DNA of 64,000 bases, taken from positions 3,538,790-3,602,789 of the forward strand of contig NZ_KE386491.1 in assembly GCF_000427405.1 (NCBI RefSeq). The letters run 5' to 3'. Made by a program: the position numbers and the translations under genes. The notes beneath the pieces are model-generated. The model saw nothing but the letters and a program-made list of their open reading frames with translations, did no database searches and was not told the DNA's origin. Source of the stretch: Flectobacillus major DSM 103 (GTDB taxonomy: Bacteria > Bacteroidota > Bacteroidia > Cytophagales > Spirosomataceae). This document shows, in pieces, positions 1 to 64,000 of the stretch. The first letter of the stretch is position 1; each line of letters starts with the position of its first letter.

Positions 1-19
1 TGATATTAGTTATAAAACG

Positions 20-58
20 AAAAAAGGCTATGACCTATATGATAGGATAGCCTTTTTT
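20..58 (-). terminator. Rho-independent terminator after prfB
   Basis: Inverted repeat: the arm at 20-31 (A-run then GGCTAT) pairs with 47-58 (ATAGCC then T-run). The inner bases CCTAT/ATAGG extend the stem past a small bulge. Read on the minus strand it lies just after the prfB stop and ends in a T-run. The symmetry would let it work in both directions. Confidence 0.75.
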
Positions 59-76
59 ATCAATGTGGTATTTTGT

Positions 77-1151
77 TTACTGTTCCATCAAATATGCTTT
101 GATAAAGTCGTTGATTTCACCATTCAACACGGCATCGGTATTGGAGGTTTGATGATTGGTACGATGGTCTTTTACACGACGGTCGTCCAATACATAACTT
201 CTGATTTGTGACCCCCATTCGATTTTCTTTTTGCCTGCTTCAACTTCGGCACGAGCAGCGTTACGTTTTTCGATTTCTATTTGATACAATTTTGATTTCA
301 ATAATCGTAGAGCCACCTCTTTGTTTTGCAACTGTGAGCGTTCTTGTTGGCAAGCAATAATAATACCCGAAGGCTTGTGGGTTAAACGAACGGCCGTTTC
401 TACCTTATTAACATTCTGGCCACCAGCCCCACCCGAGCGAAAAGTATCCCATTCAATATCGGCGGGGTTAACATCAATTTCGATGGTGTCGTCGGCCAAG
501 GGATACACATACACCGAAGCAAATGATGTATGACGACGGGCGTTGGAATCGAAAGGCGAAATACGTACCAAACGGTGAACTCCATTTTCTGATTTCAGAT
601 TACCGTAGGCAAATGCACCATCTATTTCGAGCGTAACAGACTTTATTCCAGCTACATCACCATCGTTATGGTCGACTTCACGAACCTTGAAGCCATTTTT
701 TTCGCCCCACATAATATACATACGCATCAGCATAGAAGCCCAATCCTGTGATTCTGTACCACCAGCCCCTGCGTTTATTTCGAGTACAGCCGACATATTG
801 TCGCCTTCGTCAGACATCATCTTACGAAACTCCAATTCAGCCAGTTGGTCTTCCAGTTTTTGTCCTTCGACATCCACTTCGGCTTCAGTAGCTTCGCCTA
901 TGTCATAAAACTCAAATATGGTTTCGAGGTCGCCCAAAAAACCATTAGCTTTATCAAAACCACCCGTCCAAAACTTCAGCTCACGCATTTGACGCATGGT
1001 TGATTCTGCTTTTTTAGGGTCATTCCAAAAATTAGGGTCGAGCGTAACCGTTTCTAATTCTGATATTTGGTACTTTTTGTTATCGTAGTCAAAGATACCT
1101 CCTCAAAGCCTCTACTCTGGCTTTCAGGTCATTGAACCTGTCTCTTGTCAT
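77..1151 (-). CDS. prfB: Peptide chain release factor 2, made by programmed +1 frameshift
   Basis: RF2 reads UGA and UAA stop codons and triggers peptidyl-tRNA hydrolysis on the ribosome. The long frame (77-1090) carries the SPF stop-recognition tripeptide in [11 protein letters not shown] and the catalytic GGQ loop in [11 protein letters not shown]. It lacks a proper N-terminus: the ATG at 997 lies inside the family alignment. A second frame starts with ATG at 1151 and runs 20 codons to an in-frame TGA at 1091-1089. A +1 shift on the CTT codon joins the two frames and gives about 357 residues, normal for RF2. The slippery site (AGGAGG, TAT, CTT, TGA, C) matches the classic prfB site. The gene should therefore be annotated as one joined CDS. 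Autoregulation is known for the family: low RF2 favours the shift. A terminator follows at 20-58. Confidence 0.95.
1088..1103 (-). promoter_or_regulatory. prfB programmed +1 frameshift site
   Basis: Minus-strand order is AGGAGG (1103-1098), TAT, CTT (1094-1092), TGA (1091-1089), then C. The internal Shine-Dalgarno-like AGGAGG lies three bases before the CTT slippery codon, and the stop is UGA followed by C, the weakest context for RF2. Shifting by +1 reads GAC TAC GAT and continues in the RF2 frame. Genes nearby show almost no SD sequences, so this strong internal one is probably kept for frameshifting. Confidence 0.93.
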
Positions 1152-1178
1152 GTTTTTGTGTTTTTTAAAGATAGACTA

Positions 1179-1186
1179 CAAAGATA
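1179..1186 (-). promoter_or_regulatory. Probable prfB promoter -7 box
   Basis: On the minus strand this reads TATCTTTG, an exact match to the Bacteroidota -7 consensus TAnnTTTG, about 28 nt upstream of the prfB ATG. I see no clear TTG at the -33 position. Confidence 0.45.
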
Positions 1187-1445
1187 GGATATTTTTTGGC
1201 ATGAAACGTACACTTCACTCAGGGCAATCGGTTAGCAATACCCCCAAGACACCCTCACACAATCATGTGACAAGCCCATTTGGGTATTTTCTAAAAAACC
1301 CCTATTATCTATATTTTTCTTCATTTGTCATCACATCATTGTGTTATATACACATCTATTTAGCTTTTTTTCTCGTTTATCATATACCAAAGTATACAAA
1401 ACTTGGCTTTATAATCCTTACTTTATTTCCTTAAAATCAATCAGT

Positions 1446-2438
1446 ATGAAAACTAACAAAATCCTTACTTATGCTTTCTTATTATTGGGAGCAAGCTTAT
1501 TTCAATGGTCATGCAGCAAAGAAAGTGATTCGCTAGAACCTGTTCCACAAGACCCCAACGCCCCCAAAGGTCAGGTACGAATAGGTATTACCGATGCTCC
1601 GATTGACAACGCCGAAATCAAAGGAGCTTTTGTCACAATTACAGAAGTACGACTTGATGGTAAAAAATTTGAAGCATTTCAAGGCCCCAAAACCATCAAT
1701 ATTGCCGAACTAAACAATGGAAACTTTTTGACATTAGGCGAAGGCCAATTACAAACAGGAACTTATAGCAAGCTTACCCTTATTTTTGATTACGAAAAAG
1801 ACCAAACGGGCAATGCCCCTGGCTCGTATTTATTGAAGGCCGATGGTACCAAAAGTAAACTCGTTATTTCGGGCAATAGCCGCAACTCGTTGGATGTAAA
1901 TACAAAATCATTTACTATTAACCAAGATGGCACAACCGATTTAATGATTGACTTTGACCTGAGAAAAGCCATCAAAACATTCAACGAAAATGCTAAAAAG
2001 AACTACTCTTTTGTTACTTACGGCGAGTTACAGTCTTCTATAAGAGTAGTAAACAAAAACACCACGGGTAGCATTACGGGGCAAGTGAGTGGCTACAATG
2101 CCAGTACCATGGGTAATGTGGTAGCGTATGTGTACAAAAAGGGAGAATTTAACCAAAGTACCGAAACCAAAGGTCAGGGCGATAGCTCGGTAGAATTCAA
2201 AAATGCAGTATCAAGTGCCAAAGTAGACGGTGGGGGTAATTTTAAGGTTTCGTTTTTGGAAGAAGGCGACTACGAAGTTCATTTTGCCTCTTACAAAAAT
2301 ACTGGCGATGCCAATTCTTCTGTAGTACTAAATTCATTCTTGAGCCTTTCAAGCAACCTAGATTTATCAAAAATATCGGTAAAAACCAATGCCGAAATCC
2401 GTCTATCTCTTTCTGTAAAAGGGCTTTTAGGTTTGTAG
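1446..2438 (+). CDS. DUF4382 domain lipoprotein
   Basis: Secreted lipoprotein of about 330 residues. The start at 1446 is preferred over in-frame upstream codons because it begins a clean lipoprotein signal, MKTNKILTYAFLLLGASL, ending in a lipobox at WSC (Cys about residue 21). Residues about 42-190 match the DUF4382 pattern: GQVRIGITDAPID, an EVRLDG motif and a TLIFDYEKD strand. The remainder (GSITGQVSGYN onward) looks like a carboxypeptidase-regulatory-like beta sandwich. DUF4382 proteins are common in Bacteroidota and their function is unknown; a cell-surface or periplasmic binding role is only inference. It stands alone between divergent prfB and convergent ileS, and a strong bidirectional hairpin follows at 2485-2519. 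Confidence 0.85.
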   Translation: MKTNKILTYAFLLLGASLFQWSCSKESDSLEPVPQDPNAPKGQVRIGITDAPIDNAEIKGAFVTITEVRLDGKKFEAFQGPKTINIAELNNGNFLTLGEGQLQTGTYSKLTLIFDYEKDQTGNAPGSYLLKADGTKSKLVISGNSRNSLDVNTKSFTINQDGTTDLMIDFDLRKAIKTFNENAKKNYSFVTYGELQSSIRVVNKNTTGSITGQVSGYNASTMGNVVAYVYKKGEFNQSTETKGQGDSSVEFKNAVSSAKVDGGGNFKVSFLEEGDYEVHFASYKNTGDANSSVVLNSFLSLSSNLDLSKISVKTNAEIRLSLSVKGLLGL

Positions 2439-2484
2439 TACTATTCATTTCGTATTCTACCTATTCCATACCCTAGCTAAAAAT

Positions 2485-2519
2485 AACATGAGGCCACCTT
2501 TATGGGGTGGCCTCATGTT
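2485..2519. terminator. Bidirectional terminator between convergent genes
   Basis: A perfect 14-bp stem (2485-2498 with 2506-2519; core ATGAGGCCACC) with a 7-nt loop. It separates the convergent DUF4382 gene and ileS. The minus-strand side is followed by ATTTTTA, so it best fits termination of ileS. Confidence 0.8.
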
Positions 2520-2576
2520 GTGTTTATAGAAAGGGACACTTTGAGCGTATAACTGCTATAAAATACCCAATCAGTA

Positions 2577-5500
2577 TTAGGCTACAACAATATTCCAGTT
2601 GAGCGTAACTTCTTCCATCTCTACTTCTACCGAAGTGACTAGGGCATCTACGACTTCCAAAGAAATAGCTTGTACTTCTTGGGCGATATAGTCTTGATAA
2701 GCCAATACACCTGCCGATACTTCAGTATTGGTATTCAACAACTCGATTTTGATTTTGTCTGTTACTTCAAAACCCGAGTCTTTACGGAAGTTTTGCACAC
2801 GATTGACAAACTCACGAGCAATACCTTCTTGACGCAAAGCTTCTGTAATAGTAATATCCAATGCCACCGTCAATTCATTGTCTTTGGCCGAAAGATACCC
2901 TGGTAGGTCTTCGGTCAAGATTTCAACCAATTCTGGGGTAATTATAATATCGGTATTGGCTGGGTTGTATTGATTTTCTTTTTCCAAAATAGCAATATCG
3001 TCGTTGGTCATTGCCGTAATCAAAGCCGCCACTTCTTTCATTCTTGGGCCAAATTTTGGGCCTAATGCTTTGAAATTTGGTTTTACCTTTTTCGACAATA
3101 CCCCCGAAGCATCGTCCAAGTATTCTACCGATTTGATATTTACTTCCGACTTAATCAAATCATCGACACTACGAATTTGTTCACGTGTTGTTTCACTCAA
3201 TACAGGAATCAATACTTTCAACAAAGGTTGGCGTACTTTGATTTTGTTGGTTTTACGCAATGAGTGAATCAATGAACATATACGCTGAGCCAAATCCATC
3301 GACGTTTCCAAATTGGCATCAATCCATTCGGTTTGTACCTTTGGAAAATCCGTTAAGTGTACCGACAACGGAGCATCTGTTTGATTAATCGTCACATTTT
3401 TGTACAACCAATCGCTATAGAAAGGAGCAATAGGCGACATCAATTGAGCTACTGTTTTCAAACAATAAGCCAAGGTTTCGTAAGCCGATTTTTTATCGTC
3501 GGTCATTTCACCTTTCCAGAAGCGTCGTCTGCCCAAACGTACATACCAGTTAGACAGGTGGTCGCCTACAAATTCTTGGACGGCACGCCCAGCTTTGGTT
3601 GGTTCGTAAGCATTAAAGGCTTCGTCAACCTCGCCAATGAGGGTTTGTAATTTTGATAAAATCCATCGGTCAAGTTCAGTGGCTATCGCTTTGTCTAATA
3701 CACCTGTTGGCTCGTATCCATCCAGATTGGCGTATAAGGCAAAGAAATTATAGGTGTTGGTCAACGTACCAAAAAACTTATTACGCACCTCTGTAACACC
3801 CGACAAATCAAACTTGAGGTTATCCCAAGGTTGGGCGTTGGTAATCATATACCAGCGGGTAGGGTCGGCACCGTATTTTTTTAGTGTTTCAAATGGGTCT
3901 ACAGCATTGCCCAAGCGTTTGGACATTTTGTTACCATTTTTGTCTAATACCAAACCTGTCGACACTACATTTTTGAAAGCTACCGAATCAGAAATCATAG
4001 CCGAAATAGCATGTAAGGTAAAGAACCAACCACGAGTTTGGTCAACCCCTTCTGAAATAAAATCGGCAGGATAAGCCTTCTCAAAAATATCGTGGTTTTC
4101 AAATGGGTAATGCCACTGAGCATAAGGCATTGCACCCGAATCAAACCACACGTCTATTAAATCGGTTTCACGAGTCATTACTTTACCCGAAGCCGACACC
4201 AAATATACTTCGTCAACAAACGGACGGTGTAAATCAAGCTTATCATCGTCGATAGCATTTAAGAATGCCGTATTTTTAGCACGTTGTTCGTCCGACAAGA
4301 CATCGTCTTTCAAAGCATGCTTTACAGCATTTACTAGCTCTTCGATAGAACCTACGCATACCTCTTCGGTATCTTCCGAACGCCAAATAGGTAGTGGTGT
4401 ACCCCAATAACGAGAACGAGACAAGTTCCAATCAACCAAGTTTTCCAACCAGTTACCAAAACGGCCAGTTCCTGTCGATTCGGGCTTCCAGTTGATAGTA
4501 TTGTTCAGAGCTATCAACTTATCTTTTACGGCCGTTGTACGAATAAACCAAGAGTCGAGTGGGTAATATAACACTGGTTTATCGGTACGCCAACAGTGTG
4601 GATAAGGGTGGTCAAATTTCTGAACATTAAAAGCTTTATTTTCAGTTTTCAACTGAATAGCAATACGTTCATCGACCGATAGGTATTTGTCACGACCTTG
4701 TTTAATGCGTTGTTCTTCTTTTTCTTCATCAGAAAGGTACGCTTCTTTTACAGGCTCGTTGGCGTAGTCGGTGATTTCAGCAACAAAACGACCTTGGCGA
4801 TTAACGATAGGCACTTCTTTGCCATTTTCGTCTCTTACCATAATCGAAGGAATACCATTTTGTTGAGCCACTCTAAAGTCGTCTGCACCAAAAGTAGGCG
4901 ATGTATGTACCACCCCTGTACCATCTTCGGTAGTAACAAAATCACCAATAATTACACGAAATGCAGGAGCATCAGGCTGAATATACGGGAAAAGTTGTTC
5001 GTATTCGATACCCTCTAGGTGTGCACCTTTCATCTCCATAACAACTGTCCAAGGAATGATTTTATCACCATCTTTGTAAGTAGTAAAATCGGCATCTTTT
5101 CCTTTTTCGTTGAAATACTTTCCTACCAAATCACGAGCCAAAACTACATTTACAGGCAAATAGGTATATGGATTAAATGTTTTTACCAACACATAATCAA
5201 TATTTTTACCTACTGTCAAAGCCGAGTTGGCTGGCAAAGTCCAAGGCGTGGTAGTCCAAGCCAAGATATAAATGTTATCGCTATTGGCGGCATCGAACAA
5301 ATAGCCCGATTTGCCAGTAAGTTTTACTTTAAACTGAGCCGTTAAAGAAGTATCTTTTACTTCACGATAACAGCCAGGCTGATTAAGCTCGTGCGAAGAC
5401 AACCCTGTTCCTGCTGCTGGCGAATACGGCTGAATGGTGTATCCTTTATAAAGCAAACCTTTATCGTATAGCTTTTTCAAGAGATTCCATACCGACTCGA

Positions 5501-5966
5501 TATAGTTGTTCTCGTAAGTAATATAGGGGTCGTCGAGGTCTACCCAATAGCCCATTTTTTCGGTTAGGGTATTCCATTGGTCGGTAAATTTCATTACCGT
5601 TTCACGACACTTTTGGTTATACTCTTCTACCGATATTTTTTTACCAATATCATCTTTGGTAATACCTAATTCTTTTTCTACTTGAAGCTCGACAGGCAAA
5701 CCGTGTGTATCCCAGCCGCCTTTACGTTTTACCTGCTTTCCTTTGAGGGTTTGGTAACGGCAGAAAATATCTTTGATAGCACGTGCCATCACATGGTGAA
5801 TACCGGGTGCTCCGTTGGCCGAAGGCGGACCTTCATAAAAAGTAAATGTAGGCTGACCTTCACGGATTTCGACTGATTTTTCGAAAACTTGATTCTCTTG
5901 CCAAAATTTCAGGATTTCATCTGCAACCTGAGCGTAATCGAGGTTTTTATATTCTTTGAAGTTCAT
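2577..5966 (-). CDS. ileS: Isoleucyl-tRNA synthetase, type 2 with GXHH signature
   Basis: Charges tRNA-Ile with isoleucine in the cytoplasm. About 1129 residues, the size of the eukaryote-like (type 2) IleRS found in many Bacteroidota and longer than the roughly 940-residue type 1 enzyme. Start chosen at 5966 (MNFKEYKNLDYAQVADEILK), the usual N-terminus; an in-frame upstream start at 6032 adds 22 residues that do not look conserved. The class I ATP site reads PGIHHVMARA, so the HIGH position is G-I-H-H (residues about 55-58), not H-x-G-H. The second signature is canonical (NKMSKRLGN). The editing (CP1) region lies between, and a tRNA-binding C-terminal region follows. The altered HIGH motif is a known variant of IleRS2 linked to very strong mupirocin resistance. 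Likely the only IleRS in this region; whether a type 1 copy exists elsewhere cannot be seen. Confidence 0.96.
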   Translation of the reverse strand: MNFKEYKNLDYAQVADEILKFWQENQVFEKSVEIREGQPTFTFYEGPPSANGAPGIHHVMARAIKDIFCRYQTLKGKQVKRKGGWDTHGLPVELQVEKELGITKDDIGKKISVEEYNQKCRETVMKFTDQWNTLTEKMGYWVDLDDPYITYENNYIESVWNLLKKLYDKGLLYKGYTIQPYSPAAGTGLSSHELNQPGCYREVKDTSLTAQFKVKLTGKSGYLFDAANSDNIYILAWTTTPWTLPANSALTVGKNIDYVLVKTFNPYTYLPVNVVLARDLVGKYFNEKGKDADFTTYKDGDKIIPWTVVMEMKGAHLEGIEYEQLFPYIQPDAPAFRVIIGDFVTTEDGTGVVHTSPTFGADDFRVAQQNGIPSIMVRDENGKEVPIVNRQGRFVAEITDYANEPVKEAYLSDEEKEEQRIKQGRDKYLSVDERIAIQLKTENKAFNVQKFDHPYPHCWRTDKPVLYYPLDSWFIRTTAVKDKLIALNNTINWKPESTGTGRFGNWLENLVDWNLSRSRYWGTPLPIWRSEDTEEVCVGSIEELVNAVKHALKDDVLSDEQRAKNTAFLNAIDDDKLDLHRPFVDEVYLVSASGKVMTRETDLIDVWFDSGAMPYAQWHYPFENHDIFEKAYPADFISEGVDQTRGWFFTLHAISAMISDSVAFKNVVSTGLVLDKNGNKMSKRLGNAVDPFETLKKYGADPTRWYMITNAQPWDNLKFDLSGVTEVRNKFFGTLTNTYNFFALYANLDGYEPTGVLDKAIATELDRWILSKLQTLIGEVDEAFNAYEPTKAGRAVQEFVGDHLSNWYVRLGRRRFWKGEMTDDKKSAYETLAYCLKTVAQLMSPIAPFYSDWLYKNVTINQTDAPLSVHLTDFPKVQTEWIDANLETSMDLAQRICSLIHSLRKTNKIKVRQPLLKVLIPVLSETTREQIRSVDDLIKSEVNIKSVEYLDDASGVLSKKVKPNFKALGPKFGPRMKEVAALITAMTNDDIAILEKENQYNPANTDIIITPELVEILTEDLPGYLSAKDNELTVALDITITEALRQEGIAREFVNRVQNFRKDSGFEVTDKIKIELLNTNTEVSAGVLAYQDYIAQEVQAISLEVVDALVTSVEVEMEEVTLNWNIVVA

Positions 5967-6077
5967 TATAAACAGTTTTCTAAAATACGTGTTCTTTACT
6001 ATAACTGAGCTAGTACGTTGGGTATTGCTCAAAATTCTTGTATAACTGATACCTAACGACTTGCCTCAAAATTCCTG

Positions 6078-6085
6078 CAAAAGTA
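6078..6085 (-). promoter_or_regulatory. Probable ileS promoter -7 box
   Basis: The minus strand reads TACTTTTG, matching TAnnTTTG, about 110 nt upstream of the ileS ATG. The leader is long, but I see no T-box or other known riboswitch in it. Confidence 0.4.
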
Positions 6086-6181
6086 CAAAATCCTTTTTAA
6101 ATAAATGATGCTTAGTGCGGAAAAGGCAGTGGCTATTCGGCTTTGGGCTTTGGACAAAGGGTATTATAAGATAAAAATAAA

Positions 6182-6211
6182 AAAGTTGTACCTGAAAACA
6201 GATACAACTTT
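6182..6211. terminator. Hairpin in the ileS-DUF2256 gap
   Basis: The arms AAAGTTGTA (6182-6190) and TACAACTTT (6203-6211) form a 9-bp stem. The A-run before the left arm gives a T-run on the minus strand. No convincing gene on either side needs it. The 700-bp gap 5967-6666 holds only this hairpin, the ileS promoter box and short unsupported reading frames. Confidence 0.4.
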
Positions 6212-6666
6212 CGATACAACCTTAAAAGATTATTGCCCTTCTAACTCTCCTACTTATGAAATTTTTTGTTTTACTTTATTAGTGAATTAAAGTGAAAAAG
6301 TGGTTAGGATAACTCTAAAACCCTATAAACTAAACCTTATGAATACGCTTTACTCTTGTTTACAGTCGCAAGAAGCTGCACCAACTTGAGACTATGTTTT
6401 ATTTTTTTTATGCAATCTGACAACTCGAAGAAATTTTAGCGGTTAGGTATTGTTTTCTCTTTAACTTTATTGCCTTATTGTTGATACAAATTTATAGCAG
6501 AAACTGGCCTTCTGAATTTGTATTCGATAAACTGTAGTAAATAGAACATTTTTGGTAAAAAACGGAAGGAAATCGGTAATAAGAGTTGGGAGGAAAAGAA
6601 ACAAAAGTCACTCCATATAATTTGATAGCACAGAAAACATTTGTTATAGATACCCATATAGAACCA

Positions 6667-6819
6667 ATGAAAATGCGTAAAAAGGCCGACTTGCCAGCCA
6701 AAATTTGTCAAACTTGTGGAAAGCCGTTTGTATGGCGCAAAAAGTGGGAAAAAGTATGGGATGAGGTAAAGTATTGCTCAGATAGATGTAGAAATACTAA
6801 AAAATCAGCAGGAAGCTAG
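6667..6819 (+). CDS. DUF2256 small zinc-ribbon-like protein
   Basis: A 50-residue protein starting MKMRKKADLPAKICQTCGKP. It has two cysteine pairs (C-x2-C near residue 14 and C-x3-C near residue 37, in KYCSDRCR) around a WRKKWEKVWDEV segment. This is the full DUF2256 pattern. The cysteines suggest a small metal-binding knuckle. DUF2256 genes often sit near photolyase/cryptochrome genes in other genomes, but none is present here. The ATG at 6667 is preferred because an earlier start would add 27 residues with no family match. Function unknown. Confidence 0.8.
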   Translation: MKMRKKADLPAKICQTCGKPFVWRKKWEKVWDEVKYCSDRCRNTKKSAGS

Positions 6820-6915
6820 CTTGGAAGCTGATAATTAATGCTAGATAACCATCCTGCTAAAATTGGGGATTCTATTTATCGTAGTAAACCACTTGGCAAC
6901 ATATCAATATGTCTA

Positions 6916-7494
6916 ATGCAAAAAACAGAATTAAGAAAACTATACAAAGAAAAACGTAAGGAGCTATCTCAATCCGATTTTGAGGAGCGTTGTCGGGCTA
7001 TTGTTGAGGGAATATTGACCCATTTTGATTTTTCATCGGTAGAATATCTTCATCTATTTTTACCTATCCATCGGCAACGAGAAATAGATACCTATAAGCT
7101 CATAGATCAACTCAAAAACCGTTACCCCTTGCTTAAAATAGTTGTACCGAAGGTAATACCCAACTCGTTCGAGATGACACACTACCTATACACCCCCACT
7201 ACCCTCGAACTCAATTCGTGGGGTATTCCAGAGCCACTGCCCATCAGACAAAACCAAATCGCTGAATCACAGATACAAGTGGTAATTGTGCCTTTACTGA
7301 TTTTTGATACACAAGGCAATCGGGTTGGTTATGGCAAAGGGTTTTATGACAGATTTTTGCAAAAGTGTACCAACAACCCACTAAAAATAGGCGTTTGTAT
7401 AGAAAATGCCGTTGAAAAAATAGATAATATCGACCCTTTCGACATACGACTGGATTTTTGTGTAAGCCCCAACACCTTGTATGATTTTAGGTAA
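6916..7494 (+). CDS. 5-formyltetrahydrofolate cyclo-ligase
   Basis: Converts 5-formyl-THF to 5,10-methenyl-THF using ATP, recycling an inhibitory folate. About 192 residues, normal for the family. The N-terminal helix MQKTELRKLYKEKRKELS and the C-terminal signature GNRVGYGKGFYDRFL (ATP/folate site) are diagnostic. The start at 6916 fits homologue length; an earlier ATG at 6838 would add 26 residues with no family match. It lies about 100 nt after the DUF2256 gene and may share its transcript. Confidence 0.92.
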   Translation: MQKTELRKLYKEKRKELSQSDFEERCRAIVEGILTHFDFSSVEYLHLFLPIHRQREIDTYKLIDQLKNRYPLLKIVVPKVIPNSFEMTHYLYTPTTLELNSWGIPEPLPIRQNQIAESQIQVVIVPLLIFDTQGNRVGYGKGFYDRFLQKCTNNPLKIGVCIENAVEKIDNIDPFDIRLDFCVSPNTLYDFR

Positions 7495-7605
7495 GTAATT
7501 GACAAATAGTGTATTATTGACAGGTTTTAAGCCCCGTTTTAGGTAAATATTACCAATATATTATTCAAACTAAAAAAAATCCTTTTCTCTTCCAAGATTA
7601 TAGAG

Positions 7606-7613
7606 TAATTTTG
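7606..7613 (+). promoter_or_regulatory. Possible promoter -7 box (TAATTTTG)
   Basis: TAATTTTG fits TAnnTTTG upstream of the small secreted-protein gene at 7718. The -33 region is unclear. Confidence 0.35.
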
Positions 7614-7717
7614 CGGACTTTTTAACAGGTCGCAAAGTAGTGAAAATCAGAAAATTACTGCGATTTTGGAAAGAAGGCTTTTGGAAAGGGTATTTTATAC
7701 TAAAACACCGCAGACGA

Positions 7718-8245
7718 ATGCACTTATCTCGATATTGGAAAATAGGTTTGGTGGTATTGTGTATGCTTTTAGGAGCAGGTAGTACTTGGGCTCAATCAGG
7801 ACAAGGGCAACAAAAAGAGTTGAAGTTCATAACGGCAGAAAAACGATTTCTAGGTGTTCGCTTTATTTATGACCGACAAATTATCAACAACCCTTTGGCT
7901 TTGCAAATACCAATGCTACAACTACGTGACCCCGAGGTAAGCAGAGAGTTTTTGATGTACAAAAGCCAGCGGCAGGCCGTTCAGTGGTTGAGCCTTATTT
8001 CGGCAGGTGTTTCGCTTTATACCATTTTTAATCGAGACAAAGTTTCCGATGGTTTTTATTGGGGTACAGTTGGTGGCACACTTCTTGTGAATAGCTATCT
8101 CAATATTAAATCGAATATCCATTTAGGTAGGGCTGTAAACCGCTTCAATCAGCAGGTTTTACTTCAAAATCAAATAGGATTAAGTATGGAAACCTTGCCA
8201 ACACAGCAAACTGTAGCTGGACTCAGTTGGCGACATAGCTTTTAA
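7718..8245 (+). CDS. Secreted protein of unknown function
   Basis: I do not recognise a family. The ATG at 7718 opens a textbook signal peptide (MHLSRYWKIGLVVLCMLLGA, cleavage after TWA-Q), which is why I prefer it to the in-frame GTG at 7640 that adds 26 basic residues. The mature part is about 150 residues with a possible hydrophobic helix in the middle (WLSLISAGVSLYTIF) and a second around YWGTVGGTLLVNSYL. The end resembles small Bacteroidota periplasmic or outer-membrane-associated proteins. It is 46 nt upstream of asd, so the two may be cotranscribed. No function is assigned. Confidence 0.65.
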   Translation: MHLSRYWKIGLVVLCMLLGAGSTWAQSGQGQQKELKFITAEKRFLGVRFIYDRQIINNPLALQIPMLQLRDPEVSREFLMYKSQRQAVQWLSLISAGVSLYTIFNRDKVSDGFYWGTVGGTLLVNSYLNIKSNIHLGRAVNRFNQQVLLQNQIGLSMETLPTQQTVAGLSWRHSF

Positions 8246-8291
8246 ATACAAGTAAATTTTTAATATAACCAAAAACAAAGTACGTAAAACA

Positions 8292-9284
8292 ATGAAAGTA
8301 GCAGTAGTCGGAGCCACGGGTTTGGTCGGTGGCGAAATTATGAAAGTTTTAGCGGAACGCAACTTCCCTGTAACAGAACTTATTCCAGTAGCCTCAGAAC
8401 GTTCTGTAGGTAAACAGATTGAGTTTAAGGGTAAGCAGTACACCGTAGTAGGCTTCGAAGATGCTATCAAGTTAAAACCTGATGTAGCTATTTTCTCGGC
8501 AGGTGGTGGCACTTCTACCAAAATCGCCCCATTGTTTGCTGAAGCAGGCATTACGGTGGTTGATAACTCGTCGGCTTGGCGTATGGACCCTACCAAAAAA
8601 TTGGTAGTACCCGAAATCAACGCCCAAACATTGACAAAAGAAGATAAAATCATTGCAAATCCTAACTGCTCGACTATCCAGATGGTCGTGGTGTTGAATC
8701 CTTTGCATTTGAAATATAAAATCAAAAGAGTAGTTGTATCGACTTACCAGTCGGTAACAGGAACAGGTAAAGCTGCTGTAGACCAACTATTTGCTGAGCG
8801 TGAAGGCCGTACAGATGTACCTGCGGTATATCCTCACAAAATCGACTTAAACGTTTTGCCGCATATTGATGTATTCTTAGACAACGGTTATACCAAAGAA
8901 GAAATGAAAATGGTAAACGAAACTAAGAAAATCATGATGGACGATTCTATTGCGGTAACTGCCACAACAGTACGTATTCCGACAGTAGGCGGCCACTCAG
9001 AAGCGGTAAATATCGAGTTTGAAAACGAATTTGATTTACAAGAAGTATACGACATTTTGTCGAAAGCAGAAGGTGTTGTAATCCAGGATGACCCTAAAAA
9101 TGTGTTGTATCCAATGCCATTGACGGCACACGGAAAAGACGAGGTTTTTGTAGGCCGTATCCGTCGCGATGAATCACAACCTAAAACATTGAATTTGTGG
9201 ATTGTAGCCGACAACCTTCGTAAGGGTGCTGCTACTAACGCTGTTCAAATTGCGGAATACTTAAGTAAAAATAGTCTTTTATAA
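8292..9284 (+). CDS. asd: Aspartate-semialdehyde dehydrogenase
   Basis: Reduces aspartyl phosphate to aspartate semialdehyde with NADPH, the branch point to lysine/diaminopimelate, threonine and methionine. 330 residues, typical length. The N-terminal Rossmann motif is GATGLVGGE, and the catalytic cysteine sits in ANPNCSTIQMVV (Cys about residue 129). The substrate-binding segment VRIPTVGGHSEAVN is also present. It follows a short secreted-protein gene and is closed by the bidirectional hairpin at 9380-9407. Confidence 0.96.
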   Translation: MKVAVVGATGLVGGEIMKVLAERNFPVTELIPVASERSVGKQIEFKGKQYTVVGFEDAIKLKPDVAIFSAGGGTSTKIAPLFAEAGITVVDNSSAWRMDPTKKLVVPEINAQTLTKEDKIIANPNCSTIQMVVVLNPLHLKYKIKRVVVSTYQSVTGTGKAAVDQLFAEREGRTDVPAVYPHKIDLNVLPHIDVFLDNGYTKEEMKMVNETKKIMMDDSIAVTATTVRIPTVGGHSEAVNIEFENEFDLQEVYDILSKAEGVVIQDDPKNVLYPMPLTAHGKDEVFVGRIRRDESQPKTLNLWIVADNLRKGAATNAVQIAEYLSKNSLL

Positions 9285-9379
9285 TTTTAGGTTTGAGCAT
9301 CAAGAGTCAAAAAAGGAAGAGGAGCATTTGATATTGGAGTGGTGTCCAGCAAATCTTTTGGCTCATCTTCATTGAATTG

Positions 9380-9407
9380 AAAAACCGAGGTATTTATCTC
9401 GGTTTTT
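9380..9407. terminator. Bidirectional terminator (asd / outer-membrane protein)
   Basis: The arms AAAAACCGAG (9380-9389) and CTCGGTTTTT (9398-9407) form a 10-bp stem with an 8-nt loop, followed by a T-run. It lies between convergent asd and the gene at 9418. Confidence 0.8.
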
Positions 9408-9417
9408 TTGTTGGTTT

Positions 9418-10092
9418 TTAAATATCACTCTTTTTTTCGTAATAAGAAGCAGGCTTTGGCAAACTCAATACGGGTGGTCGCCAATAGATTTTTTTACCAA
9501 ACTTAAAAGTAAATCCTGCATGAATACTATATAAAGAACTAAAGCCTCCCTGACTTTCGGTATAAGCAATACCCGAATACTTCATTTTGATATACACTCC
9601 CAAGCGGTCGGTAGGGTCTTGAAACTGAACTCCTGCACTTGGCGAAAAGCCCCAATTAATGCTATTTTTTAAGGGCGTATCTTTTACTAAACTTTCATAT
9701 CCACGTACAATATGGGCATCGTATTGGCTAACATAAGTACCTGTTTCTATACCAACAAAAGGTTTAACTACTTTTTTATTCCATAAATAGTACTCGGCCA
9801 ATACCGAAATCGGAACTACTCTTTTAAATATCTTGCCATAACTCAAAGGAAGTACATCACTTTGGGTTTGAATAGTAAGCCCTACTCGCATATCATAAAT
9901 GCCAATATTAGCCCCTAATTTCAGTTTTTCATTGATATGTTTACGCAGGCTAAAGTCTAAACCTGTTCCAGCAAATTTGGCATTGTTGCCCCATGCCTTT
10001 TCCCCCACATAACTGAATCCAGTACTTACTTGAATCTGACCCATAACATTGACGCAATATAACAATAGAAGTGCTAGGAAAAGTTTTTTCAT
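9418..10092 (-). CDS. Outer-membrane beta-barrel protein
   Basis: 224 residues with a signal peptide (MKKLFLALLLLYCVNVMG, cleaved before Q). The mature part has alternating amphipathic strands and glycine/aromatic-rich turns (FKFGKKIYWRPP, GVYIKMKYSGIAYT), as in small OmpW/OmpA-like barrels. The annotated stop is close to the hairpin at 9380-9407. No ligand or partner can be named. Confidence 0.65.
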   Translation of the reverse strand: MKKLFLALLLLYCVNVMGQIQVSTGFSYVGEKAWGNNAKFAGTGLDFSLRKHINEKLKLGANIGIYDMRVGLTIQTQSDVLPLSYGKIFKRVVPISVLAEYYLWNKKVVKPFVGIETGTYVSQYDAHIVRGYESLVKDTPLKNSINWGFSPSAGVQFQDPTDRLGVYIKMKYSGIAYTESQGGFSSLYSIHAGFTFKFGKKIYWRPPVLSLPKPASYYEKKSDI

Positions 10093-10199
10093 AATTTGCT
10101 AGGTTTTCATGAGATGTATTAATTATACAATTAAAGATAAGCAAAAAAATAATAGGTAGTTTACTGGTAATCAATAATTTAAGAGCAGCCTTTATTGTC

Positions 10200-10255
10200 A
10201 GAGTTAAGGTATAAAAAAAGCGAGGCTAGCCTCGCTTTTTTTATACCTTAACTCT
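10200..10255. terminator. Perfect 56-bp palindromic terminator
   Basis: Bases 10200-10227 are exactly complementary to 10228-10255, with no mismatch and no spacer. The core is AAGCGAGGCTAGCCTCGCTT, flanked by an A-run and a T-run. It immediately follows the stop of the epimerase gene on the minus strand. In RNA it would fold into a long hairpin with a U-rich segment in the stem, working for either direction. Confidence 0.7.
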
Positions 10256-10261
10256 ATTTTA

Positions 10262-11323
10262 TTATTTCAGCACATAGGCCAACTGAGCTTCGTATTCGGT
10301 AATCCATGCTGTAATTTCACTCACGATTTGCTTCATCGAAATACTCGGCTTCCATCCTGTTAAGTTGGTTACTTTGGTATTATCGGTTACGTACAATCTA
10401 ATATCGGCAGCACGGTTTTCGGTAATCTGCTTGATAGGAATAGTTTTGCCTGTCACTTCCTGACAAATTTGAGTAAGTTCTTGCAAAGAGGCACTTACTT
10501 CAACGCTCCCTCCTACATTCAGAATTTCTCCATTAACTGTATCTATATTATGTAATTGAAAATCAATCAAACGGTACAAATCCAATACATGCAGCATATC
10601 GCGGGTTTGCTTGCCAGAACCACCGTAGCCAATATAAGCCAATTGCTGTTCAAAGAAATGTTTGGCTACCCAAAGCACCATAACACCTTGGTCTACTTTA
10701 CCCATTTGCCAAGGGCCAGTGAGTACTCCACAACGGTTAATTACCGTTTTGAGGCCATAAAATTCGTTGTATTCATGAATCATCAGCTCAGAAGCCAATT
10801 TGGTAGCTCCGTACAAAGATCTTGCTCCATCTAGCGGAAAATCTTCGGCAATACCTTTCGACGACACCCCTCTAACAGGTTGTTCATCGGCCAAGGCAAA
10901 GCGTGTTTCTGTTTCTACAAAATTAAGTTTCTCGATGGTTTTGATAGGATAGATACGGCTTGTAGAAAGGAAAATGAAATTGGCATTCACTTTTTTGGCA
11001 TAATTCAAGCAATTGATAGTACCTACCAAATTGGTATTGATTAAGTAATCAGGTGTTCCGTCTAGTCCAGCCAATACCGATGGCTCTGCCGAGGCTTCAA
11101 TAACCGAATCTACGACAGGGAGGGCATCAAAATCCTCTTTGTTACGAATATCGCCATGAACAAATATTGCTCCTGCCTGAGCCAAACGAGGCAAGTTTAA
11201 TTCAGAACCTTTTCTACGAAGGTTGTCTAGGCAAATAACTTCGTATTGAGGATAATTGGTTTTGATGGCAATAGCTAGTGAAGAACCCACAAACCCAGCT
11301 CCTCCAGTAATTAATATTTTCAT
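10262..11323 (-). CDS. NAD-dependent sugar-nucleotide epimerase (CDP-paratose 2-epimerase-like)
   Basis: Extended short-chain dehydrogenase of 353 residues. The Rossmann motif is GGAGFVGSS (about residue 7). The catalytic triad region has Ser/Thr in FLSTSRIYP (about 119-127) and the Y-x3-K pair at Y171/K175 (LYGATKLASE). The segment LDNLRRKGSELNL after the second strand resembles CDP-paratose/CDP-tyvelose 2-epimerases, but related UDP-sugar epimerases share the fold, so the exact substrate is uncertain. Probably makes a nucleotide sugar for surface polysaccharide. It is isolated, with no glycosyltransferases next to it. Confidence 0.8.
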   Translation of the reverse strand: MKILITGGAGFVGSSLAIAIKTNYPQYEVICLDNLRRKGSELNLPRLAQAGAIFVHGDIRNKEDFDALPVVDSVIEASAEPSVLAGLDGTPDYLINTNLVGTINCLNYAKKVNANFIFLSTSRIYPIKTIEKLNFVETETRFALADEQPVRGVSSKGIAEDFPLDGARSLYGATKLASELMIHEYNEFYGLKTVINRCGVLTGPWQMGKVDQGVMVLWVAKHFFEQQLAYIGYGGSGKQTRDMLHVLDLYRLIDFQLHNIDTVNGEILNVGGSVEVSASLQELTQICQEVTGKTIPIKQITENRAADIRLYVTDNTKVTNLTGWKPSISMKQIVSEITAWITEYEAQLAYVLK

Positions 11324-11342
11324 AAACTGTTTTATTTAAAGT

Positions 11343-11387
11343 AAAAAAGTGTTCTATTGTTTGGCACAAGGCTAAGCATAGAACACT
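11343..11387 (-). terminator. Terminator after kup
   Basis: AGTGTTCTAT (11348-11357) pairs with ATAGAACACT (11378-11387), and the plus-strand A-run at 11343-11348 gives a T-run on the minus strand directly after the stem. Confidence 0.7.
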
Positions 11388-11399
11388 ATTTTGATGGGA

Positions 11400-13343
11400 T
11401 TATTCAATTCGTTTGAGTCGAATATTTTCGGCTGGGCGAATAATAAGCGGTACTTTTTCTACTTTTACGGCACTGGTATCAAGGCCAAACCATTTGTCTT
11501 CAGAAGGGGTAAAATCCTTGATAAAGAAGTAGGCTTTCATAATAAGTGCTTCAATAAGAGGCAGTTCGTTGTCATAAGAAAGGAATTTTTCCAATACAAC
11601 AAAACGGAAATCCCCTATTACATTCTGACGATTCAATGACTCGTAGCGCGAAGTAATATCAACCTCCCCATTTTTCACCATTTCTTCTACTACTTTTCGG
11701 AAATAAAGATTGATTTTTTGTTCTATCCTAAAACCTAGTCTAAACGTAACTTTAATTACATCGTCTGGCTCAATTACCTTTACTTTATACTCCATGGTAT
11801 AGGGGTCGTCGAGGGTATCGACGTGCACAAACCAATAAATATCAGCACGTTTAGGTCTTTTTTGGAAAATAGAATAAATAATTTTTGATTCAATCTCGCC
11901 TGTACGGGCAGCATTCGACATAAATACCAAGTGAGTTGCATATTTAGGAATACTCATATCTTGGCTAAGGTCTTTTAATGGAGCTATATAATCGCTTACT
12001 TTTACATATTCTGTCAAACGCATTTTGATAATAAAAGCACGATACCAAATCACCATAAGCGTAATAATACCCAAGGCAATAAATAACGATACATACCCCC
12101 CATGCACAAATTTGCGTAGGTTAGCTACCAAGAATGAGCCTTCAATAGAAACATATACAACGATAAAGGCTACAATCCACCACATATCAAACTTCTTGAC
12201 ATGGAGATAATAGGCCATCAGAGCCGTAGTCATCAACATGGTTAGGGTAATAGCCAAGCCATAGGCAGCTTCCATATTGGTAGATTCTTTGAACCACAAT
12301 ACTACCCCAATACACCCCAGCCAAAGGAAGATATTCATACTTGGTACATACAATTGCCCTTTTTGGTCGGAAGGGTAATGTAAGCGTACTTTTGGCCAAA
12401 AGTTAAGACGAATAGCCTCCGAAACCAACGTAAATGACCCCGAAATAAGGGCTTGACTGGCAATAATAGCTGCTGCTGTAGCAATAACAATTCCCCAAAT
12501 CAAGAACCATTCTGGCATTAATTCAAAGATAGGCTTACGACCATTGAGCAATTGCCCCTGCTGATGAATCAACCAAGACCCCTGCCCAAAATATTGAAGA
12601 ATTAAACAAAGCTTTACAAATACCCAACTCACCCGAATGTTGTCTCGACCACAATGCCCTAAGTCAGAATAAAGGGCTTCGGCACCAGTTGTACAAAGGA
12701 AAACAGCTCCCAAAATCCAGAAACCACCTTCGCCATTATAAGGATTGGTAAGAAGTTCGTAGGCGTAATAAGGAGAGAATGCTCTGAGGATACTCCAATC
12801 TTTGGCAATCCAATAAATACCAAAAATACCAAGCATACTAAACCATATAAGCATAATAGGGCCAAATGCTCGCCCTACCACCTTTGTTCCAAAAATCTGA
12901 AACATAAATAAGGCTGTAATGATAACCAATACAATCGGAACGGTGTCGATCTCGGGCTGAATCATCCTAAGGCCTTCAATAGCCGACGCTACCGAAATCG
13001 GTGGCGTAATGATACCATCGGCCAAGAGTGTCGATCCGCCAATAATAGCTGGAATGGTAAGCCATTTGGCATGTCGCCTAACCAAGGCAAATAGGGCAAA
13101 AATCCCTCCTTCACCACGGTTGTCGGCTCTCAAAATCAACACCACATATTTGAAGGTTGTTTGGAGTGTTAATGTCCAAAAAATACAAGATAAACCGCCC
13201 AATACGGTGGCCTCATTGATGGGAGCAGTACCAATAATCGACTGCATTACGTAGAGAGGGGATGTACCAATATCACCGTAGATAATACCCATTGCTACCA
13301 GCAAACCTGCTGCGGTAGCTTTGTCCATGTTTTTGTGTTCCAT
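11400..13343 (-). CDS. kup: KUP family potassium uptake protein
   Basis: Inner-membrane K+/H+ symporter of 647 residues. The signature GIIYGDIGTSPLYVM near the N-terminus is diagnostic of KUP/HAK/KT. About twelve hydrophobic segments fill residues 10-450, with a typical SLFIALGIITLMVIWYRAF last helix. A hydrophilic C-terminal domain of about 190 residues follows, as in the family. Start at 13343; a second Met five residues in is also possible. A terminator follows at 11343-11387. No Trk or Kdp genes are nearby. Confidence 0.93.
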   Translation of the reverse strand: MEHKNMDKATAAGLLVAMGIIYGDIGTSPLYVMQSIIGTAPINEATVLGGLSCIFWTLTLQTTFKYVVLILRADNRGEGGIFALFALVRRHAKWLTIPAIIGGSTLLADGIITPPISVASAIEGLRMIQPEIDTVPIVLVIITALFMFQIFGTKVVGRAFGPIMLIWFSMLGIFGIYWIAKDWSILRAFSPYYAYELLTNPYNGEGGFWILGAVFLCTTGAEALYSDLGHCGRDNIRVSWVFVKLCLILQYFGQGSWLIHQQGQLLNGRKPIFELMPEWFLIWGIVIATAAAIIASQALISGSFTLVSEAIRLNFWPKVRLHYPSDQKGQLYVPSMNIFLWLGCIGVVLWFKESTNMEAAYGLAITLTMLMTTALMAYYLHVKKFDMWWIVAFIVVYVSIEGSFLVANLRKFVHGGYVSLFIALGIITLMVIWYRAFIIKMRLTEYVKVSDYIAPLKDLSQDMSIPKYATHLVFMSNAARTGEIESKIIYSIFQKRPKRADIYWFVHVDTLDDPYTMEYKVKVIEPDDVIKVTFRLGFRIEQKINLYFRKVVEEMVKNGEVDITSRYESLNRQNVIGDFRFVVLEKFLSYDNELPLIEALIMKAYFFIKDFTPSEDKWFGLDTSAVKVEKVPLIIRPAENIRLKRIE

Positions 13344-13627
13344 AAAAGGAATCAGTTGTGTTTTTTTATGATAGTGATTAGACTTACTTAGTTGGTTTTC
13401 TGTATTTTACTGAATAAGTCTTACGTTTTATATAAATAGTACCCGAGAAAAACACAATAAATTAAAGGTTTTGTGATAGATAGTTAAGTTTTTTTGACTC
13501 ACAACACTAAAAGTGAGCAAATATAATATCTCTTCCGAATTAATTATCAAGAAAAAAGACATCCCTACTACAGAAGTCCAAAATTATTGAAACTTTTTGG
13601 TATTTGTTTGGTGTTTTAGTAAACTGA

Positions 13628-15013
13628 TTAATTTTCATAGTAATACCCAAAAATAATATTCATTTCATCTTCCGATGTAAGGCCAAAACTAATGGCCTTG
13701 TTGGTGGTATTATTATAGGTTACTACCGAGCTTAGTCCTTCGCCTTTTTTTAACTGAATAGGTTTATCATAATTAGTAATTTGAGGGTGTTCCCAGTTGG
13801 TACTTTCATATACGGTTTCGCCATCACGGCTTCCTCCTTTTATTTTTATCACAAATTTTTCTCCGTATTGGTGGTTGTGCGACGTAAGCGTCACAATCGT
13901 AACATCTTTATTAAACTTGAAGTCTTTGATAATCGTTGTTTTTTGATTGGCTGGTAAGGTAAACGACGTATTGTTGAAATCTATCATTTGTACAACATTT
14001 TTAACCAAACTTTTATCGACAGTATAAAAATTAGCATAGTTTTCGCCAAGCAACGAATTGGATGTTTTGTTGAAATAATGCGGGTTAAGGTCTACACTAG
14101 CTCCTGCAGGAATAAGGAGAGCTGTACCAGCAGGAAACTGAAAATCTTGGTTGGGGTCGGTGCCACCACCCAAAAAAACATGATTTGACATCTGTAAAAG
14201 TACAAGAGGATTGATGCTATTATTAGAAAACCTTAAATCTCGTACCTGATTAATTTCGGGAAGTACAATAGGGTTTTGTTTGTCTCTAAAATCATAAACT
14301 ACCATGTGGTGGCTATTGGGGCGAGCCTTGAGTTTGATTCTATTGACATATATATCTGACTGGTTACCAATGGCTTTTCTTACAAAAACTTCTCTTTCAA
14401 AATTGGGTTGAATCGTAAATTTTTCTACACTCAACTGATACCCCGTCAAACCTTCTTCTTGGGGTGTTTGAAGGGGCTGAAAATTGGTATTGTCTACCAC
14501 ATAGCTAGGCGTGGTGTCGTCTAACAACGCTTTATCGACAATATCGCCAGTACGAGGAGCACCAGCCTCAATCCACCGACGTACAAATTCTATTTGACCT
14601 ACATACAGGGCATTGCCTCCCAAAGGCATAGGCGAGCCATACACCTTTCCCCCATGGTGCGAGGCATTCCAGTTGAGTTTATGAAACAACAGACTCTCAA
14701 GCGATTTATAAGGCTTTACCCGTTGAAAATTATCTGCTTTAGCCAAATCATTGGTAGGGGTAATTCCCACCAAATTGGCATAGGCTACCGTTTTTTCCAA
14801 TACAAGCTTATGTTGTAAATAGCTTCCATCTTGTGTAGAGGCATGACAGCCCGATGTAGCACAGGTAGGCGTAAGAATTTTTTCTTGAATCAAATCAAAC
14901 GATGATTTTTCAGTACTGGGGGTTTCTATATCGGTAGTCTTTTTTGAACAAGAAAGTACACCTACAAACAAGAAAATACAGAAAATTAATGGGTAAATAT
15001 TTTTAGTGTTCAT
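13628..15013 (-). CDS. Copper type II monooxygenase-like lipoprotein with cytochrome-like N-terminus
   Basis: 461-residue lipoprotein (signal IFCIFLFVGVLSC, Cys about residue 22). Residues about 45-150 contain a haem-like motif, C-x4-C-H in PTCATSGCHAS, as in the small cytochrome-like domains of environmental secreted proteins. Residues about 165-460 resemble the peptidylglycine-monooxygenase (PHM) fold. All usual copper ligands have counterparts: SHHMVVYD (two His), NPHYFN (His), SHNHQYG (two His) and EDEMNIIFG (Met). This predicts an ascorbate- or electron-driven copper oxygenase on the cell surface or in the periplasm, perhaps with its own electron-transfer domain. Substrate unknown. The gene stands alone, between kup and an AlbA_2 gene. 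Confidence 0.75.
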   Translation of the reverse strand: MNTKNIYPLIFCIFLFVGVLSCSKKTTDIETPSTEKSSFDLIQEKILTPTCATSGCHASTQDGSYLQHKLVLEKTVAYANLVGITPTNDLAKADNFQRVKPYKSLESLLFHKLNWNASHHGGKVYGSPMPLGGNALYVGQIEFVRRWIEAGAPRTGDIVDKALLDDTTPSYVVDNTNFQPLQTPQEEGLTGYQLSVEKFTIQPNFEREVFVRKAIGNQSDIYVNRIKLKARPNSHHMVVYDFRDKQNPIVLPEINQVRDLRFSNNSINPLVLLQMSNHVFLGGGTDPNQDFQFPAGTALLIPAGASVDLNPHYFNKTSNSLLGENYANFYTVDKSLVKNVVQMIDFNNTSFTLPANQKTTIIKDFKFNKDVTIVTLTSHNHQYGEKFVIKIKGGSRDGETVYESTNWEHPQITNYDKPIQLKKGEGLSSVVTYNNTTNKAISFGLTSEDEMNIIFGYYYEN

Positions 15014-15037
15014 CTGAGCTGTGGAAGATTAGAAAAT

Positions 15038-15075
15038 GGCTCAATCAAATGAATAATCATCATCTTGATTGAGCC
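15038..15075 (-). terminator. Terminator after AlbA_2 gene
   Basis: GGCTCAATCAA (15038-15048) pairs with TTGATTGAGCC (15065-15075), an 11-bp stem. On the minus strand the stem is followed by TTTTCT. Confidence 0.65.
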
Positions 15076-15111
15076 TTATGGGTAGGGACTTTTCTTTGAC
15101 AATACCTATTG

Positions 15112-15804
15112 CTATGCCAAGCAATAGCAATCCGTCATTTCATTGGGTTGAATTTTGAGTACATTGGCTAGTACTAACAATACCATGGTTCGAGATGCCA
15201 ACCATTGGGGAATATGAGCTATTTCACAAAACTTCTCTATGGTAATTTGCTTATTTTCAGCAAGGTATTGCATCAACACCTTCTCTTTTTCGCCAAAATG
15301 GACAGGCACACTATTATCGTTTTCTCGCCTTAATATTTGTTTTACTTCTTTACTAGCTTGTACTGATCGGTCCTGTACACGAACATACGCTTTGGGAGGT
15401 TCGGCATTGATTTTTACAAAATGGGGCTTTCCTGTACTCTTGGGTATCGAAAACACCAATACGTCTCGTTCGTCGGTAATAGCAATGCGTTCTAGTTGGT
15501 AGTCGATTGGTGGGTCGCAGTATTTCTCTATGGCCCTCACAAGGGTGTACTCTTCTTCGTCAACAAACTTCAGGCCAGGGATACTCTTGTCGTCGCCAAC
15601 ACCTACTAGCAGTTTGCCACCATCAGTATTGGCAAAGGCTACTACTTCACGGATAATTTTTTCGGGATGATTTGCTTTTAGTTTAAATTCTAGTTTGCTA
15701 CCTTCACCTTGCCTTACAAGGGTTCTTAAATCTTTTAAATCCATGTCTGATACGCGGCTATGGCTATCAGTTTTCTCGAAATACGCAACAAGTCCTTGAT
15801 TCAT
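15112..15804 (-). CDS. AlbA_2 (Schlafen-like) domain protein, probable regulator
   Basis: Residues about 21-150 match the AlbA_2 domain: LRTLVRQGEGSKLEFK, then REVVAFANTDGGKLLVGVGD, the signature of this ATP-binding/DNA-binding fold. The rest (EKVLMQYLAENKQITIEKF) looks like a winged-helix DNA-binding segment. Many such proteins are called transcriptional regulators, but few have known targets. The start at 15804 gives 230 residues; ATG at 15744 (MDLKDLRTL) is an equally good start because the domain begins right there. A TTATCTTTA box lies about 50 nt upstream of 15804. Confidence 0.8.
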   Translation of the reverse strand: MNQGLVAYFEKTDSHSRVSDMDLKDLRTLVRQGEGSKLEFKLKANHPEKIIREVVAFANTDGGKLLVGVGDDKSIPGLKFVDEEEYTLVRAIEKYCDPPIDYQLERIAITDERDVLVFSIPKSTGKPHFVKINAEPPKAYVRVQDRSVQASKEVKQILRRENDNSVPVHFGEKEKVLMQYLAENKQITIEKFCEIAHIPQWLASRTMVLLVLANVLKIQPNEMTDCYCLA

Positions 15805-15937
15805 AATGCGTTATGTTTATGGTGTGACAACGCAACACTTCCTGTTTGTTTTAAAGATAACATTTTTCAATTGAGAAAATTTCATCCGTGACAAAAAATA
15901 TTTCTAGTATAAAACTACTACATCACTAGACTTTATA

Positions 15938-15945
15938 TATCTTTG
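15938..15945 (+). promoter_or_regulatory. Probable promoter of the cys genes
   Basis: TATCTTTG is an exact TAnnTTTG match, about 67 nt upstream of the cysH ATG. I see no clear -33 element. Confidence 0.5.
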
Positions 15946-16011
15946 TGGTAAATTTTAACTTGAGGCTAAGCTTCGATAAATCAGCAAGGTAAGTCCTTGT
16001 ATTTTGATAAA

Positions 16012-16719
16012 ATGGCAGATTTATTAGCACTAAAACAAGCCTTAGAAACACTCTCGTTAGGGGAGTCGCTTCAATATGTGGCTGAACACTACAATCAAGT
16101 GGTTTTTTCTTCGTCGTTTGGCCAAGAAGACCAAGTGATTACCGATGCAATTTTTAAAAACAACCCAACAAAAGCACCACTCAATATTCGTGTATTTACC
16201 TTGGATACTGGTCGTTTGTTTCAGGAAACTTACGAATTGATGGACTCTACTAAAACCAAGTACAATCAGCAATTTGAAACGTACTTTCCCAATACCGCAA
16301 AAGTAGAGGCTTTGGTTAAGGAAAAAGGGTTTAATAGCTTTTACTATTCTGTAGAAAACCGCAAAGAGTGTTGTTTTATCCGTAAGATTGAGCCATTGAA
16401 AAGAGCTTTGGCTGGTGCCGAAATCTGGATTACGGGCTTACGCTCGGAACAATCCGACAACCGTGCTGGCATGGAAATCGTAGAATGGGACGAAGCCAAT
16501 AAAGTTATTAAATTTAATCCATTGATTCACTGGACATACGACGAAGTTTTGGCATATTTGAAAGAAAACAAAGTACCTGACAACCCACTTCACCGCAAGG
16601 GTTTTATTTCGATAGGTTGTGCTCCATGTACTAGGGCTATTGCCGAAGGCGAACACCCACGAGCTGGACGCTGGTGGTGGGAAGCGTCTCAGAAAGAATG
16701 TGGCTTGCACGCTTCCTAA
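16012..16719 (+). CDS. cysH: Assimilatory APS/PAPS reductase with [4Fe-4S]-type cysteines
   Basis: Reduces adenylyl sulfate (or PAPS) to sulfite in sulfate assimilation. About 235 residues; the ATG at 16012 (MADLLALKQALE) is preferred to a TTG five codons earlier. The nucleotide-binding loop is SSSFGQEDQV. The conserved LRSEQSDNR segment and the C-terminal GCAPCTRAIAEGEHPRAGRW are present. Four cysteines occur as ECCFIRK plus GCAPC, the arrangement that binds a [4Fe-4S] cluster in APS-using enzymes, so the APS form is more likely than the cluster-free PAPS enzyme. This fits the absence of an APS kinase gene (cysC) here. First gene of a cysH-cysD-cysN run. Confidence 0.93.
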   Translation: MADLLALKQALETLSLGESLQYVAEHYNQVVFSSSFGQEDQVITDAIFKNNPTKAPLNIRVFTLDTGRLFQETYELMDSTKTKYNQQFETYFPNTAKVEALVKEKGFNSFYYSVENRKECCFIRKIEPLKRALAGAEIWITGLRSEQSDNRAGMEIVEWDEANKVIKFNPLIHWTYDEVLAYLKENKVPDNPLHRKGFISIGCAPCTRAIAEGEHPRAGRWWWEASQKECGLHAS

Positions 16720-16821
16720 TATAAAGTACTGAATATCAACAGCTCACTACTTATACAAAAGCGTGATATTGGGTTCAAAACAGATAATAAAACACGATTT
16801 GTAATACATAATATATTGAAT

Positions 16822-17772
16822 ATGAGTAATTTAGAAATAGATTCAAGTGTAGATGTTTCTTCTGAAAATTTACCAAAATGGGGCGTTTTCCCTCGTGAAT
16901 TAGAAGATGAAGCCATTTATATTATCCGTGAAGTAGCTGCTCAGTTTGAGAAACCCGCTCTTCTTTTCTCTGGTGGTAAAGACTCTATCACATTGGTTCG
17001 TTTAGCCCAAAAAGCATTCTATCCAGGCAAAATCCCCTTCCCTTTGGTGCATATCGACACTGGCCATAATTTTCCTGAAACGATTGAATTTAGAGATTGG
17101 TTGGCCAAAGAAGTGGGGGCCGATTTGATTGTTCGTTATGTTCAAGATTCTATTAATCAAGGCAAAGTAAAAGAAGAATCGGGAAAATATGCTTCAAGAA
17201 ATGCCCTTCAAACAGTAACCTTGTTGGATACTATCGAGGAATTCAAGTTTGATGCTTGTATTGGCGGTGCTCGTCGTGATGAAGAAAAGGCTCGTGCCAA
17301 AGAAAGAATTTTCTCGGTTCGTGACGATTTTGGTCAATGGGATGCCAAACGCCAACGCCCCGAATTGTTCGATATGCTAAACGGCCGTATTTCTATTGGT
17401 GAAAATGTCCGTGTTTTCCCTATTTCAAACTGGACTGAGCTCGACGTTTGGAATTATATTAAGGAAGAAAATATGGCTATTCCATCAATCTATTATTCTC
17501 ACAAACGCCAAGTAATTGAGCGTGATGGTATGCTTTGGGCTGACTCTGAATATCTGAACAAAGATGCTGACGAAATTCCATTTGAGGCTACAGTACGTTT
17601 CCGTACTGTAGGCGATATGACTTGTACTGCAGCGGTAGCCTCTGAGGCGGTTGAATTAGACGATATTATTGGCGAAATCCTTTCTGCCGAAATCTCCGAA
17701 CGTGGTGCTCGTATCGACGATAAACGCTCTGAAGCTGCTATGGAAAAACGCAAGCAACAAGGATACTTTTAA
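16822..17772 (+). CDS. cysD: Sulfate adenylyltransferase subunit 2
   Basis: Catalytic small subunit of ATP sulfurylase, which makes APS from ATP and sulfate with the GTPase CysN. About 316 residues. The PP-loop ATP motif is LLFSGGKDSITLVRL (about residue 50), and HIDTGHNFPETIEFRDW follows. The GGARRDEEKARAKERIFSVR segment and the RFRTVGDMTCT motif are family hallmarks. The ATG at 16822 is chosen over a TTG two codons upstream. It is about 100 nt after cysH. The gap to cysN (17773-18245) is occupied by a decayed foreign gene, unusual because cysD and cysN normally abut. Confidence 0.96.
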   Translation: MSNLEIDSSVDVSSENLPKWGVFPRELEDEAIYIIREVAAQFEKPALLFSGGKDSITLVRLAQKAFYPGKIPFPLVHIDTGHNFPETIEFRDWLAKEVGADLIVRYVQDSINQGKVKEESGKYASRNALQTVTLLDTIEEFKFDACIGGARRDEEKARAKERIFSVRDDFGQWDAKRQRPELFDMLNGRISIGENVRVFPISNWTELDVWNYIKEENMAIPSIYYSHKRQVIERDGMLWADSEYLNKDADEIPFEATVRFRTVGDMTCTAAVASEAVELDDIIGEILSAEISERGARIDDKRSEAAMEKRKQQGYF

Positions 17773-17778
17773 CGTGAT

Positions 17779-17839
17779 GAGTTTTGAGTGAAGAATAAAA
17801 TAAATACTGATTTACAAAACAACTCCTCACTCAAAACTC
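17779..17839. repeat. 13-bp inverted repeat at the left edge of the cysD-cysN insert
   Basis: GAGTTTTGAGTGA (17779-17791) is exactly complementary to TCACTCAAAACTC (17827-17839). The same words recur on the other side of the pseudogene: AACTCCTCACTC at 17821-17832 and again at 18208-18219, and ACTCAAAACTC at 18223-18233. These repeats bracket the pseudogene and suggest they moved or arose with it. Confidence 0.7.
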
Positions 17840-17849
17840 GACATTCAAC

Positions 17850-18168
17850 TTGAGAATTATCAAGCTTGTTGAAAGTTTACCTAATAAGCCAATAGCACAG
17901 GTAATTGGAAAACAATTACTTCGTTGTAGAAGGGACATCGGTATGAGCAAATTACAGGGCATGTAGAGCAAAATCACCCGCTGATTTTATAGCAAAGATT
18001 GTAATTGTTGTTGAGGAAGCTGATGAATCATTATTTTGAATAGAATTATTAGTAGAATCTGGAATTGTGAAAGAAGAGTTGTTAAAAGACCTGATAAAAG
18101 AGGCGGACGAATTGACCGCTATTTTTATTTCGTCAAGTAAAACAGCAAAAGAAAATAATAAGAAATAA
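17850..18168 (+). pseudogene. Decayed four-helix-bundle (23S rRNA IVP-like) gene
   Basis: Translation in two plus-strand frames rebuilds a four-helix-bundle protein of the 23S intervening-sequence type. The first frame gives LRIIKLVESLPNKPIAQVIG, then KQLLR. After a frame change near 17917-17925 the second gives GTSV, stop, ANYRACRAKSPADFIAKI, then VEEADESLF, stop, IELLVESGIVKEELLKDLIK and ADELTAIFISSSKTAKENNK. Three lesions are visible: a frameshift, TGA at 17944-17946 where the family has Gly, and TGA at 18037-18039 where the family has Trp. No start codon is evident. Intact relatives are common dispersed genes in Bacteroidota. It lies between cysD and cysN and has short flanking repeats. 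Confidence 0.8.
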
Positions 18169-18207
18169 AATGAGAGTGAGAAAAGCATCAATGTTGATGA
18201 AAATTTT

Positions 18208-18240
18208 AACTCCTCACTCCGTACTCAAAACTCCACACTC
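18208..18240. repeat. Right-hand repeat of the cysD-cysN insert
   Basis: Contains AACTCCTCACTC (18208-18219) and ACTCAAAACTC (18223-18233), direct copies of words at 17821-17839 on the other side of the four-helix-bundle pseudogene. Confidence 0.6.
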
Positions 18241-18245
18241 AGTAG

Positions 18246-19496
18246 ATGGATATTTTAAGAATAGCAACCGCAGGCTCGGTTGATGATGGAAAAAGTACAT
18301 TAATTGGACGTTTATTATACGAAACAAAGTCAATTACTCGTGATAAAATCGAGGCTCTTGAAGCGGCTTCAAAAAGAAAAGGTCTTGACTTTTTAGACCT
18401 TTCGTTGCTAACCGATGGCCTTATTGCCGAACGAGAGCAAGGAATTACGATTGATGTAGCCCACATTTATTTCTCGACACCAAAGCGTAAGTATATTATT
18501 GCCGATACCCCTGGCCACTTTGAATATACTCGTAACATGGTAACGGGGGCATCCAACACCAAAGTATCTATGATTTTGGTAGATGCTCGCAATGGTGTAT
18601 TAGAACAAACCTACCGCCACTTCTTTATTGCGTCGATGTTGCGTATTCCGAAAGTAGTAGTTTGTATCAACAAAATGGACTTGGTGGGTTATAGCGAAGA
18701 GCGTTTTAACGAAATCAAAACAAGTGTTGAAGCTTTGGCAGCCAACGTGTCGTTTGAAGGTCAAGAAATCACCTTTATTCCTATGTCGTCGTTGTATGGC
18801 CAAAATCTATCAACTCAGTCGGAGGAAATGCCTTGGTACAAAGGACTTCCTTTATTGGCCGAATTAGAGCAGTTTCATCCCGAAACAGCCGTTGGGGCAT
18901 CACAATCGGCTCGTTTTCCTGTACAGTTTGTGGTACGTCCTAAAACAGAGGAGTTCCATGATTATAGAGGCTATGCAGGTAAAATTACCAGTGGTTCTTT
19001 TGCCGTTGGAGATACCATTACGGTATTGCCAACTGGACAAACTTCTAAGATAGCTACTATCGAAAAATTTACAGAAAAACTACAAAGTGCAGGCCCTAAA
19101 GAATCGGTTGTGATTACGTTAGAAACAGATGTTGATGTTTCTCGTGGTAATATGTTGGTAAAAGCAGATAACCAACCTCCACAACTGAAAGAGATTACTG
19201 CCAAAATTTGTTGGTTAGACACACAGGCTTTGACTTCTGGCAAAAATTATATTTTGCAACATGGCATCAACGATTCTAAAGCAAAGGTTATTAGCCTAAA
19301 CAAAAAATTTGATGTCGTAAATCACGATACCATTACTGATTTCAGTGAATTGAAGTTGAACGAAATGGCTGAGGTAACTATCAAAACAGCCAAACCAATT
19401 TTTGCTGATAAATACGAAGATAACCCCGCCAATGGTGCATTTATCTTAGTAGATGAGTTTTCACACTCAACTGTTGGGGTTGGGTTTGTGTTGTAA
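18246..19496 (+). CDS. cysN: Sulfate adenylyltransferase subunit 1 (GTPase)
   Basis: EF-Tu-like GTPase subunit of ATP sulfurylase, coupling GTP hydrolysis to APS formation by CysD. 416 residues, without a fused APS kinase domain, so CysN only rather than CysNC. G1 is GSVDDGKSTLIGRLL, G3 is DTPGHFEYTRNM and G4 is NKMD in VCINKMDLVGY. EF-Tu domain II/III-type beta barrels follow from about residue 225. The start at 18246 directly follows the repeat at 18208-18240, so any leader or promoter comes from the inserted DNA. Confidence 0.95.
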   Translation: MDILRIATAGSVDDGKSTLIGRLLYETKSITRDKIEALEAASKRKGLDFLDLSLLTDGLIAEREQGITIDVAHIYFSTPKRKYIIADTPGHFEYTRNMVTGASNTKVSMILVDARNGVLEQTYRHFFIASMLRIPKVVVCINKMDLVGYSEERFNEIKTSVEALAANVSFEGQEITFIPMSSLYGQNLSTQSEEMPWYKGLPLLAELEQFHPETAVGASQSARFPVQFVVRPKTEEFHDYRGYAGKITSGSFAVGDTITVLPTGQTSKIATIEKFTEKLQSAGPKESVVITLETDVDVSRGNMLVKADNQPPQLKEITAKICWLDTQALTSGKNYILQHGINDSKAKVISLNKKFDVVNHDTITDFSELKLNEMAEVTIKTAKPIFADKYEDNPANGAFILVDEFSHSTVGVGFVL

Positions 19497-19501
19497 TCCA
19501 T

Positions 19502-19745
19502 ATCCCAAATTTAGTGAATGGTGATTGAGTCATTATTTCTGAATATGATTCTTACCAGTAGAGACGCAATACTTTACGGCTAAAGATATGTAATGCTGAC
19601 ATTTGCCATACAAAAGGCGTTCGAAATTAGTTTTTCGAACGCCTTTTGGTATGAATAGCTCCTACATTTCTTTTATTTGGGCAATTTATAAGCCTTTTCA
19701 ATGTTCACTTGACTACCTTATGAATCCCAACAAACACAAATAGGG
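19502..19745 (+). repeat. Dispersed element, copy A (about 250 bp, forward)
   Basis: Similar over its length to the reverse complement of 40234-40499. The first 26 bases (from ATCCC, AAATTTAGTGAATGGTGATTG) match copy B in 25 positions. Further shared blocks include GAATATGATT, GACGCAA, CGGCTAAAGAT, the hairpin at 19612-19647, TTCAATGTTCACTTGAC and CAAACACAA. The right boundary is unclear and may reach 19774, the stop of the next gene. It lies between convergent cysN and the Calx-beta lipoprotein gene. I see no open reading frame in it. Confidence 0.75.
19612..19647. terminator. Hairpin at the centre of element copy A
   Basis: AAAAGGCGTTCGAAA (19612-19626) pairs with TTTCGAACGCCTTTT (19633-19647): a 15-bp stem, 6-nt loop, ending in T's on both strands. 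It likely terminates both convergent neighbours. Confidence 0.75.
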
Positions 19746-19774
19746 TATTGGGGTGTAGTAGTATTGGTACTATT

Positions 19775-20893
19775 CTAGCCTATTCCTACAGGCGAAACAA
19801 TTGAAATATCGCGAGGAATAATCGTATAGTTGAGTCCTTGCTTATCTATTCGCAACGCCATAGAATCTTCTATTTTAAGAAAATTAAATTTATAATTCCC
19901 TACAACAGACACTATATCATTGGTATTGTTTTTAGCAATAATCGCCATAGTGGTTTTGTCCAGCAAGTTTCCATTGACTTTTAATTTTAGATAATATGTA
20001 CCATCATTTTGCAGGTTTTGCACTGTAACAAATCCACCTTTTGCAATACCAAAATCTGAGCTATTGCCATTGCTATCAACAATTTCGTAGTCTATATCAG
20101 TATTATTATTCCAGTCTACAAAAAGCTGTAACCCCCAATTGGTATCAATAGCCTTAATCAGAAGTGAGCCCAGCCCTGAGGCAATCATTATATCATCATT
20201 TTTGATTTCGGTAATTTTCAGACTCAAGAGTAGATTTTGTCCAGTGGTAGGGCGAGTATCCAATAAGTCAACAGATACAAAGGTTTCTGTTGAACCCGCT
20301 GCAATAACCACTTTTTCATGATTGGTATGAAGTCTATAATACGGGTTAGTCGATGAGCTTGCTAAATACAAGACAACATCCTCATTAATAGGCTTCTCAA
20401 GTTTAACTTTCACCTTTATATTATTGGCTTCATGAATATCTAATGTTGCAAGCTCAAATCCTACTAAAGCTTTGGCATCATAAATCCCAAACTCAAATGA
20501 ATTATTAGTGCCTACTTGGAGGTTACTACCCAATGTTTTAAATGTGACTGTTACATTTTCTGTACCAGATTCAAATACCAAATCCTTGATAATTTTTAGT
20601 TTAATCTCTCCCTTCAAATCGCCAGCCTTGATTATAAGAGGAGTTGGCGTAATAAGTTGATAATCTTGTCCAAGTATCGCCGAGCCATTAAAACTAAAAT
20701 CAATCTTTTCATTTTGGGTAGACGGTTTACTCAGTATTACACTAATACTTATTGTATCGCTTTTACTTTCTTGGTAAATATGTTGGGGGGAAACTAAAAA
20801 CTGAACACGAGGAGCTTCGGGCGAAACCTCAACTTCGTTTTTGCAGCCCCAAATAAGCAATAGGATAGAGAATAGCACACTAATTTGTTTCAT
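19775..20893 (-). CDS. Calx-beta domain lipoprotein
   Basis: 372-residue lipoprotein (signal ISVLFSILLLIWGC, Cys about residue 16). Two tandem immunoglobulin-like beta domains fill residues about 28-250. Each carries the Calx-beta pattern, with a strand such as FNGSAILGQDYQLITP, an IIKAGDLKGEIKLKI strand and an acidic VTFK turn. The C-terminal about 100 residues (WGLQLFVDWNNNTDIDYEIV) resemble a small calcium/carbohydrate-type sandwich. Calx-beta repeats bind calcium in other proteins; a surface adhesion or structural role is inference. It is a single gene whose stop abuts repeat element copy A. Confidence 0.75.
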   Translation of the reverse strand: MKQISVLFSILLLIWGCKNEVEVSPEAPRVQFLVSPQHIYQESKSDTISISVILSKPSTQNEKIDFSFNGSAILGQDYQLITPTPLIIKAGDLKGEIKLKIIKDLVFESGTENVTVTFKTLGSNLQVGTNNSFEFGIYDAKALVGFELATLDIHEANNIKVKVKLEKPINEDVVLYLASSSTNPYYRLHTNHEKVVIAAGSTETFVSVDLLDTRPTTGQNLLLSLKITEIKNDDIMIASGLGSLLIKAIDTNWGLQLFVDWNNNTDIDYEIVDSNGNSSDFGIAKGGFVTVQNLQNDGTYYLKLKVNGNLLDKTTMAIIAKNNTNDIVSVVGNYKFNFLKIEDSMALRIDKQGLNYTIIPRDISIVSPVGIG

Positions 20894-21056
20894 TTTCTTG
20901 GTTGTGTTTAAAGATTAAAACTTGAATTTACCTTGTTAGTTTACAGCCAAAAATCATTGGCTGTAGTATCGTATGATACTATAAATAGGTTAGAGGTTGG
21001 AAATAAGCATCAGAAAAGGATAAGTGTAGGCTAAACCATGATAAGCGGTCGACAAT

Positions 21057-21096
21057 AAAAAAGGCTGGGCTATCTTATTGATAGCAACCAGCCTTT
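21057..21096 (-). terminator. Terminator after the VOC gene
   Basis: AAAGGCTGG plus GCTATC (21060-21074) pairs with GATAGC and CCAGCCTTT (21080-21096) with a two-base bulge. The A-run at 21057 gives a T-run on the minus strand. Confidence 0.7.
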
Positions 21097-21120
21097 AAGA
21101 AATATATAAATAAACTCAAG

Positions 21121-21513
21121 TTACGCCATTGGAGTACAAAGCTCTATCAGAAAACCCTCTAAATCTCGTACATAAGCTACTGTTTGTCCCCAAGGTTTTT
21201 GTTTGGGAGCAGCCACTAATATGCCACCCGCTTGGATAGCCTGTTCTAGCAAGTTTTCTACATTTTCGGTAGCAAAGCCTATCTCAATGGCAAATGGTTT
21301 TGTAGAAAGACTGCTTTCTTGAAAGCCTTCGGGTAAATTGCTTGATGCTAATTCTTTATGAGCAAAAGATAGCGTTGTTTCGCCTGTAATCAACTCGGCA
21401 TAAGTGCTATCGGGGCTGATAAACTTGAGGCTAAACTGAAAAGCTTTTTCATAAAATGCTACAGACTTTTCTACATCCGAAACATACAAAATGGTATAAG
21501 CAAACTTAATCAT
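21121..21513 (-). CDS. VOC family (glyoxalase/bleomycin-resistance-like) protein
   Basis: 130 residues forming one vicinal-oxygen-chelate unit: IKFAYTILYVSDVEKSVAFY at the start and TVAYVRDLEGFLIELC at the end are typical of both half-modules. Metal-ligand positions cannot be fixed without alignment, although E in the final LIELC is the usual ligand. Substrate unknown. It lies 30 nt downstream of the GyrI-like gene, so the two probably form an operon that also sits near the HxlR regulator. Confidence 0.85.
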   Translation of the reverse strand: MIKFAYTILYVSDVEKSVAFYEKAFQFSLKFISPDSTYAELITGETTLSFAHKELASSNLPEGFQESSLSTKPFAIEIGFATENVENLLEQAIQAGGILVAAPKQKPWGQTVAYVRDLEGFLIELCTPMA

Positions 21514-21543
21514 ACTAAATAGGTTTTTGAGGATTAATATATA

Positions 21544-21999
21544 CTATTCGATTCCTAATAAAATTTCGGTTACATTTTCGGCTGAAGTAAGGTCAACCCA
21601 GTGAATATATACCTCTCTTATCTGGTTTGTAGGTTTTTCACCTTTGGCAAAAAGCTCATTGAATAACTCTTTGTACACGGGGTCTATATTACTAAAATCG
21701 CCATAGTGTACATGAGCTAAAGCCTTAAAGCCTTCACGTGTTTCGGACAAATAATGTTCAGGCACAGCCACATCGATATTGTTGATAGGCAAGGCTATTT
21801 CAAGTGTAAAAGGCTTTGTGGTATCGCCAGAGGCATTCCAATAAATAAACTCCAAAGGGCCCTGAGGCTCTAAACCTGCCTGAGCAGCAACCGTATACAG
21901 AGGTTCTACTTCACGCATAGCAATGGTGTTTACATGAGGCAGTGTAGTTTCGGTACTATAAATTAGGTACTTCTGTGCAGGGATTTGTTTCGTTGTCAT
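21544..21999 (-). CDS. GyrI-like effector-binding domain protein
   Basis: 151 residues resembling the stand-alone GyrI/AraC effector-binding fold: a start like KQIPAQKYLIYSTE, a central ASGDTTKPFTLEIALPI strand-loop, and EGFKALAHVHYGDF before a final helix and YIHWVD strand. The family binds small hydrophobic molecules, and some members hydrolyse electrophiles or inhibit gyrase. No DNA-binding domain is attached. It is upstream of, and probably cotranscribed with, the VOC gene. Confidence 0.7.
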   Translation of the reverse strand: MTTKQIPAQKYLIYSTETTLPHVNTIAMREVEPLYTVAAQAGLEPQGPLEFIYWNASGDTTKPFTLEIALPINNIDVAVPEHYLSETREGFKALAHVHYGDFSNIDPVYKELFNELFAKGEKPTNQIREVYIHWVDLTSAENVTEILLGIE

Positions 22000-22111
22000 A
22001 ATTGATTGTGAAGTTTAAAGTATTTCAAAAGCGTTTTTTGCTGCTTTAATATTGATTACTTCACAAAGTAAATACTGCTTAGTGACAAGGGTATGTCAGT
22101 AGTGTTTTGAA

Positions 22112-22450
22112 TTATACCGAAATATTTAAAACTTTTTCTTGGTGAATTCTCCCCCAATGTCTGATTTCTTTGACAATGGGATATAGGGTTTCGCCATATT
22201 CGGTGAGGGAATATTCTACCCGAGGGGGTACTTCTGGATATACGGTTCTGTTCAAAATACCATCGGCTGCTAGCTCGTCCAATTGCTTTGCTAGCATTCG
22301 CTCGCTAATAGTAGGCAATGCTCGTTTCATTTCGCCAAAGCGGTTGATGCCTTTTTTGATAAGTACTATCAAGGTGGTTTTGCATTTGCCTTTCAGTACT
22401 TTCATAAATACATCGGAAGGGCAATCAGACTCGACATAGTTTTTTTCCAT
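22112..22450 (-). CDS. HxlR family transcriptional regulator
   Basis: Winged-helix repressor of 112 residues. Start at 22450 (MEKNYVESDCP); an in-frame start ten codons upstream is less likely. The HxlR core is clear: MKVLKGKCKTTLIVLI, FGEMKRALPTISERMLAKQL, then a wing ending PRVEYSLTEYGETLYPIV. Cys10 followed by Pro is at the position used to sense quinones and other electrophiles in YodB/QsrR/HypR-type members. It is divergent from a YhdH-type oxidoreductase, the classic layout for such regulators, and shares the 147-bp region with that gene, which it most likely controls. Confidence 0.9.
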   Translation of the reverse strand: MEKNYVESDCPSDVFMKVLKGKCKTTLIVLIKKGINRFGEMKRALPTISERMLAKQLDELAADGILNRTVYPEVPPRVEYSLTEYGETLYPIVKEIRHWGRIHQEKVLNISV

Positions 22451-22540
22451 ATATAAAAAAATTAAGTGCTTGATTATCAAGAAAACTGCACTTTTTGTAA
22501 GTAGCTAAACAGCTTGTAACTGCTTGACTTTCAATGTTTT

Positions 22541-22571
22541 TTTGTGGATGTTTACAGCATAAATATACTTA
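22541..22571 (+). promoter_or_regulatory. Probable promoter of the YhdH-type oxidoreductase
   Basis: TTTG at 22541-22544, a 19-nt spacer, then TATACTTA (22564-22571), a near match to TAnnTTTG. It lies in the divergent region shared with the HxlR gene, the likely site of control. Confidence 0.45.
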
Positions 22572-22597
22572 TATTTTAACAAAACAAATACAAAACC

Positions 22598-23596
22598 ATG
22601 AGTCAAACATTTCAAGCTTTGGTTATTTCTGAAAATTCAGACAAACAATATATCCGTGAAATCAAAACAAAACACCTCGACGAACTCCCCTCGGGTGAAG
22701 TTTTGGTACAAGTACATTATTCTACCTTAAACTATAAAGATGCTTTGTCGTCGATAGGCAACAAAGGTGTTACCCGTAATTATCCACATACTCCTGGTAT
22801 AGATGCTTCGGGCGTGGTAGTTGAAAGTACAGACACAAGATTCTCGGTGGGGCAACAAGTCATCGTTACCAGTTATGATTTGGGGATGAATACATCAGGT
22901 GCTTTGGCCGCATATATTCGTGTTCCTGCCAAATGGGTTATTGCTTTACCTTCGGGACTGAGTCTGGCCGAGGCCATGATTTTAGGTACAGCGGGGCTTA
23001 CAGCAGGTTTGTGTATCGACGCATTATTAAAATATGGCCTAAGTCCCGAAAAAGGTAAAGTTATCGTTACAGGTTCTACGGGCGGAGTGGGTATTTTATC
23101 GGTAGCTATTTTAGCAAAGCTTGGTTTTGAGGTAGTGGCAGTCACGGGTAAGCCCGAAGCCACCGACTTGCTAAAACGCCTTGGAGCTAGCGAAATAGTA
23201 GGCCGAGAAGGCTTGAATGATACATCTGGCCGCCCGATGCTAAAATCTGTTTACGCAGGTGCTGTAGATACTGTAGGAGGTAATATTTTGGCAACCATTC
23301 TTAAATCTTTGCAATATGGCGGAGCTGTGGCAGCTTGTGGCTTGGTGGCGTCTCCAGATTTGCCTACTTCGGTATTTCCATTTATTCTTCGTAGCAATGC
23401 CCTACTGGGTATCGATTCGGCCGAATGCCCTATGGCAAAACGCTTAGCAATATGGCAACACTTAGCCAGCGATTGGAAACTCGACAACCTTGATTTGATT
23501 AGCCATCAGGTTGGCTTAGAGGATGTTCCAGCTAAGTTAGACCTGATGCTAGCAGGAAAAGCCTTTGGAAAAACCCTAGTGAAGATAATTCAATAA
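22598..23596 (+). CDS. YhdH/YhfP family quinone oxidoreductase (acrylyl-CoA reductase-like)
   Basis: Zinc-independent medium-chain reductase of 332 residues. The start of the fold (FQALVISENSDKQYIREIK), HYSTLNYKDALSSIGNKG and PHTPGIDASGVVVE are characteristic of YhdH/YhfP/AcuI. The NADPH motif is TGSTGGVGILSVAIL (about residue 152). Relatives reduce acrylyl-CoA or other electron-poor enones. Divergent from an HxlR regulator with a sensing-type Cys, so an inducible defence against reactive electrophiles is a reasonable inference. Terminated by the 18-bp stem at 23632-23682. Confidence 0.88.
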   Translation: MSQTFQALVISENSDKQYIREIKTKHLDELPSGEVLVQVHYSTLNYKDALSSIGNKGVTRNYPHTPGIDASGVVVESTDTRFSVGQQVIVTSYDLGMNTSGALAAYIRVPAKWVIALPSGLSLAEAMILGTAGLTAGLCIDALLKYGLSPEKGKVIVTGSTGGVGILSVAILAKLGFEVVAVTGKPEATDLLKRLGASEIVGREGLNDTSGRPMLKSVYAGAVDTVGGNILATILKSLQYGGAVAACGLVASPDLPTSVFPFILRSNALLGIDSAECPMAKRLAIWQHLASDWKLDNLDLISHQVGLEDVPAKLDLMLAGKAFGKTLVKIIQ

Positions 23597-23631
23597 AATA
23601 GGATAATACCATTAAATCCCCTTCTATTAAT

Positions 23632-23688
23632 CCATAGATTTTTCTTCTAGAAACACTAAAAAGATAGAAGAAAAATCTATGGTTTTTT
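23632..23688. terminator. Bidirectional terminator between convergent genes
   Basis: CCATAGATTTTTCTTCTA (23632-23649) pairs perfectly with 23665-23682, followed by TTTTTTG. It separates the YhdH-type gene and the FAD oxidoreductase gene. Confidence 0.85.
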
Positions 23689-25497
23689 GTTGATTTTTTC
23701 GTGTTCTAAAAAGCCTTGATAATTGACTTTTTGATAAAATGGCTTCAATACTTTATCCACAATATAGGACAACTCACCTCTTGTAATTGTACCATCGGAA
23801 GGAAGATGTACCTTGTGTTTTGGGGATATGTGGATAAATACAGACGTCAATTGTGGATAACTCAGTGGACAACTCATTTCCGACTCCGTAAATGTGGGTA
23901 ACTTTAGTTTGGGATAGTAAGGTTTTAGCCCCTTTAAGAAATCTTTTAACAGAATAGTGGAGTCGGGATAAAACCATGTTTCATTAGACCACTTGTTGTT
24001 TTTACCTTCACCTTTCAAGATACCTGTAGCACCTATTTTTTGGATTGCTCTAAAATAAGGATGCTCTGGTGAGACATCAATATAAGGCATCAGATAGGCT
24101 TTGTTGTTGACTAGGATATTTTGTACTTTTCTAACAGGCACTTTGTCTGGGGAAACATTATTTTGTACCGCAAGGCTTGCCAATACACCAGCGGCTTGCC
24201 CTATTTCCATCACAACAGGTTGCAAACGAGATGTACCATTAACGAGGTTTGAAACAGAGATAGATTTTTCGGCAACAATAAGGTTATGCACATTTTCGGG
24301 GAGAAGGCTTCCTAGCGGAATATTAAAGGACGGTACTGGAACAAAGTACAAGTCTGGGGCTTGGGGATTTTTGCCATGGTGTTGGTCTATGGGATAATCG
24401 CCTACTGCAATGCCAGTTCTATAAAGAGGTTCGGGCTGTTCGAAGGGTTTTTCGAGATGGTTCATATTGATACGAGCAAGCCCTTTAATTCTACGGCTTT
24501 CACGATGATAAGGAATCATAGGAAGTGAATCTATCGTATCGAAAATATCTGCCAGCCCAAGTGTATTCCAGCCTAATTCGGTTTGCATAAAATACACAAA
24601 GTTTCGGGTATGTTCTTTGGCCTTGTCAATGGCTTGTTTACGTTGTTCGGCATTCATTTCTATCATATTCACATAAAAATCATTGCCATTAATAGGCCAA
24701 TTAATCATGTAGAGGTTGTTTTGGAGCTTGCCGTAGGTTTTCATTTTTTCGCAATCCCAAAGCCTAGGCATTTGTTTGTCGGGGCATAATTTTTCGCAAG
24801 CACAAATAAAATCTTCTTTTCTGTAAGTTGCTGAAGGGCTTATTGGTTTTTGAGGCTGGTGATAATCTTTTAACACTGCCACATAAGTCAAATCTTGGAT
24901 AATATCATTCGCTTGCTTAGGGGCAACTCTCTCGTGATACGTACTTTGAGCATCCATTCCTAAATCATACTTAGTACCTAAGAGGGCTGCAACATCGCCT
25001 AATTCGGTAGCATCGATAATTATTTTTGCTTGAATAGTACCCAAAACCTTTCCTTTTAAAGAAACCACCCATGTATTATTCTGCCAGATTATTTGGGAGT
25101 ATTGGGTATGTAAAAGAACCTTTAAATTAGACTCCTTGCTACACATATCCAAAAGAATTTTTTGTCCAATTTGAGGCTCAAACATTACTTGGCTCACCCA
25201 GCCCGTTTGAAGAGCCGAGGCTGTGCCATAGTGCTTGATAAGTGCAGTTCTGAATTCAGCCCACAAGCCACTTGCTAAATGATGGTTGCCGTCTATTGCA
25301 CTAACACCCGCCGAAGTAAGCATACCACCGAGCCATGTTTTTTCCTCGATAATAGTGGTTTTGACTCCTAAACGTGCCGCCTGTATACCTGCCATTACAC
25401 CACTAGCACCGCCACCAATAACAAGTACATCGGTTTTTATTTGTGAAAACCCGACGATTGGGATAAGATATATAAAAAGCTGAATAATCTTTTTCAT
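23677..25497 (-). CDS. Secreted FAD-dependent oxidoreductase
   Basis: About 606 residues; start at 25497 (MKKIIQLFIYLIPIVGFSQ) because it opens a signal peptide. The FAD motif VIGGGASGVMAGIQAARLG follows immediately, then EEKTWLGGMLTSAG, as in the FAD_oxidored family often labelled xanthan-lyase-like. The adenine-contact strand is IIIDATELGDVAALLG. A conserved SVSNLVNGTSRLQPVVMEIG sits near the FAD. Residues about 480-600 look like an added SLH-like or helical segment (GTITRGELSYIVDKVL). Probably periplasmic and possibly sugar-related; the substrate is unknown. The gene overlaps the terminator hairpin at its 3' end. Confidence 0.8.
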   Translation of the reverse strand: MKKIIQLFIYLIPIVGFSQIKTDVLVIGGGASGVMAGIQAARLGVKTTIIEEKTWLGGMLTSAGVSAIDGNHHLASGLWAEFRTALIKHYGTASALQTGWVSQVMFEPQIGQKILLDMCSKESNLKVLLHTQYSQIIWQNNTWVVSLKGKVLGTIQAKIIIDATELGDVAALLGTKYDLGMDAQSTYHERVAPKQANDIIQDLTYVAVLKDYHQPQKPISPSATYRKEDFICACEKLCPDKQMPRLWDCEKMKTYGKLQNNLYMINWPINGNDFYVNMIEMNAEQRKQAIDKAKEHTRNFVYFMQTELGWNTLGLADIFDTIDSLPMIPYHRESRRIKGLARINMNHLEKPFEQPEPLYRTGIAVGDYPIDQHHGKNPQAPDLYFVPVPSFNIPLGSLLPENVHNLIVAEKSISVSNLVNGTSRLQPVVMEIGQAAGVLASLAVQNNVSPDKVPVRKVQNILVNNKAYLMPYIDVSPEHPYFRAIQKIGATGILKGEGKNNKWSNETWFYPDSTILLKDFLKGLKPYYPKLKLPTFTESEMSCPLSYPQLTSVFIHISPKHKVHLPSDGTITRGELSYIVDKVLKPFYQKVNYQGFLEHEKINKKP

Positions 25498-25666
25498 AGA
25501 TTTTGAAGTAAAAAACACTAAGTCAGTTAGGTTTCAAAAACCCTGAATATTGCTAATGGTTTATTATAACACTACTCAATGAGTTTTTTTTTGATTTCAA
25601 CATAGTCGTACAAACACTTTGTGGTTAGTACTCCCCTTGAACCTAGTCCTAAAGTAATAAAAAAAC

Positions 25667-25698
25667 AAAGGCCATGTAGAGGGTTCTACATGGCCTTT
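25667..25698 (-). terminator. Terminator after lpdA
   Basis: AAAGGCCATGTAGA (25667-25680) pairs with TCTACATGGCCTTT (25685-25698), a 14-bp stem with a 4-nt loop and a T-run on the minus strand. Confidence 0.85.
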
Positions 25699-25718
25699 TG
25701 AGAAGTCATTAGCGATGA

Positions 25719-27113
25719 TTACAAATCAACTGCGCATCCATAAGCTGCTTCGGTTGCTCCTTTGATAGCCTCCGAAATAGTTGGGTGAGGGTGAACAGAT
25801 GTCATGATTTCATGAGCAGTAGTTTCCAAACGGCGAGCTACTACAACTTCGGCAATCATTTCTGTTACGTTGTATCCAATCATGTGAGCACCCAAGAACT
25901 CGCCATATTTTGCATCAAAAATAACTTTAACGAAACCATCTCTTGCTCCAGCGGCCGTAGCTTTACCTGAAGCCACAAAAGGGAATTTACCTACTTTAAT
26001 ATCGTAGCCAGCCTCTTTTGCTTTTTTCTCTGTAAGGCCTACCGATGCAATTTCAGGAGAACAATAAGTACAACCAGGAATATTGCTATAATCTAAAGGT
26101 TCTACATGATGGCCTGCAATTTTTTCTACGCAAATAATACCTTCTGCCGATGCTACGTGAGCCAACGCTGGGCCAGGAGTAACGTCACCAATTGCATAAT
26201 AACCAGGGATATTGGTTTCGTACCATTGGTTTACTAAGATTTTGCCTTTGTCAGTAATAATGCCAACGTCTTCTAAGCCAACATTTTCGAGATTTGCAAT
26301 AACACCCGCTGCCGAAAGCACGATGTCGCTATCGATAGTGATATTGCCAGAAGGCGTTTTTACTGATACCTTACAGCCTTCGCCACTGGTATCAACCGAC
26401 TCTACAGACGAATTAGTGTGAACATCAATACCTAATTTTTTGTATTGTTTAGCCAATTCTTTTGATACGTCCTCATCTTCTACAGGAACGATATTGGGCA
26501 TAAATTCTACAATAGTAACTTTTGTACCCATTGCAGCATAAACATACGCAAATTCAACACCAATAGCTCCCGAACCAATTACCACCAACGATTTAGGTTG
26601 TTTTTCTAAAGACATGGCTTTGCGGTAGTCAATTACTTTTACACCGTCGATTGGGATATTAGGCAATGCTCTTGCTCTAGCACCAGTTGCAACCATGATA
26701 TTCTTGGCATCATAAACCGTTACAGCGCCATCGGCACCCGTAACTTCTACTTTTTTGCCCGGCTTTACTTTACCGTTACCCATGATTACGTCAATCTTAT
26801 TCTTTTTCATCAAGAATTGAACACCTTTGCTCATGGAATCGGCAACGCCACGAGAACGCTTAATTACAGCACCGAAATCTGCACTAGCCTCAGATACCGA
26901 AATACCGTAATCAGCGGCGTGTTTGATGTATTCAAAAACCTGTGCTGACTTTAATAGGGCTTTAGTAGGAATACAGCCCCAGTTCAAGCAAATACCGCCT
27001 AAAGATTCACGTTCAACTATTGCACATTTCAATCCCAACTGTGAAGCACGAATTGCTGCTACGTATCCGCCTGGTCCTGAGCCAATCACTATTAAATCAT
27101 AAGTTGTTGCCAT
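25719..27113 (-). CDS. lpdA: Dihydrolipoyl dehydrogenase
   Basis: E3 component of 2-oxo acid dehydrogenase complexes and the glycine cleavage system; reoxidises lipoamide using NAD+. 464 residues. The FAD motif is GSGPGGYVAAIRA and the redox disulfide is GGICLNWGCIPTKALL (C-x4-C). The NAD-binding GSGAIGVEFAYVYAAMG and the C-terminal HPHPTISEA with the active-site His are present. It is a single gene without E1/E2 neighbours, as is common in Bacteroidota. A TATATTTG box lies upstream. Confidence 0.97.
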   Translation of the reverse strand: MATTYDLIVIGSGPGGYVAAIRASQLGLKCAIVERESLGGICLNWGCIPTKALLKSAQVFEYIKHAADYGISVSEASADFGAVIKRSRGVADSMSKGVQFLMKKNKIDVIMGNGKVKPGKKVEVTGADGAVTVYDAKNIMVATGARARALPNIPIDGVKVIDYRKAMSLEKQPKSLVVIGSGAIGVEFAYVYAAMGTKVTIVEFMPNIVPVEDEDVSKELAKQYKKLGIDVHTNSSVESVDTSGEGCKVSVKTPSGNITIDSDIVLSAAGVIANLENVGLEDVGIITDKGKILVNQWYETNIPGYYAIGDVTPGPALAHVASAEGIICVEKIAGHHVEPLDYSNIPGCTYCSPEIASVGLTEKKAKEAGYDIKVGKFPFVASGKATAAGARDGFVKVIFDAKYGEFLGAHMIGYNVTEMIAEVVVARRLETTAHEIMTSVHPHPTISEAIKGATEAAYGCAVDL

Positions 27114-27150
27114 TTTGTTCTATTTTAAAGGGAAAAGTACAATTTGGGTA

Positions 27151-27158
27151 CAAATATA
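27151..27158 (-). promoter_or_regulatory. Probable lpdA promoter -7 box
   Basis: The minus strand reads TATATTTG, a full TAnnTTTG match, about 38 nt upstream of the lpdA ATG. The rest of the 330-bp gap 27114-27443 shows nothing I can name. Confidence 0.4.
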
Positions 27159-27443
27159 GTTATAAGCCGTCAACTGCTAAGGAATTAGGAGGAAGTTTTT
27201 GGTAGAAGAATACAAGGAATTACCGAAAACTTGCTAATAGACACATAGTCGGTTGGTTTTCTTGAAAAACCGCCATAAATACCAATACCCGAAGCTATTA
27301 GTACCATAAATATCTCAAAGTACCCAGTTGGCTTGCTCAATCGATGGGCTTATAAGTATCTGAAGAATCGATAAACCAAAAATTGGTGTCTATTTACTTC
27401 TGAAAACCATCAATAACTTAATTATTTTGTTGTTGGGTATTGT

Positions 27444-28166
27444 TTAACGCAAAATAAGTCGGTCAAACTTGTCGACAAACTCCTTTTTTTGGATTCTACT
27501 AAGCGAAAAACAAGCATTATCTATTTCAACGTAGTCGTCTTTAATATTGATTTTTTGTACAAAAAATAAGTTGATGATAACATTCCGATTGATTTTTTCA
27601 AAGTTGTTTCCTTTCAACAAATTTTCATAATGCTTCAACGAACCATAGGTAGCATATTTGGTTTCACGGGTTTTGATATACACCATGTGCCCTATCGACT
27701 CTAAATATAAAATAGAGCTAATACTGATTTTGTGTAAGTAATCGCCTTGTTTTATCATGATAAAATCGGTGGTAGGGGGCGAAACATCATTTATACGATG
27801 ATGCTGAAGTAAATCATCGAGAATAGCCCGAATCGAGAAAGTATTCATGGGCTTGCTTAAACAGAACTTTCGGCAATCTATACGTTTGTATTCCTCATAA
27901 TACTCGTCTGACAGATACGAGCTATTCAGAATAACAGAAGCCGTTGGATTCCGAATCGACGCTAATAGGTCTATTCCTGTAATATCGGACGACACATGAA
28001 TATCTATAAAAAACAATTGATATTCTTTTTCCTTGATAGCCTGTAAAAAAGACTTGGGCGAATTTACATAAGTAGGCTCTATCATAGGATAGTGCTGTAG
28101 TATTAACTCTATATCCAGTTGGTCACTAATGGTATCTTCTAGTACTAAACAAGATAGTGGATTCAT
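27444..28166 (-). CDS. LytTR family response regulator
   Basis: 240 residues: an N-terminal receiver with acidic pocket E10/D11 and phosphoacceptor D55 (LFFIDIHVSS), the conserved Lys in CLSKPMN, and a C-terminal LytTR DNA-binding domain (from about residue 135: FIMIKQGDYLHKISISSILY, LESIGHMVYIKT, then NRNVIINLFFVQKI). It should dimerise on phosphorylation and bind direct repeats upstream of targets. It lies 185 nt downstream of the sensor gene at 28352 on the same strand, so the two probably pair. LytTR regulators more often partner with 5TM/HisKA_3-like kinases, so the pairing with this propeller sensor is noteworthy. Confidence 0.88.
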   Translation of the reverse strand: MNPLSCLVLEDTISDQLDIELILQHYPMIEPTYVNSPKSFLQAIKEKEYQLFFIDIHVSSDITGIDLLASIRNPTASVILNSSYLSDEYYEEYKRIDCRKFCLSKPMNTFSIRAILDDLLQHHRINDVSPPTTDFIMIKQGDYLHKISISSILYLESIGHMVYIKTRETKYATYGSLKHYENLLKGNNFEKINRNVIINLFFVQKINIKDDYVEIDNACFSLSRIQKKEFVDKFDRLILR

Positions 28167-28351
28167 AAATTAAGGCTTTAATACTTTGGCGAAACTGTAC
28201 ACTCGCACAAGCATATATCATGAGCAAGATTTATTCTATTGAGCATTTTAAACTTACGGCAAGAGTTTACTTTTAAAATAAAGCGGTGCATTACGTCCTC
28301 AAATACACCATATACAATTATGTTTTAGGGGTTAATTATACGAGTACAGCT

Positions 28352-31300
28352 TTACTCAGGAATAACTAATTTGGTATGATATATTTCACCTACCTTTTCA
28401 TTGGTTAATTCAATAGACTGCTTCTTCAAGATAGCCTTCAATACACTTAGCCCCATTTTCAGCCCTTGTAGCTCTGGTTGTGGTTCCGTTTCTGAGTGCA
28501 TAAAATTTTGGCAATCGATCGTTAATAAATGAGTATTTCGACTCAACCGAATCTGAATACTACTTCCAGATTTGGCATATTCGATTGTATTAAAAATAAT
28601 ATTCCGCATTACAATCACAAAAAGCCGCTCGTCTACTTTTCCGATAAATACCGCTGGCTCTATCACAAAGGTAAGTCTTCTGAAATCAATATCATTGCTA
28701 TACGAACGAATAATCCTATTAATTAATACAACAAGGTCTACGTTCTGAGGCACAACAGTTTCATTTTTGTTAGAAGACTGAATCCACAAAATCAAGTTAT
28801 CGACCAGCCACAAAAGGCTTTCGCTACGGTGTTTTGATTCTGCACCTAGTTGTAGAAGCCGCTCGTGTTCATTTCGTCGAATCAAGAGATTAAGCTTGTC
28901 TGTTAGGTTATTAAAACTAATAATTGGATGCCGGACATCGTGTACAAGTAACTTGAGAAGGTCGTCACGAAACTGAATATTTTCTTGCAAGCGAACAGTC
29001 TGTCTATCTACTAAGGCTTTTAGCTTGAGGTTACGCAAACGATAATTATACGCATATAACTGAACCACCCCCCAAACACCTAGGACAAGCCCCCCTCCTA
29101 CCAATACCCAGAAGTACCACCGAAAATAAATAGGATACTCTCGATTAATTTCGATTGATTTGATACTGCTTTGCGAAAAGTTGTTACATGCTACTACTTT
29201 GACATAAACGGTAGTTTTGCCATAAGGCAGGTTTTCTAGCCTCAGTTCTTCTTCCAAAAAAGGAGTCCATTCCAACTGATTGGCCTGAGTGGTATAATAA
29301 AACCGCTTGTCGCAATCGTACTGATAATCGTTGTAGGCTACTTCTATTTTCAAAGTATTTTCGTTAGTTTTCAAAAAAATACGAGGTGTACTAATTTGGG
29401 TTTGTACCTGACTCAACACTTGATTGCTGAATATAGCTACTTTTTTTAGTAAAATATTGCCTTCTTGATGCTGGCTTGGAAAGGCTACAGGGTTAATGAC
29501 ATTTAGGCCATTGATACCCCCAAAATACAACACTCCTTGCTCGTCTTGATAATGAGCCAAGGTATTGCACTCGTTGTTGGTGAGGCCATCGAGTTCTGTA
29601 TATATTTTCAGAAGGTTACCTTGGTTATCAAAATGCCAGATCCCTTGTTCGGTGCTTGCCCAATAGCCGTTTTGAGTAGCGTAGCACGACAGAAATTTGA
29701 CGTTGGCAAAAGTCTTGTCTCGAATAAATGGTGTGATTTGCCCCGTTGAAGTATCTAATAACAAAATCCCTTCTTCGGTAGCAAGGCACAGCCTGGTTGG
29801 GTTACCTACAACAAATGTATTGATAAAATATGTTGCTTTTTTTTGCTCTTTGGGGTACTCTATCTCAGTTATTTTGTCAAGGCTATCCAATACATACAAA
29901 CCCGAGCTAGAGGCTATGTATACTTGATTCTTCGTTTTATAAAAATCATAGACCGTCGATTCTTGAAGTGCTTTAGGAATATTTTTTTTCCTAAAATCTA
30001 CTCTTTGGGTTGCTTTATGGTAGTGTCCTATTCCCTTTTTTTCTAAACCTAACAAAAAACCATCTTGGTAATTTTCCATTGCCCAAATACGGGTTTCGTA
30101 ATTAGAATAATAGATTTGATTTTTACGAGTTTTTAGATTGGTACTGCCTAGCAATTGTTCACCAAACCAGATATTACCTTGCTCGTCTGGCAAGATAGAA
30201 AGAACAAAATCAACTGAGGCTTCTGGCCTGAGCGGAGGCAATACCACACTTTTGCCCGTAGTCAAATCTAGGAGTTGCCTAGAGCGATTGGTATTGACTA
30301 CCAGATGTGTTTTATCTATTTTCAAAATAGAACGACACGAATAATTTTCCTCAACAGCCTCTATATTCGGATTGTACAAGTACGTTTGAATTTGTCCTTT
30401 TTGTACCCTTATAATAGAAAAGCCATTATCTGTACTCAAAAACAAATTACCATGGCCATCGGCAAGTAAATGATGAATCGCATTGGCAAAATTGTGTTCG
30501 TATTTTACCTGAAGGTTTTCGTTCAAAAACTGGATTTTGTTATTGTGGTACAGCACAATCGTTTTGTGCTTTGGCTCGTAGGTGATACCTGTCAGGTAAA
30601 AAAAGGTTTGATTAATATTTCCTTGCATACGGGTATTCGTTCCTAGCTTCACCAATTCCATGCTTTTCTTTTGATGAGCATCGTATCGAAGATATAAGGC
30701 ATAAAACTCGTGTCCAACCTCAAGTACCGACTGGCAAAGACGATTACTCAGGCTTTCTTCGTAAAGTATCTTGCCAGCGTAGTCTATCACCACAATCTTT
30801 TTATCTAGCGATATATCTGTTACTTCACAAAAAACAATTCTATTATTCTGTGCATATAATACCTTAATCGGAGCATTGCTATATTTGAGCTTGCGTACCA
30901 TACGGTTTTTTTGGGCAGAATAGGTATATATTTCGCCTTGTTGTGTACCAATTACAAGCTGGCGACGCTCGTCGGAGCGTATTGATTCGATATTAATGCT
31001 ATATGGTAATTTTTGTTCGGCAGGAATAAACTGGTGGTTAGGCAAAAAAACAAAAGTATGGCGTATACCAAATGGATAAAACCATTCAAAACTTTCAGAA
31101 ATCCAGTAATTGCCGAGGTCGTCTTCATAAATAGTATTAAGCCCTTTGGTAGAATACGAATCTGGGAAAGATACCGTTTTGAAGTTTCCATTCTCAAAAA
31201 AAGCCAAATCATTGGCACTCAGAATTATCTTGCGTCCATGCGAATCAATAAAGGACGTATTGATATGCCTATGCCCAATTCCAGAAGCAAGTCCATAATG

Positions 31301-31381
31301 TTTTGACGACAAAAAATATTGTCCCTGAGCAATAATACTATATAATAAACAACCAATCAAAAGCCCTATTCTACAATACAT
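28352..31381 (-). CDS. Two-component propeller sensor histidine kinase
   Basis: 1009 residues. After a signal sequence (MYCRIGLLIGCLLYSIIAQG), residues about 25-640 form beta-propeller repeats with the two-component regulator propeller pattern (YEDDLGNYWISES, DGLTNNECN and similar). A Y_Y_Y-type sandwich follows at about 650-745, a membrane helix at about 750-775, then a coiled-coil/HisKA helix with H814 in LLVHDVRHPIISF. The ATPase domain keeps an N box (NIIFNTIEYA) and a G2-like GLKMGLSVL, but I see no DxGxG G1 box; the segment is IDCQNFM. Catalysis may therefore be weak or need a partner. Known relatives sense polysaccharide fragments in the periplasm. It is next to the LytTR regulator gene. 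Confidence 0.88.
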   Translation of the reverse strand: MYCRIGLLIGCLLYSIIAQGQYFLSSKHYGLASGIGHRHINTSFIDSHGRKIILSANDLAFFENGNFKTVSFPDSYSTKGLNTIYEDDLGNYWISESFEWFYPFGIRHTFVFLPNHQFIPAEQKLPYSINIESIRSDERRQLVIGTQQGEIYTYSAQKNRMVRKLKYSNAPIKVLYAQNNRIVFCEVTDISLDKKIVVIDYAGKILYEESLSNRLCQSVLEVGHEFYALYLRYDAHQKKSMELVKLGTNTRMQGNINQTFFYLTGITYEPKHKTIVLYHNNKIQFLNENLQVKYEHNFANAIHHLLADGHGNLFLSTDNGFSIIRVQKGQIQTYLYNPNIEAVEENYSCRSILKIDKTHLVVNTNRSRQLLDLTTGKSVVLPPLRPEASVDFVLSILPDEQGNIWFGEQLLGSTNLKTRKNQIYYSNYETRIWAMENYQDGFLLGLEKKGIGHYHKATQRVDFRKKNIPKALQESTVYDFYKTKNQVYIASSSGLYVLDSLDKITEIEYPKEQKKATYFINTFVVGNPTRLCLATEEGILLLDTSTGQITPFIRDKTFANVKFLSCYATQNGYWASTEQGIWHFDNQGNLLKIYTELDGLTNNECNTLAHYQDEQGVLYFGGINGLNVINPVAFPSQHQEGNILLKKVAIFSNQVLSQVQTQISTPRIFLKTNENTLKIEVAYNDYQYDCDKRFYYTTQANQLEWTPFLEEELRLENLPYGKTTVYVKVVACNNFSQSSIKSIEINREYPIYFRWYFWVLVGGGLVLGVWGVVQLYAYNYRLRNLKLKALVDRQTVRLQENIQFRDDLLKLLVHDVRHPIISFNNLTDKLNLLIRRNEHERLLQLGAESKHRSESLLWLVDNLILWIQSSNKNETVVPQNVDLVVLINRIIRSYSNDIDFRRLTFVIEPAVFIGKVDERLFVIVMRNIIFNTIEYAKSGSSIQIRLSRNTHLLTIDCQNFMHSETEPQPELQGLKMGLSVLKAILKKQSIELTNEKVGEIYHTKLVIPE

Positions 31382-32115
31382 TCAGTAATTATTTAAGAAA
31401 AATAGATTCTTCCACTAATTTCTCGGATTTATTTGTCTAGTTCAAATACAGCATACGTGTATGTCTCATTTGTTGAGCGGTATTGTCCACAAAGCGAAAT
31501 CAATAGCTTGTAAAAATTGATTTGTAGTTTGGCCAATATCAGCAAACTTTGAAACGATGGCGAGCTGTACCAATACGCCATTGTTTGTGCAAAAGTGGTA
31601 CACTTTTCGTTTTTTCAAAATTACTCACCTCTTTTCGGCCAAGTACCTTTTTATCAATTACATTTGGCCACGATACCACTGGTATTCAGTAATACTTTCT
31701 GTGGCCTACACCGAAAAAGTTGTAATTGAGCCATCACACTAGTAATGATAAGCGAAGTGGATTATAAGCAGTAAAGAAAGTATACTTATTATTAATAATA
31801 GATGAGGGTATCACTAATGGGCGTTTTGATTGAATAAATAGGCATTTTCTTTGTATAGAAATATAATTTCTATACAATCATGAAGCCATACAAGGAAATT
31901 TCTTAGACAAACAACCCTAAATATAACATTGTGAATAATCTAAGGAATAGCAATATTGGTATGGGAATTACCTTAAAATACCCCTAAAAATGATTGGGAG
32001 GAGTCTTGATACGTTTTAATTATAAATAAATTACAGACACCTGTTTTATTGTAACTAATAAATAATTAATTTTACTATACTGTGATTTCTCTAAATCCAA
32101 ACACTTGATTGTCCC
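31382..32115. other. 734-bp intergenic region without a supported gene
   Basis: Divergent gap between the sensor kinase gene and the 32116 gene. It is AT-rich with several short unsupported reading frames. I see no tRNA fold, terminator or clear TAnnTTTG promoter pair. The region must hold promoters for both directions, but I cannot place them with confidence. Confidence 0.5.
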
Positions 32116-32661
32116 TTGAAAAATTTTGTAAGCCTTTCCTTTTTGTGCTTGTTGCTATACAATATGTTTAGCACAGGGATTGTGCTGTTGTGTTTTGACA
32201 AGACTTATCGTGAAGCTACGCCCATTTCACAAAATGACGAATGGATAGAAATCAAAATGCCTATTGCCTTGCCTTACAGCAATGACTTTGTAAACCCAGC
32301 CGCTCATCAAGGACTCATCGAATATCAAGGCAAATATTATAACATCGTAGAACAGCATTATTCAAATGATACCCTTGTTACTAGAATCAAAACGAACCAT
32401 TCTGCCAAACACAAACTCCAGTCTATTGCAGATGAACTAGGCTCTCAGTTTGCAGAACAAAACTCTGGTAAAGATTCACCTCTGAAAAAGGCATTAGACT
32501 TCTGTAAGTCTTTGTCTGGCAACTATATTCCAACAACGGATTTGTCTGTCTCGGCATATCCATGGATATACCTATCTACCTTAAAAAACCAGTTCTACTA
32601 TCATCAACCTGCTACTCAACTTTTTATTATGTCTATTTTTACCCCTCCCGAAGTATCATAG
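32116..32661 (+). CDS. Small membrane or exported protein of unknown function
   Basis: About 181 residues. The frame opens with TTG at 32116 (giving KNFVSLSFLCLLLYNMFSTG after the start), and this hydrophobic helix makes the TTG the best start; the first ATG (32164) would cut the helix in half. The rest is soluble, with a conserved-looking IEYQGKYYNIVEQHYSND and a helix near SPLKKALDFCKSL. I do not recognise a named family, although similar single-helix proteins are often found next to outer-membrane receptors in this phylum. It precedes the AhpD/TonB cluster and may belong to it. Confidence 0.6.
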   Translation: MKNFVSLSFLCLLLYNMFSTGIVLLCFDKTYREATPISQNDEWIEIKMPIALPYSNDFVNPAAHQGLIEYQGKYYNIVEQHYSNDTLVTRIKTNHSAKHKLQSIADELGSQFAEQNSGKDSPLKKALDFCKSLSGNYIPTTDLSVSAYPWIYLSTLKNQFYYHQPATQLFIMSIFTPPEVS

Positions 32662-32843
32662 TTTTTCTTACTGATTTTTTTCTATAGTACCAATGCTCGT
32701 AAAATAACAAGTGGCCAATAGACTCTCTCATTATCAGTCTATTAACCGCCTATTGTTGATTTACTCTGCCTCTTATTACTATAGGCTAGTGTTGCTATTT
32801 TTTTAGCAGCCCGATTTTATATGTCTTAATCAAAGAATTAGCT

Positions 32844-33386
32844 ATGGCACATATTACACTACCCAATCCAAATTTGCCAGGAATTAGTGGTTTGTTAGAC
32901 TACAACAAAACTACAGCACAGCCCCTTTTGCATTTAGCAGAAACCCTATTACGTAGCGACTCGACCCTGACAAGTGGCGAGCGAGAGCTCATTGCTGCAC
33001 ATGTTTCGTACCTAAATAATTGTCACTTTTGCCATTCGTCGCACGCAGCGGCGGCCGTAGCTCATTTAGGCTGCGACATTAGTTTGATGGATGATATTAA
33101 ACGCAATTTTGCCGAAACAACCATTTCGCCCAAACTTAGGGCTTTGCTAGACATTGCGGCCAAGGTACAAAGAGGAGGAAAACACGTATTGCCAGAGGAT
33201 ATTGAAAAAGCCCGCCAACACGATGCAACCGACCGTGAAATTCATGATACCGTTTTGATTGCGGCAGCATTCTGTATGTTTAATCGCTATGTAGATGGCC
33301 TAGGTACTTGGGCACCACAAGACAACGAAGCGTATTTGGAAATGGGTCAGAAAATGGCTTTTCTCGGTTACAATCGTCCTAGATAA
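32844..33386 (+). CDS. AhpD-fold carboxymuconolactone decarboxylase family protein, paralogue 1
   Basis: 180 residues, cytosolic by sequence (no signal). The core motif reads ERELIAAHVSYLNNCHFCHSSH. It gives Glu, eleven residues, C-x2-C, three residues, His: the same E-x11-C-x2-C-x3-H spacing as the AhpD peroxidase active site. Such proteins are annotated as peroxidase-related or carboxymuconolactone decarboxylase family. Redox chemistry is likely; the true substrate is unknown. The end (EIHDTVLIAAAFCMFNRYVD, then GLGTWAP) is conserved in all three paralogues here. It precedes the paralogue-2/TonB/MFS group by 216 bp and a hairpin. Confidence 0.85.
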   Translation: MAHITLPNPNLPGISGLLDYNKTTAQPLLHLAETLLRSDSTLTSGERELIAAHVSYLNNCHFCHSSHAAAAVAHLGCDISLMDDIKRNFAETTISPKLRALLDIAAKVQRGGKHVLPEDIEKARQHDATDREIHDTVLIAAAFCMFNRYVDGLGTWAPQDNEAYLEMGQKMAFLGYNRPR

Positions 33387-33439
33387 ACTTTTTCTTACAA
33401 ACTCTTTTTGGGCATAACTGTATCACAACAGTTGATGAG

Positions 33440-33461
33440 AAACCCTTTGTCCAAAGGGTTT
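33440..33461 (+). terminator. Small hairpin after AhpD paralogue 1
   Basis: AAACCCTTTG (33440-33449) and CAAAGGGTTT (33452-33461) form a 10-bp stem (two-base spacer, so a 4-nt effective loop), followed by TT only. A weak terminator is possible. Confidence 0.5.
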
Positions 33462-33602
33462 TGAACTCTGGCTTTTAGGCAGAGGTAAGGTAATCGTGCA
33501 GCATCAGTTTGAATTATAAGATTAAATCATTCAGCACACCTTCCTATCTGTCGTTGTATTTTAATGAATCCCCAATCGTACTAATATAAGATTTTACTTA
33601 CA

Positions 33603-34166
33603 ATGCCTCATATTCCACTACCCGAGCATCTTCCTGGTATTACAGGACTTTTAGAATATAGCCAAACAACTGCTCAGCCTATTCGCGAGCTAACCCAAAT
33701 ATTATTGCGTGGCGACAACACGCTAAGCCAAGGCGAACGAGAACTCATTGCAAGCATTGTTTCGCACCAAAACGAATGTAAATTCTGTACGTCGGCTCAT
33801 ACGGCAGCGGCAGATATTCTGTTGGGCAACACCCAAACCTGTGAAATGGTAAAACATAATTTAGCAGATGCTCCAGTAAGTCCAAAAATGAAAGCGTTGC
33901 TGCAAATTGCCAAAATGGTTCAAGTAAGTGGCAAAGCTGTTAGCCCACAGGCTATTGAAGAAGCCAAAAATCAAGGGGCAAGCGATGCCGAAATTCATGA
34001 TACGGTTTTGATAGCAGCCCTATTCTGCCTTTATAATCGCTATGTCGATGGCATGGCCAGTGTAACCCCTCCTGTAGAGAGCGGCTTTTATCAGCAACTA
34101 GGCGAGCGAATTGTACATCATGGCTACAATCGCCTACCACAAGGCTACGACCATTTGAAAAAGTAA
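33603..34166 (+). CDS. AhpD-fold carboxymuconolactone decarboxylase family protein, paralogue 2
   Basis: 187 residues with the same E-x11-C-x2-C-x3-H active-site pattern (ERELIASIVSHQNECKFCTS then AH). The C-terminal block is EIHDTVLIAALFCLYNRYVD. It is the most divergent of the three: GMASVTPP replaces GLGTWAP. Only about 26 nt separate its stop from the TonB receptor start at 34193, so cotranscription with the receptor and MFS gene is very likely. Confidence 0.85.
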   Translation: MPHIPLPEHLPGITGLLEYSQTTAQPIRELTQILLRGDNTLSQGERELIASIVSHQNECKFCTSAHTAAADILLGNTQTCEMVKHNLADAPVSPKMKALLQIAKMVQVSGKAVSPQAIEEAKNQGASDAEIHDTVLIAALFCLYNRYVDGMASVTPPVESGFYQQLGERIVHHGYNRLPQGYDHLKK

Positions 34167-34192
34167 ACTTCCAACATTTTATGCTCCATACC

Positions 34193-36958
34193 ATGAACAA
34201 CAAATACTTATATATATTCATCTTTTTTTTAGTCAAGATAACTGCCCTTGCCCAAACAGTAAGAGTAACAGGCAAAGTGACCGATGCCGAAACCCAAAAA
34301 GAGCTTTCGGGAGTATCAATTGCCGTTAAAGGTAAACTTAGCGGTACAAAAACCAACCAAGAGGGAGTTTTTAGCTTATTGACCAAAGGCCCCGCCACGA
34401 TTGTTGTATCGATGATTGGTTTTGAAAGACAAGAATATCTTATTAAAGAATCTCAACATTTGGCCATAACCTTAGTACCAGCCTCTGCCGAGCTGAATCA
34501 AGTAGTTGTAACAGCCTCTAGGGTCGAAGAAAATATCCTTAGGTCGCCCGTTAGTATTGAAAAAATGGACATTAGGAATATCCAACAAACCCCTTCTGCC
34601 AACTACTATGACGGTTTGCTCAACCTCAAATCTTTGGATATGGTAACCAGTAGCCTTACCTATAAGCAAATCAATACTCGTGGGTTTAATAGTACTGGAA
34701 ATGGGCGTTTTCTGCAATTGGTAGATGGTATCGACAACCAACCTGCGGGCTTGGGTTTTGCAATGGGCAATATGTTTGGCCCACACGATTTGGATGTTGA
34801 AAGTGCCGAGTTAATTGCAGGAGCGGCATCGGCATTATATGGGCCAATTGCTTTTAATGGAATGCTGAATACCAGAACCAAAAACCCTTTTGATTTTCAG
34901 GGGCTGAGTATCCAAACCAAAGTAGGTTTAAATCATATTGCTGATGGTACAGGCTTAGGGGCAAAACCAATGAGTGATTTGGCATTGAGATACGCCAAGG
35001 TTTTCAACAACAAATTTGCCTTCAAAATTAATGCTTCGTATCTCAGAGGTACAGATTGGTACGCCAATAATTATACCGACATCGACCCCAACACACCAGC
35101 CACCAGCCGTGGTGTAAATAACCCCGGAAGAAATGCTATTAATATTTATGGCGATGAAGTAGCTCAGACTTTACCTAATATTGGTCGAGTATCGAGAACG
35201 GGTTACGAAGAAAAAGATTTGGCCAATTATGGTGTGTATAATGTTAAACTCAACGGTGCATTACACTACCGTATCAGCGACAACCTTGAGGCCATATATC
35301 AGGCTAATTACAACCAAGGAACAGCCCAATACACAGGAAGTAACCGTTTCGTTATCAACGACTTTCAGTTTGTACAACATCGTTTAGAGCTAAAAGGAAG
35401 TAGCTTTTATATTCGTGCCTATTCCAACCAAGAAATTTCTACCAATTCTTATAATACACGCTCGTTGGGGCAGCAGATCAACCGTACTTGGGTAAAAGAC
35501 CTCAGCGGCAATACCGTAACACCCGACAAAGCCGATGCTACGTGGTTTCAGCGTTATGCAGCAGCATTTAATGGCACTATCAATGGTATCACCGCCAAAG
35601 ACCATACTGTAGCACGGGCTTTTGCCGATGAAGGAAGAATACTACCTGGTAGTACCCCATTTGAGCAAGCCAAAGAGAGGCTTATTCAAACAACAGGGCT
35701 TTCGGGAGCTGGCATTAAAAGTAATTGTAGCCTAAAGCATATTGAGGGAATGTACGATTTTAGCTCGGCCATTAAGCTATTCAATTTGCAAGTAGGTGGC
35801 AACTATCGTAAATTTTATTTAGATACTGAAGGAACACTTTTTGACGATAAAGGTAAAAACCTCACCAACGACGAGTTTGGCTTATTTGCTCAGGCTTCAA
35901 AAAGCATTTTGGACGACAAACTCAAAGTGACATTGTCGGGCAGATACGATAAAAACGAAAACTTTAAAGGTCAATTTACCCCAAGAGCCTCTGCGGTATT
36001 CTCTCCGACCGATAGACACCATTTTAGAGCTTCGTACCAAACGGGTTTTCGCAATCCTACTATTAGCGACCAATTCATTAAGTTGGATGTTGGCCCTATT
36101 CTTATTTTGGGAGGTGCTCCTGTCAATTCTCAGGGGATGAATGTTTATGAAAACTCTTTCACTGCAGCTTCGGTAAGTGCCTTTGGTAGTGGGTTTGGGG
36201 CAGACCTTCAGAAAGGAACGCCTTTTCCCAATGCTTTGGCCAACAATAAGGATAAGTTAGTAAAATCGAATGTACCTTATATCAAATCAGAGAAGGTACA
36301 AAGTGTTGAATTTGGCTACAAAGGGTTAATTACCCCAAAAGTACTTTTCGACATCAACTATTACTATAGCCAATACACCGATTTTATTATTAATTCGGTT
36401 GTAATTCGTCCTAATAGCCCTGTAACCCTTGCCAATGGCAGTATCAACCCCGATGCCGCCGCCGATATTCTGAATGGTAGAATTAAGGCGTTCCAGCTTT
36501 ATACCAACGCTTCCGACAAGGTTTCTATTCAAGGTGTTGGTGCAGGACTTACTTTTGCCTTGCCAAAACATTATCAACTTAATGCCAATGCTACATGGAT
36601 TGATTTTAATATTATGGATGCCAATCCCAACAATATTCCGGCCTTTAATACACCTACATGGAAAAGCAATGTGGTGTTGAGTAACCCCAAGCTAACCGAA
36701 CGGTTGGGCTTTAGTGTGGCATGGCACTGGCAAACGGCCTTTGACTGGTATGGTACTTTTACAGAGCTTATTCCGGGGCGTGTAAGTGCCTATAATTTGT
36801 TGGATGCACAAGTAAGCTACAAAGTACCAAGCCTCAAAACAACTATCAAATTAGGAGCATCTAACCTCACCAATCAGTATGTGGTACAAGCCTATGGCTC
36901 GCCGTCGGTAGGAGGTTTATATTATGTAAGCTTAAATTTTGACGAACTTTTTAGATAA
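34193..36958 (+). CDS. TonB-dependent outer-membrane receptor
   Basis: About 921 residues; start at 34193 (MNNKYLYIFIFFLVKITALA) opens a signal peptide, better than the ATG four codons earlier. A carboxypeptidase-regulatory-like domain follows (VRVTGKVTDAETQKELSG). The plug domain is at about 110-230 (LNQVVVTASRVEENILRSPV, INTRGFNSTGNGRFLQLVDG), then a 22-strand-type barrel ends in the aromatic terminus VGGLYYVSLNFDELF. It imports a bulky substrate using TonB energy. No SusD partner is present, so a siderophore, cofactor or other small ligand is more likely than a polysaccharide. Sandwiched between an AhpD-like gene and an MFS gene (8-bp gap). Confidence 0.93.
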   Translation: MNNKYLYIFIFFLVKITALAQTVRVTGKVTDAETQKELSGVSIAVKGKLSGTKTNQEGVFSLLTKGPATIVVSMIGFERQEYLIKESQHLAITLVPASAELNQVVVTASRVEENILRSPVSIEKMDIRNIQQTPSANYYDGLLNLKSLDMVTSSLTYKQINTRGFNSTGNGRFLQLVDGIDNQPAGLGFAMGNMFGPHDLDVESAELIAGAASALYGPIAFNGMLNTRTKNPFDFQGLSIQTKVGLNHIADGTGLGAKPMSDLALRYAKVFNNKFAFKINASYLRGTDWYANNYTDIDPNTPATSRGVNNPGRNAINIYGDEVAQTLPNIGRVSRTGYEEKDLANYGVYNVKLNGALHYRISDNLEAIYQANYNQGTAQYTGSNRFVINDFQFVQHRLELKGSSFYIRAYSNQEISTNSYNTRSLGQQINRTWVKDLSGNTVTPDKADATWFQRYAAAFNGTINGITAKDHTVARAFADEGRILPGSTPFEQAKERLIQTTGLSGAGIKSNCSLKHIEGMYDFSSAIKLFNLQVGGNYRKFYLDTEGTLFDDKGKNLTNDEFGLFAQASKSILDDKLKVTLSGRYDKNENFKGQFTPRASAVFSPTDRHHFRASYQTGFRNPTISDQFIKLDVGPILILGGAPVNSQGMNVYENSFTAASVSAFGSGFGADLQKGTPFPNALANNKDKLVKSNVPYIKSEKVQSVEFGYKGLITPKVLFDINYYYSQYTDFIINSVVIRPNSPVTLANGSINPDAAADILNGRIKAFQLYTNASDKVSIQGVGAGLTFALPKHYQLNANATWIDFNIMDANPNNIPAFNTPTWKSNVVLSNPKLTERLGFSVAWHWQTAFDWYGTFTELIPGRVSAYNLLDAQVSYKVPSLKTTIKLGASNLTNQYVVQAYGSPSVGGLYYVSLNFDELFR

Positions 36959-36966
36959 AAACCCTC

Positions 36967-38187
36967 ATGAATCAGACTCGAATTATTGCTTCAAAAAAGG
37001 GATTATCGTTTGCTTTATGTATGCTGAGCTACCTATTGGGTGGCTCAGTATCGACGATGATGTCGGTTTACCTACCTATTGCACTACCCGACTTACTGCA
37101 CAAAAACCTTTCAGAACATGACCTATCTGAAATAGGGGCTTATATCAATGCCATTTTTTTGTATGGATGGATGCTGGGCGGTTTGGTTATTGGTTTTGTC
37201 AGCGATAAAATCGGTAGAATCAGTACATTGGCAATGGCTACGGGGATTTGTGGGCTAGCCACAGTTCTTGTGGTATTTGTAGATAACTGGTACGTTTTAT
37301 TAGCCTTGCGTTTTTTTGCAGGTATAGGAGTTGGCGGTATTTTACTTATTTCTACAGTATATATTGCCGAAATCTGGCCTGAAAAAACACGCCCTATCTT
37401 TTTGGGTATCTTGGCAGTTTCTTTTCCAATCGGAATTGTACTAACAGGCGGTATTACCCTCCTTTTTGCCAACTGGCATGATGCCTTTTGGATAGGCCTA
37501 TTACCTGTATTATTGGCTATTTTGATATTCCTTTTATTGCCCGAATCGTTGGCTTGGCGGAATATTCAAAAAACAAAACGACCTATTCATCAGCCTGTTT
37601 TTACTCAGCACAACCGTGCCAATTTAGTCGTTGGTATCCTGATTTTTGGGTCTGTACTTATTGGACTTTGGGGTATATTCTCGTGGCTACCTACATGGGT
37701 ACAAGGGCTGTTGGTAGATGGAGAAAAAGGTCAAAAAGAACGAGGTGCAGTTATGATGATACTCGGTATTGGTGGTATTGTAGGAGGCTTTTTGTCGGGT
37801 TTTCTTATCAAATCGTGGGGATTCAAAACTACCTTAATGCTTACTTTCTTGGGATGTAGTGGGGCTTGTATACTGCTATTTTTAACCAATACAGCCTTTA
37901 GTCCTATTATTTATGTTGAAACAGCCTTACTTTCTCTCTTTTTTGGGATTAGCCAAGGAACACTTTCAAGCTTTATTCCTGCCCTATTTCCTACCGAAAT
38001 TCGAGGCAGTGCTTCGGGCTTATGTTTTAATATTGGTCGCTTTTTTACGGCTACGGCAGTTTTTTTTGTGGGCAATTTAGTGGCTATTCTAGGTGGTCTT
38101 AGCAACTCTCTACTGGTATTTTCTATTACGTTTATAGTAGCTTTTATGATTGTTTTACGAGGTAAAACACATTATACATCAGCATAG
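36967..38187 (+). CDS. MFS transporter
   Basis: 406 residues with about twelve membrane helices. The loop motif between helices 2 and 3 is GFVSDKIGRISTLA, the MFS signature, and an LPESLAWRN loop follows helix 6. The ATG at 36967 begins 8 nt after the receptor stop, so the two are translationally close. It resembles metabolite/drug or aromatic-acid MFS carriers, but the substrate is not deducible. In the cluster it would move the receptor's ligand, or a product of it, across the inner membrane. A terminator-like stem follows at 38370. Confidence 0.9.
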   Translation: MNQTRIIASKKGLSFALCMLSYLLGGSVSTMMSVYLPIALPDLLHKNLSEHDLSEIGAYINAIFLYGWMLGGLVIGFVSDKIGRISTLAMATGICGLATVLVVFVDNWYVLLALRFFAGIGVGGILLISTVYIAEIWPEKTRPIFLGILAVSFPIGIVLTGGITLLFANWHDAFWIGLLPVLLAILIFLLLPESLAWRNIQKTKRPIHQPVFTQHNRANLVVGILIFGSVLIGLWGIFSWLPTWVQGLLVDGEKGQKERGAVMMILGIGGIVGGFLSGFLIKSWGFKTTLMLTFLGCSGACILLFLTNTAFSPIIYVETALLSLFFGISQGTLSSFIPALFPTEIRGSASGLCFNIGRFFTATAVFFVGNLVAILGGLSNSLLVFSITFIVAFMIVLRGKTHYTSA

Positions 38188-38258
38188 CTATTCAACAGGT
38201 AATCAAGTATTTATCACTAAAAAAATTACATTGGTTTTTCGATTTATAATTAGGGCTA

Positions 38259-38333
38259 TACGAAGGATTTTATTTTATTGAGAAGCATTTTTATCATGAG
38301 TATTTTTGCAATTTTATTTTATAAACCTTCGTA
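38259..38333 (+). promoter_or_regulatory. Promoter of AhpD paralogue 3, bracketed by an inverted repeat
   Basis: TTG at 38278-38280, a 20-nt spacer, then TATTTTTG (38301-38308) fit the Bacteroidota -33/-7 consensus. The 8-bp repeat TACGAAGG (38259-38266) and CCTTCGTA (38326-38333) flank the promoter symmetrically and could be an operator pair or a looping site. Confidence 0.5.
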
Positions 38334-38369
38334 CAGTATTAATTTATAATAATGAATTGTATTAGTAGA

Positions 38370-38401
38370 AAACGAGCTTGTCGGATGTTATAGGCTCGTT
38401 T
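38370..38401 (+). terminator. Hairpin between the promoter and AhpD paralogue 3
   Basis: AAACGAGC (38370-38377) pairs with GCTCGTTT (38394-38401), followed by TCTTTTCATTTTTT. It lies downstream of the promoter at 38278-38308 and upstream of the start at 38462. It could terminate read-through from the MFS gene or act in the paralogue-3 leader. Confidence 0.6.
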
Positions 38402-38461
38402 CTTTTCATTTTTTATCATTACTAAGCATCCTTTTTCAAACCTTTAACATACAACTTACTC

Positions 38462-39034
38462 ATGGCCTATATCACTATTCCCGAAGAAACACAGCTACCC
38501 GGTATTAGGGGACTCATGGCATTTAGCCCACAAACAGCAAGACCGCTTAACGCATTAGCCGAGTTATTGCTTCGACATCCCGACAACACGCTGTCGCAAG
38601 GCGAGCGAGAGCTTATTGCTACTTATACCTCCTATCTCAACGATTGCCTTTTTTGTCAAAGTGTACATGGCTCGGCTGCCCAATGCTATTTGGACGACGA
38701 TGGTACAATAATAAGTCAGGTAAAAAGGGATTTGTGGACTGCTCCTATTTCTGATAAAATGAAAGCCTTACTTTTAATCGCCCAAGCGGTTCAGAAAGGA
38801 GGCAAATATGTGACAGATGTGCAGATTCAGTTAGCCCATGAAAGCGGTGCTAGCGACCGTGAAATTCATGATACCGTTTTGATTGCGGCGGCATTCTGTA
38901 TGTTTAATCGGTATGTCGATGGCTTGGGTACGTGGGCTCCTACTGCCCCCGAAGCCTATAAAGACCGAGGTGCTCGGATTAGAGACGAAGGCTATGCCAA
39001 CTTCGACCCAATGGCCTATATTCAAGCTCAATAA
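38462..39034 (+). CDS. AhpD-fold carboxymuconolactone decarboxylase family protein, paralogue 3
   Basis: 190 residues with the E-x11-C-x2-C-x3-H motif intact (ERELIATYTSYLNDCLFCQS then VH). A 57-nt stretch (38854-38910) differs by one base from paralogue 1 (33230-33286), although the rest of the two genes is clearly diverged. The stop is 12 nt before the DUF3179 gene, so the two likely form an operon driven by the promoter at 38278-38308. Confidence 0.87.
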   Translation: MAYITIPEETQLPGIRGLMAFSPQTARPLNALAELLLRHPDNTLSQGERELIATYTSYLNDCLFCQSVHGSAAQCYLDDDGTIISQVKRDLWTAPISDKMKALLLIAQAVQKGGKYVTDVQIQLAHESGASDREIHDTVLIAAAFCMFNRYVDGLGTWAPTAPEAYKDRGARIRDEGYANFDPMAYIQAQ

Positions 39035-39046
39035 CCCTTTACCAAC

Positions 39047-40225
39047 ATGAAAAACGTTTTACTTTTACTTGGCTTTTTGGTACTTTTCCTTGCCGAAATA
39101 CTCAAAGTATATTTTATTATGCCATTTCCTGGCAGTCAACAGATCAACAGTATCGATTTTGCCTATTTCTTACACAACCATATTTGGTACTTTCGTGGTC
39201 TTGGTATTGTTCTGACAATATGGCCTTTATTTGCTATTTTTCAACAAAAAGCCCTAATACCTAAGTGGATTGGCGGAGGTTTGCTGCTAGCATGGATAGT
39301 TGTTTTTTATTTATTTAATTTTCGTTTTTTGGCAGAAAAAATGTTTTATCAACCCAAAGTTCAAACCTTTACGACGGCCAAAAGCAACAAAATTGCACTC
39401 AATAAACTTATCGTGGGTGTTGTTATTAATAAGCAGGCTCGTGCTTACCCCATTCAACTTATTGGGTATCATCATCAGGTAGTAGATACTCTTGGTGGCG
39501 AGGTTATTATGGTAACATATTGTACGGTATGCCGTACAGGAAGGGTATATATGCCAAAAGTAAATAGTCAAAATGACCAATTCCGTTTGGTAGGGATGGA
39601 CCATTTCAATGCTCTTTTTGAAGACCAATCTACTGGCTCGTGGTGGCAGCAAGCCACAGGTGAAGCCATTGCGGGGCCACAAAAAGGACAAACCTTACCT
39701 TCTATCGCTTCCGAGCAAATGACGTTGTCGGCTTGGCTCAAACAGTATCCTGATGCTACTATTATGCAACCCGACGAGCATTATAAAGAGGAATATGACC
39801 ACCTACAAAAGTATGATCAAGGCAGAGGAAAAAGTACCCTTACCAAAAGAGACTCGCTTTCTTGGCAACCCAAATCGTGGGTTGTGGGTATCAAGCTTGA
39901 CCAATATGCCAAGGCTTATGACTGGAATGTGCTGTTGAAAAAAAGAATTATACAGGATTCATTAGGTACGACATCGCTCATTGTTGTAATAGAAAAAGAC
40001 AACAATAGCTTTCATGTATTTAAAAGCTATTCGCCAGAAGGTAAGTTACATTTGGTATTACAACAAAACCAACTTATTGATACAGAGTCAAATGCGATTT
40101 GGAGTTTGGAAGGAAGATGTATTGCAGGAAAATATGCGGGTACGTATTTACCTAAAATACAGGCATATCAAGAGTTTTGGCATTCTTGGCAAACCTTTCA
40201 TCCACAAACTTTACAAGGCCAATAA
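39047..40225 (+). CDS. Membrane-anchored DUF3179 protein
   Basis: 392 residues. Three hydrophobic segments (about 1-25, 50-70 and 76-95: LLLLGFLVLFLAEILKVYFI, GLGIVLTIWPLFAIF, GGGLLLAWIVVFYLFNF) anchor it. The soluble part from about residue 125 is DUF3179, with the hallmark VVINKQARAYPI and the cysteine pair in VTYCTVCRTGRVY, then DHFNALFEDQSTGSWW. Function of DUF3179 is unknown, but the conserved C-x2-C suggests thiol or metal chemistry. It follows AhpD paralogue 3 by 12 nt, which ties an exported or membrane thiol protein to a cytosolic thiol protein. Confidence 0.87.
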   Translation: MKNVLLLLGFLVLFLAEILKVYFIMPFPGSQQINSIDFAYFLHNHIWYFRGLGIVLTIWPLFAIFQQKALIPKWIGGGLLLAWIVVFYLFNFRFLAEKMFYQPKVQTFTTAKSNKIALNKLIVGVVINKQARAYPIQLIGYHHQVVDTLGGEVIMVTYCTVCRTGRVYMPKVNSQNDQFRLVGMDHFNALFEDQSTGSWWQQATGEAIAGPQKGQTLPSIASEQMTLSAWLKQYPDATIMQPDEHYKEEYDHLQKYDQGRGKSTLTKRDSLSWQPKSWVVGIKLDQYAKAYDWNVLLKKRIIQDSLGTTSLIVVIEKDNNSFHVFKSYSPEGKLHLVLQQNQLIDTESNAIWSLEGRCIAGKYAGTYLPKIQAYQEFWHSWQTFHPQTLQGQ

Positions 40226-40233
40226 ACCACATG

Positions 40234-40499
40234 AGTCATCCCGAATGTTAGGTAATATTAAAAGAGCCTCCCTCGTTGTGTTTGCAGGGATTCGTAAGGT
40301 TGTCAAGTGAACATTGAAGAGGTTTATCATTTGCTCAAATGATAGAAAGTTAGGGAATATCCATATAAAAGGCGTTTGAAAAACTAATTTCAAACGCCTT
40401 TTGCATGTTAAATGACACATCTTTAGCCGAAAAGCGTTGCGTCCTTATTGGTGAAATCATATTCAAAAACAATCACCATTCACTAAATTCGGGATGACT
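40234..40499 (-). repeat. Dispersed element, copy B (about 266 bp, reverse) with 13-bp terminal inverted repeats
   Basis: AGTCATCCCGAAT (40234-40246) is exactly complementary to ATTCGGGATGACT (40487-40499), giving perfect 13-bp ends. The reverse complement aligns along its length with 19502-19745. It contains the hairpin at 40367-40401. I see no obvious target-site duplication (left flank CACATG, right flank TATCTT) and no reading frame. It occupies most of the 327-bp gap between the convergent DUF3179 and FAH genes. A non-autonomous mobile element (MITE-like) or a conserved structured terminator family are the two readings. Confidence 0.75.
40367..40401. terminator. Hairpin at the centre of element copy B
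   Basis: AAAAGGCGTTTGAAA (40367-40381) pairs with TTTCAAACGCCTTTT (40387-40401): a 15-bp stem. Compared with copy A one base pair is changed on both arms (C:G to T:A), so the pairing is preserved. It likely terminates both convergent neighbours. Confidence 0.75.
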
Positions 40500-40553
40500 T
40501 ATCTTTATAATGCTTAAATTGATATTTAAGTTTTAGTACTTCTATCTAAATAA

Positions 40554-41393
40554 CTAGTCTACCCAGTTTCGTAATGTACCAATATGCTCTATGGTAATGG
40601 CAATCTCGTCGCCCGGAGCTAGTGTAAATTCATTGGGAGGGACAATCCCAGTACCTGTCATCAAATAACACCCTTGTGGGAAAGTACACTCACGAAATAA
40701 ATAGGCAACCAATTCGGTATGTTGGCGTTTCATTTGATTGATAGAGATCGTTCCTACAAAAACCTCCTCATTGGCTCTTTTAATGCTTAATGAAATTTGT
40801 GCATTAGGATTTATCACTGTTTCGGGAACGAATAAACAGGGGCCAATCGCCGCCGCACCATCATAAGACTTGGCCTGAGGAAGATACAAAGGATTTTCGC
40901 CCTCGATACTTCTCGAACTCATGTCATTTCCAACGGTATAACCCACTATTTTACCATGAGAGGTAATAAACAAGGTTAGCTCTGGCTCTGGCACATTCCA
41001 GCCAGAATCTTTTCTGATTCGTACCTTTTGGTCTGTACCTACAGTACGATAATAAGGTGCTTTGAAAAATAACTCAGGACGTTCGGCATCATATACTTTG
41101 TCGTAAAACGTACCGCCACCAGCATCTTTAGATTCCTCCATGCGGGCATTGCGACTACGCAAATAAGTAACACCCGAAGCCCAGATTTCTTGTGTACCAA
41201 TAGGAGCTAATAAGTGATAATCTTGAAGAATATCTGACGAGCCAATGGCTTCATTGTTTTCGCAGAATGCCGACAAATAGCCAAATAGGTTATCATGATT
41301 CACGATAGTGTCCCAACTTTGCTCGTCGCCAAGATTAAAGATATTTCCTTGCGATTCTACCAAAATTCCTTTTGATGTATTATACAACTTCAT
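40554..41393 (-). CDS. FAH-fold sugar-acid enzyme (2-keto-3-deoxy-pentonate dehydratase or diketo-fuconate hydrolase type)
   Basis: 279 residues of the fumarylacetoacetate-hydrolase superfamily. The metal ligands lie in VPEPELTLFI (two Glu) and the second motif in GYTVGNDMSSRSIEG. The segment SGVTYLRSRNARMEES with DKVYDAERPELFFKA resembles 2-keto-3-deoxy-D-arabinonate/xylonate dehydratases of oxidative sugar pathways; FAH-fold hydrolases of 2,4-diketo-3-deoxyfuconate are a close alternative. It lies 168 nt downstream of a GH95 fucosidase on the same strand and near an alcohol dehydrogenase, favouring a deoxy-sugar or pentose breakdown role. Confidence 0.8.
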   Translation of the reverse strand: MKLYNTSKGILVESQGNIFNLGDEQSWDTIVNHDNLFGYLSAFCENNEAIGSSDILQDYHLLAPIGTQEIWASGVTYLRSRNARMEESKDAGGGTFYDKVYDAERPELFFKAPYYRTVGTDQKVRIRKDSGWNVPEPELTLFITSHGKIVGYTVGNDMSSRSIEGENPLYLPQAKSYDGAAAIGPCLFVPETVINPNAQISLSIKRANEEVFVGTISINQMKRQHTELVAYLFRECTFPQGCYLMTGTGIVPPNEFTLAPGDEIAITIEHIGTLRNWVD

Positions 41394-41561
41394 TGCCTAG
41401 TGAGGTTATTAGTAGCCCTTTACTTGTATCACAAAGGGCTACTATGTTAGATAATTGAAATACTAGCATTGTTTATTTTACCCTAGAGGCTTATTACACT
41501 TTTCAGGCATAAAGCCATTTTATTCAAGCATTGGTACACTTTTCACCCTGTCACCAATGTC

Positions 41562-44072
41562 CTATCGCCCAATCACTACAACCTGTCCTTTTGTGGTAGG
41601 TACATCGTATTCAAAATACGTTTTCGATATCCCTTCAGCCAAAGAAACGCCTGCAGGAACTATTGGTTCAGTACCTTTGATTGGATTCAGCAACACATTT
41701 TTTAATGCACCATTAACCAGTTTTGCCCCTTTGATTTTTAAGGGTACTTCCGAGCGAACACGGCATATTCCTCCTACCTTCGATACAACCTTACCACTCT
41801 GTAATTGGCCATTTTGCCATGTCATATCAACGACAAAGCCTCCTCTAGCCACCAAGCCCTTTACTTGGCCATTTTGCCATGTACTTGGTAAAGCTGGCAA
41901 CAAATGCACAGCCCCTGCATGCGACTGCAACAATAGTTCGGCCATACCAGCGGTAGCACCAAAGTTACCATCAATTTGGAATGGTGGATGTGCATCGAAA
42001 AGATTTTTATAAACACCCCCTTTGTGGTAATTATAGCCACTCGACTCCATCGGAGAAAGCAAGTTTTTCAAAATAACTAAAGCGTGGTCGCCGTCGAGTA
42101 GCCTTGCCCAAAAGTTAACTTTCCAGCCCATTGCCCAGCCCGTACCTTCGTCGCCACGACTAATAAGGGCATTTTTTACGGCCGAAAACAACTTTGGCGA
42201 AGTCCAAGGGTTTACTTGATTACTTGGATGCAGAGCATACAAATGCGATGAATGACGGTGGTGCGGGTCTGTTTCTTCAAAATCCTCTGACCACTCCATC
42301 AAATTTCCTTTGGCATTAACCCTAAAAGGCTGTAATTGCGGTAATATACTGGCTAATTTCTTGCTAAATTCGGGGTCGGTATTCAAAATCTTACTAGCTT
42401 CATAACAATTAGATAACACCTCACGAGTAATCCCTAAGTCCATGGCTGTTCCTACCGAAATACCGAGTTCTTTGCCTTGATATTTATATTTATTTTCTGG
42501 CGAAAAGCCGTATGCTAACTCATAAAAGCCTGCCTCATTTTTCACCAAAAACCCTAAAACAAACTCGGATGCTCCTTTCAAAATAGGATAACTATTGGCC
42601 AAAAACTGCTTGTCGCCCGTAAACAAATAATGCTCGTAAATATGACTACAAAGCCATGCTCCACCCATTTGCCAATTGGCCCAAATAGGATCGCCTGTAC
42701 CAAAATCACCTACGGGTGCCGATAACCCCCAAATATCGACATTGTGGTGTGCTACCCAGCCGTTTAGTCCATAATGTAACTTAGCTGTTTTTTTACCATT
42801 GACAGAAAGGTCTTTGATAAGCTCAAATAATGGACTTGTAGTGGCCGACAAATTACAAGTTTCGGCAGGCCAGTAATTCATTTGCACATTGATATTAGAA
42901 GTATAATTTGAACTCCACGGCGGACGAACCATATTATTCCAAATACCTTGCAAATTGGCGGCCTGCCCTCCTTTTCTGGATGAGGCAATCAATAAATATC
43001 GACCATAGTTAAACAACAAATTGGCCAATTGTGGGTCGTTGTCTTTCTCGTAGTTTTTGATACGAATATCGGTAGGCACACGGCTATCGCCTTTGCTTTC
43101 TAACTCAAGGTTTACGCCACTATATAAAGCATGATAATCTTGATAGTGTGCTTTTTTCAAACTTTCGTACGACCTTGCCGTAGCCCATTTCATTAGTTTA
43201 CTAGCCTCAATCGAAGGTTCTAAACCTTTCAGCCCTGGTGAATTGAAACGCCCATTATAACTTGTAGTAGCTACCACGATCAGGGTGGCATCGCTAGCGT
43301 CCGACAATACCAATTGGTTATTGCTAACACTTACTTTACCCGAATTGGTTTTGATACTCAACCATACCTCGGCCTCCATACCCTCGCCTCCCCAATCATC
43401 AACCTTCACGGCATCGTCGCCCTTAAACTCGCTACGGTAATTGGGTTCGACATGTTTTGGAGCTTTACAACGAATTTTCAAGATATTATTTTCTACCCAA
43501 ACCTTATTTTTCATCAATGAGCCAAAGCCAACAGTAAAGCCCAAACTACCACGAGTAGAGCTATTCAGCTGAACAGCCATTAGTTTGTCGGGAAAACTTG
43601 TCAACAATTCACGGGTATATTCGGCCTTGGGTGTACGGTATTTGACATGGGTAGTGGCCGTATTCAAATCTAAATCCCTGTAATACTGCGATACCTGATT
43701 GGTATCGGCAAAGGTTAAATGAATATCGCACAGGGGTTGATACGACTGCGTGTATGCTCCCTGCATTTTTTTAGTAAGAACCTCCGCTTCGGCATATTTT
43801 TTTTCTTTCATCAAGGCTTTTACCTGTGGAAAATACTGAGCAGATTGCGGGTTATTCCATTCTTTGGGAGCTCCCGACCAAAATGAAGTATGATTGAGCT
43901 GAATCAATTCTTGGCCTGTTTTTCCAAAAACCATAGCCCCCAAATGACCATTGCCAATGGGTAGGGCTTCGACCCAGTACTTAGCAGGTGCATCGTACCA
44001 AAGTGTCTGATTCTGAGCAAAATTTGGAAAAGCCAGAACATTAAATAGTAGTAAAGAGAGTAATTTTTTCAT
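41562..44072 (-). CDS. Glycoside hydrolase family 95 (alpha-L-fucosidase type)
   Basis: 836-residue secreted enzyme (signal [20 protein letters not shown]). The start [20 protein letters not shown], then GAMVFG and LNHTSFWSG, is the GH95 N-terminal beta domain. The catalytic (alpha/alpha)6 region has [11 protein letters not shown] (Asn/Glu active-site loop) and [20 protein letters not shown] near the C-terminus, with the catalytic Asp in the latter. GH95 releases alpha-1,2-linked L-fucose by inversion; some members act on L-galactosides, so the linkage is not certain. It is on the same strand as the FAH-fold gene and divergent from the iron alcohol dehydrogenase. Confidence 0.92.
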
Positions 44073-44286
44073 ATAAAATCAATTAAGAGCTATGTATTCA
44101 TTTTTCTTCTCTGAAAAGTAAAAGCCTTTTAAAACTACTCATAAGCTGTGGGGTATTCCAAGAAACTTTTCAAAGGGTATTTCGGTTTTACATACATGGC
44201 TACTCATTTAGCTTATATTATTAAGTATTTTTATTTACCCTTACAAAATTTCATCAGCTTCTCATTGTATTAAACAAAAACAACAG

Positions 44287-45444
44287 ATGTTAAACTTTGA
44301 ATTTCAGAACCCAACCAAAATCCTTTTTGGAAAAGGCCAAATAGCTACAATAGCCCAAGAAATCCCAGCAGAAGCTCGTATATTGATAACCTATGGTGGT
44401 GGTAGTATCAAAACCAACGGTGTTTACCAACAAGTAATTGCTGCATTACAAGGCCGTGAAGTAGTAGAGTTTAGTGGTATCGAGCCAAACCCTACTTACG
44501 AAACCTTAATGAAAGCCGTTGAGATTATCCGTACCCAAAAAATCGACTACGTTTTGGCTGTAGGTGGTGGCTCGGTTATAGACGGTACAAAATTTATTGT
44601 AGCAGCCGTAGATTTTGAAGGTGAACCTTGGGAAATACTAACCAAGTCGATTCGTACTACTCATGCTATGCCTTTTGGTGCTATCTTGACTTTGCCAGCA
44701 ACAGGCTCAGAAATGAACTCGGGAGCAGTAATTACCAGAGTAGCCACTCAGGAAAAATTAGCGATGGGAGGCCCGGGGTTGTTTCCAAAATTCTCTGTTT
44801 TAGACCCCGAAGTTATCAAGAGTATTCCTGTACGTCAGTTGCGTAACGGTATTGTAGATGCTTATACACACGTATTGGAGCAGTACATGACATACCCTGC
44901 CAATGCGTGGTTGCAAGACCGCTTCGCAGAAAGTATCTTACAGACTTTGATAGAGGTCGCTCCTAAAATCTTGGCCGACCCTACCAATTACGAAGCAGCC
45001 GCCAACTTTATGTGGAGCTGTACAATGGCATTGAACGGCTTGATTCAAAAGGGTGTGCCTACCGACTGGGCCACACACATGATTGGTCACGAGCTTACGG
45101 CCTTGTACAATATAGACCATGCTATGACTTTGGCAATTATTTTCCCGAATTTATATCGTGTTCGTTTTGAGAACAAAAAAGAAAAGTTAGCTCAATATGG
45201 CCAACGTGTCTGGAATATCACCGAAGGCACAACCGACGAAAAAGCTCAGGCGGCTATTGAGCGTACCGTAGCTTGGTTGCATGAATTGGGCGTAAAAACT
45301 CGTCTTTCTGAATATACAAGCGACTATGCTACTACAGGAGAATTCATTGAAAAACGCTTTAACGAAAGAGGCTGGAAAGGTCTTGGCGAGCGTAAAGATA
45401 TTACCCCTGCCGTAGTAAAAGAAATTGTAGAGTTGAGCTACTAA
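44287..45444 (+). CDS. Iron-containing alcohol dehydrogenase (YqhD/BdhA-like)
   Basis: 385-residue group III dehydrogenase. The opening FEFQNPTKILFGKGQI is typical of YqhD/BdhA. The NADP-binding GGGS motif is in LAVGGGSVIDGTKFI. Metal ligands are in NGIVDAYTHVLEQYMT and WATHMIGHELTALYNIDHAMT (Asp and three His). Reduces aldehydes to alcohols. Next to the fucosidase and FAH-fold genes it might act on lactaldehyde or other sugar-breakdown aldehydes, but YqhD-type enzymes are broad, so this is inference. Terminated by the near-perfect palindrome at 45489-45532. Confidence 0.9.
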   Translation: MLNFEFQNPTKILFGKGQIATIAQEIPAEARILITYGGGSIKTNGVYQQVIAALQGREVVEFSGIEPNPTYETLMKAVEIIRTQKIDYVLAVGGGSVIDGTKFIVAAVDFEGEPWEILTKSIRTTHAMPFGAILTLPATGSEMNSGAVITRVATQEKLAMGGPGLFPKFSVLDPEVIKSIPVRQLRNGIVDAYTHVLEQYMTYPANAWLQDRFAESILQTLIEVAPKILADPTNYEAAANFMWSCTMALNGLIQKGVPTDWATHMIGHELTALYNIDHAMTLAIIFPNLYRVRFENKKEKLAQYGQRVWNITEGTTDEKAQAAIERTVAWLHELGVKTRLSEYTSDYATTGEFIEKRFNERGWKGLGERKDITPAVVKEIVELSY

Positions 45445-45488
45445 TAAAGCATTGATAAAGGAATGCCTTTGTGCCAGCCTTCACTGCA

Positions 45489-45532
45489 AAAAATCCTTAG
45501 TAAGTAAATTAATTTACCTACTAAGGATTTTT
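45489..45532 (+). terminator. Near-perfect 44-bp palindromic terminator
   Basis: Bases 45489-45510 pair with 45511-45532 with a single mismatch, and T's continue to 45534. It follows the alcohol dehydrogenase gene. The zero-spacer layout is the same as in the 10200-10255 palindrome. Confidence 0.75.
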
Positions 45533-45812
45533 TTATACGCTTCTTTATCAAATATTACGAATTTTTTAGAGATAGCCTGCCTTCAATTTGCCTAATCCTA
45601 CTACCATTTCTTTTCTATTTGCTTACTAAAGATATTGATACCTTTGGCAATAGAACCATCATAAGGCACTACATATCAAAATGTTACTATTTTGTCATCT
45701 TTTTGTCATGTCTCTTTTTTGCTTTTATTTGGCTATTCTCATAACCTTTGTAAAAGCAATTTTCTCTCTTATCTCTTTTACACATCATACCTATTACTTA
45801 CCTATAAACCTT

Positions 45813-45832
45813 TTATCTTGATGTCAAGATAA
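45813..45832. promoter_or_regulatory. Palindrome in the leader region of the first barrel/lipoprotein cassette
   Basis: TTATCTTGA (45813-45821), TG, TCAAGATAA (45824-45832): a perfect 9-bp inverted repeat. It is a candidate operator in an otherwise unmarked 738-bp gap (45445-46182) that also contains the terminator at 45489-45532 and no supported gene. Confidence 0.4.
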
Positions 45833-46182
45833 CACCCTATTTTTTGGGGGTTAAAAGTCAGTATGCTCAGGTGATATATTCAGTATCGTTATGGGCAGTC
45901 CGCCTAAGTTTTCTGATTAGTTGCTACTCCAAAAATCTGTGCTGATAATGAGATATATACGAAAGTGTTGATATTATATTAGGTGTGGGAGTATGTATAA
46001 CGGCCTTATTCATCATTTCAAAAAGTGGAACTACGACTCATCACTGATAACATCTAAAATTTTCTACTCGTTCGTGCATTAAAAACCTCTGATGTACGCA
46101 TGATTGCCTATCTGAACAAAATCTTTAACATACCCAAAAACATAAATACAACAACATTTTAAACATAAACAACTCTCTATTT

Positions 46183-46887
46183 ATGAAACAAAAAACTACT
46201 CTTAGTTTTTTCCTTCTGTGTCTTGGACTACTCAATTTTAGTAACAAAACCTTAGCTCAGGCTACCTTGAATAATACTCTACAAGGACAATCTTCTCATA
46301 AAATAGGTTTGGCTCTCAATTTAGGCACAACACCAGGTATCGAACTAGCGTATGCTTTTAACCCCAAAATAGCGGCTCGTCTTGGTTACAGTTATTTTAA
46401 GTACGATGTAAATACCACTACCACAACTTCGGGCGAAGATGTAAAACTAGGAGGAAAAATAAACTTATCAATGGCAACGGTTGCCTTAGAGTACCACCCT
46501 TTTACCAAAAGTAGCTTTAAACTAATTGGCGGAGCATCTTATTTCGACAAAGGGCAAGTGTCTATGGTAGTGTCACCTACAGGTTCTTATACATTTGGTA
46601 GTACAACTTTTTCGCCCGACCAAATGGGCAATGTACAATTTACGGTTGATTATAGCACGCAATATGCCCCTTTTGCAGGCATTGGATTTGGCCGTACAGT
46701 ACCTACCAAACGTGTCGGCTTTGGCATTGAAATCGGTACTTATTACACTCAGTCGCCTGCCGTTACCCTAACGGGCGAAAAAAGGTTAAGTAGCATGAGC
46801 GAACAACAAGCTAAAGTGCAAGAAAACCTCAAAGATTGGCAGTATTGGCCAGTAGTTAATCTGAGATTGGCCATAAGACTAGACTAA
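46183..46887 (+). CDS. Small outer-membrane barrel, cassette copy 1
   Basis: 234 residues with a signal peptide (TTLSFFLLCLGLLNFSNKTL, cleavage near AQA). The mature part has alternating strands: KIGLALNLGTTPGIELAY, ALEYHPF, APFAGIGFGRTVPTKRVGFG, and the terminal strand WPVVNLRLAIRL. It is a clear paralogue of the gene at 53186, sharing LNLGTTPG, FAPF/YAPF-GxGFGR, PTKRVGFG, RLSSMSEQ and NLRLAIRL. No named family. It is 26 nt upstream of a lipoprotein gene, and both are duplicated together, so they probably work as a pair. Confidence 0.7.
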   Translation: MKQKTTLSFFLLCLGLLNFSNKTLAQATLNNTLQGQSSHKIGLALNLGTTPGIELAYAFNPKIAARLGYSYFKYDVNTTTTTSGEDVKLGGKINLSMATVALEYHPFTKSSFKLIGGASYFDKGQVSMVVSPTGSYTFGSTTFSPDQMGNVQFTVDYSTQYAPFAGIGFGRTVPTKRVGFGIEIGTYYTQSPAVTLTGEKRLSSMSEQQAKVQENLKDWQYWPVVNLRLAIRLD

Positions 46888-46913
46888 GTATTTAAACATT
46901 ATTCTCAAACACG

Positions 46914-48593
46914 ATGAAAACAAATTTTACTTCTATATTACGTCCTGTAATCATTCTTTCACTGGTATTATCATCCATCTGGGCTTGTCAGCAAATTAAC
47001 CCATTTGAAGGGGTAGACCTAACCGTAAGTGCCAATATCTATAAATCGCCCATGCTTATTCAGTTTGTTGATGCAAATAACAATAGCACAACACTCCCAA
47101 AAGATTTAACCGTTTCGATTTCGGGGCCAAACAAAGACCTTGTGCTGGACGACCTCGGCGGAAAAGATTTTAAGGTTGCGGGCAATTTACTTTCTTTGGT
47201 ATTGGCCGAAAAAGCAAATCCTACCGAAGATGCCCCTGTCGAATTTACGGTATCGGTAAAAGGCCCTAATTATGCAGCCACCAACTATACTATCGCTATT
47301 ACTGACACTTCTAGCTCTACTTATACAATACCTCTTACCAACCTTTCGGCACTACCCGATGGCGTAAAATCGATTTCTAAAGTAACTTCACTGACGGCAG
47401 GCGAAACTATCGTGATTCCAGCAAGTACCAACAAGCCTGAAGTCGCCAAAATTACGATTGCTCCTGGCACACAAGTAAAAGACGAAAACGGATTAGTGAT
47501 CAATTCAACCAGTGTCAGTAGCACTATTATTCAGTACGGAACAGGTACTGACGACGCTTTCAATAGTTTTCCTAACGATGGTATTGCCAACACTATTAAA
47601 TTTAAGGATGGTACTACCGACGGGGGGTCGTTTATCCATGCTGGTTTTGTAGATATAGAAATGACCGCCGCAGGGAAAAATGTAAAAAGCTTCTCCACTC
47701 CTTTAAACATGACGCTTTCTTTGCACCCTAACGTGGTTAATCCTGATACCGACGAACCTGTAGCTGTAGGCGAACAAGTGCCCGTGTTTAGCTATAACAA
47801 AGACAACGACGAATGGACAGAAGAAGGCGTGGCAGCTATTACCAAAGATGCCAGTGGTAATTTGGTAGCCAACTTTAAAGTACCTCACTTGTCTACTTGG
47901 ACAATAGCTTGGCCTACTAAAGGCAAAAATTGTGGAACTAAAACTTATAAAGCAAAAATTTCTTCTAATGTCACGTTTCAGACCGCTAGATACACTGCCC
48001 AGATTTCAATTACAAAGGCCGAAAGTAATAGGTACAAAAAAACATATTCGGTAAATATCAAGAATGGTTCAGTACTTATATTTAAAATTAAAAAAGCACC
48101 AAAGGGTTATTCAACAAGAATAAACATATATGACAAGGAAAGTAAAAATATTGGTAGTAGCGGTACTTTCAGTACTTGTACCAGTAAAACGGTTACAATA
48201 CCTGTAAGAATCCCTATTCCTCGCCCAGTGTCTCCCCAAAACACAGAAACCGCTGACGAAGAAGCAGTTAAGGTGAATCTTGATTTTACGGCAGCTTGTA
48301 CCAGCAAAAAAGTAAGTATTAAACCTACTGTTTGGGTAAAATTGGTTGATAACTCAAATACGGAACAATTGATTAATGTTGTAAACGGGAAGGCTACATT
48401 AGCCATGAAAAAAAATGTTAAATACCAAATAACAGCTACTTACGCTGGAAAAAATTATTCGGGCGAAGTTACTATCGGTAATGGCACTGCTTCAATAACA
48501 GTATCGGAAGGCTTGACAGGTTCTTTCCCTGTTGACCCAGTTTCAGGAGAAGTTAACGCTACCCTTATTTATCCCCTCAACAACTGTAATTAA
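46914..48593 (+). CDS. 559-residue lipoprotein, cassette copy 1
   Basis: Lipoprotein (LSLVLSSIWAC, Cys about residue 25). Residues about 30-350 align with the protein at 53908: PFEGVDLTV, YKSPMLIQFVDAN, PGTQVKDENG, VNPDTDEPV, then VPVFSYNKDNDEWTEEG and a HLSTWTIAWP end. The latter segment recalls the CILP/FAM171-like PVFSYD...HLTYWNLDW pattern seen in some eukaryotic and bacterial surface proteins (a low-confidence comparison). The C-terminal 210 residues differ strongly between copies but keep four cysteines (about 340, 422, 462 and 558). Probably displayed at the cell surface. Function unknown. Confidence 0.7.
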   Translation: MKTNFTSILRPVIILSLVLSSIWACQQINPFEGVDLTVSANIYKSPMLIQFVDANNNSTTLPKDLTVSISGPNKDLVLDDLGGKDFKVAGNLLSLVLAEKANPTEDAPVEFTVSVKGPNYAATNYTIAITDTSSSTYTIPLTNLSALPDGVKSISKVTSLTAGETIVIPASTNKPEVAKITIAPGTQVKDENGLVINSTSVSSTIIQYGTGTDDAFNSFPNDGIANTIKFKDGTTDGGSFIHAGFVDIEMTAAGKNVKSFSTPLNMTLSLHPNVVNPDTDEPVAVGEQVPVFSYNKDNDEWTEEGVAAITKDASGNLVANFKVPHLSTWTIAWPTKGKNCGTKTYKAKISSNVTFQTARYTAQISITKAESNRYKKTYSVNIKNGSVLIFKIKKAPKGYSTRINIYDKESKNIGSSGTFSTCTSKTVTIPVRIPIPRPVSPQNTETADEEAVKVNLDFTAACTSKKVSIKPTVWVKLVDNSNTEQLINVVNGKATLAMKKNVKYQITATYAGKNYSGEVTIGNGTASITVSEGLTGSFPVDPVSGEVNATLIYPLNNCN

Positions 48594-48625
48594 GTATCGA
48601 TATTCAAGCTGTTGCAGCTTTTATT

Positions 48626-48671
48626 ATTTTTCTATTAGCTGGCACGTTTATTTGCCAGCTAATAGAAAAAT
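48626..48671. terminator. Bidirectional terminator between convergent genes
   Basis: A 19-bp perfect stem (48626-48644 with 48653-48671; core TCTATTAGCTGGCA) and an 8-nt loop between the cassette-1 lipoprotein gene and the membrane-protein gene at 48721. Confidence 0.75.
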
Positions 48672-48720
48672 CCTCCTCAAAAAAACTAGAGATTATACAA
48701 GCATAACTTACCCAATACAC

Positions 48721-49380
48721 CTACACAACATCTATTTCCCGATGGGTATCTACCCAATAAGCCCACGCTATAAGAATCCACTGTAACTGAGCTCCCCACG
48801 CAATATCTTCAACGTGCTGTGGTATTGGCCCCAGTAAATTACCTACCTGAATCAATACCAGCAAGGCTACTAAGCCCCACAAACCATAAAGCCCCATCCA
48901 GTTTCGTGCCGTAGTGGCGGCTAAGTATTGGTAAAGCCCCCCCATAAAAAGCAAAGATTCTACTGCTACAGTAAGCCATACATTATGCCATAAGCCCAAA
49001 CCTACTTTTGGCGAAGACTCGCTCCAATAAAGGGGCAAATCAGGTATATGTACTGCCAAATCCAGAAGCCAATGACTCAAGACACATAAGCCTAATGTCA
49101 GAGCTATTTTAAGATTTTTGTTAAAAACAAAGGCGATGCCCCCTACCAATACCGCCCAAAATACGGCCATCTGTAAACTATGCGAAATAGGATACTCCAC
49201 AAAGTATAAAGGGTTGACAGCGGTGATACCTGAACGAATTTCTACTTTTTCTAAACCTAACTGTAATAGTGTAGGCCAGAGCAAATCTAAAAACTGTACC
49301 GATACAAAAAGCATTCCTAAGGATATACGAGGCCGAATGGCTTTTGTACCAAAGCCTACAGCAAAATGACCAAGAAACAT
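48721..49380 (-). CDS. Polytopic membrane protein, YdjM-like
   Basis: 219 residues with about six hydrophobic segments. The start MFLGHFAVGFGTKAI and the conserved acidic/His positions (QFLDLLWPTLL, SHSLQMAVFW, LSHWLLDLAVHIPD) resemble the membrane-bound metal-dependent hydrolase YdjM family (DUF457-like), whose chemistry is not settled. The H...D...H..D pattern would suit metal binding in the membrane. No operon partner. Confidence 0.7.
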   Translation of the reverse strand: MFLGHFAVGFGTKAIRPRISLGMLFVSVQFLDLLWPTLLQLGLEKVEIRSGITAVNPLYFVEYPISHSLQMAVFWAVLVGGIAFVFNKNLKIALTLGLCVLSHWLLDLAVHIPDLPLYWSESSPKVGLGLWHNVWLTVAVESLLFMGGLYQYLAATTARNWMGLYGLWGLVALLVLIQVGNLLGPIPQHVEDIAWGAQLQWILIAWAYWVDTHREIDVV

Positions 49381-49451
49381 AATTTTGAATAATTACTGAG
49401 TGATTGTGTGTGTTAACCTATCATTGATAGATTTAAGATAAGGGAGGTATT

Positions 49452-50015
49452 TTAGAAACGATAACCAAAATGTACTGTCGGAAAAAACAACCAATTACTA
49501 TTGTCATAAGCAAGATTGGAAAACACCACCTCTTTGGTATTGATTACGTAGCCATAACTAAACCATGGTACAATATAAAGCCCTTTCTGAATACCGTCTT
49601 TGGGCTTGCTCAAGAAAAAGCGATAGCCCAACTGAGCCCCTACCGTTATATTATTACCATTGGCAGTAGCCAGACTTGCCTTGTGGGTTGCGTCGGTGGT
49701 TGCATAGCCAATATTAAAGCCCGTGTACAAACCTCGTGTTGTACCTTCTTGGAAATGATAATTGGCTTTTATTCCAAATCCTCTTTGTTGAATAGTAAAC
49801 CCCTCGTTGCCCGAAAACCCTTCTGGTTCTTCGATACCAAAAATACCTACGTCGAAGCTAATCCGTGGCGAAGGCTGAAGAATACCATGAAAAGAATACC
49901 CCTTGAGCATATACGCAATAGGGTCTAATTCTAGGCTGTAATTGGTTTTAAAAACGGATATTTGTGCCGAAAGTTGATAGGCCACTAAACAGAACATAAA
50001 GCAAAGCTTTTTCAT
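49452..50015 (-). CDS. Small outer-membrane barrel protein
   Basis: 187 residues: signal peptide MKKLCFMFCLVAYQLSAQ, then strands typical of an 8-stranded barrel (ISFDVGIFGIE, GFGIKANYHF, GLYTGFNIGYA, LGYRFFL, final TVHFGYRF with an aromatic C-terminus). Not clearly related to the duplicated barrels at 46183 and 53186. Function unknown. Confidence 0.65.
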   Translation of the reverse strand: MKKLCFMFCLVAYQLSAQISVFKTNYSLELDPIAYMLKGYSFHGILQPSPRISFDVGIFGIEEPEGFSGNEGFTIQQRGFGIKANYHFQEGTTRGLYTGFNIGYATTDATHKASLATANGNNITVGAQLGYRFFLSKPKDGIQKGLYIVPWFSYGYVINTKEVVFSNLAYDNSNWLFFPTVHFGYRF

Positions 50016-50100
50016 CTTACATTACTTTTTTGTGTGAATTGATACCCCAAAATTATGGCACTCAGTTCCCCCAATCGTTCGACTTAGGGCGTATTACGTA

Positions 50101-51249
50101 TTACTTTCTAAAATCGAACTTCATTTTCTTATATTCTGACGGAGTCATTCCTGTAAATTTTTTAAAAGCAGTATTAAAAGATGATTTTGAATTGAAACCA
50201 CAGTCCATAGCAATACCCAAAATAGACAAGTGATTATACACTTCGTTATTTAAACGACGTTTTATTTCCTCAATTCTATGCCTGTTGATCAAGTCAAAAA
50301 AAGTTTCTTGATATTGTCGGCTAATTACCTCTGAAACCTGATAGGCGGGTACACCCAATTCTAAGCTTAATTGGCTCAGTGAAAGCTCGCTTTGTAAATA
50401 GATTTGCTTTATTTCTAAAAGCTCTTTGAGCCTCCTTGCCAAGCCTTCATTGATTTCTACTTGTAGATTATAATTGCTTCTGCCTTTTTTGGCTAAACGT
50501 TCCAATTCTTGACTTGCATCGTGTGGGCGAATCACCAATTCCTCCATCAAAATTGGGCGATTCCAAGATGTATAAGCCAAGGCATAAATCAAAATGGCAA
50601 AAGCCAAGCCAATCAGGTTATTGACCACCACAAAGTTGAGAGGCCAAAAGTACATAGACACAAAAACAATGATGGCTAACATTAATACAAGCACAAAAAG
50701 CTTGAGAATAAAACTGGCTTTATCCAGATTAAGCTGGCTCAAGTCGGAATAGTTGTCCAATAGCTCCTGTTGAAAACATTTGGTTAAATTTAAGCTTACG
50801 AGGATATAAACAAAAATATGAACAGTTCTAACCGACAAAATAAAAATTACCAAAGCCGAAGGAGTACTATTGAGCAGTACTTTTTCGCCAAAAGCTATTT
50901 TCTCGTCGGCACTTTGTAAATAAAAAGGAATCAATGAACCAAGGTATAAAATAAAGGGAATATAATGCCACCAAACAGGCTCAGAACGACGTGTCAGTAA
51001 ACAAATATAGCGATACAAAAATGGGCCGTACAACAATACCAACGGATCGCCAATACGAATCAGGTGAGGATACTCGCGGTAGTATCCCGACAACCCAAGT
51101 ACTGGCCCCAAAAGACTAATAGCTATTACTGCTATTAACAAAGCCAAAGCTATGTTTTCAGACGAAAATTTCTTTTTATTAAATAATAAAATACTCAGGA
51201 ATATTCCTTGAAAAGCGGCAGTAAAATTAATGATTGATAACAGCTTCAT
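50101..51249 (-). CDS. AraC family regulator with membrane-spanning N-terminus
   Basis: 382 residues. Residues about 1-235 contain seven or so hydrophobic helices (IINFTAAFQGIFLSILLF, ALALLIAVIAISLLGPVLGL and more), a membrane sensor module seen in several Bacteroidota AraC regulators. A linker leads to the AraC helix-turn-helix pair: LSLSQLSLELGVPAYQVSEV then ISRQYQETFFDLINRHRIEE, and GIAMDCGFNSKSSFNTAFKK ending in GMTPSEYKK. It should sense a signal in or across the inner membrane and bind DNA directly. Target unknown; the permease gene upstream or the barrel gene downstream are candidates. Confidence 0.85.
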   Translation of the reverse strand: MKLLSIINFTAAFQGIFLSILLFNKKKFSSENIALALLIAVIAISLLGPVLGLSGYYREYPHLIRIGDPLVLLYGPFLYRYICLLTRRSEPVWWHYIPFILYLGSLIPFYLQSADEKIAFGEKVLLNSTPSALVIFILSVRTVHIFVYILVSLNLTKCFQQELLDNYSDLSQLNLDKASFILKLFVLVLMLAIIVFVSMYFWPLNFVVVNNLIGLAFAILIYALAYTSWNRPILMEELVIRPHDASQELERLAKKGRSNYNLQVEINEGLARRLKELLEIKQIYLQSELSLSQLSLELGVPAYQVSEVISRQYQETFFDLINRHRIEEIKRRLNNEVYNHLSILGIAMDCGFNSKSSFNTAFKKFTGMTPSEYKKMKFDFRK

Positions 51250-51253
51250 AAAA

Positions 51254-51300
51254 AAATATTAGCTTTATAGATAAAGTTTTCATCTATAAAGCTAATATTT
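51254..51300 (-). terminator. Terminator after the amino acid permease
   Basis: AAATATTAGCTTTATAGAT (51254-51272) pairs perfectly with 51282-51300, a 19-bp stem with a 9-nt loop. A/T flanks extend it. On the minus strand it follows the permease stop at 51356. Confidence 0.75.
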
Positions 51301-51355
51301 TTTATGACTAAATTTGATATATCAAAATACAGAATCCTGCTTAGTAGGTATATCT

Positions 51356-52807
51356 CTACTGCTTTTCAGCTTGTTTTCGTATCAAACTGTTTTTGCGTCC
51401 ATAAGTGTAATATATCACCATACCTATAGCCATCCAAACAATCAGACGAATCCATGTGTCGGCTGGTAAAAAAGCCATCATACCAAAGCAAGTCAGAATA
51501 CCCATGATAGGCACAAAAGGAACCCACGGCGTTTTGAAGGCACGAGGAATATCAGGGTTGGTTTTTCTTAGTACCAGTACCCCTCCGCATACTACCACAA
51601 AAGCCAATAATGTACCAATACTCGTCATTTCGCCCACTACGTCGATAGGTACAAATGCAGCAAACAAGCTTACAAATACACAAAATAAAATATTAGATTT
51701 CCAGGGTGTACGAAATTTTGGGTGAATCTCTGAAAATATTTTAGGCAAAAGTCCATCTTTCGACATACTGAAAAACACCCTAGATTGCCCCATCAAGTCG
51801 ACCAGAATAACCGAGGTATAACCTACTAAAATCGCCAAAATCACCAATTGAGCCAACCACGCATAAGGGGTTTGTTGAATAGCAATGGCTACTGGGGCAG
51901 CGTTGTTTTTGAAAGTAGTATAGTGCGAAAGCCCCGTCATAACATGAGCAAAAAGCACAAACAAAATCGTACAGACTACCAACGAGCCAATAATACCAAT
52001 AGGCATATTGCGTTGTGGGTTTTTGGTTTCTTGGGCAGCCGTCGAAATAATATCAAAGCCCAAAAATACAAAGAATACAACCCCAGCCCCACGCAGAATA
52101 CCCGACCAGCCAAATTCACCAAAAGTACCTGTATTTTCGGGAATATAAGGTTGGTAGTTTTGGGGCTGTACATAATTCCAGCCCAAGGCAATAAATACCA
52201 ATACTACAGCTACTTTCAACGAAACTACAATCGCATTCCAGATGGCTGAGCCTTTTGTACCACGCATCAATATAAACGACATAAGCACAACCACCAAGGC
52301 CGCAGGTAAATTGAACAAGCCATGTACTTGTTGGCCATTGGCCAACGTAACAGTTTCAAAAGGAGAATGTACTAACTGAGTAGGAATATAAAGCTGATAA
52401 TATGACAGGAATTTTACCAGATAATTAGACCAACTAATAGCAACAGTGGCAGCACCTACCGAAAACTCAAGCACCAAGTCCCAACCAATAATCCATGCTA
52501 CTAATTCGCCAAGGGTGGCATACGAATAAGTATAAGCACTACCCGCCACAGGAATCATCGCTGCAAATTCGGCATAACATAAGCCTGCAAAAGCACAACC
52601 TACAGCCGCCACCACAAACGAAAGCGTTACGGCAGGGCCTGCATTATTGGCAGCAGCCAAGCCTGTTAAAGAAAATAAGCCCGCACCAATAATTACACCT
52701 AAGCCAAGCATAATTAATTGAAAAGCATTTAATGAGCGTTTTAATGTTTTTTCGCCAGACTCTTCAGACTCGCTAATGAGCTGTTCAATGGGTTTGATAT
52801 ATTTCAC
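51356..52807 (-). CDS. APC family amino acid permease
   Basis: 483 residues with about twelve to fourteen membrane helices. The start helix has the APC consensus GLGVIIGAGLFSLTGLAA, then CYAEFAAMIPVAGSAYTYSY. The layout and the N-terminal cytosolic segment (PIEQLISESEESGEKTLKRS) match the cationic amino acid transporter (CAT/YfnA-like) branch. The frame opens with GTG at 52807. It is upstream of the AraC gene on the same strand but separated by a strong terminator. Its promoter at 52837-52844 overlaps a palindrome. Confidence 0.88.
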   Translation of the reverse strand: MKYIKPIEQLISESEESGEKTLKRSLNAFQLIMLGLGVIIGAGLFSLTGLAAANNAGPAVTLSFVVAAVGCAFAGLCYAEFAAMIPVAGSAYTYSYATLGELVAWIIGWDLVLEFSVGAATVAISWSNYLVKFLSYYQLYIPTQLVHSPFETVTLANGQQVHGLFNLPAALVVVLMSFILMRGTKGSAIWNAIVVSLKVAVVLVFIALGWNYVQPQNYQPYIPENTGTFGEFGWSGILRGAGVVFFVFLGFDIISTAAQETKNPQRNMPIGIIGSLVVCTILFVLFAHVMTGLSHYTTFKNNAAPVAIAIQQTPYAWLAQLVILAILVGYTSVILVDLMGQSRVFFSMSKDGLLPKIFSEIHPKFRTPWKSNILFCVFVSLFAAFVPIDVVGEMTSIGTLLAFVVVCGGVLVLRKTNPDIPRAFKTPWVPFVPIMGILTCFGMMAFLPADTWIRLIVWMAIGMVIYYTYGRKNSLIRKQAEKQ

Positions 52808-52831
52808 TATTTTTCAGTTTGTTAAATCGTA

Positions 52832-52847
52832 TTGTACAAAGGTACAA
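52832..52847 (-). promoter_or_regulatory. Promoter -7 box of the amino acid permease inside a palindrome
   Basis: The minus strand reads TACCTTTG (52844-52837), a full TAnnTTTG match about 30 nt upstream of the GTG start. It lies within TTGTAC, four bases, GTACAA (52832-52847), a perfect 6-bp inverted repeat that could be an operator. The rest of the 378-bp gap 52808-53185 is AT-rich, with no gene that I can support. Confidence 0.45.
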
Positions 52848-53185
52848 GTGGAATATTTTATTTACTATACCTAAGTTATAGATTTTATATTTTTTATAAC
52901 AAACACCTCTAGTTTTTACATATTTACCATATAATAAAAAAACACTAAACCTATTTGCAAAAGATTGGGAGATATTTGTTATCGCCTTTATATTTGGCCA
53001 ATATAGTAAACAAAAAATGCCCACCACCTAACTCCCCTTAAATCAAACTATAGTTTTTATAGTAATCATTCGGCTCAATTCCCAAGTAGTCTAGTATTCA
53101 AACCTACCTATCTCTCATTTGCTGAGGGTGTTAAGGTCTATCAATTGCAATTAAAGTTTTAATTAATCTTTAAACGTAACACAAC

Positions 53186-53854
53186 ATGAAAAAAAAAACC
53201 TTCCTCATATTGCTAGGGCTTTTGGCTGGTCAATATGTAGTAGTAGCACAATCTACCAATCTTAAAAAGTTTGGTATTGGACTCAATCTTGGAACAACCC
53301 CCGGGCTAAGTGTAGCTTATCAAGCTCTCGACAAACTGGCCGTCAGAGCCTCCTATAGTTATTTGAAGTATGACTTGAACCAGAAGGAAAAAATATCTGA
53401 CGAAAATATTCTGTTAGCAGGCAACATGGATATGAGTTCTATTGCATTATCGGTAGAGTATTACCCTTTTAGCAAAAGTACCTTTAAACTGATTGCTGGA
53501 GGTAGTCTAGTGCAGAAAGGTCAAGTAAAAGTATCGGCATCTCCTACAGAAAGCTATACTTTTGGCGAATCCGTTTTTACTCCTGAAGAAGTCGGTACTT
53601 TTCTATTCGATTTAAGCTATAACAATGGTTTTGCTCCTTTTGTAGGATTGGGCTTTGGTAGAGCTATTCCCACAAAACGAGTAGGTTTTGGTTTTGAATT
53701 AGGCACATACTATTTACCAAAACCCAAAGTAACTCTTACAGGTACAGAAAGATTAAGTAGTATGTCGGAACAAGAACCCAAAATACAAGCCAATATGGAC
53801 GACTGGCGTTACTGGCCTATGCTTAATTTAAGGCTAGCCATTAGGCTTAATTAA
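53186..53854 (+). CDS. Small outer-membrane barrel, cassette copy 2
   Basis: 222 residues with a signal peptide (TFLILLGLLAGQYVVVAQ). The mature part closely follows the barrel at 46183: FGIGLNLGTTPGLSVAY, VEYYPFSKSTFKLIAGGS, PFVGLGFGRAIPTKRVGFGF, RLSSMSEQEPKIQANM and NLRLAIRLN. The first copy has a longer N-terminal linker. It is 53 nt upstream of the cassette-2 lipoprotein gene. Function unknown. Confidence 0.7.
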   Translation: MKKKTFLILLGLLAGQYVVVAQSTNLKKFGIGLNLGTTPGLSVAYQALDKLAVRASYSYLKYDLNQKEKISDENILLAGNMDMSSIALSVEYYPFSKSTFKLIAGGSLVQKGQVKVSASPTESYTFGESVFTPEEVGTFLFDLSYNNGFAPFVGLGFGRAIPTKRVGFGFELGTYYLPKPKVTLTGTERLSSMSEQEPKIQANMDDWRYWPMLNLRLAIRLN

Positions 53855-53907
53855 AATACCTACCACTATTTTATCAAGATAGTTTCCAAGCTAAAATTCA
53901 ACGTACA

Positions 53908-55587
53908 ATGAACCATATTTACAACCTCAAACATACCTTCCGATTTCTGGCAATGCTCTTCTTGAGCATTGGGGTATTTCTCTCATGTCAAAAAATCAAT
54001 CCATTTGAAGACCTTGAGCTTACTGTAAACACAGATATATATAAAGCTCCTCTTCTTATCAAGTTTGTTGATGCCAACTCAGAGGCTGTATCTAGCCCTC
54101 AGGATTTAAAAGTAACGATTTCTGGTTCAGGCAAAGACTATGTATTGACCGATGCCGGCAAAAAAGACTATATTGTTACCAATAATGCCTTGTCGTTGGT
54201 ACTTAACAAAAACATATCTCCAAGCCCGACTTCACCTATCGAGTTTACGGTAAGTGTTTCGGGAAAAGGGTATGTTTCAACTAGCAAGACATTTGTCATT
54301 ACCGATGCCGAAACACCCGCCTCTTTTGAAATTCCTGTAACTAATGTAGCAGCACCACCCGAAGGAGTAGCATCAACTATTGAGTCTGTAAATTTAGCAG
54401 TAGGCGAAAAAGTAGTTGTTTCTGCCACTGTTGATAAACCCGAAGTAGCAGAAGTAACCCTTCAGCCAGGAACACAAGTAAAAGATGCCTCGGGTACGGT
54501 TATCAATGCCAATAATGTTTCGGTACAAATTGTTCAGTATACCACCAAAACAGAGGCTTCGGTACAAAGCTTCCCTGGTGGTTTTGCTGCCGAAAATGTT
54601 CAGATGAGCAATGGAATACCTACCGATGGTGATTTTATAACAGGAGGTTTTGTAGCGATTGATATGGAAGCAGGAGGACAACAAGTAAAAAGTTTCTCAA
54701 AACCTATCGAAGTATCTGTTGGGCTTAGCCAAGACCTTACTAACCCAGACACAGGCAAGCCTATTAAGGAAGGAGATACCATTCCTACTTGGAGTTATGA
54801 TAGCAACACTGGCCAGTGGAAAGAAGAGGGTATTGCTACCGTTAAAAAAGACAGCGATGGCAAGCTTGTAGCTACCTTTCAAGCCACCCACCTCTCTTAC
54901 TGGAATTTAGACTGGTATTATTATGGTTCTTCATGTGCTAACAGTGGCGGTAATATTAGCTTTAATGTTAGCTCTAATGTAACAACATCCGTTAATAGCT
55001 ATGAGTATTATGCCACCTTATACCTTGTAGACAGATATAATAGGAAGTACTATTATACCCAACTTTACAATTTTGATGTTACCAATGGAAACCTCAATAA
55101 CGGATTATATCGTGCCGCTAGAGGTGATGGAAATCGCCTGCAATTATATGTTTACGAAAAAACATCTAATAAACTATTAGGAAACACAGCTGTATTTGAT
55201 GTTTGTACAACTAATCGTGTACCGATTAGTTTAAACATTCCAAACCCTCCTGTATTTTTGGGTGTCGATATCGACTTTACTGCAAAATGTACCAATAAAA
55301 AACTAAACATTAAACCTTCTACATGGATAGACCTCTGGAATTCTAGCAATTATACGTATGATTATGCAACAAGTGGACGGGCTAGCTTAACCGTAAGAGA
55401 AGGACAAACCTATAATTTCTGGACTTACTACGACAGCAAAGTATACACAGGAATTGTAACTATCAATAAAACATCATCAGTAATTACATCTTCTACGGGT
55501 AAAGCTATTACGGGTACTACCTCTTATAACCCCGTAACGAATAGGGTAAAAATCATCGCTACTTACGAAACCAACGATTGTAAGTAA
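53908..55587 (+). CDS. 559-residue lipoprotein, cassette copy 2
   Basis: Lipoprotein (AMLFLSIGVFLSC, Cys about residue 27), exactly as long as its paralogue at 46914. Conserved N-terminal part: PFEDLELTVNTDIYKAPLLI, KFVDANSE, PGTQVKDASG, TNPDTGKPI, PTWSYDSNTGQWKEEGIATV and HLSYWNLDW. The C-terminal about 210 residues are tyrosine- and asparagine-rich and hardly align with copy 1, yet four cysteines occur at matching places (about 343, 433, 461 and 558). This looks like a conserved base domain with a fast-changing, probably disulfide-stabilised surface module. Function unknown. Confidence 0.7.
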   Translation: MNHIYNLKHTFRFLAMLFLSIGVFLSCQKINPFEDLELTVNTDIYKAPLLIKFVDANSEAVSSPQDLKVTISGSGKDYVLTDAGKKDYIVTNNALSLVLNKNISPSPTSPIEFTVSVSGKGYVSTSKTFVITDAETPASFEIPVTNVAAPPEGVASTIESVNLAVGEKVVVSATVDKPEVAEVTLQPGTQVKDASGTVINANNVSVQIVQYTTKTEASVQSFPGGFAAENVQMSNGIPTDGDFITGGFVAIDMEAGGQQVKSFSKPIEVSVGLSQDLTNPDTGKPIKEGDTIPTWSYDSNTGQWKEEGIATVKKDSDGKLVATFQATHLSYWNLDWYYYGSSCANSGGNISFNVSSNVTTSVNSYEYYATLYLVDRYNRKYYYTQLYNFDVTNGNLNNGLYRAARGDGNRLQLYVYEKTSNKLLGNTAVFDVCTTNRVPISLNIPNPPVFLGVDIDFTAKCTNKKLNIKPSTWIDLWNSSNYTYDYATSGRASLTVREGQTYNFWTYYDSKVYTGIVTINKTSSVITSSTGKAITGTTSYNPVTNRVKIIATYETNDCK

Positions 55588-55625
55588 TTGAGCATTTTAT
55601 CTAAGAACTGGATAATAGAACAGCT

Positions 55626-55667
55626 ACACCAAAGCCTTTGTATCGAGAAGCACAAAGGCTTTGGTGT
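55626..55667. terminator. Hairpin between convergent cassette-2 lipoprotein and ABC operon
   Basis: ACACCAAAGCCTTTGT (55626-55641) pairs with ACAAAGGCTTTGGTGT (55652-55667): a 16-bp stem and 10-nt loop. There is no T-run on either side, so it may be a processing or barrier hairpin rather than a strong terminator. Confidence 0.6.
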
Positions 55668-55685
55668 GTATAACACTTACCTCAA

Positions 55686-56369
55686 CTAACTTTTGATAAT
55701 ACGGCCATCTTCCATTTCGATAATCCTGTTGGTGTGGCTAGCAAAACTGGGGTCGTGGGTTACGATTAGTAGTGCTTGCTGATATTCTTGAGCCAATTGT
55801 TGGAAAATTTCAAATACAATCTCGGTATTCTTTTTATCAAGATTCCCCGTGGGTTCGTCGCCCATAATAATAAGAGGGTCGTTGATTAAGGCTCTTGCTA
55901 TGGCAACCCGTTGTTTTTCTCCGCCCGAAAGTTGCGAAGCACTTTTTAGGGCTTGTTTTTCAATACCTAATTTTCGTAAATGTTCCATAGCTCGATGTTC
56001 TATTTCTGGTTTGCTATATTTTCCTAATTTCATACCGGGTAGCATAACATTTTGCAACACCGTAAATTCGTTGAGCAAATAATGAAACTGGAACACAAAC
56101 CCAATTTTCTCATTTCTAACACGTGCCAAATCTTGTTCGGGCTTGCCTTTCATACTACTACCATCAATGAGGAGATCACCATCATAATCGGTATCCATAG
56201 TCGACAAAATATATAACAGCGTAGATTTGCCACAGCCCGATTTGCCCACGACAGACGTAAATTCACCTTTTTGAATAGAAAAGTTAATATCTCTCAAAAT
56301 GGGAATTGTAATAGGGTCGTGAAAACTTTTGTTGATATTTCTGGCTTCTAAAATGATAGCGTTTTGCAT
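55686..56369 (-). CDS. ABC transporter ATPase (MacB/LolD-like)
   Basis: 227 residues with Walker A GKSGCGKSTLL, the Q loop in GFVFQFHYLLNEFTVLQNVM, signature LSGGEKQRVAIARAL, Walker B LIIMGDEPTGNLD and the H loop in IVTHDPSFASH. The long NEFTVLQNV segment and PTGNLDKKN are typical of the MacB/LolD/FtsE type. It is the last gene of a three-gene operon, 1 nt after the permease stop. Confidence 0.92.
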   Translation of the reverse strand: MQNAIILEARNINKSFHDPITIPILRDINFSIQKGEFTSVVGKSGCGKSTLLYILSTMDTDYDGDLLIDGSSMKGKPEQDLARVRNEKIGFVFQFHYLLNEFTVLQNVMLPGMKLGKYSKPEIEHRAMEHLRKLGIEKQALKSASQLSGGEKQRVAIARALINDPLIIMGDEPTGNLDKKNTEIVFEIFQQLAQEYQQALLIVTHDPSFASHTNRIIEMEDGRIIKS

Positions 56370-56370
56370 G

Positions 56371-57630
56371 TTATTTTCCTCTAATAATATCTACAGGGTC
56401 TATTTTGCTGGCTTTACGAGCAGGAAAAAGCCCTGCGAAATAGGTAGTAATCAATGAAAAAGATATTCCTATTATATAAAATTTCAGGTCGTAATTAACA
56501 GGATAAGTCGTTACAGTAGGCAATGCCGCTGTATTGAATGGTATTTGGTCGATAATTGACGACAACAAAAAACCTGTTATCAAACCTGCGATTCCGCCAA
56601 AAAGACCAATACTGAGGGCAATCGAAATAAAGATTCTATTTACGTCTTTCCCTGAAAAACCCGTTGCTTTTAGAATAGCAATGGTATCCATTTTTTCATA
56701 AATCATCATATTAAGAATATTATAAATACCAAAGCCTGCTACAATCAAAAGGGTTATTCCTACGGCATACGAAATCAATGAGCGAATAGAGCTTCCTGTG
56801 TCGAATTGGGCATTGGCGGTTTGAATATCTTCGGCATCGGTGCCAAAAATATGGCCATATTCTTTGCTTAACGTAGGGGCAGTACTCATGTCTTTGAGCT
56901 TTATCTGAATATCGGTAATATAGTCGTTGGTTTGTCCCAACAGTTTTTGAGCCGTTTTTATCGAAGCATAGCTTTGTACCTTGTCTACTTCACCCATTCC
57001 CGACTGAAAAAAGCCTACTACCTTCAGGGGGAATCGGTCGCCTCGGGCAGTTGTTATTTGTACAACATCGCCGATATTGGCCAACATTTTATCGGCAGCT
57101 CCTTTTCCCAAAATAATACTATTAGGAATATTCTTCAGGTCGAGGTACGACCCTTGTATTACATAATCCTGAAAGAAAAACAATTTACTTTCTGCTTCTA
57201 CATCTATACCATTGACAACTCCTGTAATATCGGTAGAACCTACATTATAAAATACCTGAGCCGTCATTTTGGGCGAAATCCCCAATACCCGATTATCTTT
57301 TTGGAGAGCCTTTATAACCAAAGCACTATTTCTAATTTGGGTGGTATTGCTCGATGGTTTGATAGAACGGATAAAATTATGATAAGCTTTATAAGCCTCG
57401 GCCAGATTGATAGGCTGATTGGCATTGGCTTTGATTTCGTTGAAAAGCCGTACATGAGGCGTTCGGTTTAGCACAAGGCTGTCGAGTAGGTCGTTGAGGC
57501 CATTCATAAAACCCAGTAGCGTAATAAACATCGTAATACTGAACATTACGCCAACAGCCGCTACGAGGGTTTGTCGCCAACGAGCCAACAACAACGATTT
57601 GGCGATACTTATAATGAGTTTTGCGTTCAT
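56371..57630 (-). CDS. FtsX/MacB-like ABC permease
   Basis: 419 residues with four membrane helices in the MacB_PCD/FtsX layout: one near the N-terminus (TLVAAVGVMFSITMFITLLG), then a large periplasmic domain (about 45-270), then three helices (YAVGITLLIVAGFGIYNILN, ISIALSIGLFGGIAGLITGF, FYIIGISFSLITTYFAGLFP) and the coupling end ARKASKIDPVDIIRGK. It resembles lipoprotein-releasing or macrolide-exporter permeases. It overlaps the adaptor gene by 4 nt (translational coupling). Confidence 0.88.
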   Translation of the reverse strand: MNAKLIISIAKSLLLARWRQTLVAAVGVMFSITMFITLLGFMNGLNDLLDSLVLNRTPHVRLFNEIKANANQPINLAEAYKAYHNFIRSIKPSSNTTQIRNSALVIKALQKDNRVLGISPKMTAQVFYNVGSTDITGVVNGIDVEAESKLFFFQDYVIQGSYLDLKNIPNSIILGKGAADKMLANIGDVVQITTARGDRFPLKVVGFFQSGMGEVDKVQSYASIKTAQKLLGQTNDYITDIQIKLKDMSTAPTLSKEYGHIFGTDAEDIQTANAQFDTGSSIRSLISYAVGITLLIVAGFGIYNILNMMIYEKMDTIAILKATGFSGKDVNRIFISIALSIGLFGGIAGLITGFLLSSIIDQIPFNTAALPTVTTYPVNYDLKFYIIGISFSLITTYFAGLFPARKASKIDPVDIIRGK

Positions 57631-58709
57631 TTGGTAGGTTTAATAATAATGTCTTGTACTTTTAGGCCTGCTGTTATTTCTACTTTTTGGTAGTCTTTCA
57701 GCCCTACCTGAACTTTTATTTTTTCATTTTTTTCATTCAAAATATAGGAGTCTTCTACCAAATAATTACGAGGAATTGTAAGGACATTCGTTTTGGTTCT
57801 GAGAATAATATTCGATTCTACTGTTAGGTTGGGATACAAAATAGCAGGTTTTTTTACAAAAGAAGCATTCACAGTAAAGGTTCGGGTTTTCTCGTTCATC
57901 AAAGGGTTGATTTCATCGACAACCGCCTCAAATACTTCAGTTTTGTAGCTGTCGAGCGTAACTAGCACTTTTTGTCCAGCTTTTACCTGAATAATATCAT
58001 CTTCGTCGACTTGTAGTTCTAGGCCAAACTGGTCGGCATTGCCAATCAGAGCTATGGCTGTTTGTGGGTTTACCATTTCGCCTTTTTCTTTCTGTAGGCT
58101 ATACAATCGTCCTGTGTATTCACTTCTGATAATATACTCAGCCTCTTGCGTTTGATTGATAGCAAGGTTTTTTTGAGACTGTGCAGCGGCAAACGCTATT
58201 TGTCGTTGCAATTCTCGATATTTAAGAATAGCCGATTGATAATTGGTTTTTGAATTGGCAAAAGTGAGTTCACGTTGTTCCAAATCTACTTTTGTACCTA
58301 TCTGCTGCGACCACAAGTTGCGTTGGCGTACCAGCAACAGCGAATCATTTTGTAGTTTTTTAGAAGCCAAATCTATGTTTATTTTTAAATCATTCAGGCG
58401 GTCGGAGTTGGCTTTTATCGCATTATTTTCTACTAAAAGAACTGTATTTTCGGTAGTAAGTCGAGCAGTTTGGTTAAAAATTTTCATGATAGGCTGACCT
58501 TTTTTTACGAGGTCGCCTTCTTTTACATAAAGCTGATCAACAATACCCGTTACTTTTGAAAAAACTTGGTATTGATTTTTGCTTTTTACTACGCCCGAAG
58601 CGTACACCGACTCCGATATATTTTGTAAAACTGGAGATGTTTGCTCTTGCTTTTTTCGACATCCAGCCGTTAGCAACACTAGCAATACTAGCAAATAGGT
58701 AATTTTCAT
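57627..58709 (-). CDS. Periplasmic adaptor (membrane fusion) lipoprotein of ABC exporter
   Basis: About 360 residues; start at 58709 (MKITYLLVLLVLLTAGC) because it opens a lipoprotein signal; an in-frame ATG 17 codons upstream gives no signal. HlyD/MacA-type features: lipoyl half-motif VYASGVVKSKNQYQVFSKVT then GIVDQLYVKEGDLVKKGQPI, an alpha-helical hairpin with coiled-coil heptads (about 95-190), and EGEMV-type second half YSLQKEKGEMVNPQTAIALI. It couples the permease to an outer-membrane channel (not encoded here). First gene of the operon, so the order adaptor-permease-ATPase is MacA-MacB-like with a split MacB. Confidence 0.88.
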   Translation of the reverse strand: MKITYLLVLLVLLTAGCRKKQEQTSPVLQNISESVYASGVVKSKNQYQVFSKVTGIVDQLYVKEGDLVKKGQPIMKIFNQTARLTTENTVLLVENNAIKANSDRLNDLKINIDLASKKLQNDSLLLVRQRNLWSQQIGTKVDLEQRELTFANSKTNYQSAILKYRELQRQIAFAAAQSQKNLAINQTQEAEYIIRSEYTGRLYSLQKEKGEMVNPQTAIALIGNADQFGLELQVDEDDIIQVKAGQKVLVTLDSYKTEVFEAVVDEINPLMNEKTRTFTVNASFVKKPAILYPNLTVESNIILRTKTNVLTIPRNYLVEDSYILNEKNEKIKVQVGLKDYQKVEITAGLKVQDIIIKPTK

Positions 58710-58767
58710 GCGTTTTATATTATTAAGAAATACCTCTGGAAACCAGCCTGTAATATGCAAATAAATA

Positions 58768-58848
58768 TATCGAAATAAGGTTGATATATAACAAATGTCA
58801 TATATTGATATTTATCAGCATTTTGATGCACATATAGCTATTTCGATA
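58768..58848. promoter_or_regulatory. Inverted repeat in the divergent exporter/GH3 region
   Basis: TATCGAAATA (58768-58777) is exactly complementary to TATTTCGATA (58839-58848). The arms lie in the divergent region between the exporter operon and the GH3 gene and may be a spaced operator pair. Evidence is only the repeat. Confidence 0.3.
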
Positions 58849-58911
58849 GTGCCTTACAAGCATCGAATGTTTTTTATGTAACTTGCAAAATCAATCAATC
58901 TGACTCTCTGA

Positions 58912-61900
58912 ATGAAAATAAAGCACAACTTCATCAAAATTGCACTTTTGATTATGGCTTGTACGGCTAGCCTACAAGCTCAAACAGACCTTTTTCCGAA
59001 CGCCAACCAAAAATGGGTGGATTCAGTATTCAAAACACTGAGTGTCGACCAAAAAATTGGTCAGTTGATGATGCCTCGGGGCAACTACAACGCCGTATAT
59101 GATACAGCTCGTTTTTACCAAATTGTACGTGATTATCATGTAGGAGGGTTTGTGTTTTTTGCAGGAAACCCCAGCAAGCAAGCGGCCTTGGTCAATAAGC
59201 TTCAGGCTATGGCCAAAGTACCTATGCTAATTGGAATGGATTTGGAATGGGGACTTGCTATGCGTTTGGACAGTACCACACGCTTTCCTTATCAGATGGC
59301 TCTAGGAGCTATGCAAAACAACAACGACCTGATAGAAGAAATGGGGTATCAGGTAGGCCAGCAATGCCGCCGCTTGGGTATACATATCAATTATGCACCT
59401 GTTGTAGACATCAACAACAACCCCAACAACCCTGTTATTAACTTCCGTTCTTTTGGCGAAAACCGTGAAAAAGTTACACAAAAGGCTATTGCCTATATGA
59501 AAGGCTTACAACGTGGCGGTGTAATTACCTCGGCCAAGCATTTTCCAGGGCATGGCGACACCGGTACAGACTCGCACTATGATTTACCGCTCATTGCCCA
59601 CAACCGCCAAAGGCTCGATAGCCTCGAACTGTATCCTTATCGTGAATTAATCAAAAATGGCTTGCAGGGTGTAATGATTGCCCACCTCAATATCCCGTCG
59701 TTAGATACTACCAAAAATTTGGCTTCTACGCTTTCAGCAAAGGTAGTAACAGACCTTTTGCGTAAAGACTTAAAGTTTAAGGGTTTGGTATTTACCGATG
59801 CTATGGATATGCAAGGTGCTGTAAAGTTTTTTCCAGAAGGTACAGCCAATGTAAAAGCTATTTTAGCAGGCAATGATATTCTCGAAACTTTTGTAGATGT
59901 ACCCGCTGCTTTTAATGCTATTAAAAAGGCTTTATTGAGCGGACAAATCTCTCAGGCTGATATCGACGAACGAGTAAAAAGAATCCTTTTAGCAAAAGCG
60001 TGGGTAGGTTTAGACCGCTATAAGCCTATCGATTTGAAAAATTTGATAGAAGACCTCAACCCTAAAAACGCTGATTTGCTGAACCGCAAATTGGCTAATA
60101 ATACAGTTACATTGCTTCGCAACAACAACAATATTATTCCACTAAAAGCTTTAGATACCCTCAAAATTGCCACGCTTGTGTTGGGTACACCTGCTTTTGG
60201 TGCAAAGCCAGTTACCGATTTCCAAAAAATGTTGTCGAATTATACGGCTATCGACCACTATAACCTAGACGAAAATTCGGCCGATAGCACTGTCCAGAAA
60301 GTTAGAGAAGCCCTAAAAGCCTATAACCTTGTGATATTAGGTGTAAACGGTCAAAATATTCGTCCTGCCAAAAACTATAGTATTTTGCCCAAAATTCAGG
60401 AATATGTTAAAGAATTTGCCAATTCTAACAAAACGATTGTAACGCTTTTCTCAAATCCTTATACTCTAGGAAAGTTTGAAAATTTAGATAAGTCGTTGGC
60501 TTTAATCCAAACATTCCAAGAAACACCTTATACACAAGAAGCCGCCGCTCAGGCTATATTTGGGGCAATTGGTATCAATGGTAAGCTACCCGTTACAGTC
60601 AATAGCACCTTCAAATACAATGATGGCCTTTCGACACAGCCTTTACAACGCTTTGAATATTCTGTACCCGAAGCTGTAGGAATAGACACTAAATACCTAA
60701 CTACTCGCATCGACTCAATAGTAAATACTGCTATTGCCCAAAAAGCTACCCCCGGGGCAGTGGTATTGGTAGCCAAAAATGGTAAAGTGATTTTTCATAA
60801 AGCTTATGGAAAACATACCTACGAAGGCAGTCAGAATGTAAGTTTAACCGATTTGTACGACCTAGCTTCTGTTACCAAAATCAGTACTTCGGTAGCGGCT
60901 ATGATGAAAATGCAAGATGAAGGGAAATTCTCGTTGACTACCACTATGGGACAATTGATTCCTGAGTGGAAAAACTCAAACAAGGCAGGCTTAGTTTACA
61001 AAGACATCTTGACACACCAAGCTCGTTTGAAAGCTTGGATTCCTTTCTGGCAAGATTGTATCGACTCTACCAAGATGCTCTTGGCTAGCAAAGTATATCA
61101 AGACAAACTAGAAAGGCATGAATATCCTGAGGGGTATAAAATTTCGTTTTGGGAAAAAATATTTAGCCGTAAAAAGGCTTTTGCTCGTTTGGAAAAAGCC
61201 TTACAATCTGACAAAAAACTGTGGGTAGAAGCTGTCAATATTGCTAATCAGCCAACTATCTGGAAGCATCATACATTTGCTTCTGAAAAATCTCATGATT
61301 ATCCGATTCAGGTAGCCGAGCATCTTTGGATTCATAAAGATTATCATAATACCATTTATAAGGCCATCGAAGAGTCACCATTACGGGATAAAAAAGAATA
61401 TGTTTATTCAGATTTATCCTATTATATGTATCCTCAGATTATTCCACGCCTAACGGGTAAAGACTGGGAAAGCTTCTTGAATGACACTTTCTATAAACCG
61501 CTAGGAGCTAGCTCTTTAACTTACAACGCAGCTTTGCATTATCCACTTAGTAAGGTTGTTCCAACAGAATACGACTCGCTTTTCCGCAAAAATTTGATTC
61601 ATGGCCGAGTTCACGATGAGGGTGCTGCTATGCTCAATGGTATTTCGGGGCACGCTGGGCTTTTTGGTAATGCCAACGATTTGGCCAAATTAATGCAGAT
61701 GTATTTGCAAAAAGGGTATTATGGTGGCAAACGCTATATCAATGAAGCTACCCTAAACCAATGGACAAGCTACCCTTTTGCCATAACCGAAAATAGCCGC
61801 CGAGGTATTGGTTTTGATAAGCCCGACCGCAAACGAGCGGGTATCAGTGCTGCCCCAAGTGCCCCTGCATCAAGTTTTGGCCACTCAGGCTTTACAGGAA

Positions 61901-62055
61901 CTTATACTTGGGTCGACCCCGACAATCAGTTGGTATATGTATTCTTGGCCAACCGAGTATATCCTACACGCAACAACTCTAGGTTATCCGACCTAAACGT
62001 TCGTACCAATATCAACGAGGTTATTTACGATGCCATCAAACGAGGTATTAAGTAA
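58912..62055 (+). CDS. GH3 beta-N-acetylglucosaminidase fused to a serine beta-lactamase-like domain
   Basis: 1047-residue exported protein (signal HNFIKIALLIMACTASLQAQ). Residues about 25-370 form the GH3 barrel with the NagZ-like signature KHFPGHGDTGTDSHYDLP (about 207-224), where the His/Asp pair acts as acid/base, and the VFTDAMDMQGA nucleophile-loop region. Residues about 390-560 are the GH3 C-terminal domain. From about 590 a class C-type serine hydrolase begins: SVTK at S653-K656, YSD at about 832, and a final HSGFTG. This known fusion occurs in Bacteroidota and suggests peptidoglycan recycling or remodelling in the periplasm: a sugar cut plus a peptide or ester cut on one chain. Confidence 0.93.
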   Translation: MKIKHNFIKIALLIMACTASLQAQTDLFPNANQKWVDSVFKTLSVDQKIGQLMMPRGNYNAVYDTARFYQIVRDYHVGGFVFFAGNPSKQAALVNKLQAMAKVPMLIGMDLEWGLAMRLDSTTRFPYQMALGAMQNNNDLIEEMGYQVGQQCRRLGIHINYAPVVDINNNPNNPVINFRSFGENREKVTQKAIAYMKGLQRGGVITSAKHFPGHGDTGTDSHYDLPLIAHNRQRLDSLELYPYRELIKNGLQGVMIAHLNIPSLDTTKNLASTLSAKVVTDLLRKDLKFKGLVFTDAMDMQGAVKFFPEGTANVKAILAGNDILETFVDVPAAFNAIKKALLSGQISQADIDERVKRILLAKAWVGLDRYKPIDLKNLIEDLNPKNADLLNRKLANNTVTLLRNNNNIIPLKALDTLKIATLVLGTPAFGAKPVTDFQKMLSNYTAIDHYNLDENSADSTVQKVREALKAYNLVILGVNGQNIRPAKNYSILPKIQEYVKEFANSNKTIVTLFSNPYTLGKFENLDKSLALIQTFQETPYTQEAAAQAIFGAIGINGKLPVTVNSTFKYNDGLSTQPLQRFEYSVPEAVGIDTKYLTTRIDSIVNTAIAQKATPGAVVLVAKNGKVIFHKAYGKHTYEGSQNVSLTDLYDLASVTKISTSVAAMMKMQDEGKFSLTTTMGQLIPEWKNSNKAGLVYKDILTHQARLKAWIPFWQDCIDSTKMLLASKVYQDKLERHEYPEGYKISFWEKIFSRKKAFARLEKALQSDKKLWVEAVNIANQPTIWKHHTFASEKSHDYPIQVAEHLWIHKDYHNTIYKAIEESPLRDKKEYVYSDLSYYMYPQIIPRLTGKDWESFLNDTFYKPLGASSLTYNAALHYPLSKVVPTEYDSLFRKNLIHGRVHDEGAAMLNGISGHAGLFGNANDLAKLMQMYLQKGYYGGKRYINEATLNQWTSYPFAITENSRRGIGFDKPDRKRAGISAAPSAPASSFGHSGFTGTYTWVDPDNQLVYVFLANRVYPTRNNSRLSDLNVRTNINEVIYDAIKRGIK

Positions 62056-62121
62056 TAAGGTTTGTAATTAGAAAATGAGAGGATTTGAAGATTTTATAAA
62101 CTTCATTTCGAGCTAATTGCT

Positions 62122-62170
62122 AAAGTGCCTTAGATATAAAAATTTTTATTTGTTGTATCTAAGGCACTTT
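62122..62170 (+). terminator. Terminator after the GH3 fusion
   Basis: AAAGTGCCTTAGATA (62122-62136) pairs with TATCTAAGGCACTTT (62156-62170), a 15-bp stem with a 19-nt loop. The rest of the 581-bp gap (62056-62636) contains only short unsupported frames. Confidence 0.75.
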
Positions 62171-62636
62171 TACCTTACTTACATTAATATTCTTTAATTA
62201 TCAGTCAGTTTGTCACTGACACGATGAAGTCATCTTGACTTTTGTAGCACCATGAAAAGGTTGCTAATATTTGTTTTGCGAACCATACCAAGAAACTTTT
62301 TTATATACCACGTACTCGGCAAAGATATAATAGACTCAGCAAAAATTGGTCACTTAGCTGTAAAAAGACGAGGGTTTAAACCACAAAACCACCTTTGTGA
62401 GAGCATTAACTGCATTCTTTATAAATTAAAGACTGCCAACCGCATTGTGGGGTTCAATGGTATTTACTACCTACCAAAAGCTTATTCATTACTCATAAAT
62501 AGTACATCAACTGCAATATTAGCATGAATAGAGAGTTTATTACATACAACGCTTTCAGGTTGGATAGGGTTTAACATTATCGCATTAATTGTGATAGCAA
62601 TTAAGTAAATTAAAAGCCCAGATGACCCATAATTTA

Positions 62637-64000
62637 TCAAAGCGTAAAAATCAGTTTTGTCCATATCTGTCTCGGACGAAGTCTAAAATTAGTGGATATA
62701 AACGAATTATCTGAAAAGCTCAAAGTCTGAAAATTCATTTCATTAGTTAAGTTTTGAAAGAATAAACTCAAATCAACATTTCCTTTTTTAAAATGATAAT
62801 TTGCCACACAATCCATCAAAAAATAACGCTGAAGTTGATTTTGCTCATCGTCAATTTGATATTTATTGGCTTCAATACCAAAAGTTAGATTTGGGGAAGG
62901 AAGAAAGTCAATCTTAGTTTTGAAGTTTAATTGCTCAAAGGTATTTCTAGTATTCAGTGTTTCTGTTTTAACAGAATTCGATGAATGTATAGCGTTAACA
63001 TCAAATTGTAGCCGAAGCCATTTCTTTGGATTTGAATTTATAATCAACGCTATAATATTGCTCTTATTTTCAATTTTTGCGGGCTGATTATTAGAAAATA
63101 GTCTTACAGAATTTCTTACTTCGTTACTATTACTAATGGTTAATTTAGTTTTTATGGTATGAAAATATTTACTGGTTTGTAAAAATCCATTGAAATTTTG
63201 GGTTGTATTATCGGATGCAATTCTAACCTGTTTGATATAAATTCCATCATTGGTTTGTTCTTTTAAAAGATTGCTCTGAACTTCTCCGAATCCAATAACG
63301 GCATTCATAAACCAGAAGTGAATCATATTTTTAAAATTCAACCTTAAACTTACAGAGTGTCGTTGGTTATCAGGAATTTGCCCTACGTTTCGTTCAATAT
63401 TTCGATAATTTGTCAATAAAAAAGACTTATAAAAGTCATCTATTTCAGCGATGTTATACTTGAAATTATACTTAAAAGTGGTACTCCATTTCGCAGAAAA
63501 AATATAGGTCATAGAGAGATTTGGCTCAATAACAAAACGATTCTTCTCAAGATTTAACCAGTTTATAGAACTCACAGGCAAAGCAAAGTTAATTTTTAAG
63601 TTCTCCTTATTTACAGTATAGCCCATCTCACCAAATACTCGCCAGTAGGAAAGACTTTGATTATTTGAAAGTAGAGAAGAATCTCCAATGAGTTTCGCAG
63701 AAGAAAATCCCGATAAATTTGAAAATAGGCTTTGGTCCGAATATTCAGCTCCTATTTTAGTATTTAGTTTCAACTTTTTGTTAGCTAAAAAATTGGTATA
63801 AAAACTGAAAAAAGACTTTCTTAATCTTAAATCTTGCAAGGTATTTTGTTTCAAGGTTTGATTGTTTGAAAGGACATTCAAGTTCTGAGGAGAATTCAAA
63901 TAATAACCCAATGCCTTAAATTCAATTATATTACCCGATGCGGATTTCTGCTGGATTTTCAATTCATCCGAAATCCATTGGGTATCGTATTGGTTTTGTT
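62637..64000 (-). CDS. Outer-membrane beta-barrel receptor, C-terminal part (cut by window edge)
   Basis: The frame is open to the right edge (64000), so only the last about 455 residues are here; the TTG codon at 63962 is internal. Residues show repeated amphipathic strands (LRLRKSFFSFYTNFLANKKL, KINFALPVSSINWLNLEK, WSTTFKYNFKYNIAE, LSLFFQNLTNEMNFQTL) and end in RPRQIWTKLIFTL. This matches the barrel of a TonB-dependent receptor-like protein of the carboxypeptidase-regulatory/OMP_b-brl type. Plug domain, ligand and partners are outside the window. Confidence 0.75.
   Translation of the reverse strand, partial: QNQYDTQWISDELKIQQKSASGNIIEFKALGYYLNSPQNLNVLSNNQTLKQNTLQDLRLRKSFFSFYTNFLANKKLKLNTKIGAEYSDQSLFSNLSGFSSAKLIGDSSLLSNNQSLSYWRVFGEMGYTVNKENLKINFALPVSSINWLNLEKNRFVIEPNLSMTYIFSAKWSTTFKYNFKYNIAEIDDFYKSFLLTNYRNIERNVGQIPDNQRHSVSLRLNFKNMIHFWFMNAVIGFGEVQSNLLKEQTNDGIYIKQVRIASDNTTQNFNGFLQTSKYFHTIKTKLTISNSNEVRNSVRLFSNNQPAKIENKSNIIALIINSNPKKWLRLQFDVNAIHSSNSVKTETLNTRNTFEQLNFKTKIDFLPSPNLTFGIEANKYQIDDEQNQLQRYFLMDCVANYHFKKGNVDLSLFFQNLTNEMNFQTLSFSDNSFISTNFRLRPRQIWTKLIFTL

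Follow-up and report, generated by a model that had tools for sequence, protein, structure and literature searches.

The window, a 64,000-nucleotide stretch of Flectobacillus major DSM 103 DNA, contains a block composed of a leader gene (F1), three AhpD-type genes, a TonB-dependent receptor, an MFS transporter, and a DUF3179 protein (Table 1). The coordinates, the arrangement of the genes that follow F1, and the gaps of 8 bp (receptor to MFS) and 12 bp (third AhpD to DUF3179) all agree with a first-pass annotation of this DNA. That annotation described the leader as a small single-helix protein; its leading position holds, but in addition to an N-terminal membrane helix F1 has a predicted small β-sheet domain, two helices, and a flexible tail with a PP motif. 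The annotation also noted a propeller-sensor/LytTR pair upstream. This propeller-kinase/LytTR pair proved to be a divergent neighbor that is not conserved: searches of 79 loci drawn by AhpD similarity gave one weak kinase match (L062, 40 bits) and two weak LytTR matches (L099, 45 bits; L102, 44 bits), with no match in the three same-genus loci (L040–L042). A FAH-type gene was likewise rejected as a component, with 0 matches in the same 79 loci.

Table 1. Features of the block, in positions of the window
Feature	Position	Strand	Basis or remark
F1 leader gene	32116..32661	+	181 aa, TTG start
F1 start codon, non-ATG (TTG)	32116..32118	+	aligned start column of 82 homologs
F1 PP codons, residues 177-178	32644..32649	+	three residues before F1 end
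F1-AhpD intergenic region, 182 bp	32662..32843	+	without TAnnTTTG promoter motif
AhpD-type protein, position class U2	32844..33386	+	Pfam, NCBIfam, motif, position clade
AhpD-type protein, position class U1, adjoins receptor	33603..34166	+	Pfam, NCBIfam, motif, position clade
TonB-dependent receptor (CarbopepD_reg_2 + plug + barrel)	34181..36958	+	Pfam, NCBIfam, orthologue searches
MFS transporter	36967..38187	+	Pfam MFS_1; NCBIfam scores below cut-off
AhpD-type protein, position class D1	38462..39034	+	Pfam, NCBIfam, motif, position clade
DUF3179 protein, membrane-anchored, C159-x2-C162	39047..40225	+	Pfam; predicted fold

Enzymes and carriers of the block

As first noted, the E-x11-C-x2-C-x3-H motif is intact in all three AhpD-type proteins (E48, C60, C63, and H67 in the first copy), and each protein passes both the Pfam CMD model (47.5, 46.8, and 53.3 bits; cut-off 23) and NCBIfam TIGR01926 (82.1, 84.8, and 87.1; cut-off 81.8). 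The exact motif occurs in 227 of 261 AhpD relatives and is missing in 34. The paralogs split into position-specific clades, with positions agreeing between loci in 49/52 (U1), 21/21 (U2), 40/46 (D1), 30/35 (D2), and 3/5 (D3) cases. The structures matched with the third window AhpD as query (2prr, 2pfx, 2oyo, 3c1l, 6k40) are known AhpD/TIGR01926 peroxidase-related enzymes that share the CMD fold family and the motif. In contrast to these, three co-encoded position-specific paralogs adjoin a receptor and a carrier here, and the window operon carries no dehydrogenase or AhpC gene.

The DUF3179 protein passes its Pfam model PF11376 with 193.6 bits (cut-off 27). Its description as membrane-anchored with a C-x2-C pair is borne out by C159-x2-C162 and by the predicted model, which appears to have three N-terminal membrane helices; the pair is conserved in 44 of 44 DUF3179 proteins. 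Most of the 50 listed Foldseek matches to the predicted fold are Rieske-type, and they are weak (TM to target up to 0.62, best E 0.012, none at E ≤ 0.001). Rieske clusters are liganded through C-x-H and C-x2-H; the conserved cysteine pair of DUF3179 is C-x2-C. A sequence search of the PDB returned a sole match at E 0.96. Tables in PMC13188914 list selenocysteine versions of TIGR01926 AhpD-like (CxxU) proteins and of DUF3179 proteins (UxxC/T), and those in PMC9312934 list such versions of COG2128 AhpD-like (CxxU) and DUF3179 proteins. The existence of these versions supports redox roles for the cysteines of both families.

The receptor and the carrier are recognized by Pfam (TonB barrel, 103; MFS_1, 132.8), and both fall under the cut-off of every NCBIfam model listed for them. 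The receptor scores 92.1 against heme TonB receptors (TIGR01785, cut-off 316.85) and 86.9 against SusC/RagA (TIGR04056, 368.25). The best model for the carrier is that of the aromatic-acid/H+ symporters (TIGR00895, 148.5 vs 418.55), and it scores 98.4 on MhpT (410). A receptor/MFS pair also replaces an ABC importer in LbtU/LbtC and FslE/FslD, siderophore systems made up of a TonB receptor and a single MFS permease. Against the FslD model (cut-off 500) the window carrier scores no more than 28.2, and to our knowledge AhpD and DUF3179 partners are absent from those systems.

Conservation of the operon

The block is one conserved operon, the genes of which co-occur and adjoin one another across genera. 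The AhpD type is present in 90 of 200 genomes of the host family, mostly in 2–4 copies among the matches listed. A receptor orthologue was found in 84 of the 200, comprising 84/84 with the AhpD type, and in 0/110 genomes lacking it. DUF3179 occurs in 88/90 genomes with the AhpD type vs 26/110 without (p = 4e-30, uncorrected for kinship). Linkage is also physical: 82 of 86 receptor-orthologue places lie ≤6 kb from a listed AhpD place, and DUF3179 lies within 20 kb of one in 67 of 85 genomes, where listed AhpD places cover 85/86 receptor places and 85/88 DUF3179 genomes. AhpD, DUF3179, and receptor genes are found together far beyond close relatives, the kind of conservation that the first-pass annotation had named as support for a system, and the figures of 84/84 vs 0/110 speak against chance, which it had named as a ground for doubt.

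Module loci were taken from the best 80 of 546 confirmed AhpD matches, which gave 79 loci, and from 40 further chosen stretches of family genomes, three of which repeated named loci. Since the loci were drawn by AhpD similarity, AhpD presence in them reflects selection. Searches of whole genomes that used the receptor, DUF3179, or F1 as query are free of this bias, and the AhpD and F1 listings cover the best places only. Genes were called with a simple ORF script that split some receptor frames (L041, L102). Among 58 receptor-bearing loci, picked by AhpD, 57 contain the MFS gene, 53 F1, 38 DUF3179, and 57 at least two AhpD genes. The module is patchy, being present in 15 of 36 genera, and the linkage of receptor to AhpD is complete; gene order changes, membership is kept, and the same set was found in other bacterial families. 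Class-wide, 20 of 24 genomes carry this AhpD type but not the close receptor.

The F1 leader

F1 is the most unusual component of the block. The family is Bacteroidia-wide and has no Pfam entry: F1 matches 0 Pfam and 0 NCBIfam families, a Pfam search of 37 relatives gave none, and its predicted structure (pLDDT 74.7, pTM 0.39) has no PDB match at E ≤ 0.001. In a 37-member alignment P177 is invariant and P178 nearly so, and G66, P49, Y75, and a D-T-L-Y stretch are conserved besides the tail. PP falls within the last 14 residues of 82/82 F1 homologs, compared with 49/1161 other supported genes and 33/261 AhpD proteins. The same end is present in 29/29 copies from further loci, and so in all 111 counted, and in 30/30 class-wide copies, three of which repeat earlier ones. 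The 29- and 30-copy sets were found with a model that covers the PP columns, and the 82-copy set was not; class-wide tails were read in the 30 best matches, some weaker ones ending before the tail (e.g., 2-141 of 184). The tail is mostly (S/T/Q)PPx, synonymous changes occur inside conserved PPP codons, and a RAPP-type motif (R[A/G]PP or RA[G/P]P) is present in 0/111. Start codons are weak, with TTG or GTG in 71/82 (50 TTG, 21 GTG, 4 ATG, 5 other codons, and 2 gaps from frames without the aligned column).

F1 heads the operon: across the family, a promoter motif is often found ahead of F1 and hardly ever in the gap to the following gene. TAnnTTTG is found upstream of 51/108 F1 genes vs 2/76 F1-next gaps (of at least 60 bp) and in 9.5% of 1152 other upstream regions; the window F1 has no copy within 120 bp, the nearest being at 31659. 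The next gene is a same-strand module member in 81/82, and the F1-AhpD gap has a family median of 169 bp (182 bp in the window). The gene upstream of F1 shares its strand in 55/80 cases (11 of these <60 bp away), so the promoter motif is the main evidence for the head position. Folding without a shuffle control gave structures for many F1-next gaps, but the folds vary: no hairpin conserved across genera was seen between F1 and the next gene, and one hairpin is common to only three of four F1-FecA gaps. A riboswitch or other known RNA control was rejected, as no Rfam match reached gathering score in the window or six module loci. Fur boxes upstream of F1 show no clear enrichment once base composition is considered (A+T 65 vs 59%), the mean best match being 11.5 before F1 vs 11.0 of 19.

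F1 also heads operons of other kinds, each with its own copy, and the window genome has five F1-headed operons in all. The operons include barrel plus PAP2/haloperoxidase-like, DUF417, CRTAC1-like, FecA-like, heme-type ABC, and siderophore-receptor types, and the genes that follow F1 are very unlike (AhpD, barrels, CRTAC1-like, receptors, MetE-like, DUF417). One operon has an ATPase that passes the NCBIfam heme ABC model (L219, 297.7 > 261); another has a receptor that passes a siderophore-receptor model (L187, 271.2 > 223.5), with a chromate-transporter-like gene between it and F1. Two barrel families pass Pfam "MetA-pathway of phenol degradation" (22.5 and 27.8; cut-off 22), and 27 of 33 PAP2/haloperoxidase-like neighbors match a loosely written vanadate-site pattern. 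A DUF417 match (33.7 > 27) lies in another F1-headed operon of the window genome; DUF417 is described as the RclC family in PMC12096828. A possible F1 lead comes from PMC10434189, in the iron-regulated "hypothetical + TonB receptor" pairs BT0503-0504 and PG2006/PG2008.

CruR of Bordetella pertussis, a DUF2946 uORF before a TonB receptor (PMC9426467), is similar to F1 in being an exported small protein encoded first, with a proline motif close to its C-terminal end and a long intergenic region. In contrast to CruR, F1 belongs to Bacteroidia, heads several kinds of operon, and lacks RAPP, DUF2946 (no match up to E 0.1 in 37 members), and a conserved CXXC (no alignment column has an invariant or almost invariant cysteine). 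CutF of Rhodobacter capsulatus (PMC9973294) is likewise exported, has a proline-rich C-terminus, and acts as a nascent chain on the gene that follows, as is proposed for F1. It has a cleavable signal, a copper site (CxxxC), and a stem-loop that covers the next start, and neither of the latter two was found conserved for F1. SecM/VemP/MifM/ApdA-type arrest peptides and the Bacteroidota NSP-stop/NAP-stop uORFs (PMC10987492, PMC12992588) share with F1 an N-terminal localization signal, an upstream position, a spacer of >30 residues, and a conserved C-terminal end. The searches for them looked in front of secA, secDF, and yidC or for ends resembling RAPP, whereas most F1 proteins end in (S/T/Q)PPx and the operons that F1 precedes are of uptake and redox types. 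In the wide sense, F1 has the localization signal, the spacer of >30 aa, and the conserved end of a secreted nascent-chain regulator, and also the head position, weakened by the same-strand upstream neighbors.

By analogy, we propose that F1 may be a nascent-chain cis-regulator like CruR and CutF, one without RAPP or DUF2946. F1 would control its operon in cis: its membrane helix would, as translation proceeds, engage the export machinery, its small domain might sense a condition outside the cytoplasm, and its PP motif would slow or stall the ribosome. What the nascent chain encounters would in this way decide between expression and termination of the downstream operon. The leading guess for the cue is iron or heme, because F1 heads heme-type ABC and siderophore-receptor operons; reactive oxidants are the second because PAP2/haloperoxidase-like, DUF417, and AhpD genes occur in F1-headed operons. 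Alternatively, F1 may be a working periplasmic protein, an accessory or adaptor for the next gene product whose PPx end binds a partner or protease. The predicted β-sheet domain and the conserved G66, P49, Y75, and D-T-L-Y are consistent with this possibility, which falls somewhat short of an even chance given that the following genes differ so greatly in kind, that each operon has its own copy, that weak starts are kept, and that the long gap is nearly free of the promoter motif.

Proposed function and its alternatives

We propose that the operon would import an iron-, heme-, or oxidant-related compound and treat it with thiol enzymes. A small ligand would pass the outer and inner membranes by way of the receptor and the MFS carrier. 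The AhpD-type proteins, which may be old, distinct paralogs perhaps in mixed oligomers, would use their C-x2-C pairs to reduce or process the ligand, or peroxide brought with it, and DUF3179 would perform related redox work at the inner membrane. Import and thiol handling are what we infer for the operon; the joint reading, in which one operon combines both with F1 cis-control through PP stalling, is an even call. The first-pass idea of a single import and thiol-chemistry system thus survives in its conserved operon, its outer and inner carriers, and its thiol-type enzymes, without the sensor/LytTR pair. A literature search, mostly outside subscription journals and preprints, found no description of such a system, in line with the annotation.

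The AhpD motif could also mark a defense or repair operon against reactive oxidants (peroxide, hypohalous acid), with the receptor and MFS protein carrying a protective or damaged metabolite, perhaps outward. The PAP2/haloperoxidase-like neighbors and the DUF417 gene point the same way. However, TonB receptors are importers, no other part is as tightly linked as the receptor, and heme-type and siderophore operons are also F1-headed; this explanation is unlikely. Still less probable is an aromatic-acid catabolic uptake set with CMD-family proteins as decarboxylases: the best carrier model, the MhpT score, the Pfam name of the AhpD-type family, and the two phenol-pathway barrels suggest it, but the carrier scores are far under their cut-offs, the window copies retain the AhpD redox motif, and no ring-cleavage family is found among the annotated recurrent neighbors. 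That unrelated genes came together by chance or were simply inherited together is highly improbable, since, even with counts made non-independent by kinship, the receptor and DUF3179 linkage to AhpD, the patchy distribution, the changing order with kept membership, and the recurrence in other families disfavor it.

More broadly, F1 may belong to a set of class-wide nascent-chain sensors that serve Bacteroidia as an interchangeable cis-switch, with the window as its AhpD branch. This reading is tentative. F1 would be exported, with a polyproline end and conserved weak starts, in up to several copies per genome; it would precede iron/heme uptake, haloperoxidase-like, and AhpD/TonB/MFS/DUF3179 operons in a translation-controlled regulon, and the window operon would represent an uptake system of a new kind, combining receptor, carrier, and thiol enzymes. 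If F1 is such a switch, one bacterial class would place one translation-coupled sensor before many uptake operons, and some families would have several of these in one genome. Such use would account for the control of these TonB systems and offer direct access to their cue. Additionally, DUF3179 and TIGR01926 AhpD proteins would gain a physiological setting, testable in the culturable Flectobacillus, Dyadobacter, and Mucilaginibacter.

Conservation of the operon

The first-pass annotation proposed that the AhpD-type, TonB receptor, MFS, DUF3179 and leader (F1) genes form one system. The window's gene table bears out their positions and common strand, and a co-occurrence check across 200 Spirosomataceae genomes, in which the receptor occurs only with the AhpD type, shows that the block is a real system encoded by a conserved operon. 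The AhpD type, defined by a search model built from the three window AhpDs (E <= 1e-20), is present in 90 of these genomes and 15 of 36 genera. A receptor orthologue, searched for independently of AhpD (E <= 1e-200), is present in 84 genomes, all among these 90 carriers and none among the 110 others. Furthermore, for 82 of 86 receptor places a listed AhpD place is found within 6 kb; of the remaining four, one is 7.7 kb away, two (a second copy and a contig piece) have no listed AhpD on their contig, and one is in a genome whose AhpD place is not listed. DUF3179, single-copy in the window's genome, is found in 88/90 AhpD-type genomes compared with 26/110 others, and lies within 20 kb of AhpD in 67 of the 85 genomes with listed places.

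Among 117 non-redundant loci (79 by AhpD similarity, from the best 80 of 546 matches, 37 from family genomes, and the window), 58 contain the receptor, and these also contain MFS (57), F1 (53), DUF3179 (38) and at least two AhpDs (57). Among the named species that carry the receptor are Flectobacillus longus (frame split), Emticicia agri, several Dyadobacter, Mucilaginibacter gossypii, M. kameinonensis and Ohtaekwangia koreensis. Close receptors are rare beyond the family: scores above 1000 bits occur in only 4 of 295 Bacteroidia genomes, of which three belong to the window's family; AhpDs adjoin the receptor in all four. Another 17 class genomes have only 500-590-bit relatives, and 20 carry the AhpD type without a close receptor. 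One compared record, NZ_JAAALB010000009.1, is titled Cellulophaga sp. BC115SP; it resembles Flectobacillus and falls in the window's own genus by genome search, so this name may be wrong.

The propeller sensor kinase/LytTR pair, previously grouped with the system, is not conserved with the operon in the loci compared. The FAH-family hydrolase and its 836-aa neighbour, which we take to resemble a GH95 alpha-fucosidase, perhaps serve a fucose-type pathway.

Genes of the operon and its surroundings
Feature	Position	Strand	Length, family assignment or remark
F1	32116-32661	+	181 aa
AhpD (first)	32844-33386	+	Pfam and NCBIfam
AhpD (second)	33603-34166	+	Pfam and NCBIfam
TonB receptor	34181-36958	+	Pfam; below NCBIfam cut-offs
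MFS	36967-38187	+	Pfam; below NCBIfam cut-offs
AhpD (third)	38462-39034	+	Pfam and NCBIfam
DUF3179	39047-40225	+	Pfam
Propeller two-component sensor kinase + LytTR regulator	27444-31381	-	divergent from operon
FAH-family hydrolase + 836-aa gene	40554-44072	-	nearest FAH models are sugar-acid hydrolases, far below cut-off

AhpD paralogues and DUF3179

All three window AhpDs retain the E-x11-C-x2-C-x3-H motif, as originally noted. The second and third share 52% and 56% identity with the first; further CMD-family genes occur in the genome, and only these three match their own model at its threshold. AhpDs were sorted by position relative to the receptor and MFS into U1 and U2 on the receptor side (second and first in the window), D1 beyond the MFS (third), and D2 and D3 of other loci. 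Considering best matches below 80% identity, the best match in another locus belongs to the same class for 49/52 U1, 21/21 U2, 40/46 D1, 30/35 D2 and 3/5 D3 members. The tree contains corresponding clades (52 U1 in 53, 33 D1 in 33, 21 U2 in 22, and two D2 clades, 12 in 13 and 16 in 18). This agreement between position and clade indicates that several distinct AhpDs have been kept side by side; judged from these sequences, the paralogues are old. The exact motif is absent in 34 of 261 AhpDs, suggesting a change of role in some copies. The AhpD C-x2-C site is altered in L049, L050, L052 (10001-10567) and several U1/D1 copies, and retained in their neighbours.

A MetE-like single-domain protein is encoded beside or near AhpD genes in five loci from Bacteroidota and Acidobacteria (L057, 8889-9965; L086; L098; L105; L188). 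The one Bacteroidota member scanned contains PF01717, and a role as thiol-transfer partner is possible.

Y-C-x2-C is kept in all 44 module copies of DUF3179. The predicted structure (pLDDT 91.8, pTM 0.88) has membrane helices followed by two similar beta domains, the first containing C159-x2-C162; we read the strand pattern as a probable repeat. Foldseek returned no match to this model at E <= 0.001. Rieske-type proteins make up most of the 50 matches listed (best E 0.012, TM to target up to 0.62), and others include RseB at low probability. The Rieske likeness of the model is a lead, not membership.

The leader gene F1

The leader position of F1 and its conserved proline end are both directly observed. 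Window F1 has no family in Pfam or NCBIfam, and 37 relatives gave no convincing Pfam match. Its predicted structure begins with a membrane helix at the N-terminus, continues with a small beta-sheet domain and two helices, and finishes in a low-confidence tail. In an F1 alignment where identity to window F1 is 11-30% for members of other genera, G66 and P177 are invariant and P178 nearly so. The final 14 residues contain two consecutive prolines in 82/82 module F1 copies, grouped by plain sequence similarity, versus 49/1161 other supported genes (33/261 for AhpDs alone). They recur in 29/29 copies of further loci and in all 30 class-wide copies read (three repeats), both sets found with a model containing the PP columns. 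PPP occurs in 77 of 111 copies, and R[A/G]PP or RA[G/P]P in none of the 111. Within Dyadobacter, the proline codons show synonymous changes only. The aligned start codon is TTG or GTG in 71/82 copies and ATG in 4/82.

The gene after F1 is a same-strand module member in 81 of 82 cases (exception in L148): 49 AhpD, 8 and 6 of two barrel families, 7 CRTAC1-like, 4 FecA-like, 4 receptor, 2 MetE-like and 1 DUF3179. TAnnTTTG is the Bacteroidota -7 promoter motif. It lies within 120 bp upstream of the F1 start in 51/108 copies, versus 9.5% of 1152 other upstream regions, and in only 2/76 gaps between F1 and the next gene. The densities upstream of F1 and in these gaps are 4.48 and 0.12 per kb, and altered control patterns give 0.62-1.16 and 0.18-1.14. 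From this distribution, we read F1 as the likely head of the transcript. Counting against this reading, the upstream gene is on the same strand in 55 of the 80 copies that have one (11 closer than 60 bp), and the nearest motif in the window is at 31659.

An inverted repeat, AATAGACT...AGTCTATT, was spotted by eye in the F1-AhpD gap (32717-32743) and is not retained in the same-genus alignment. Three F1-FecA gaps (L043, L125, L134) have a strong hairpin a few bases past the F1 stop, with arms that seem by eye to co-vary among the three; the fourth such gap (L148) lacks it. The hairpin might serve as an attenuator in F1 control.

Distribution, relatives and proposed function of F1

F1 is found in 163 of 200 family genomes (1-7 copies each) and, in one or more copies, in 97 of 295 class genomes. 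Five copies occur in the window's genome, each before a different gene set: the window operon; two barrel proteins (PF13557, 22.5 and 27.8, cut-off 22) with a PAP2/haloperoxidase-like protein (49.1, cut-off 27.2) in L159; a small DUF417 membrane protein (33.7, cut-off 27) in L160; an FG-GAP/ASPIC protein in L179; and a TonB receptor in L180. Of the divergent F1s read, most stand before TonB receptors, and one (L206) stands before a peptidase-like gene. Several operons (L124, L127, L141, L149 and others) repeatedly combine PAP2/vanadium-haloperoxidase-like proteins, two barrel families and FecA-like receptors.

The closest precedents for F1 are CutF (PMC9973294) and CruR. CruR is encoded first, ahead of a TonB receptor, carries RAPP three residues short of its C-terminus and is followed by 162 bp of intergenic DNA (PMC9426467), and its arrest was demonstrated in vitro (PMC12992588); F1 differs in having neither DUF2946 nor the RAPP end. 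RAPP/RGPP uORFs are reported to precede TonB receptors in Gram-negative bacteria (PMC12992588), and proline-ended uORFs to precede secA and secDF in Bacteroidota (PMC10987492); F1 is neither, having different ends and other downstream genes. No description of the module or F1 was recognised in the literature searched, which covered few subscription journals or preprints.

In the proposed mechanism, the receptor and MFS would import a small ligand, the AhpDs and DUF3179 would perform thiol or other redox work, and F1 would be a nascent-chain sensor acting in cis. In L219, the F1 operon further encodes a substrate-binding protein, a BtuC/FecCD-type permease and an ATPase scoring above the cut-off of the heme ABC model (297.7 > 261); its receptor has a heme-receptor model score of only 44. 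In L187, F1 precedes a chromate-transporter-like gene and then a receptor passing the siderophore model (271.2 > 223.5). The presence of F1 before these heme-type ABC and siderophore-receptor operons suggests, as a first guess, that its cue may be of an iron or heme type.
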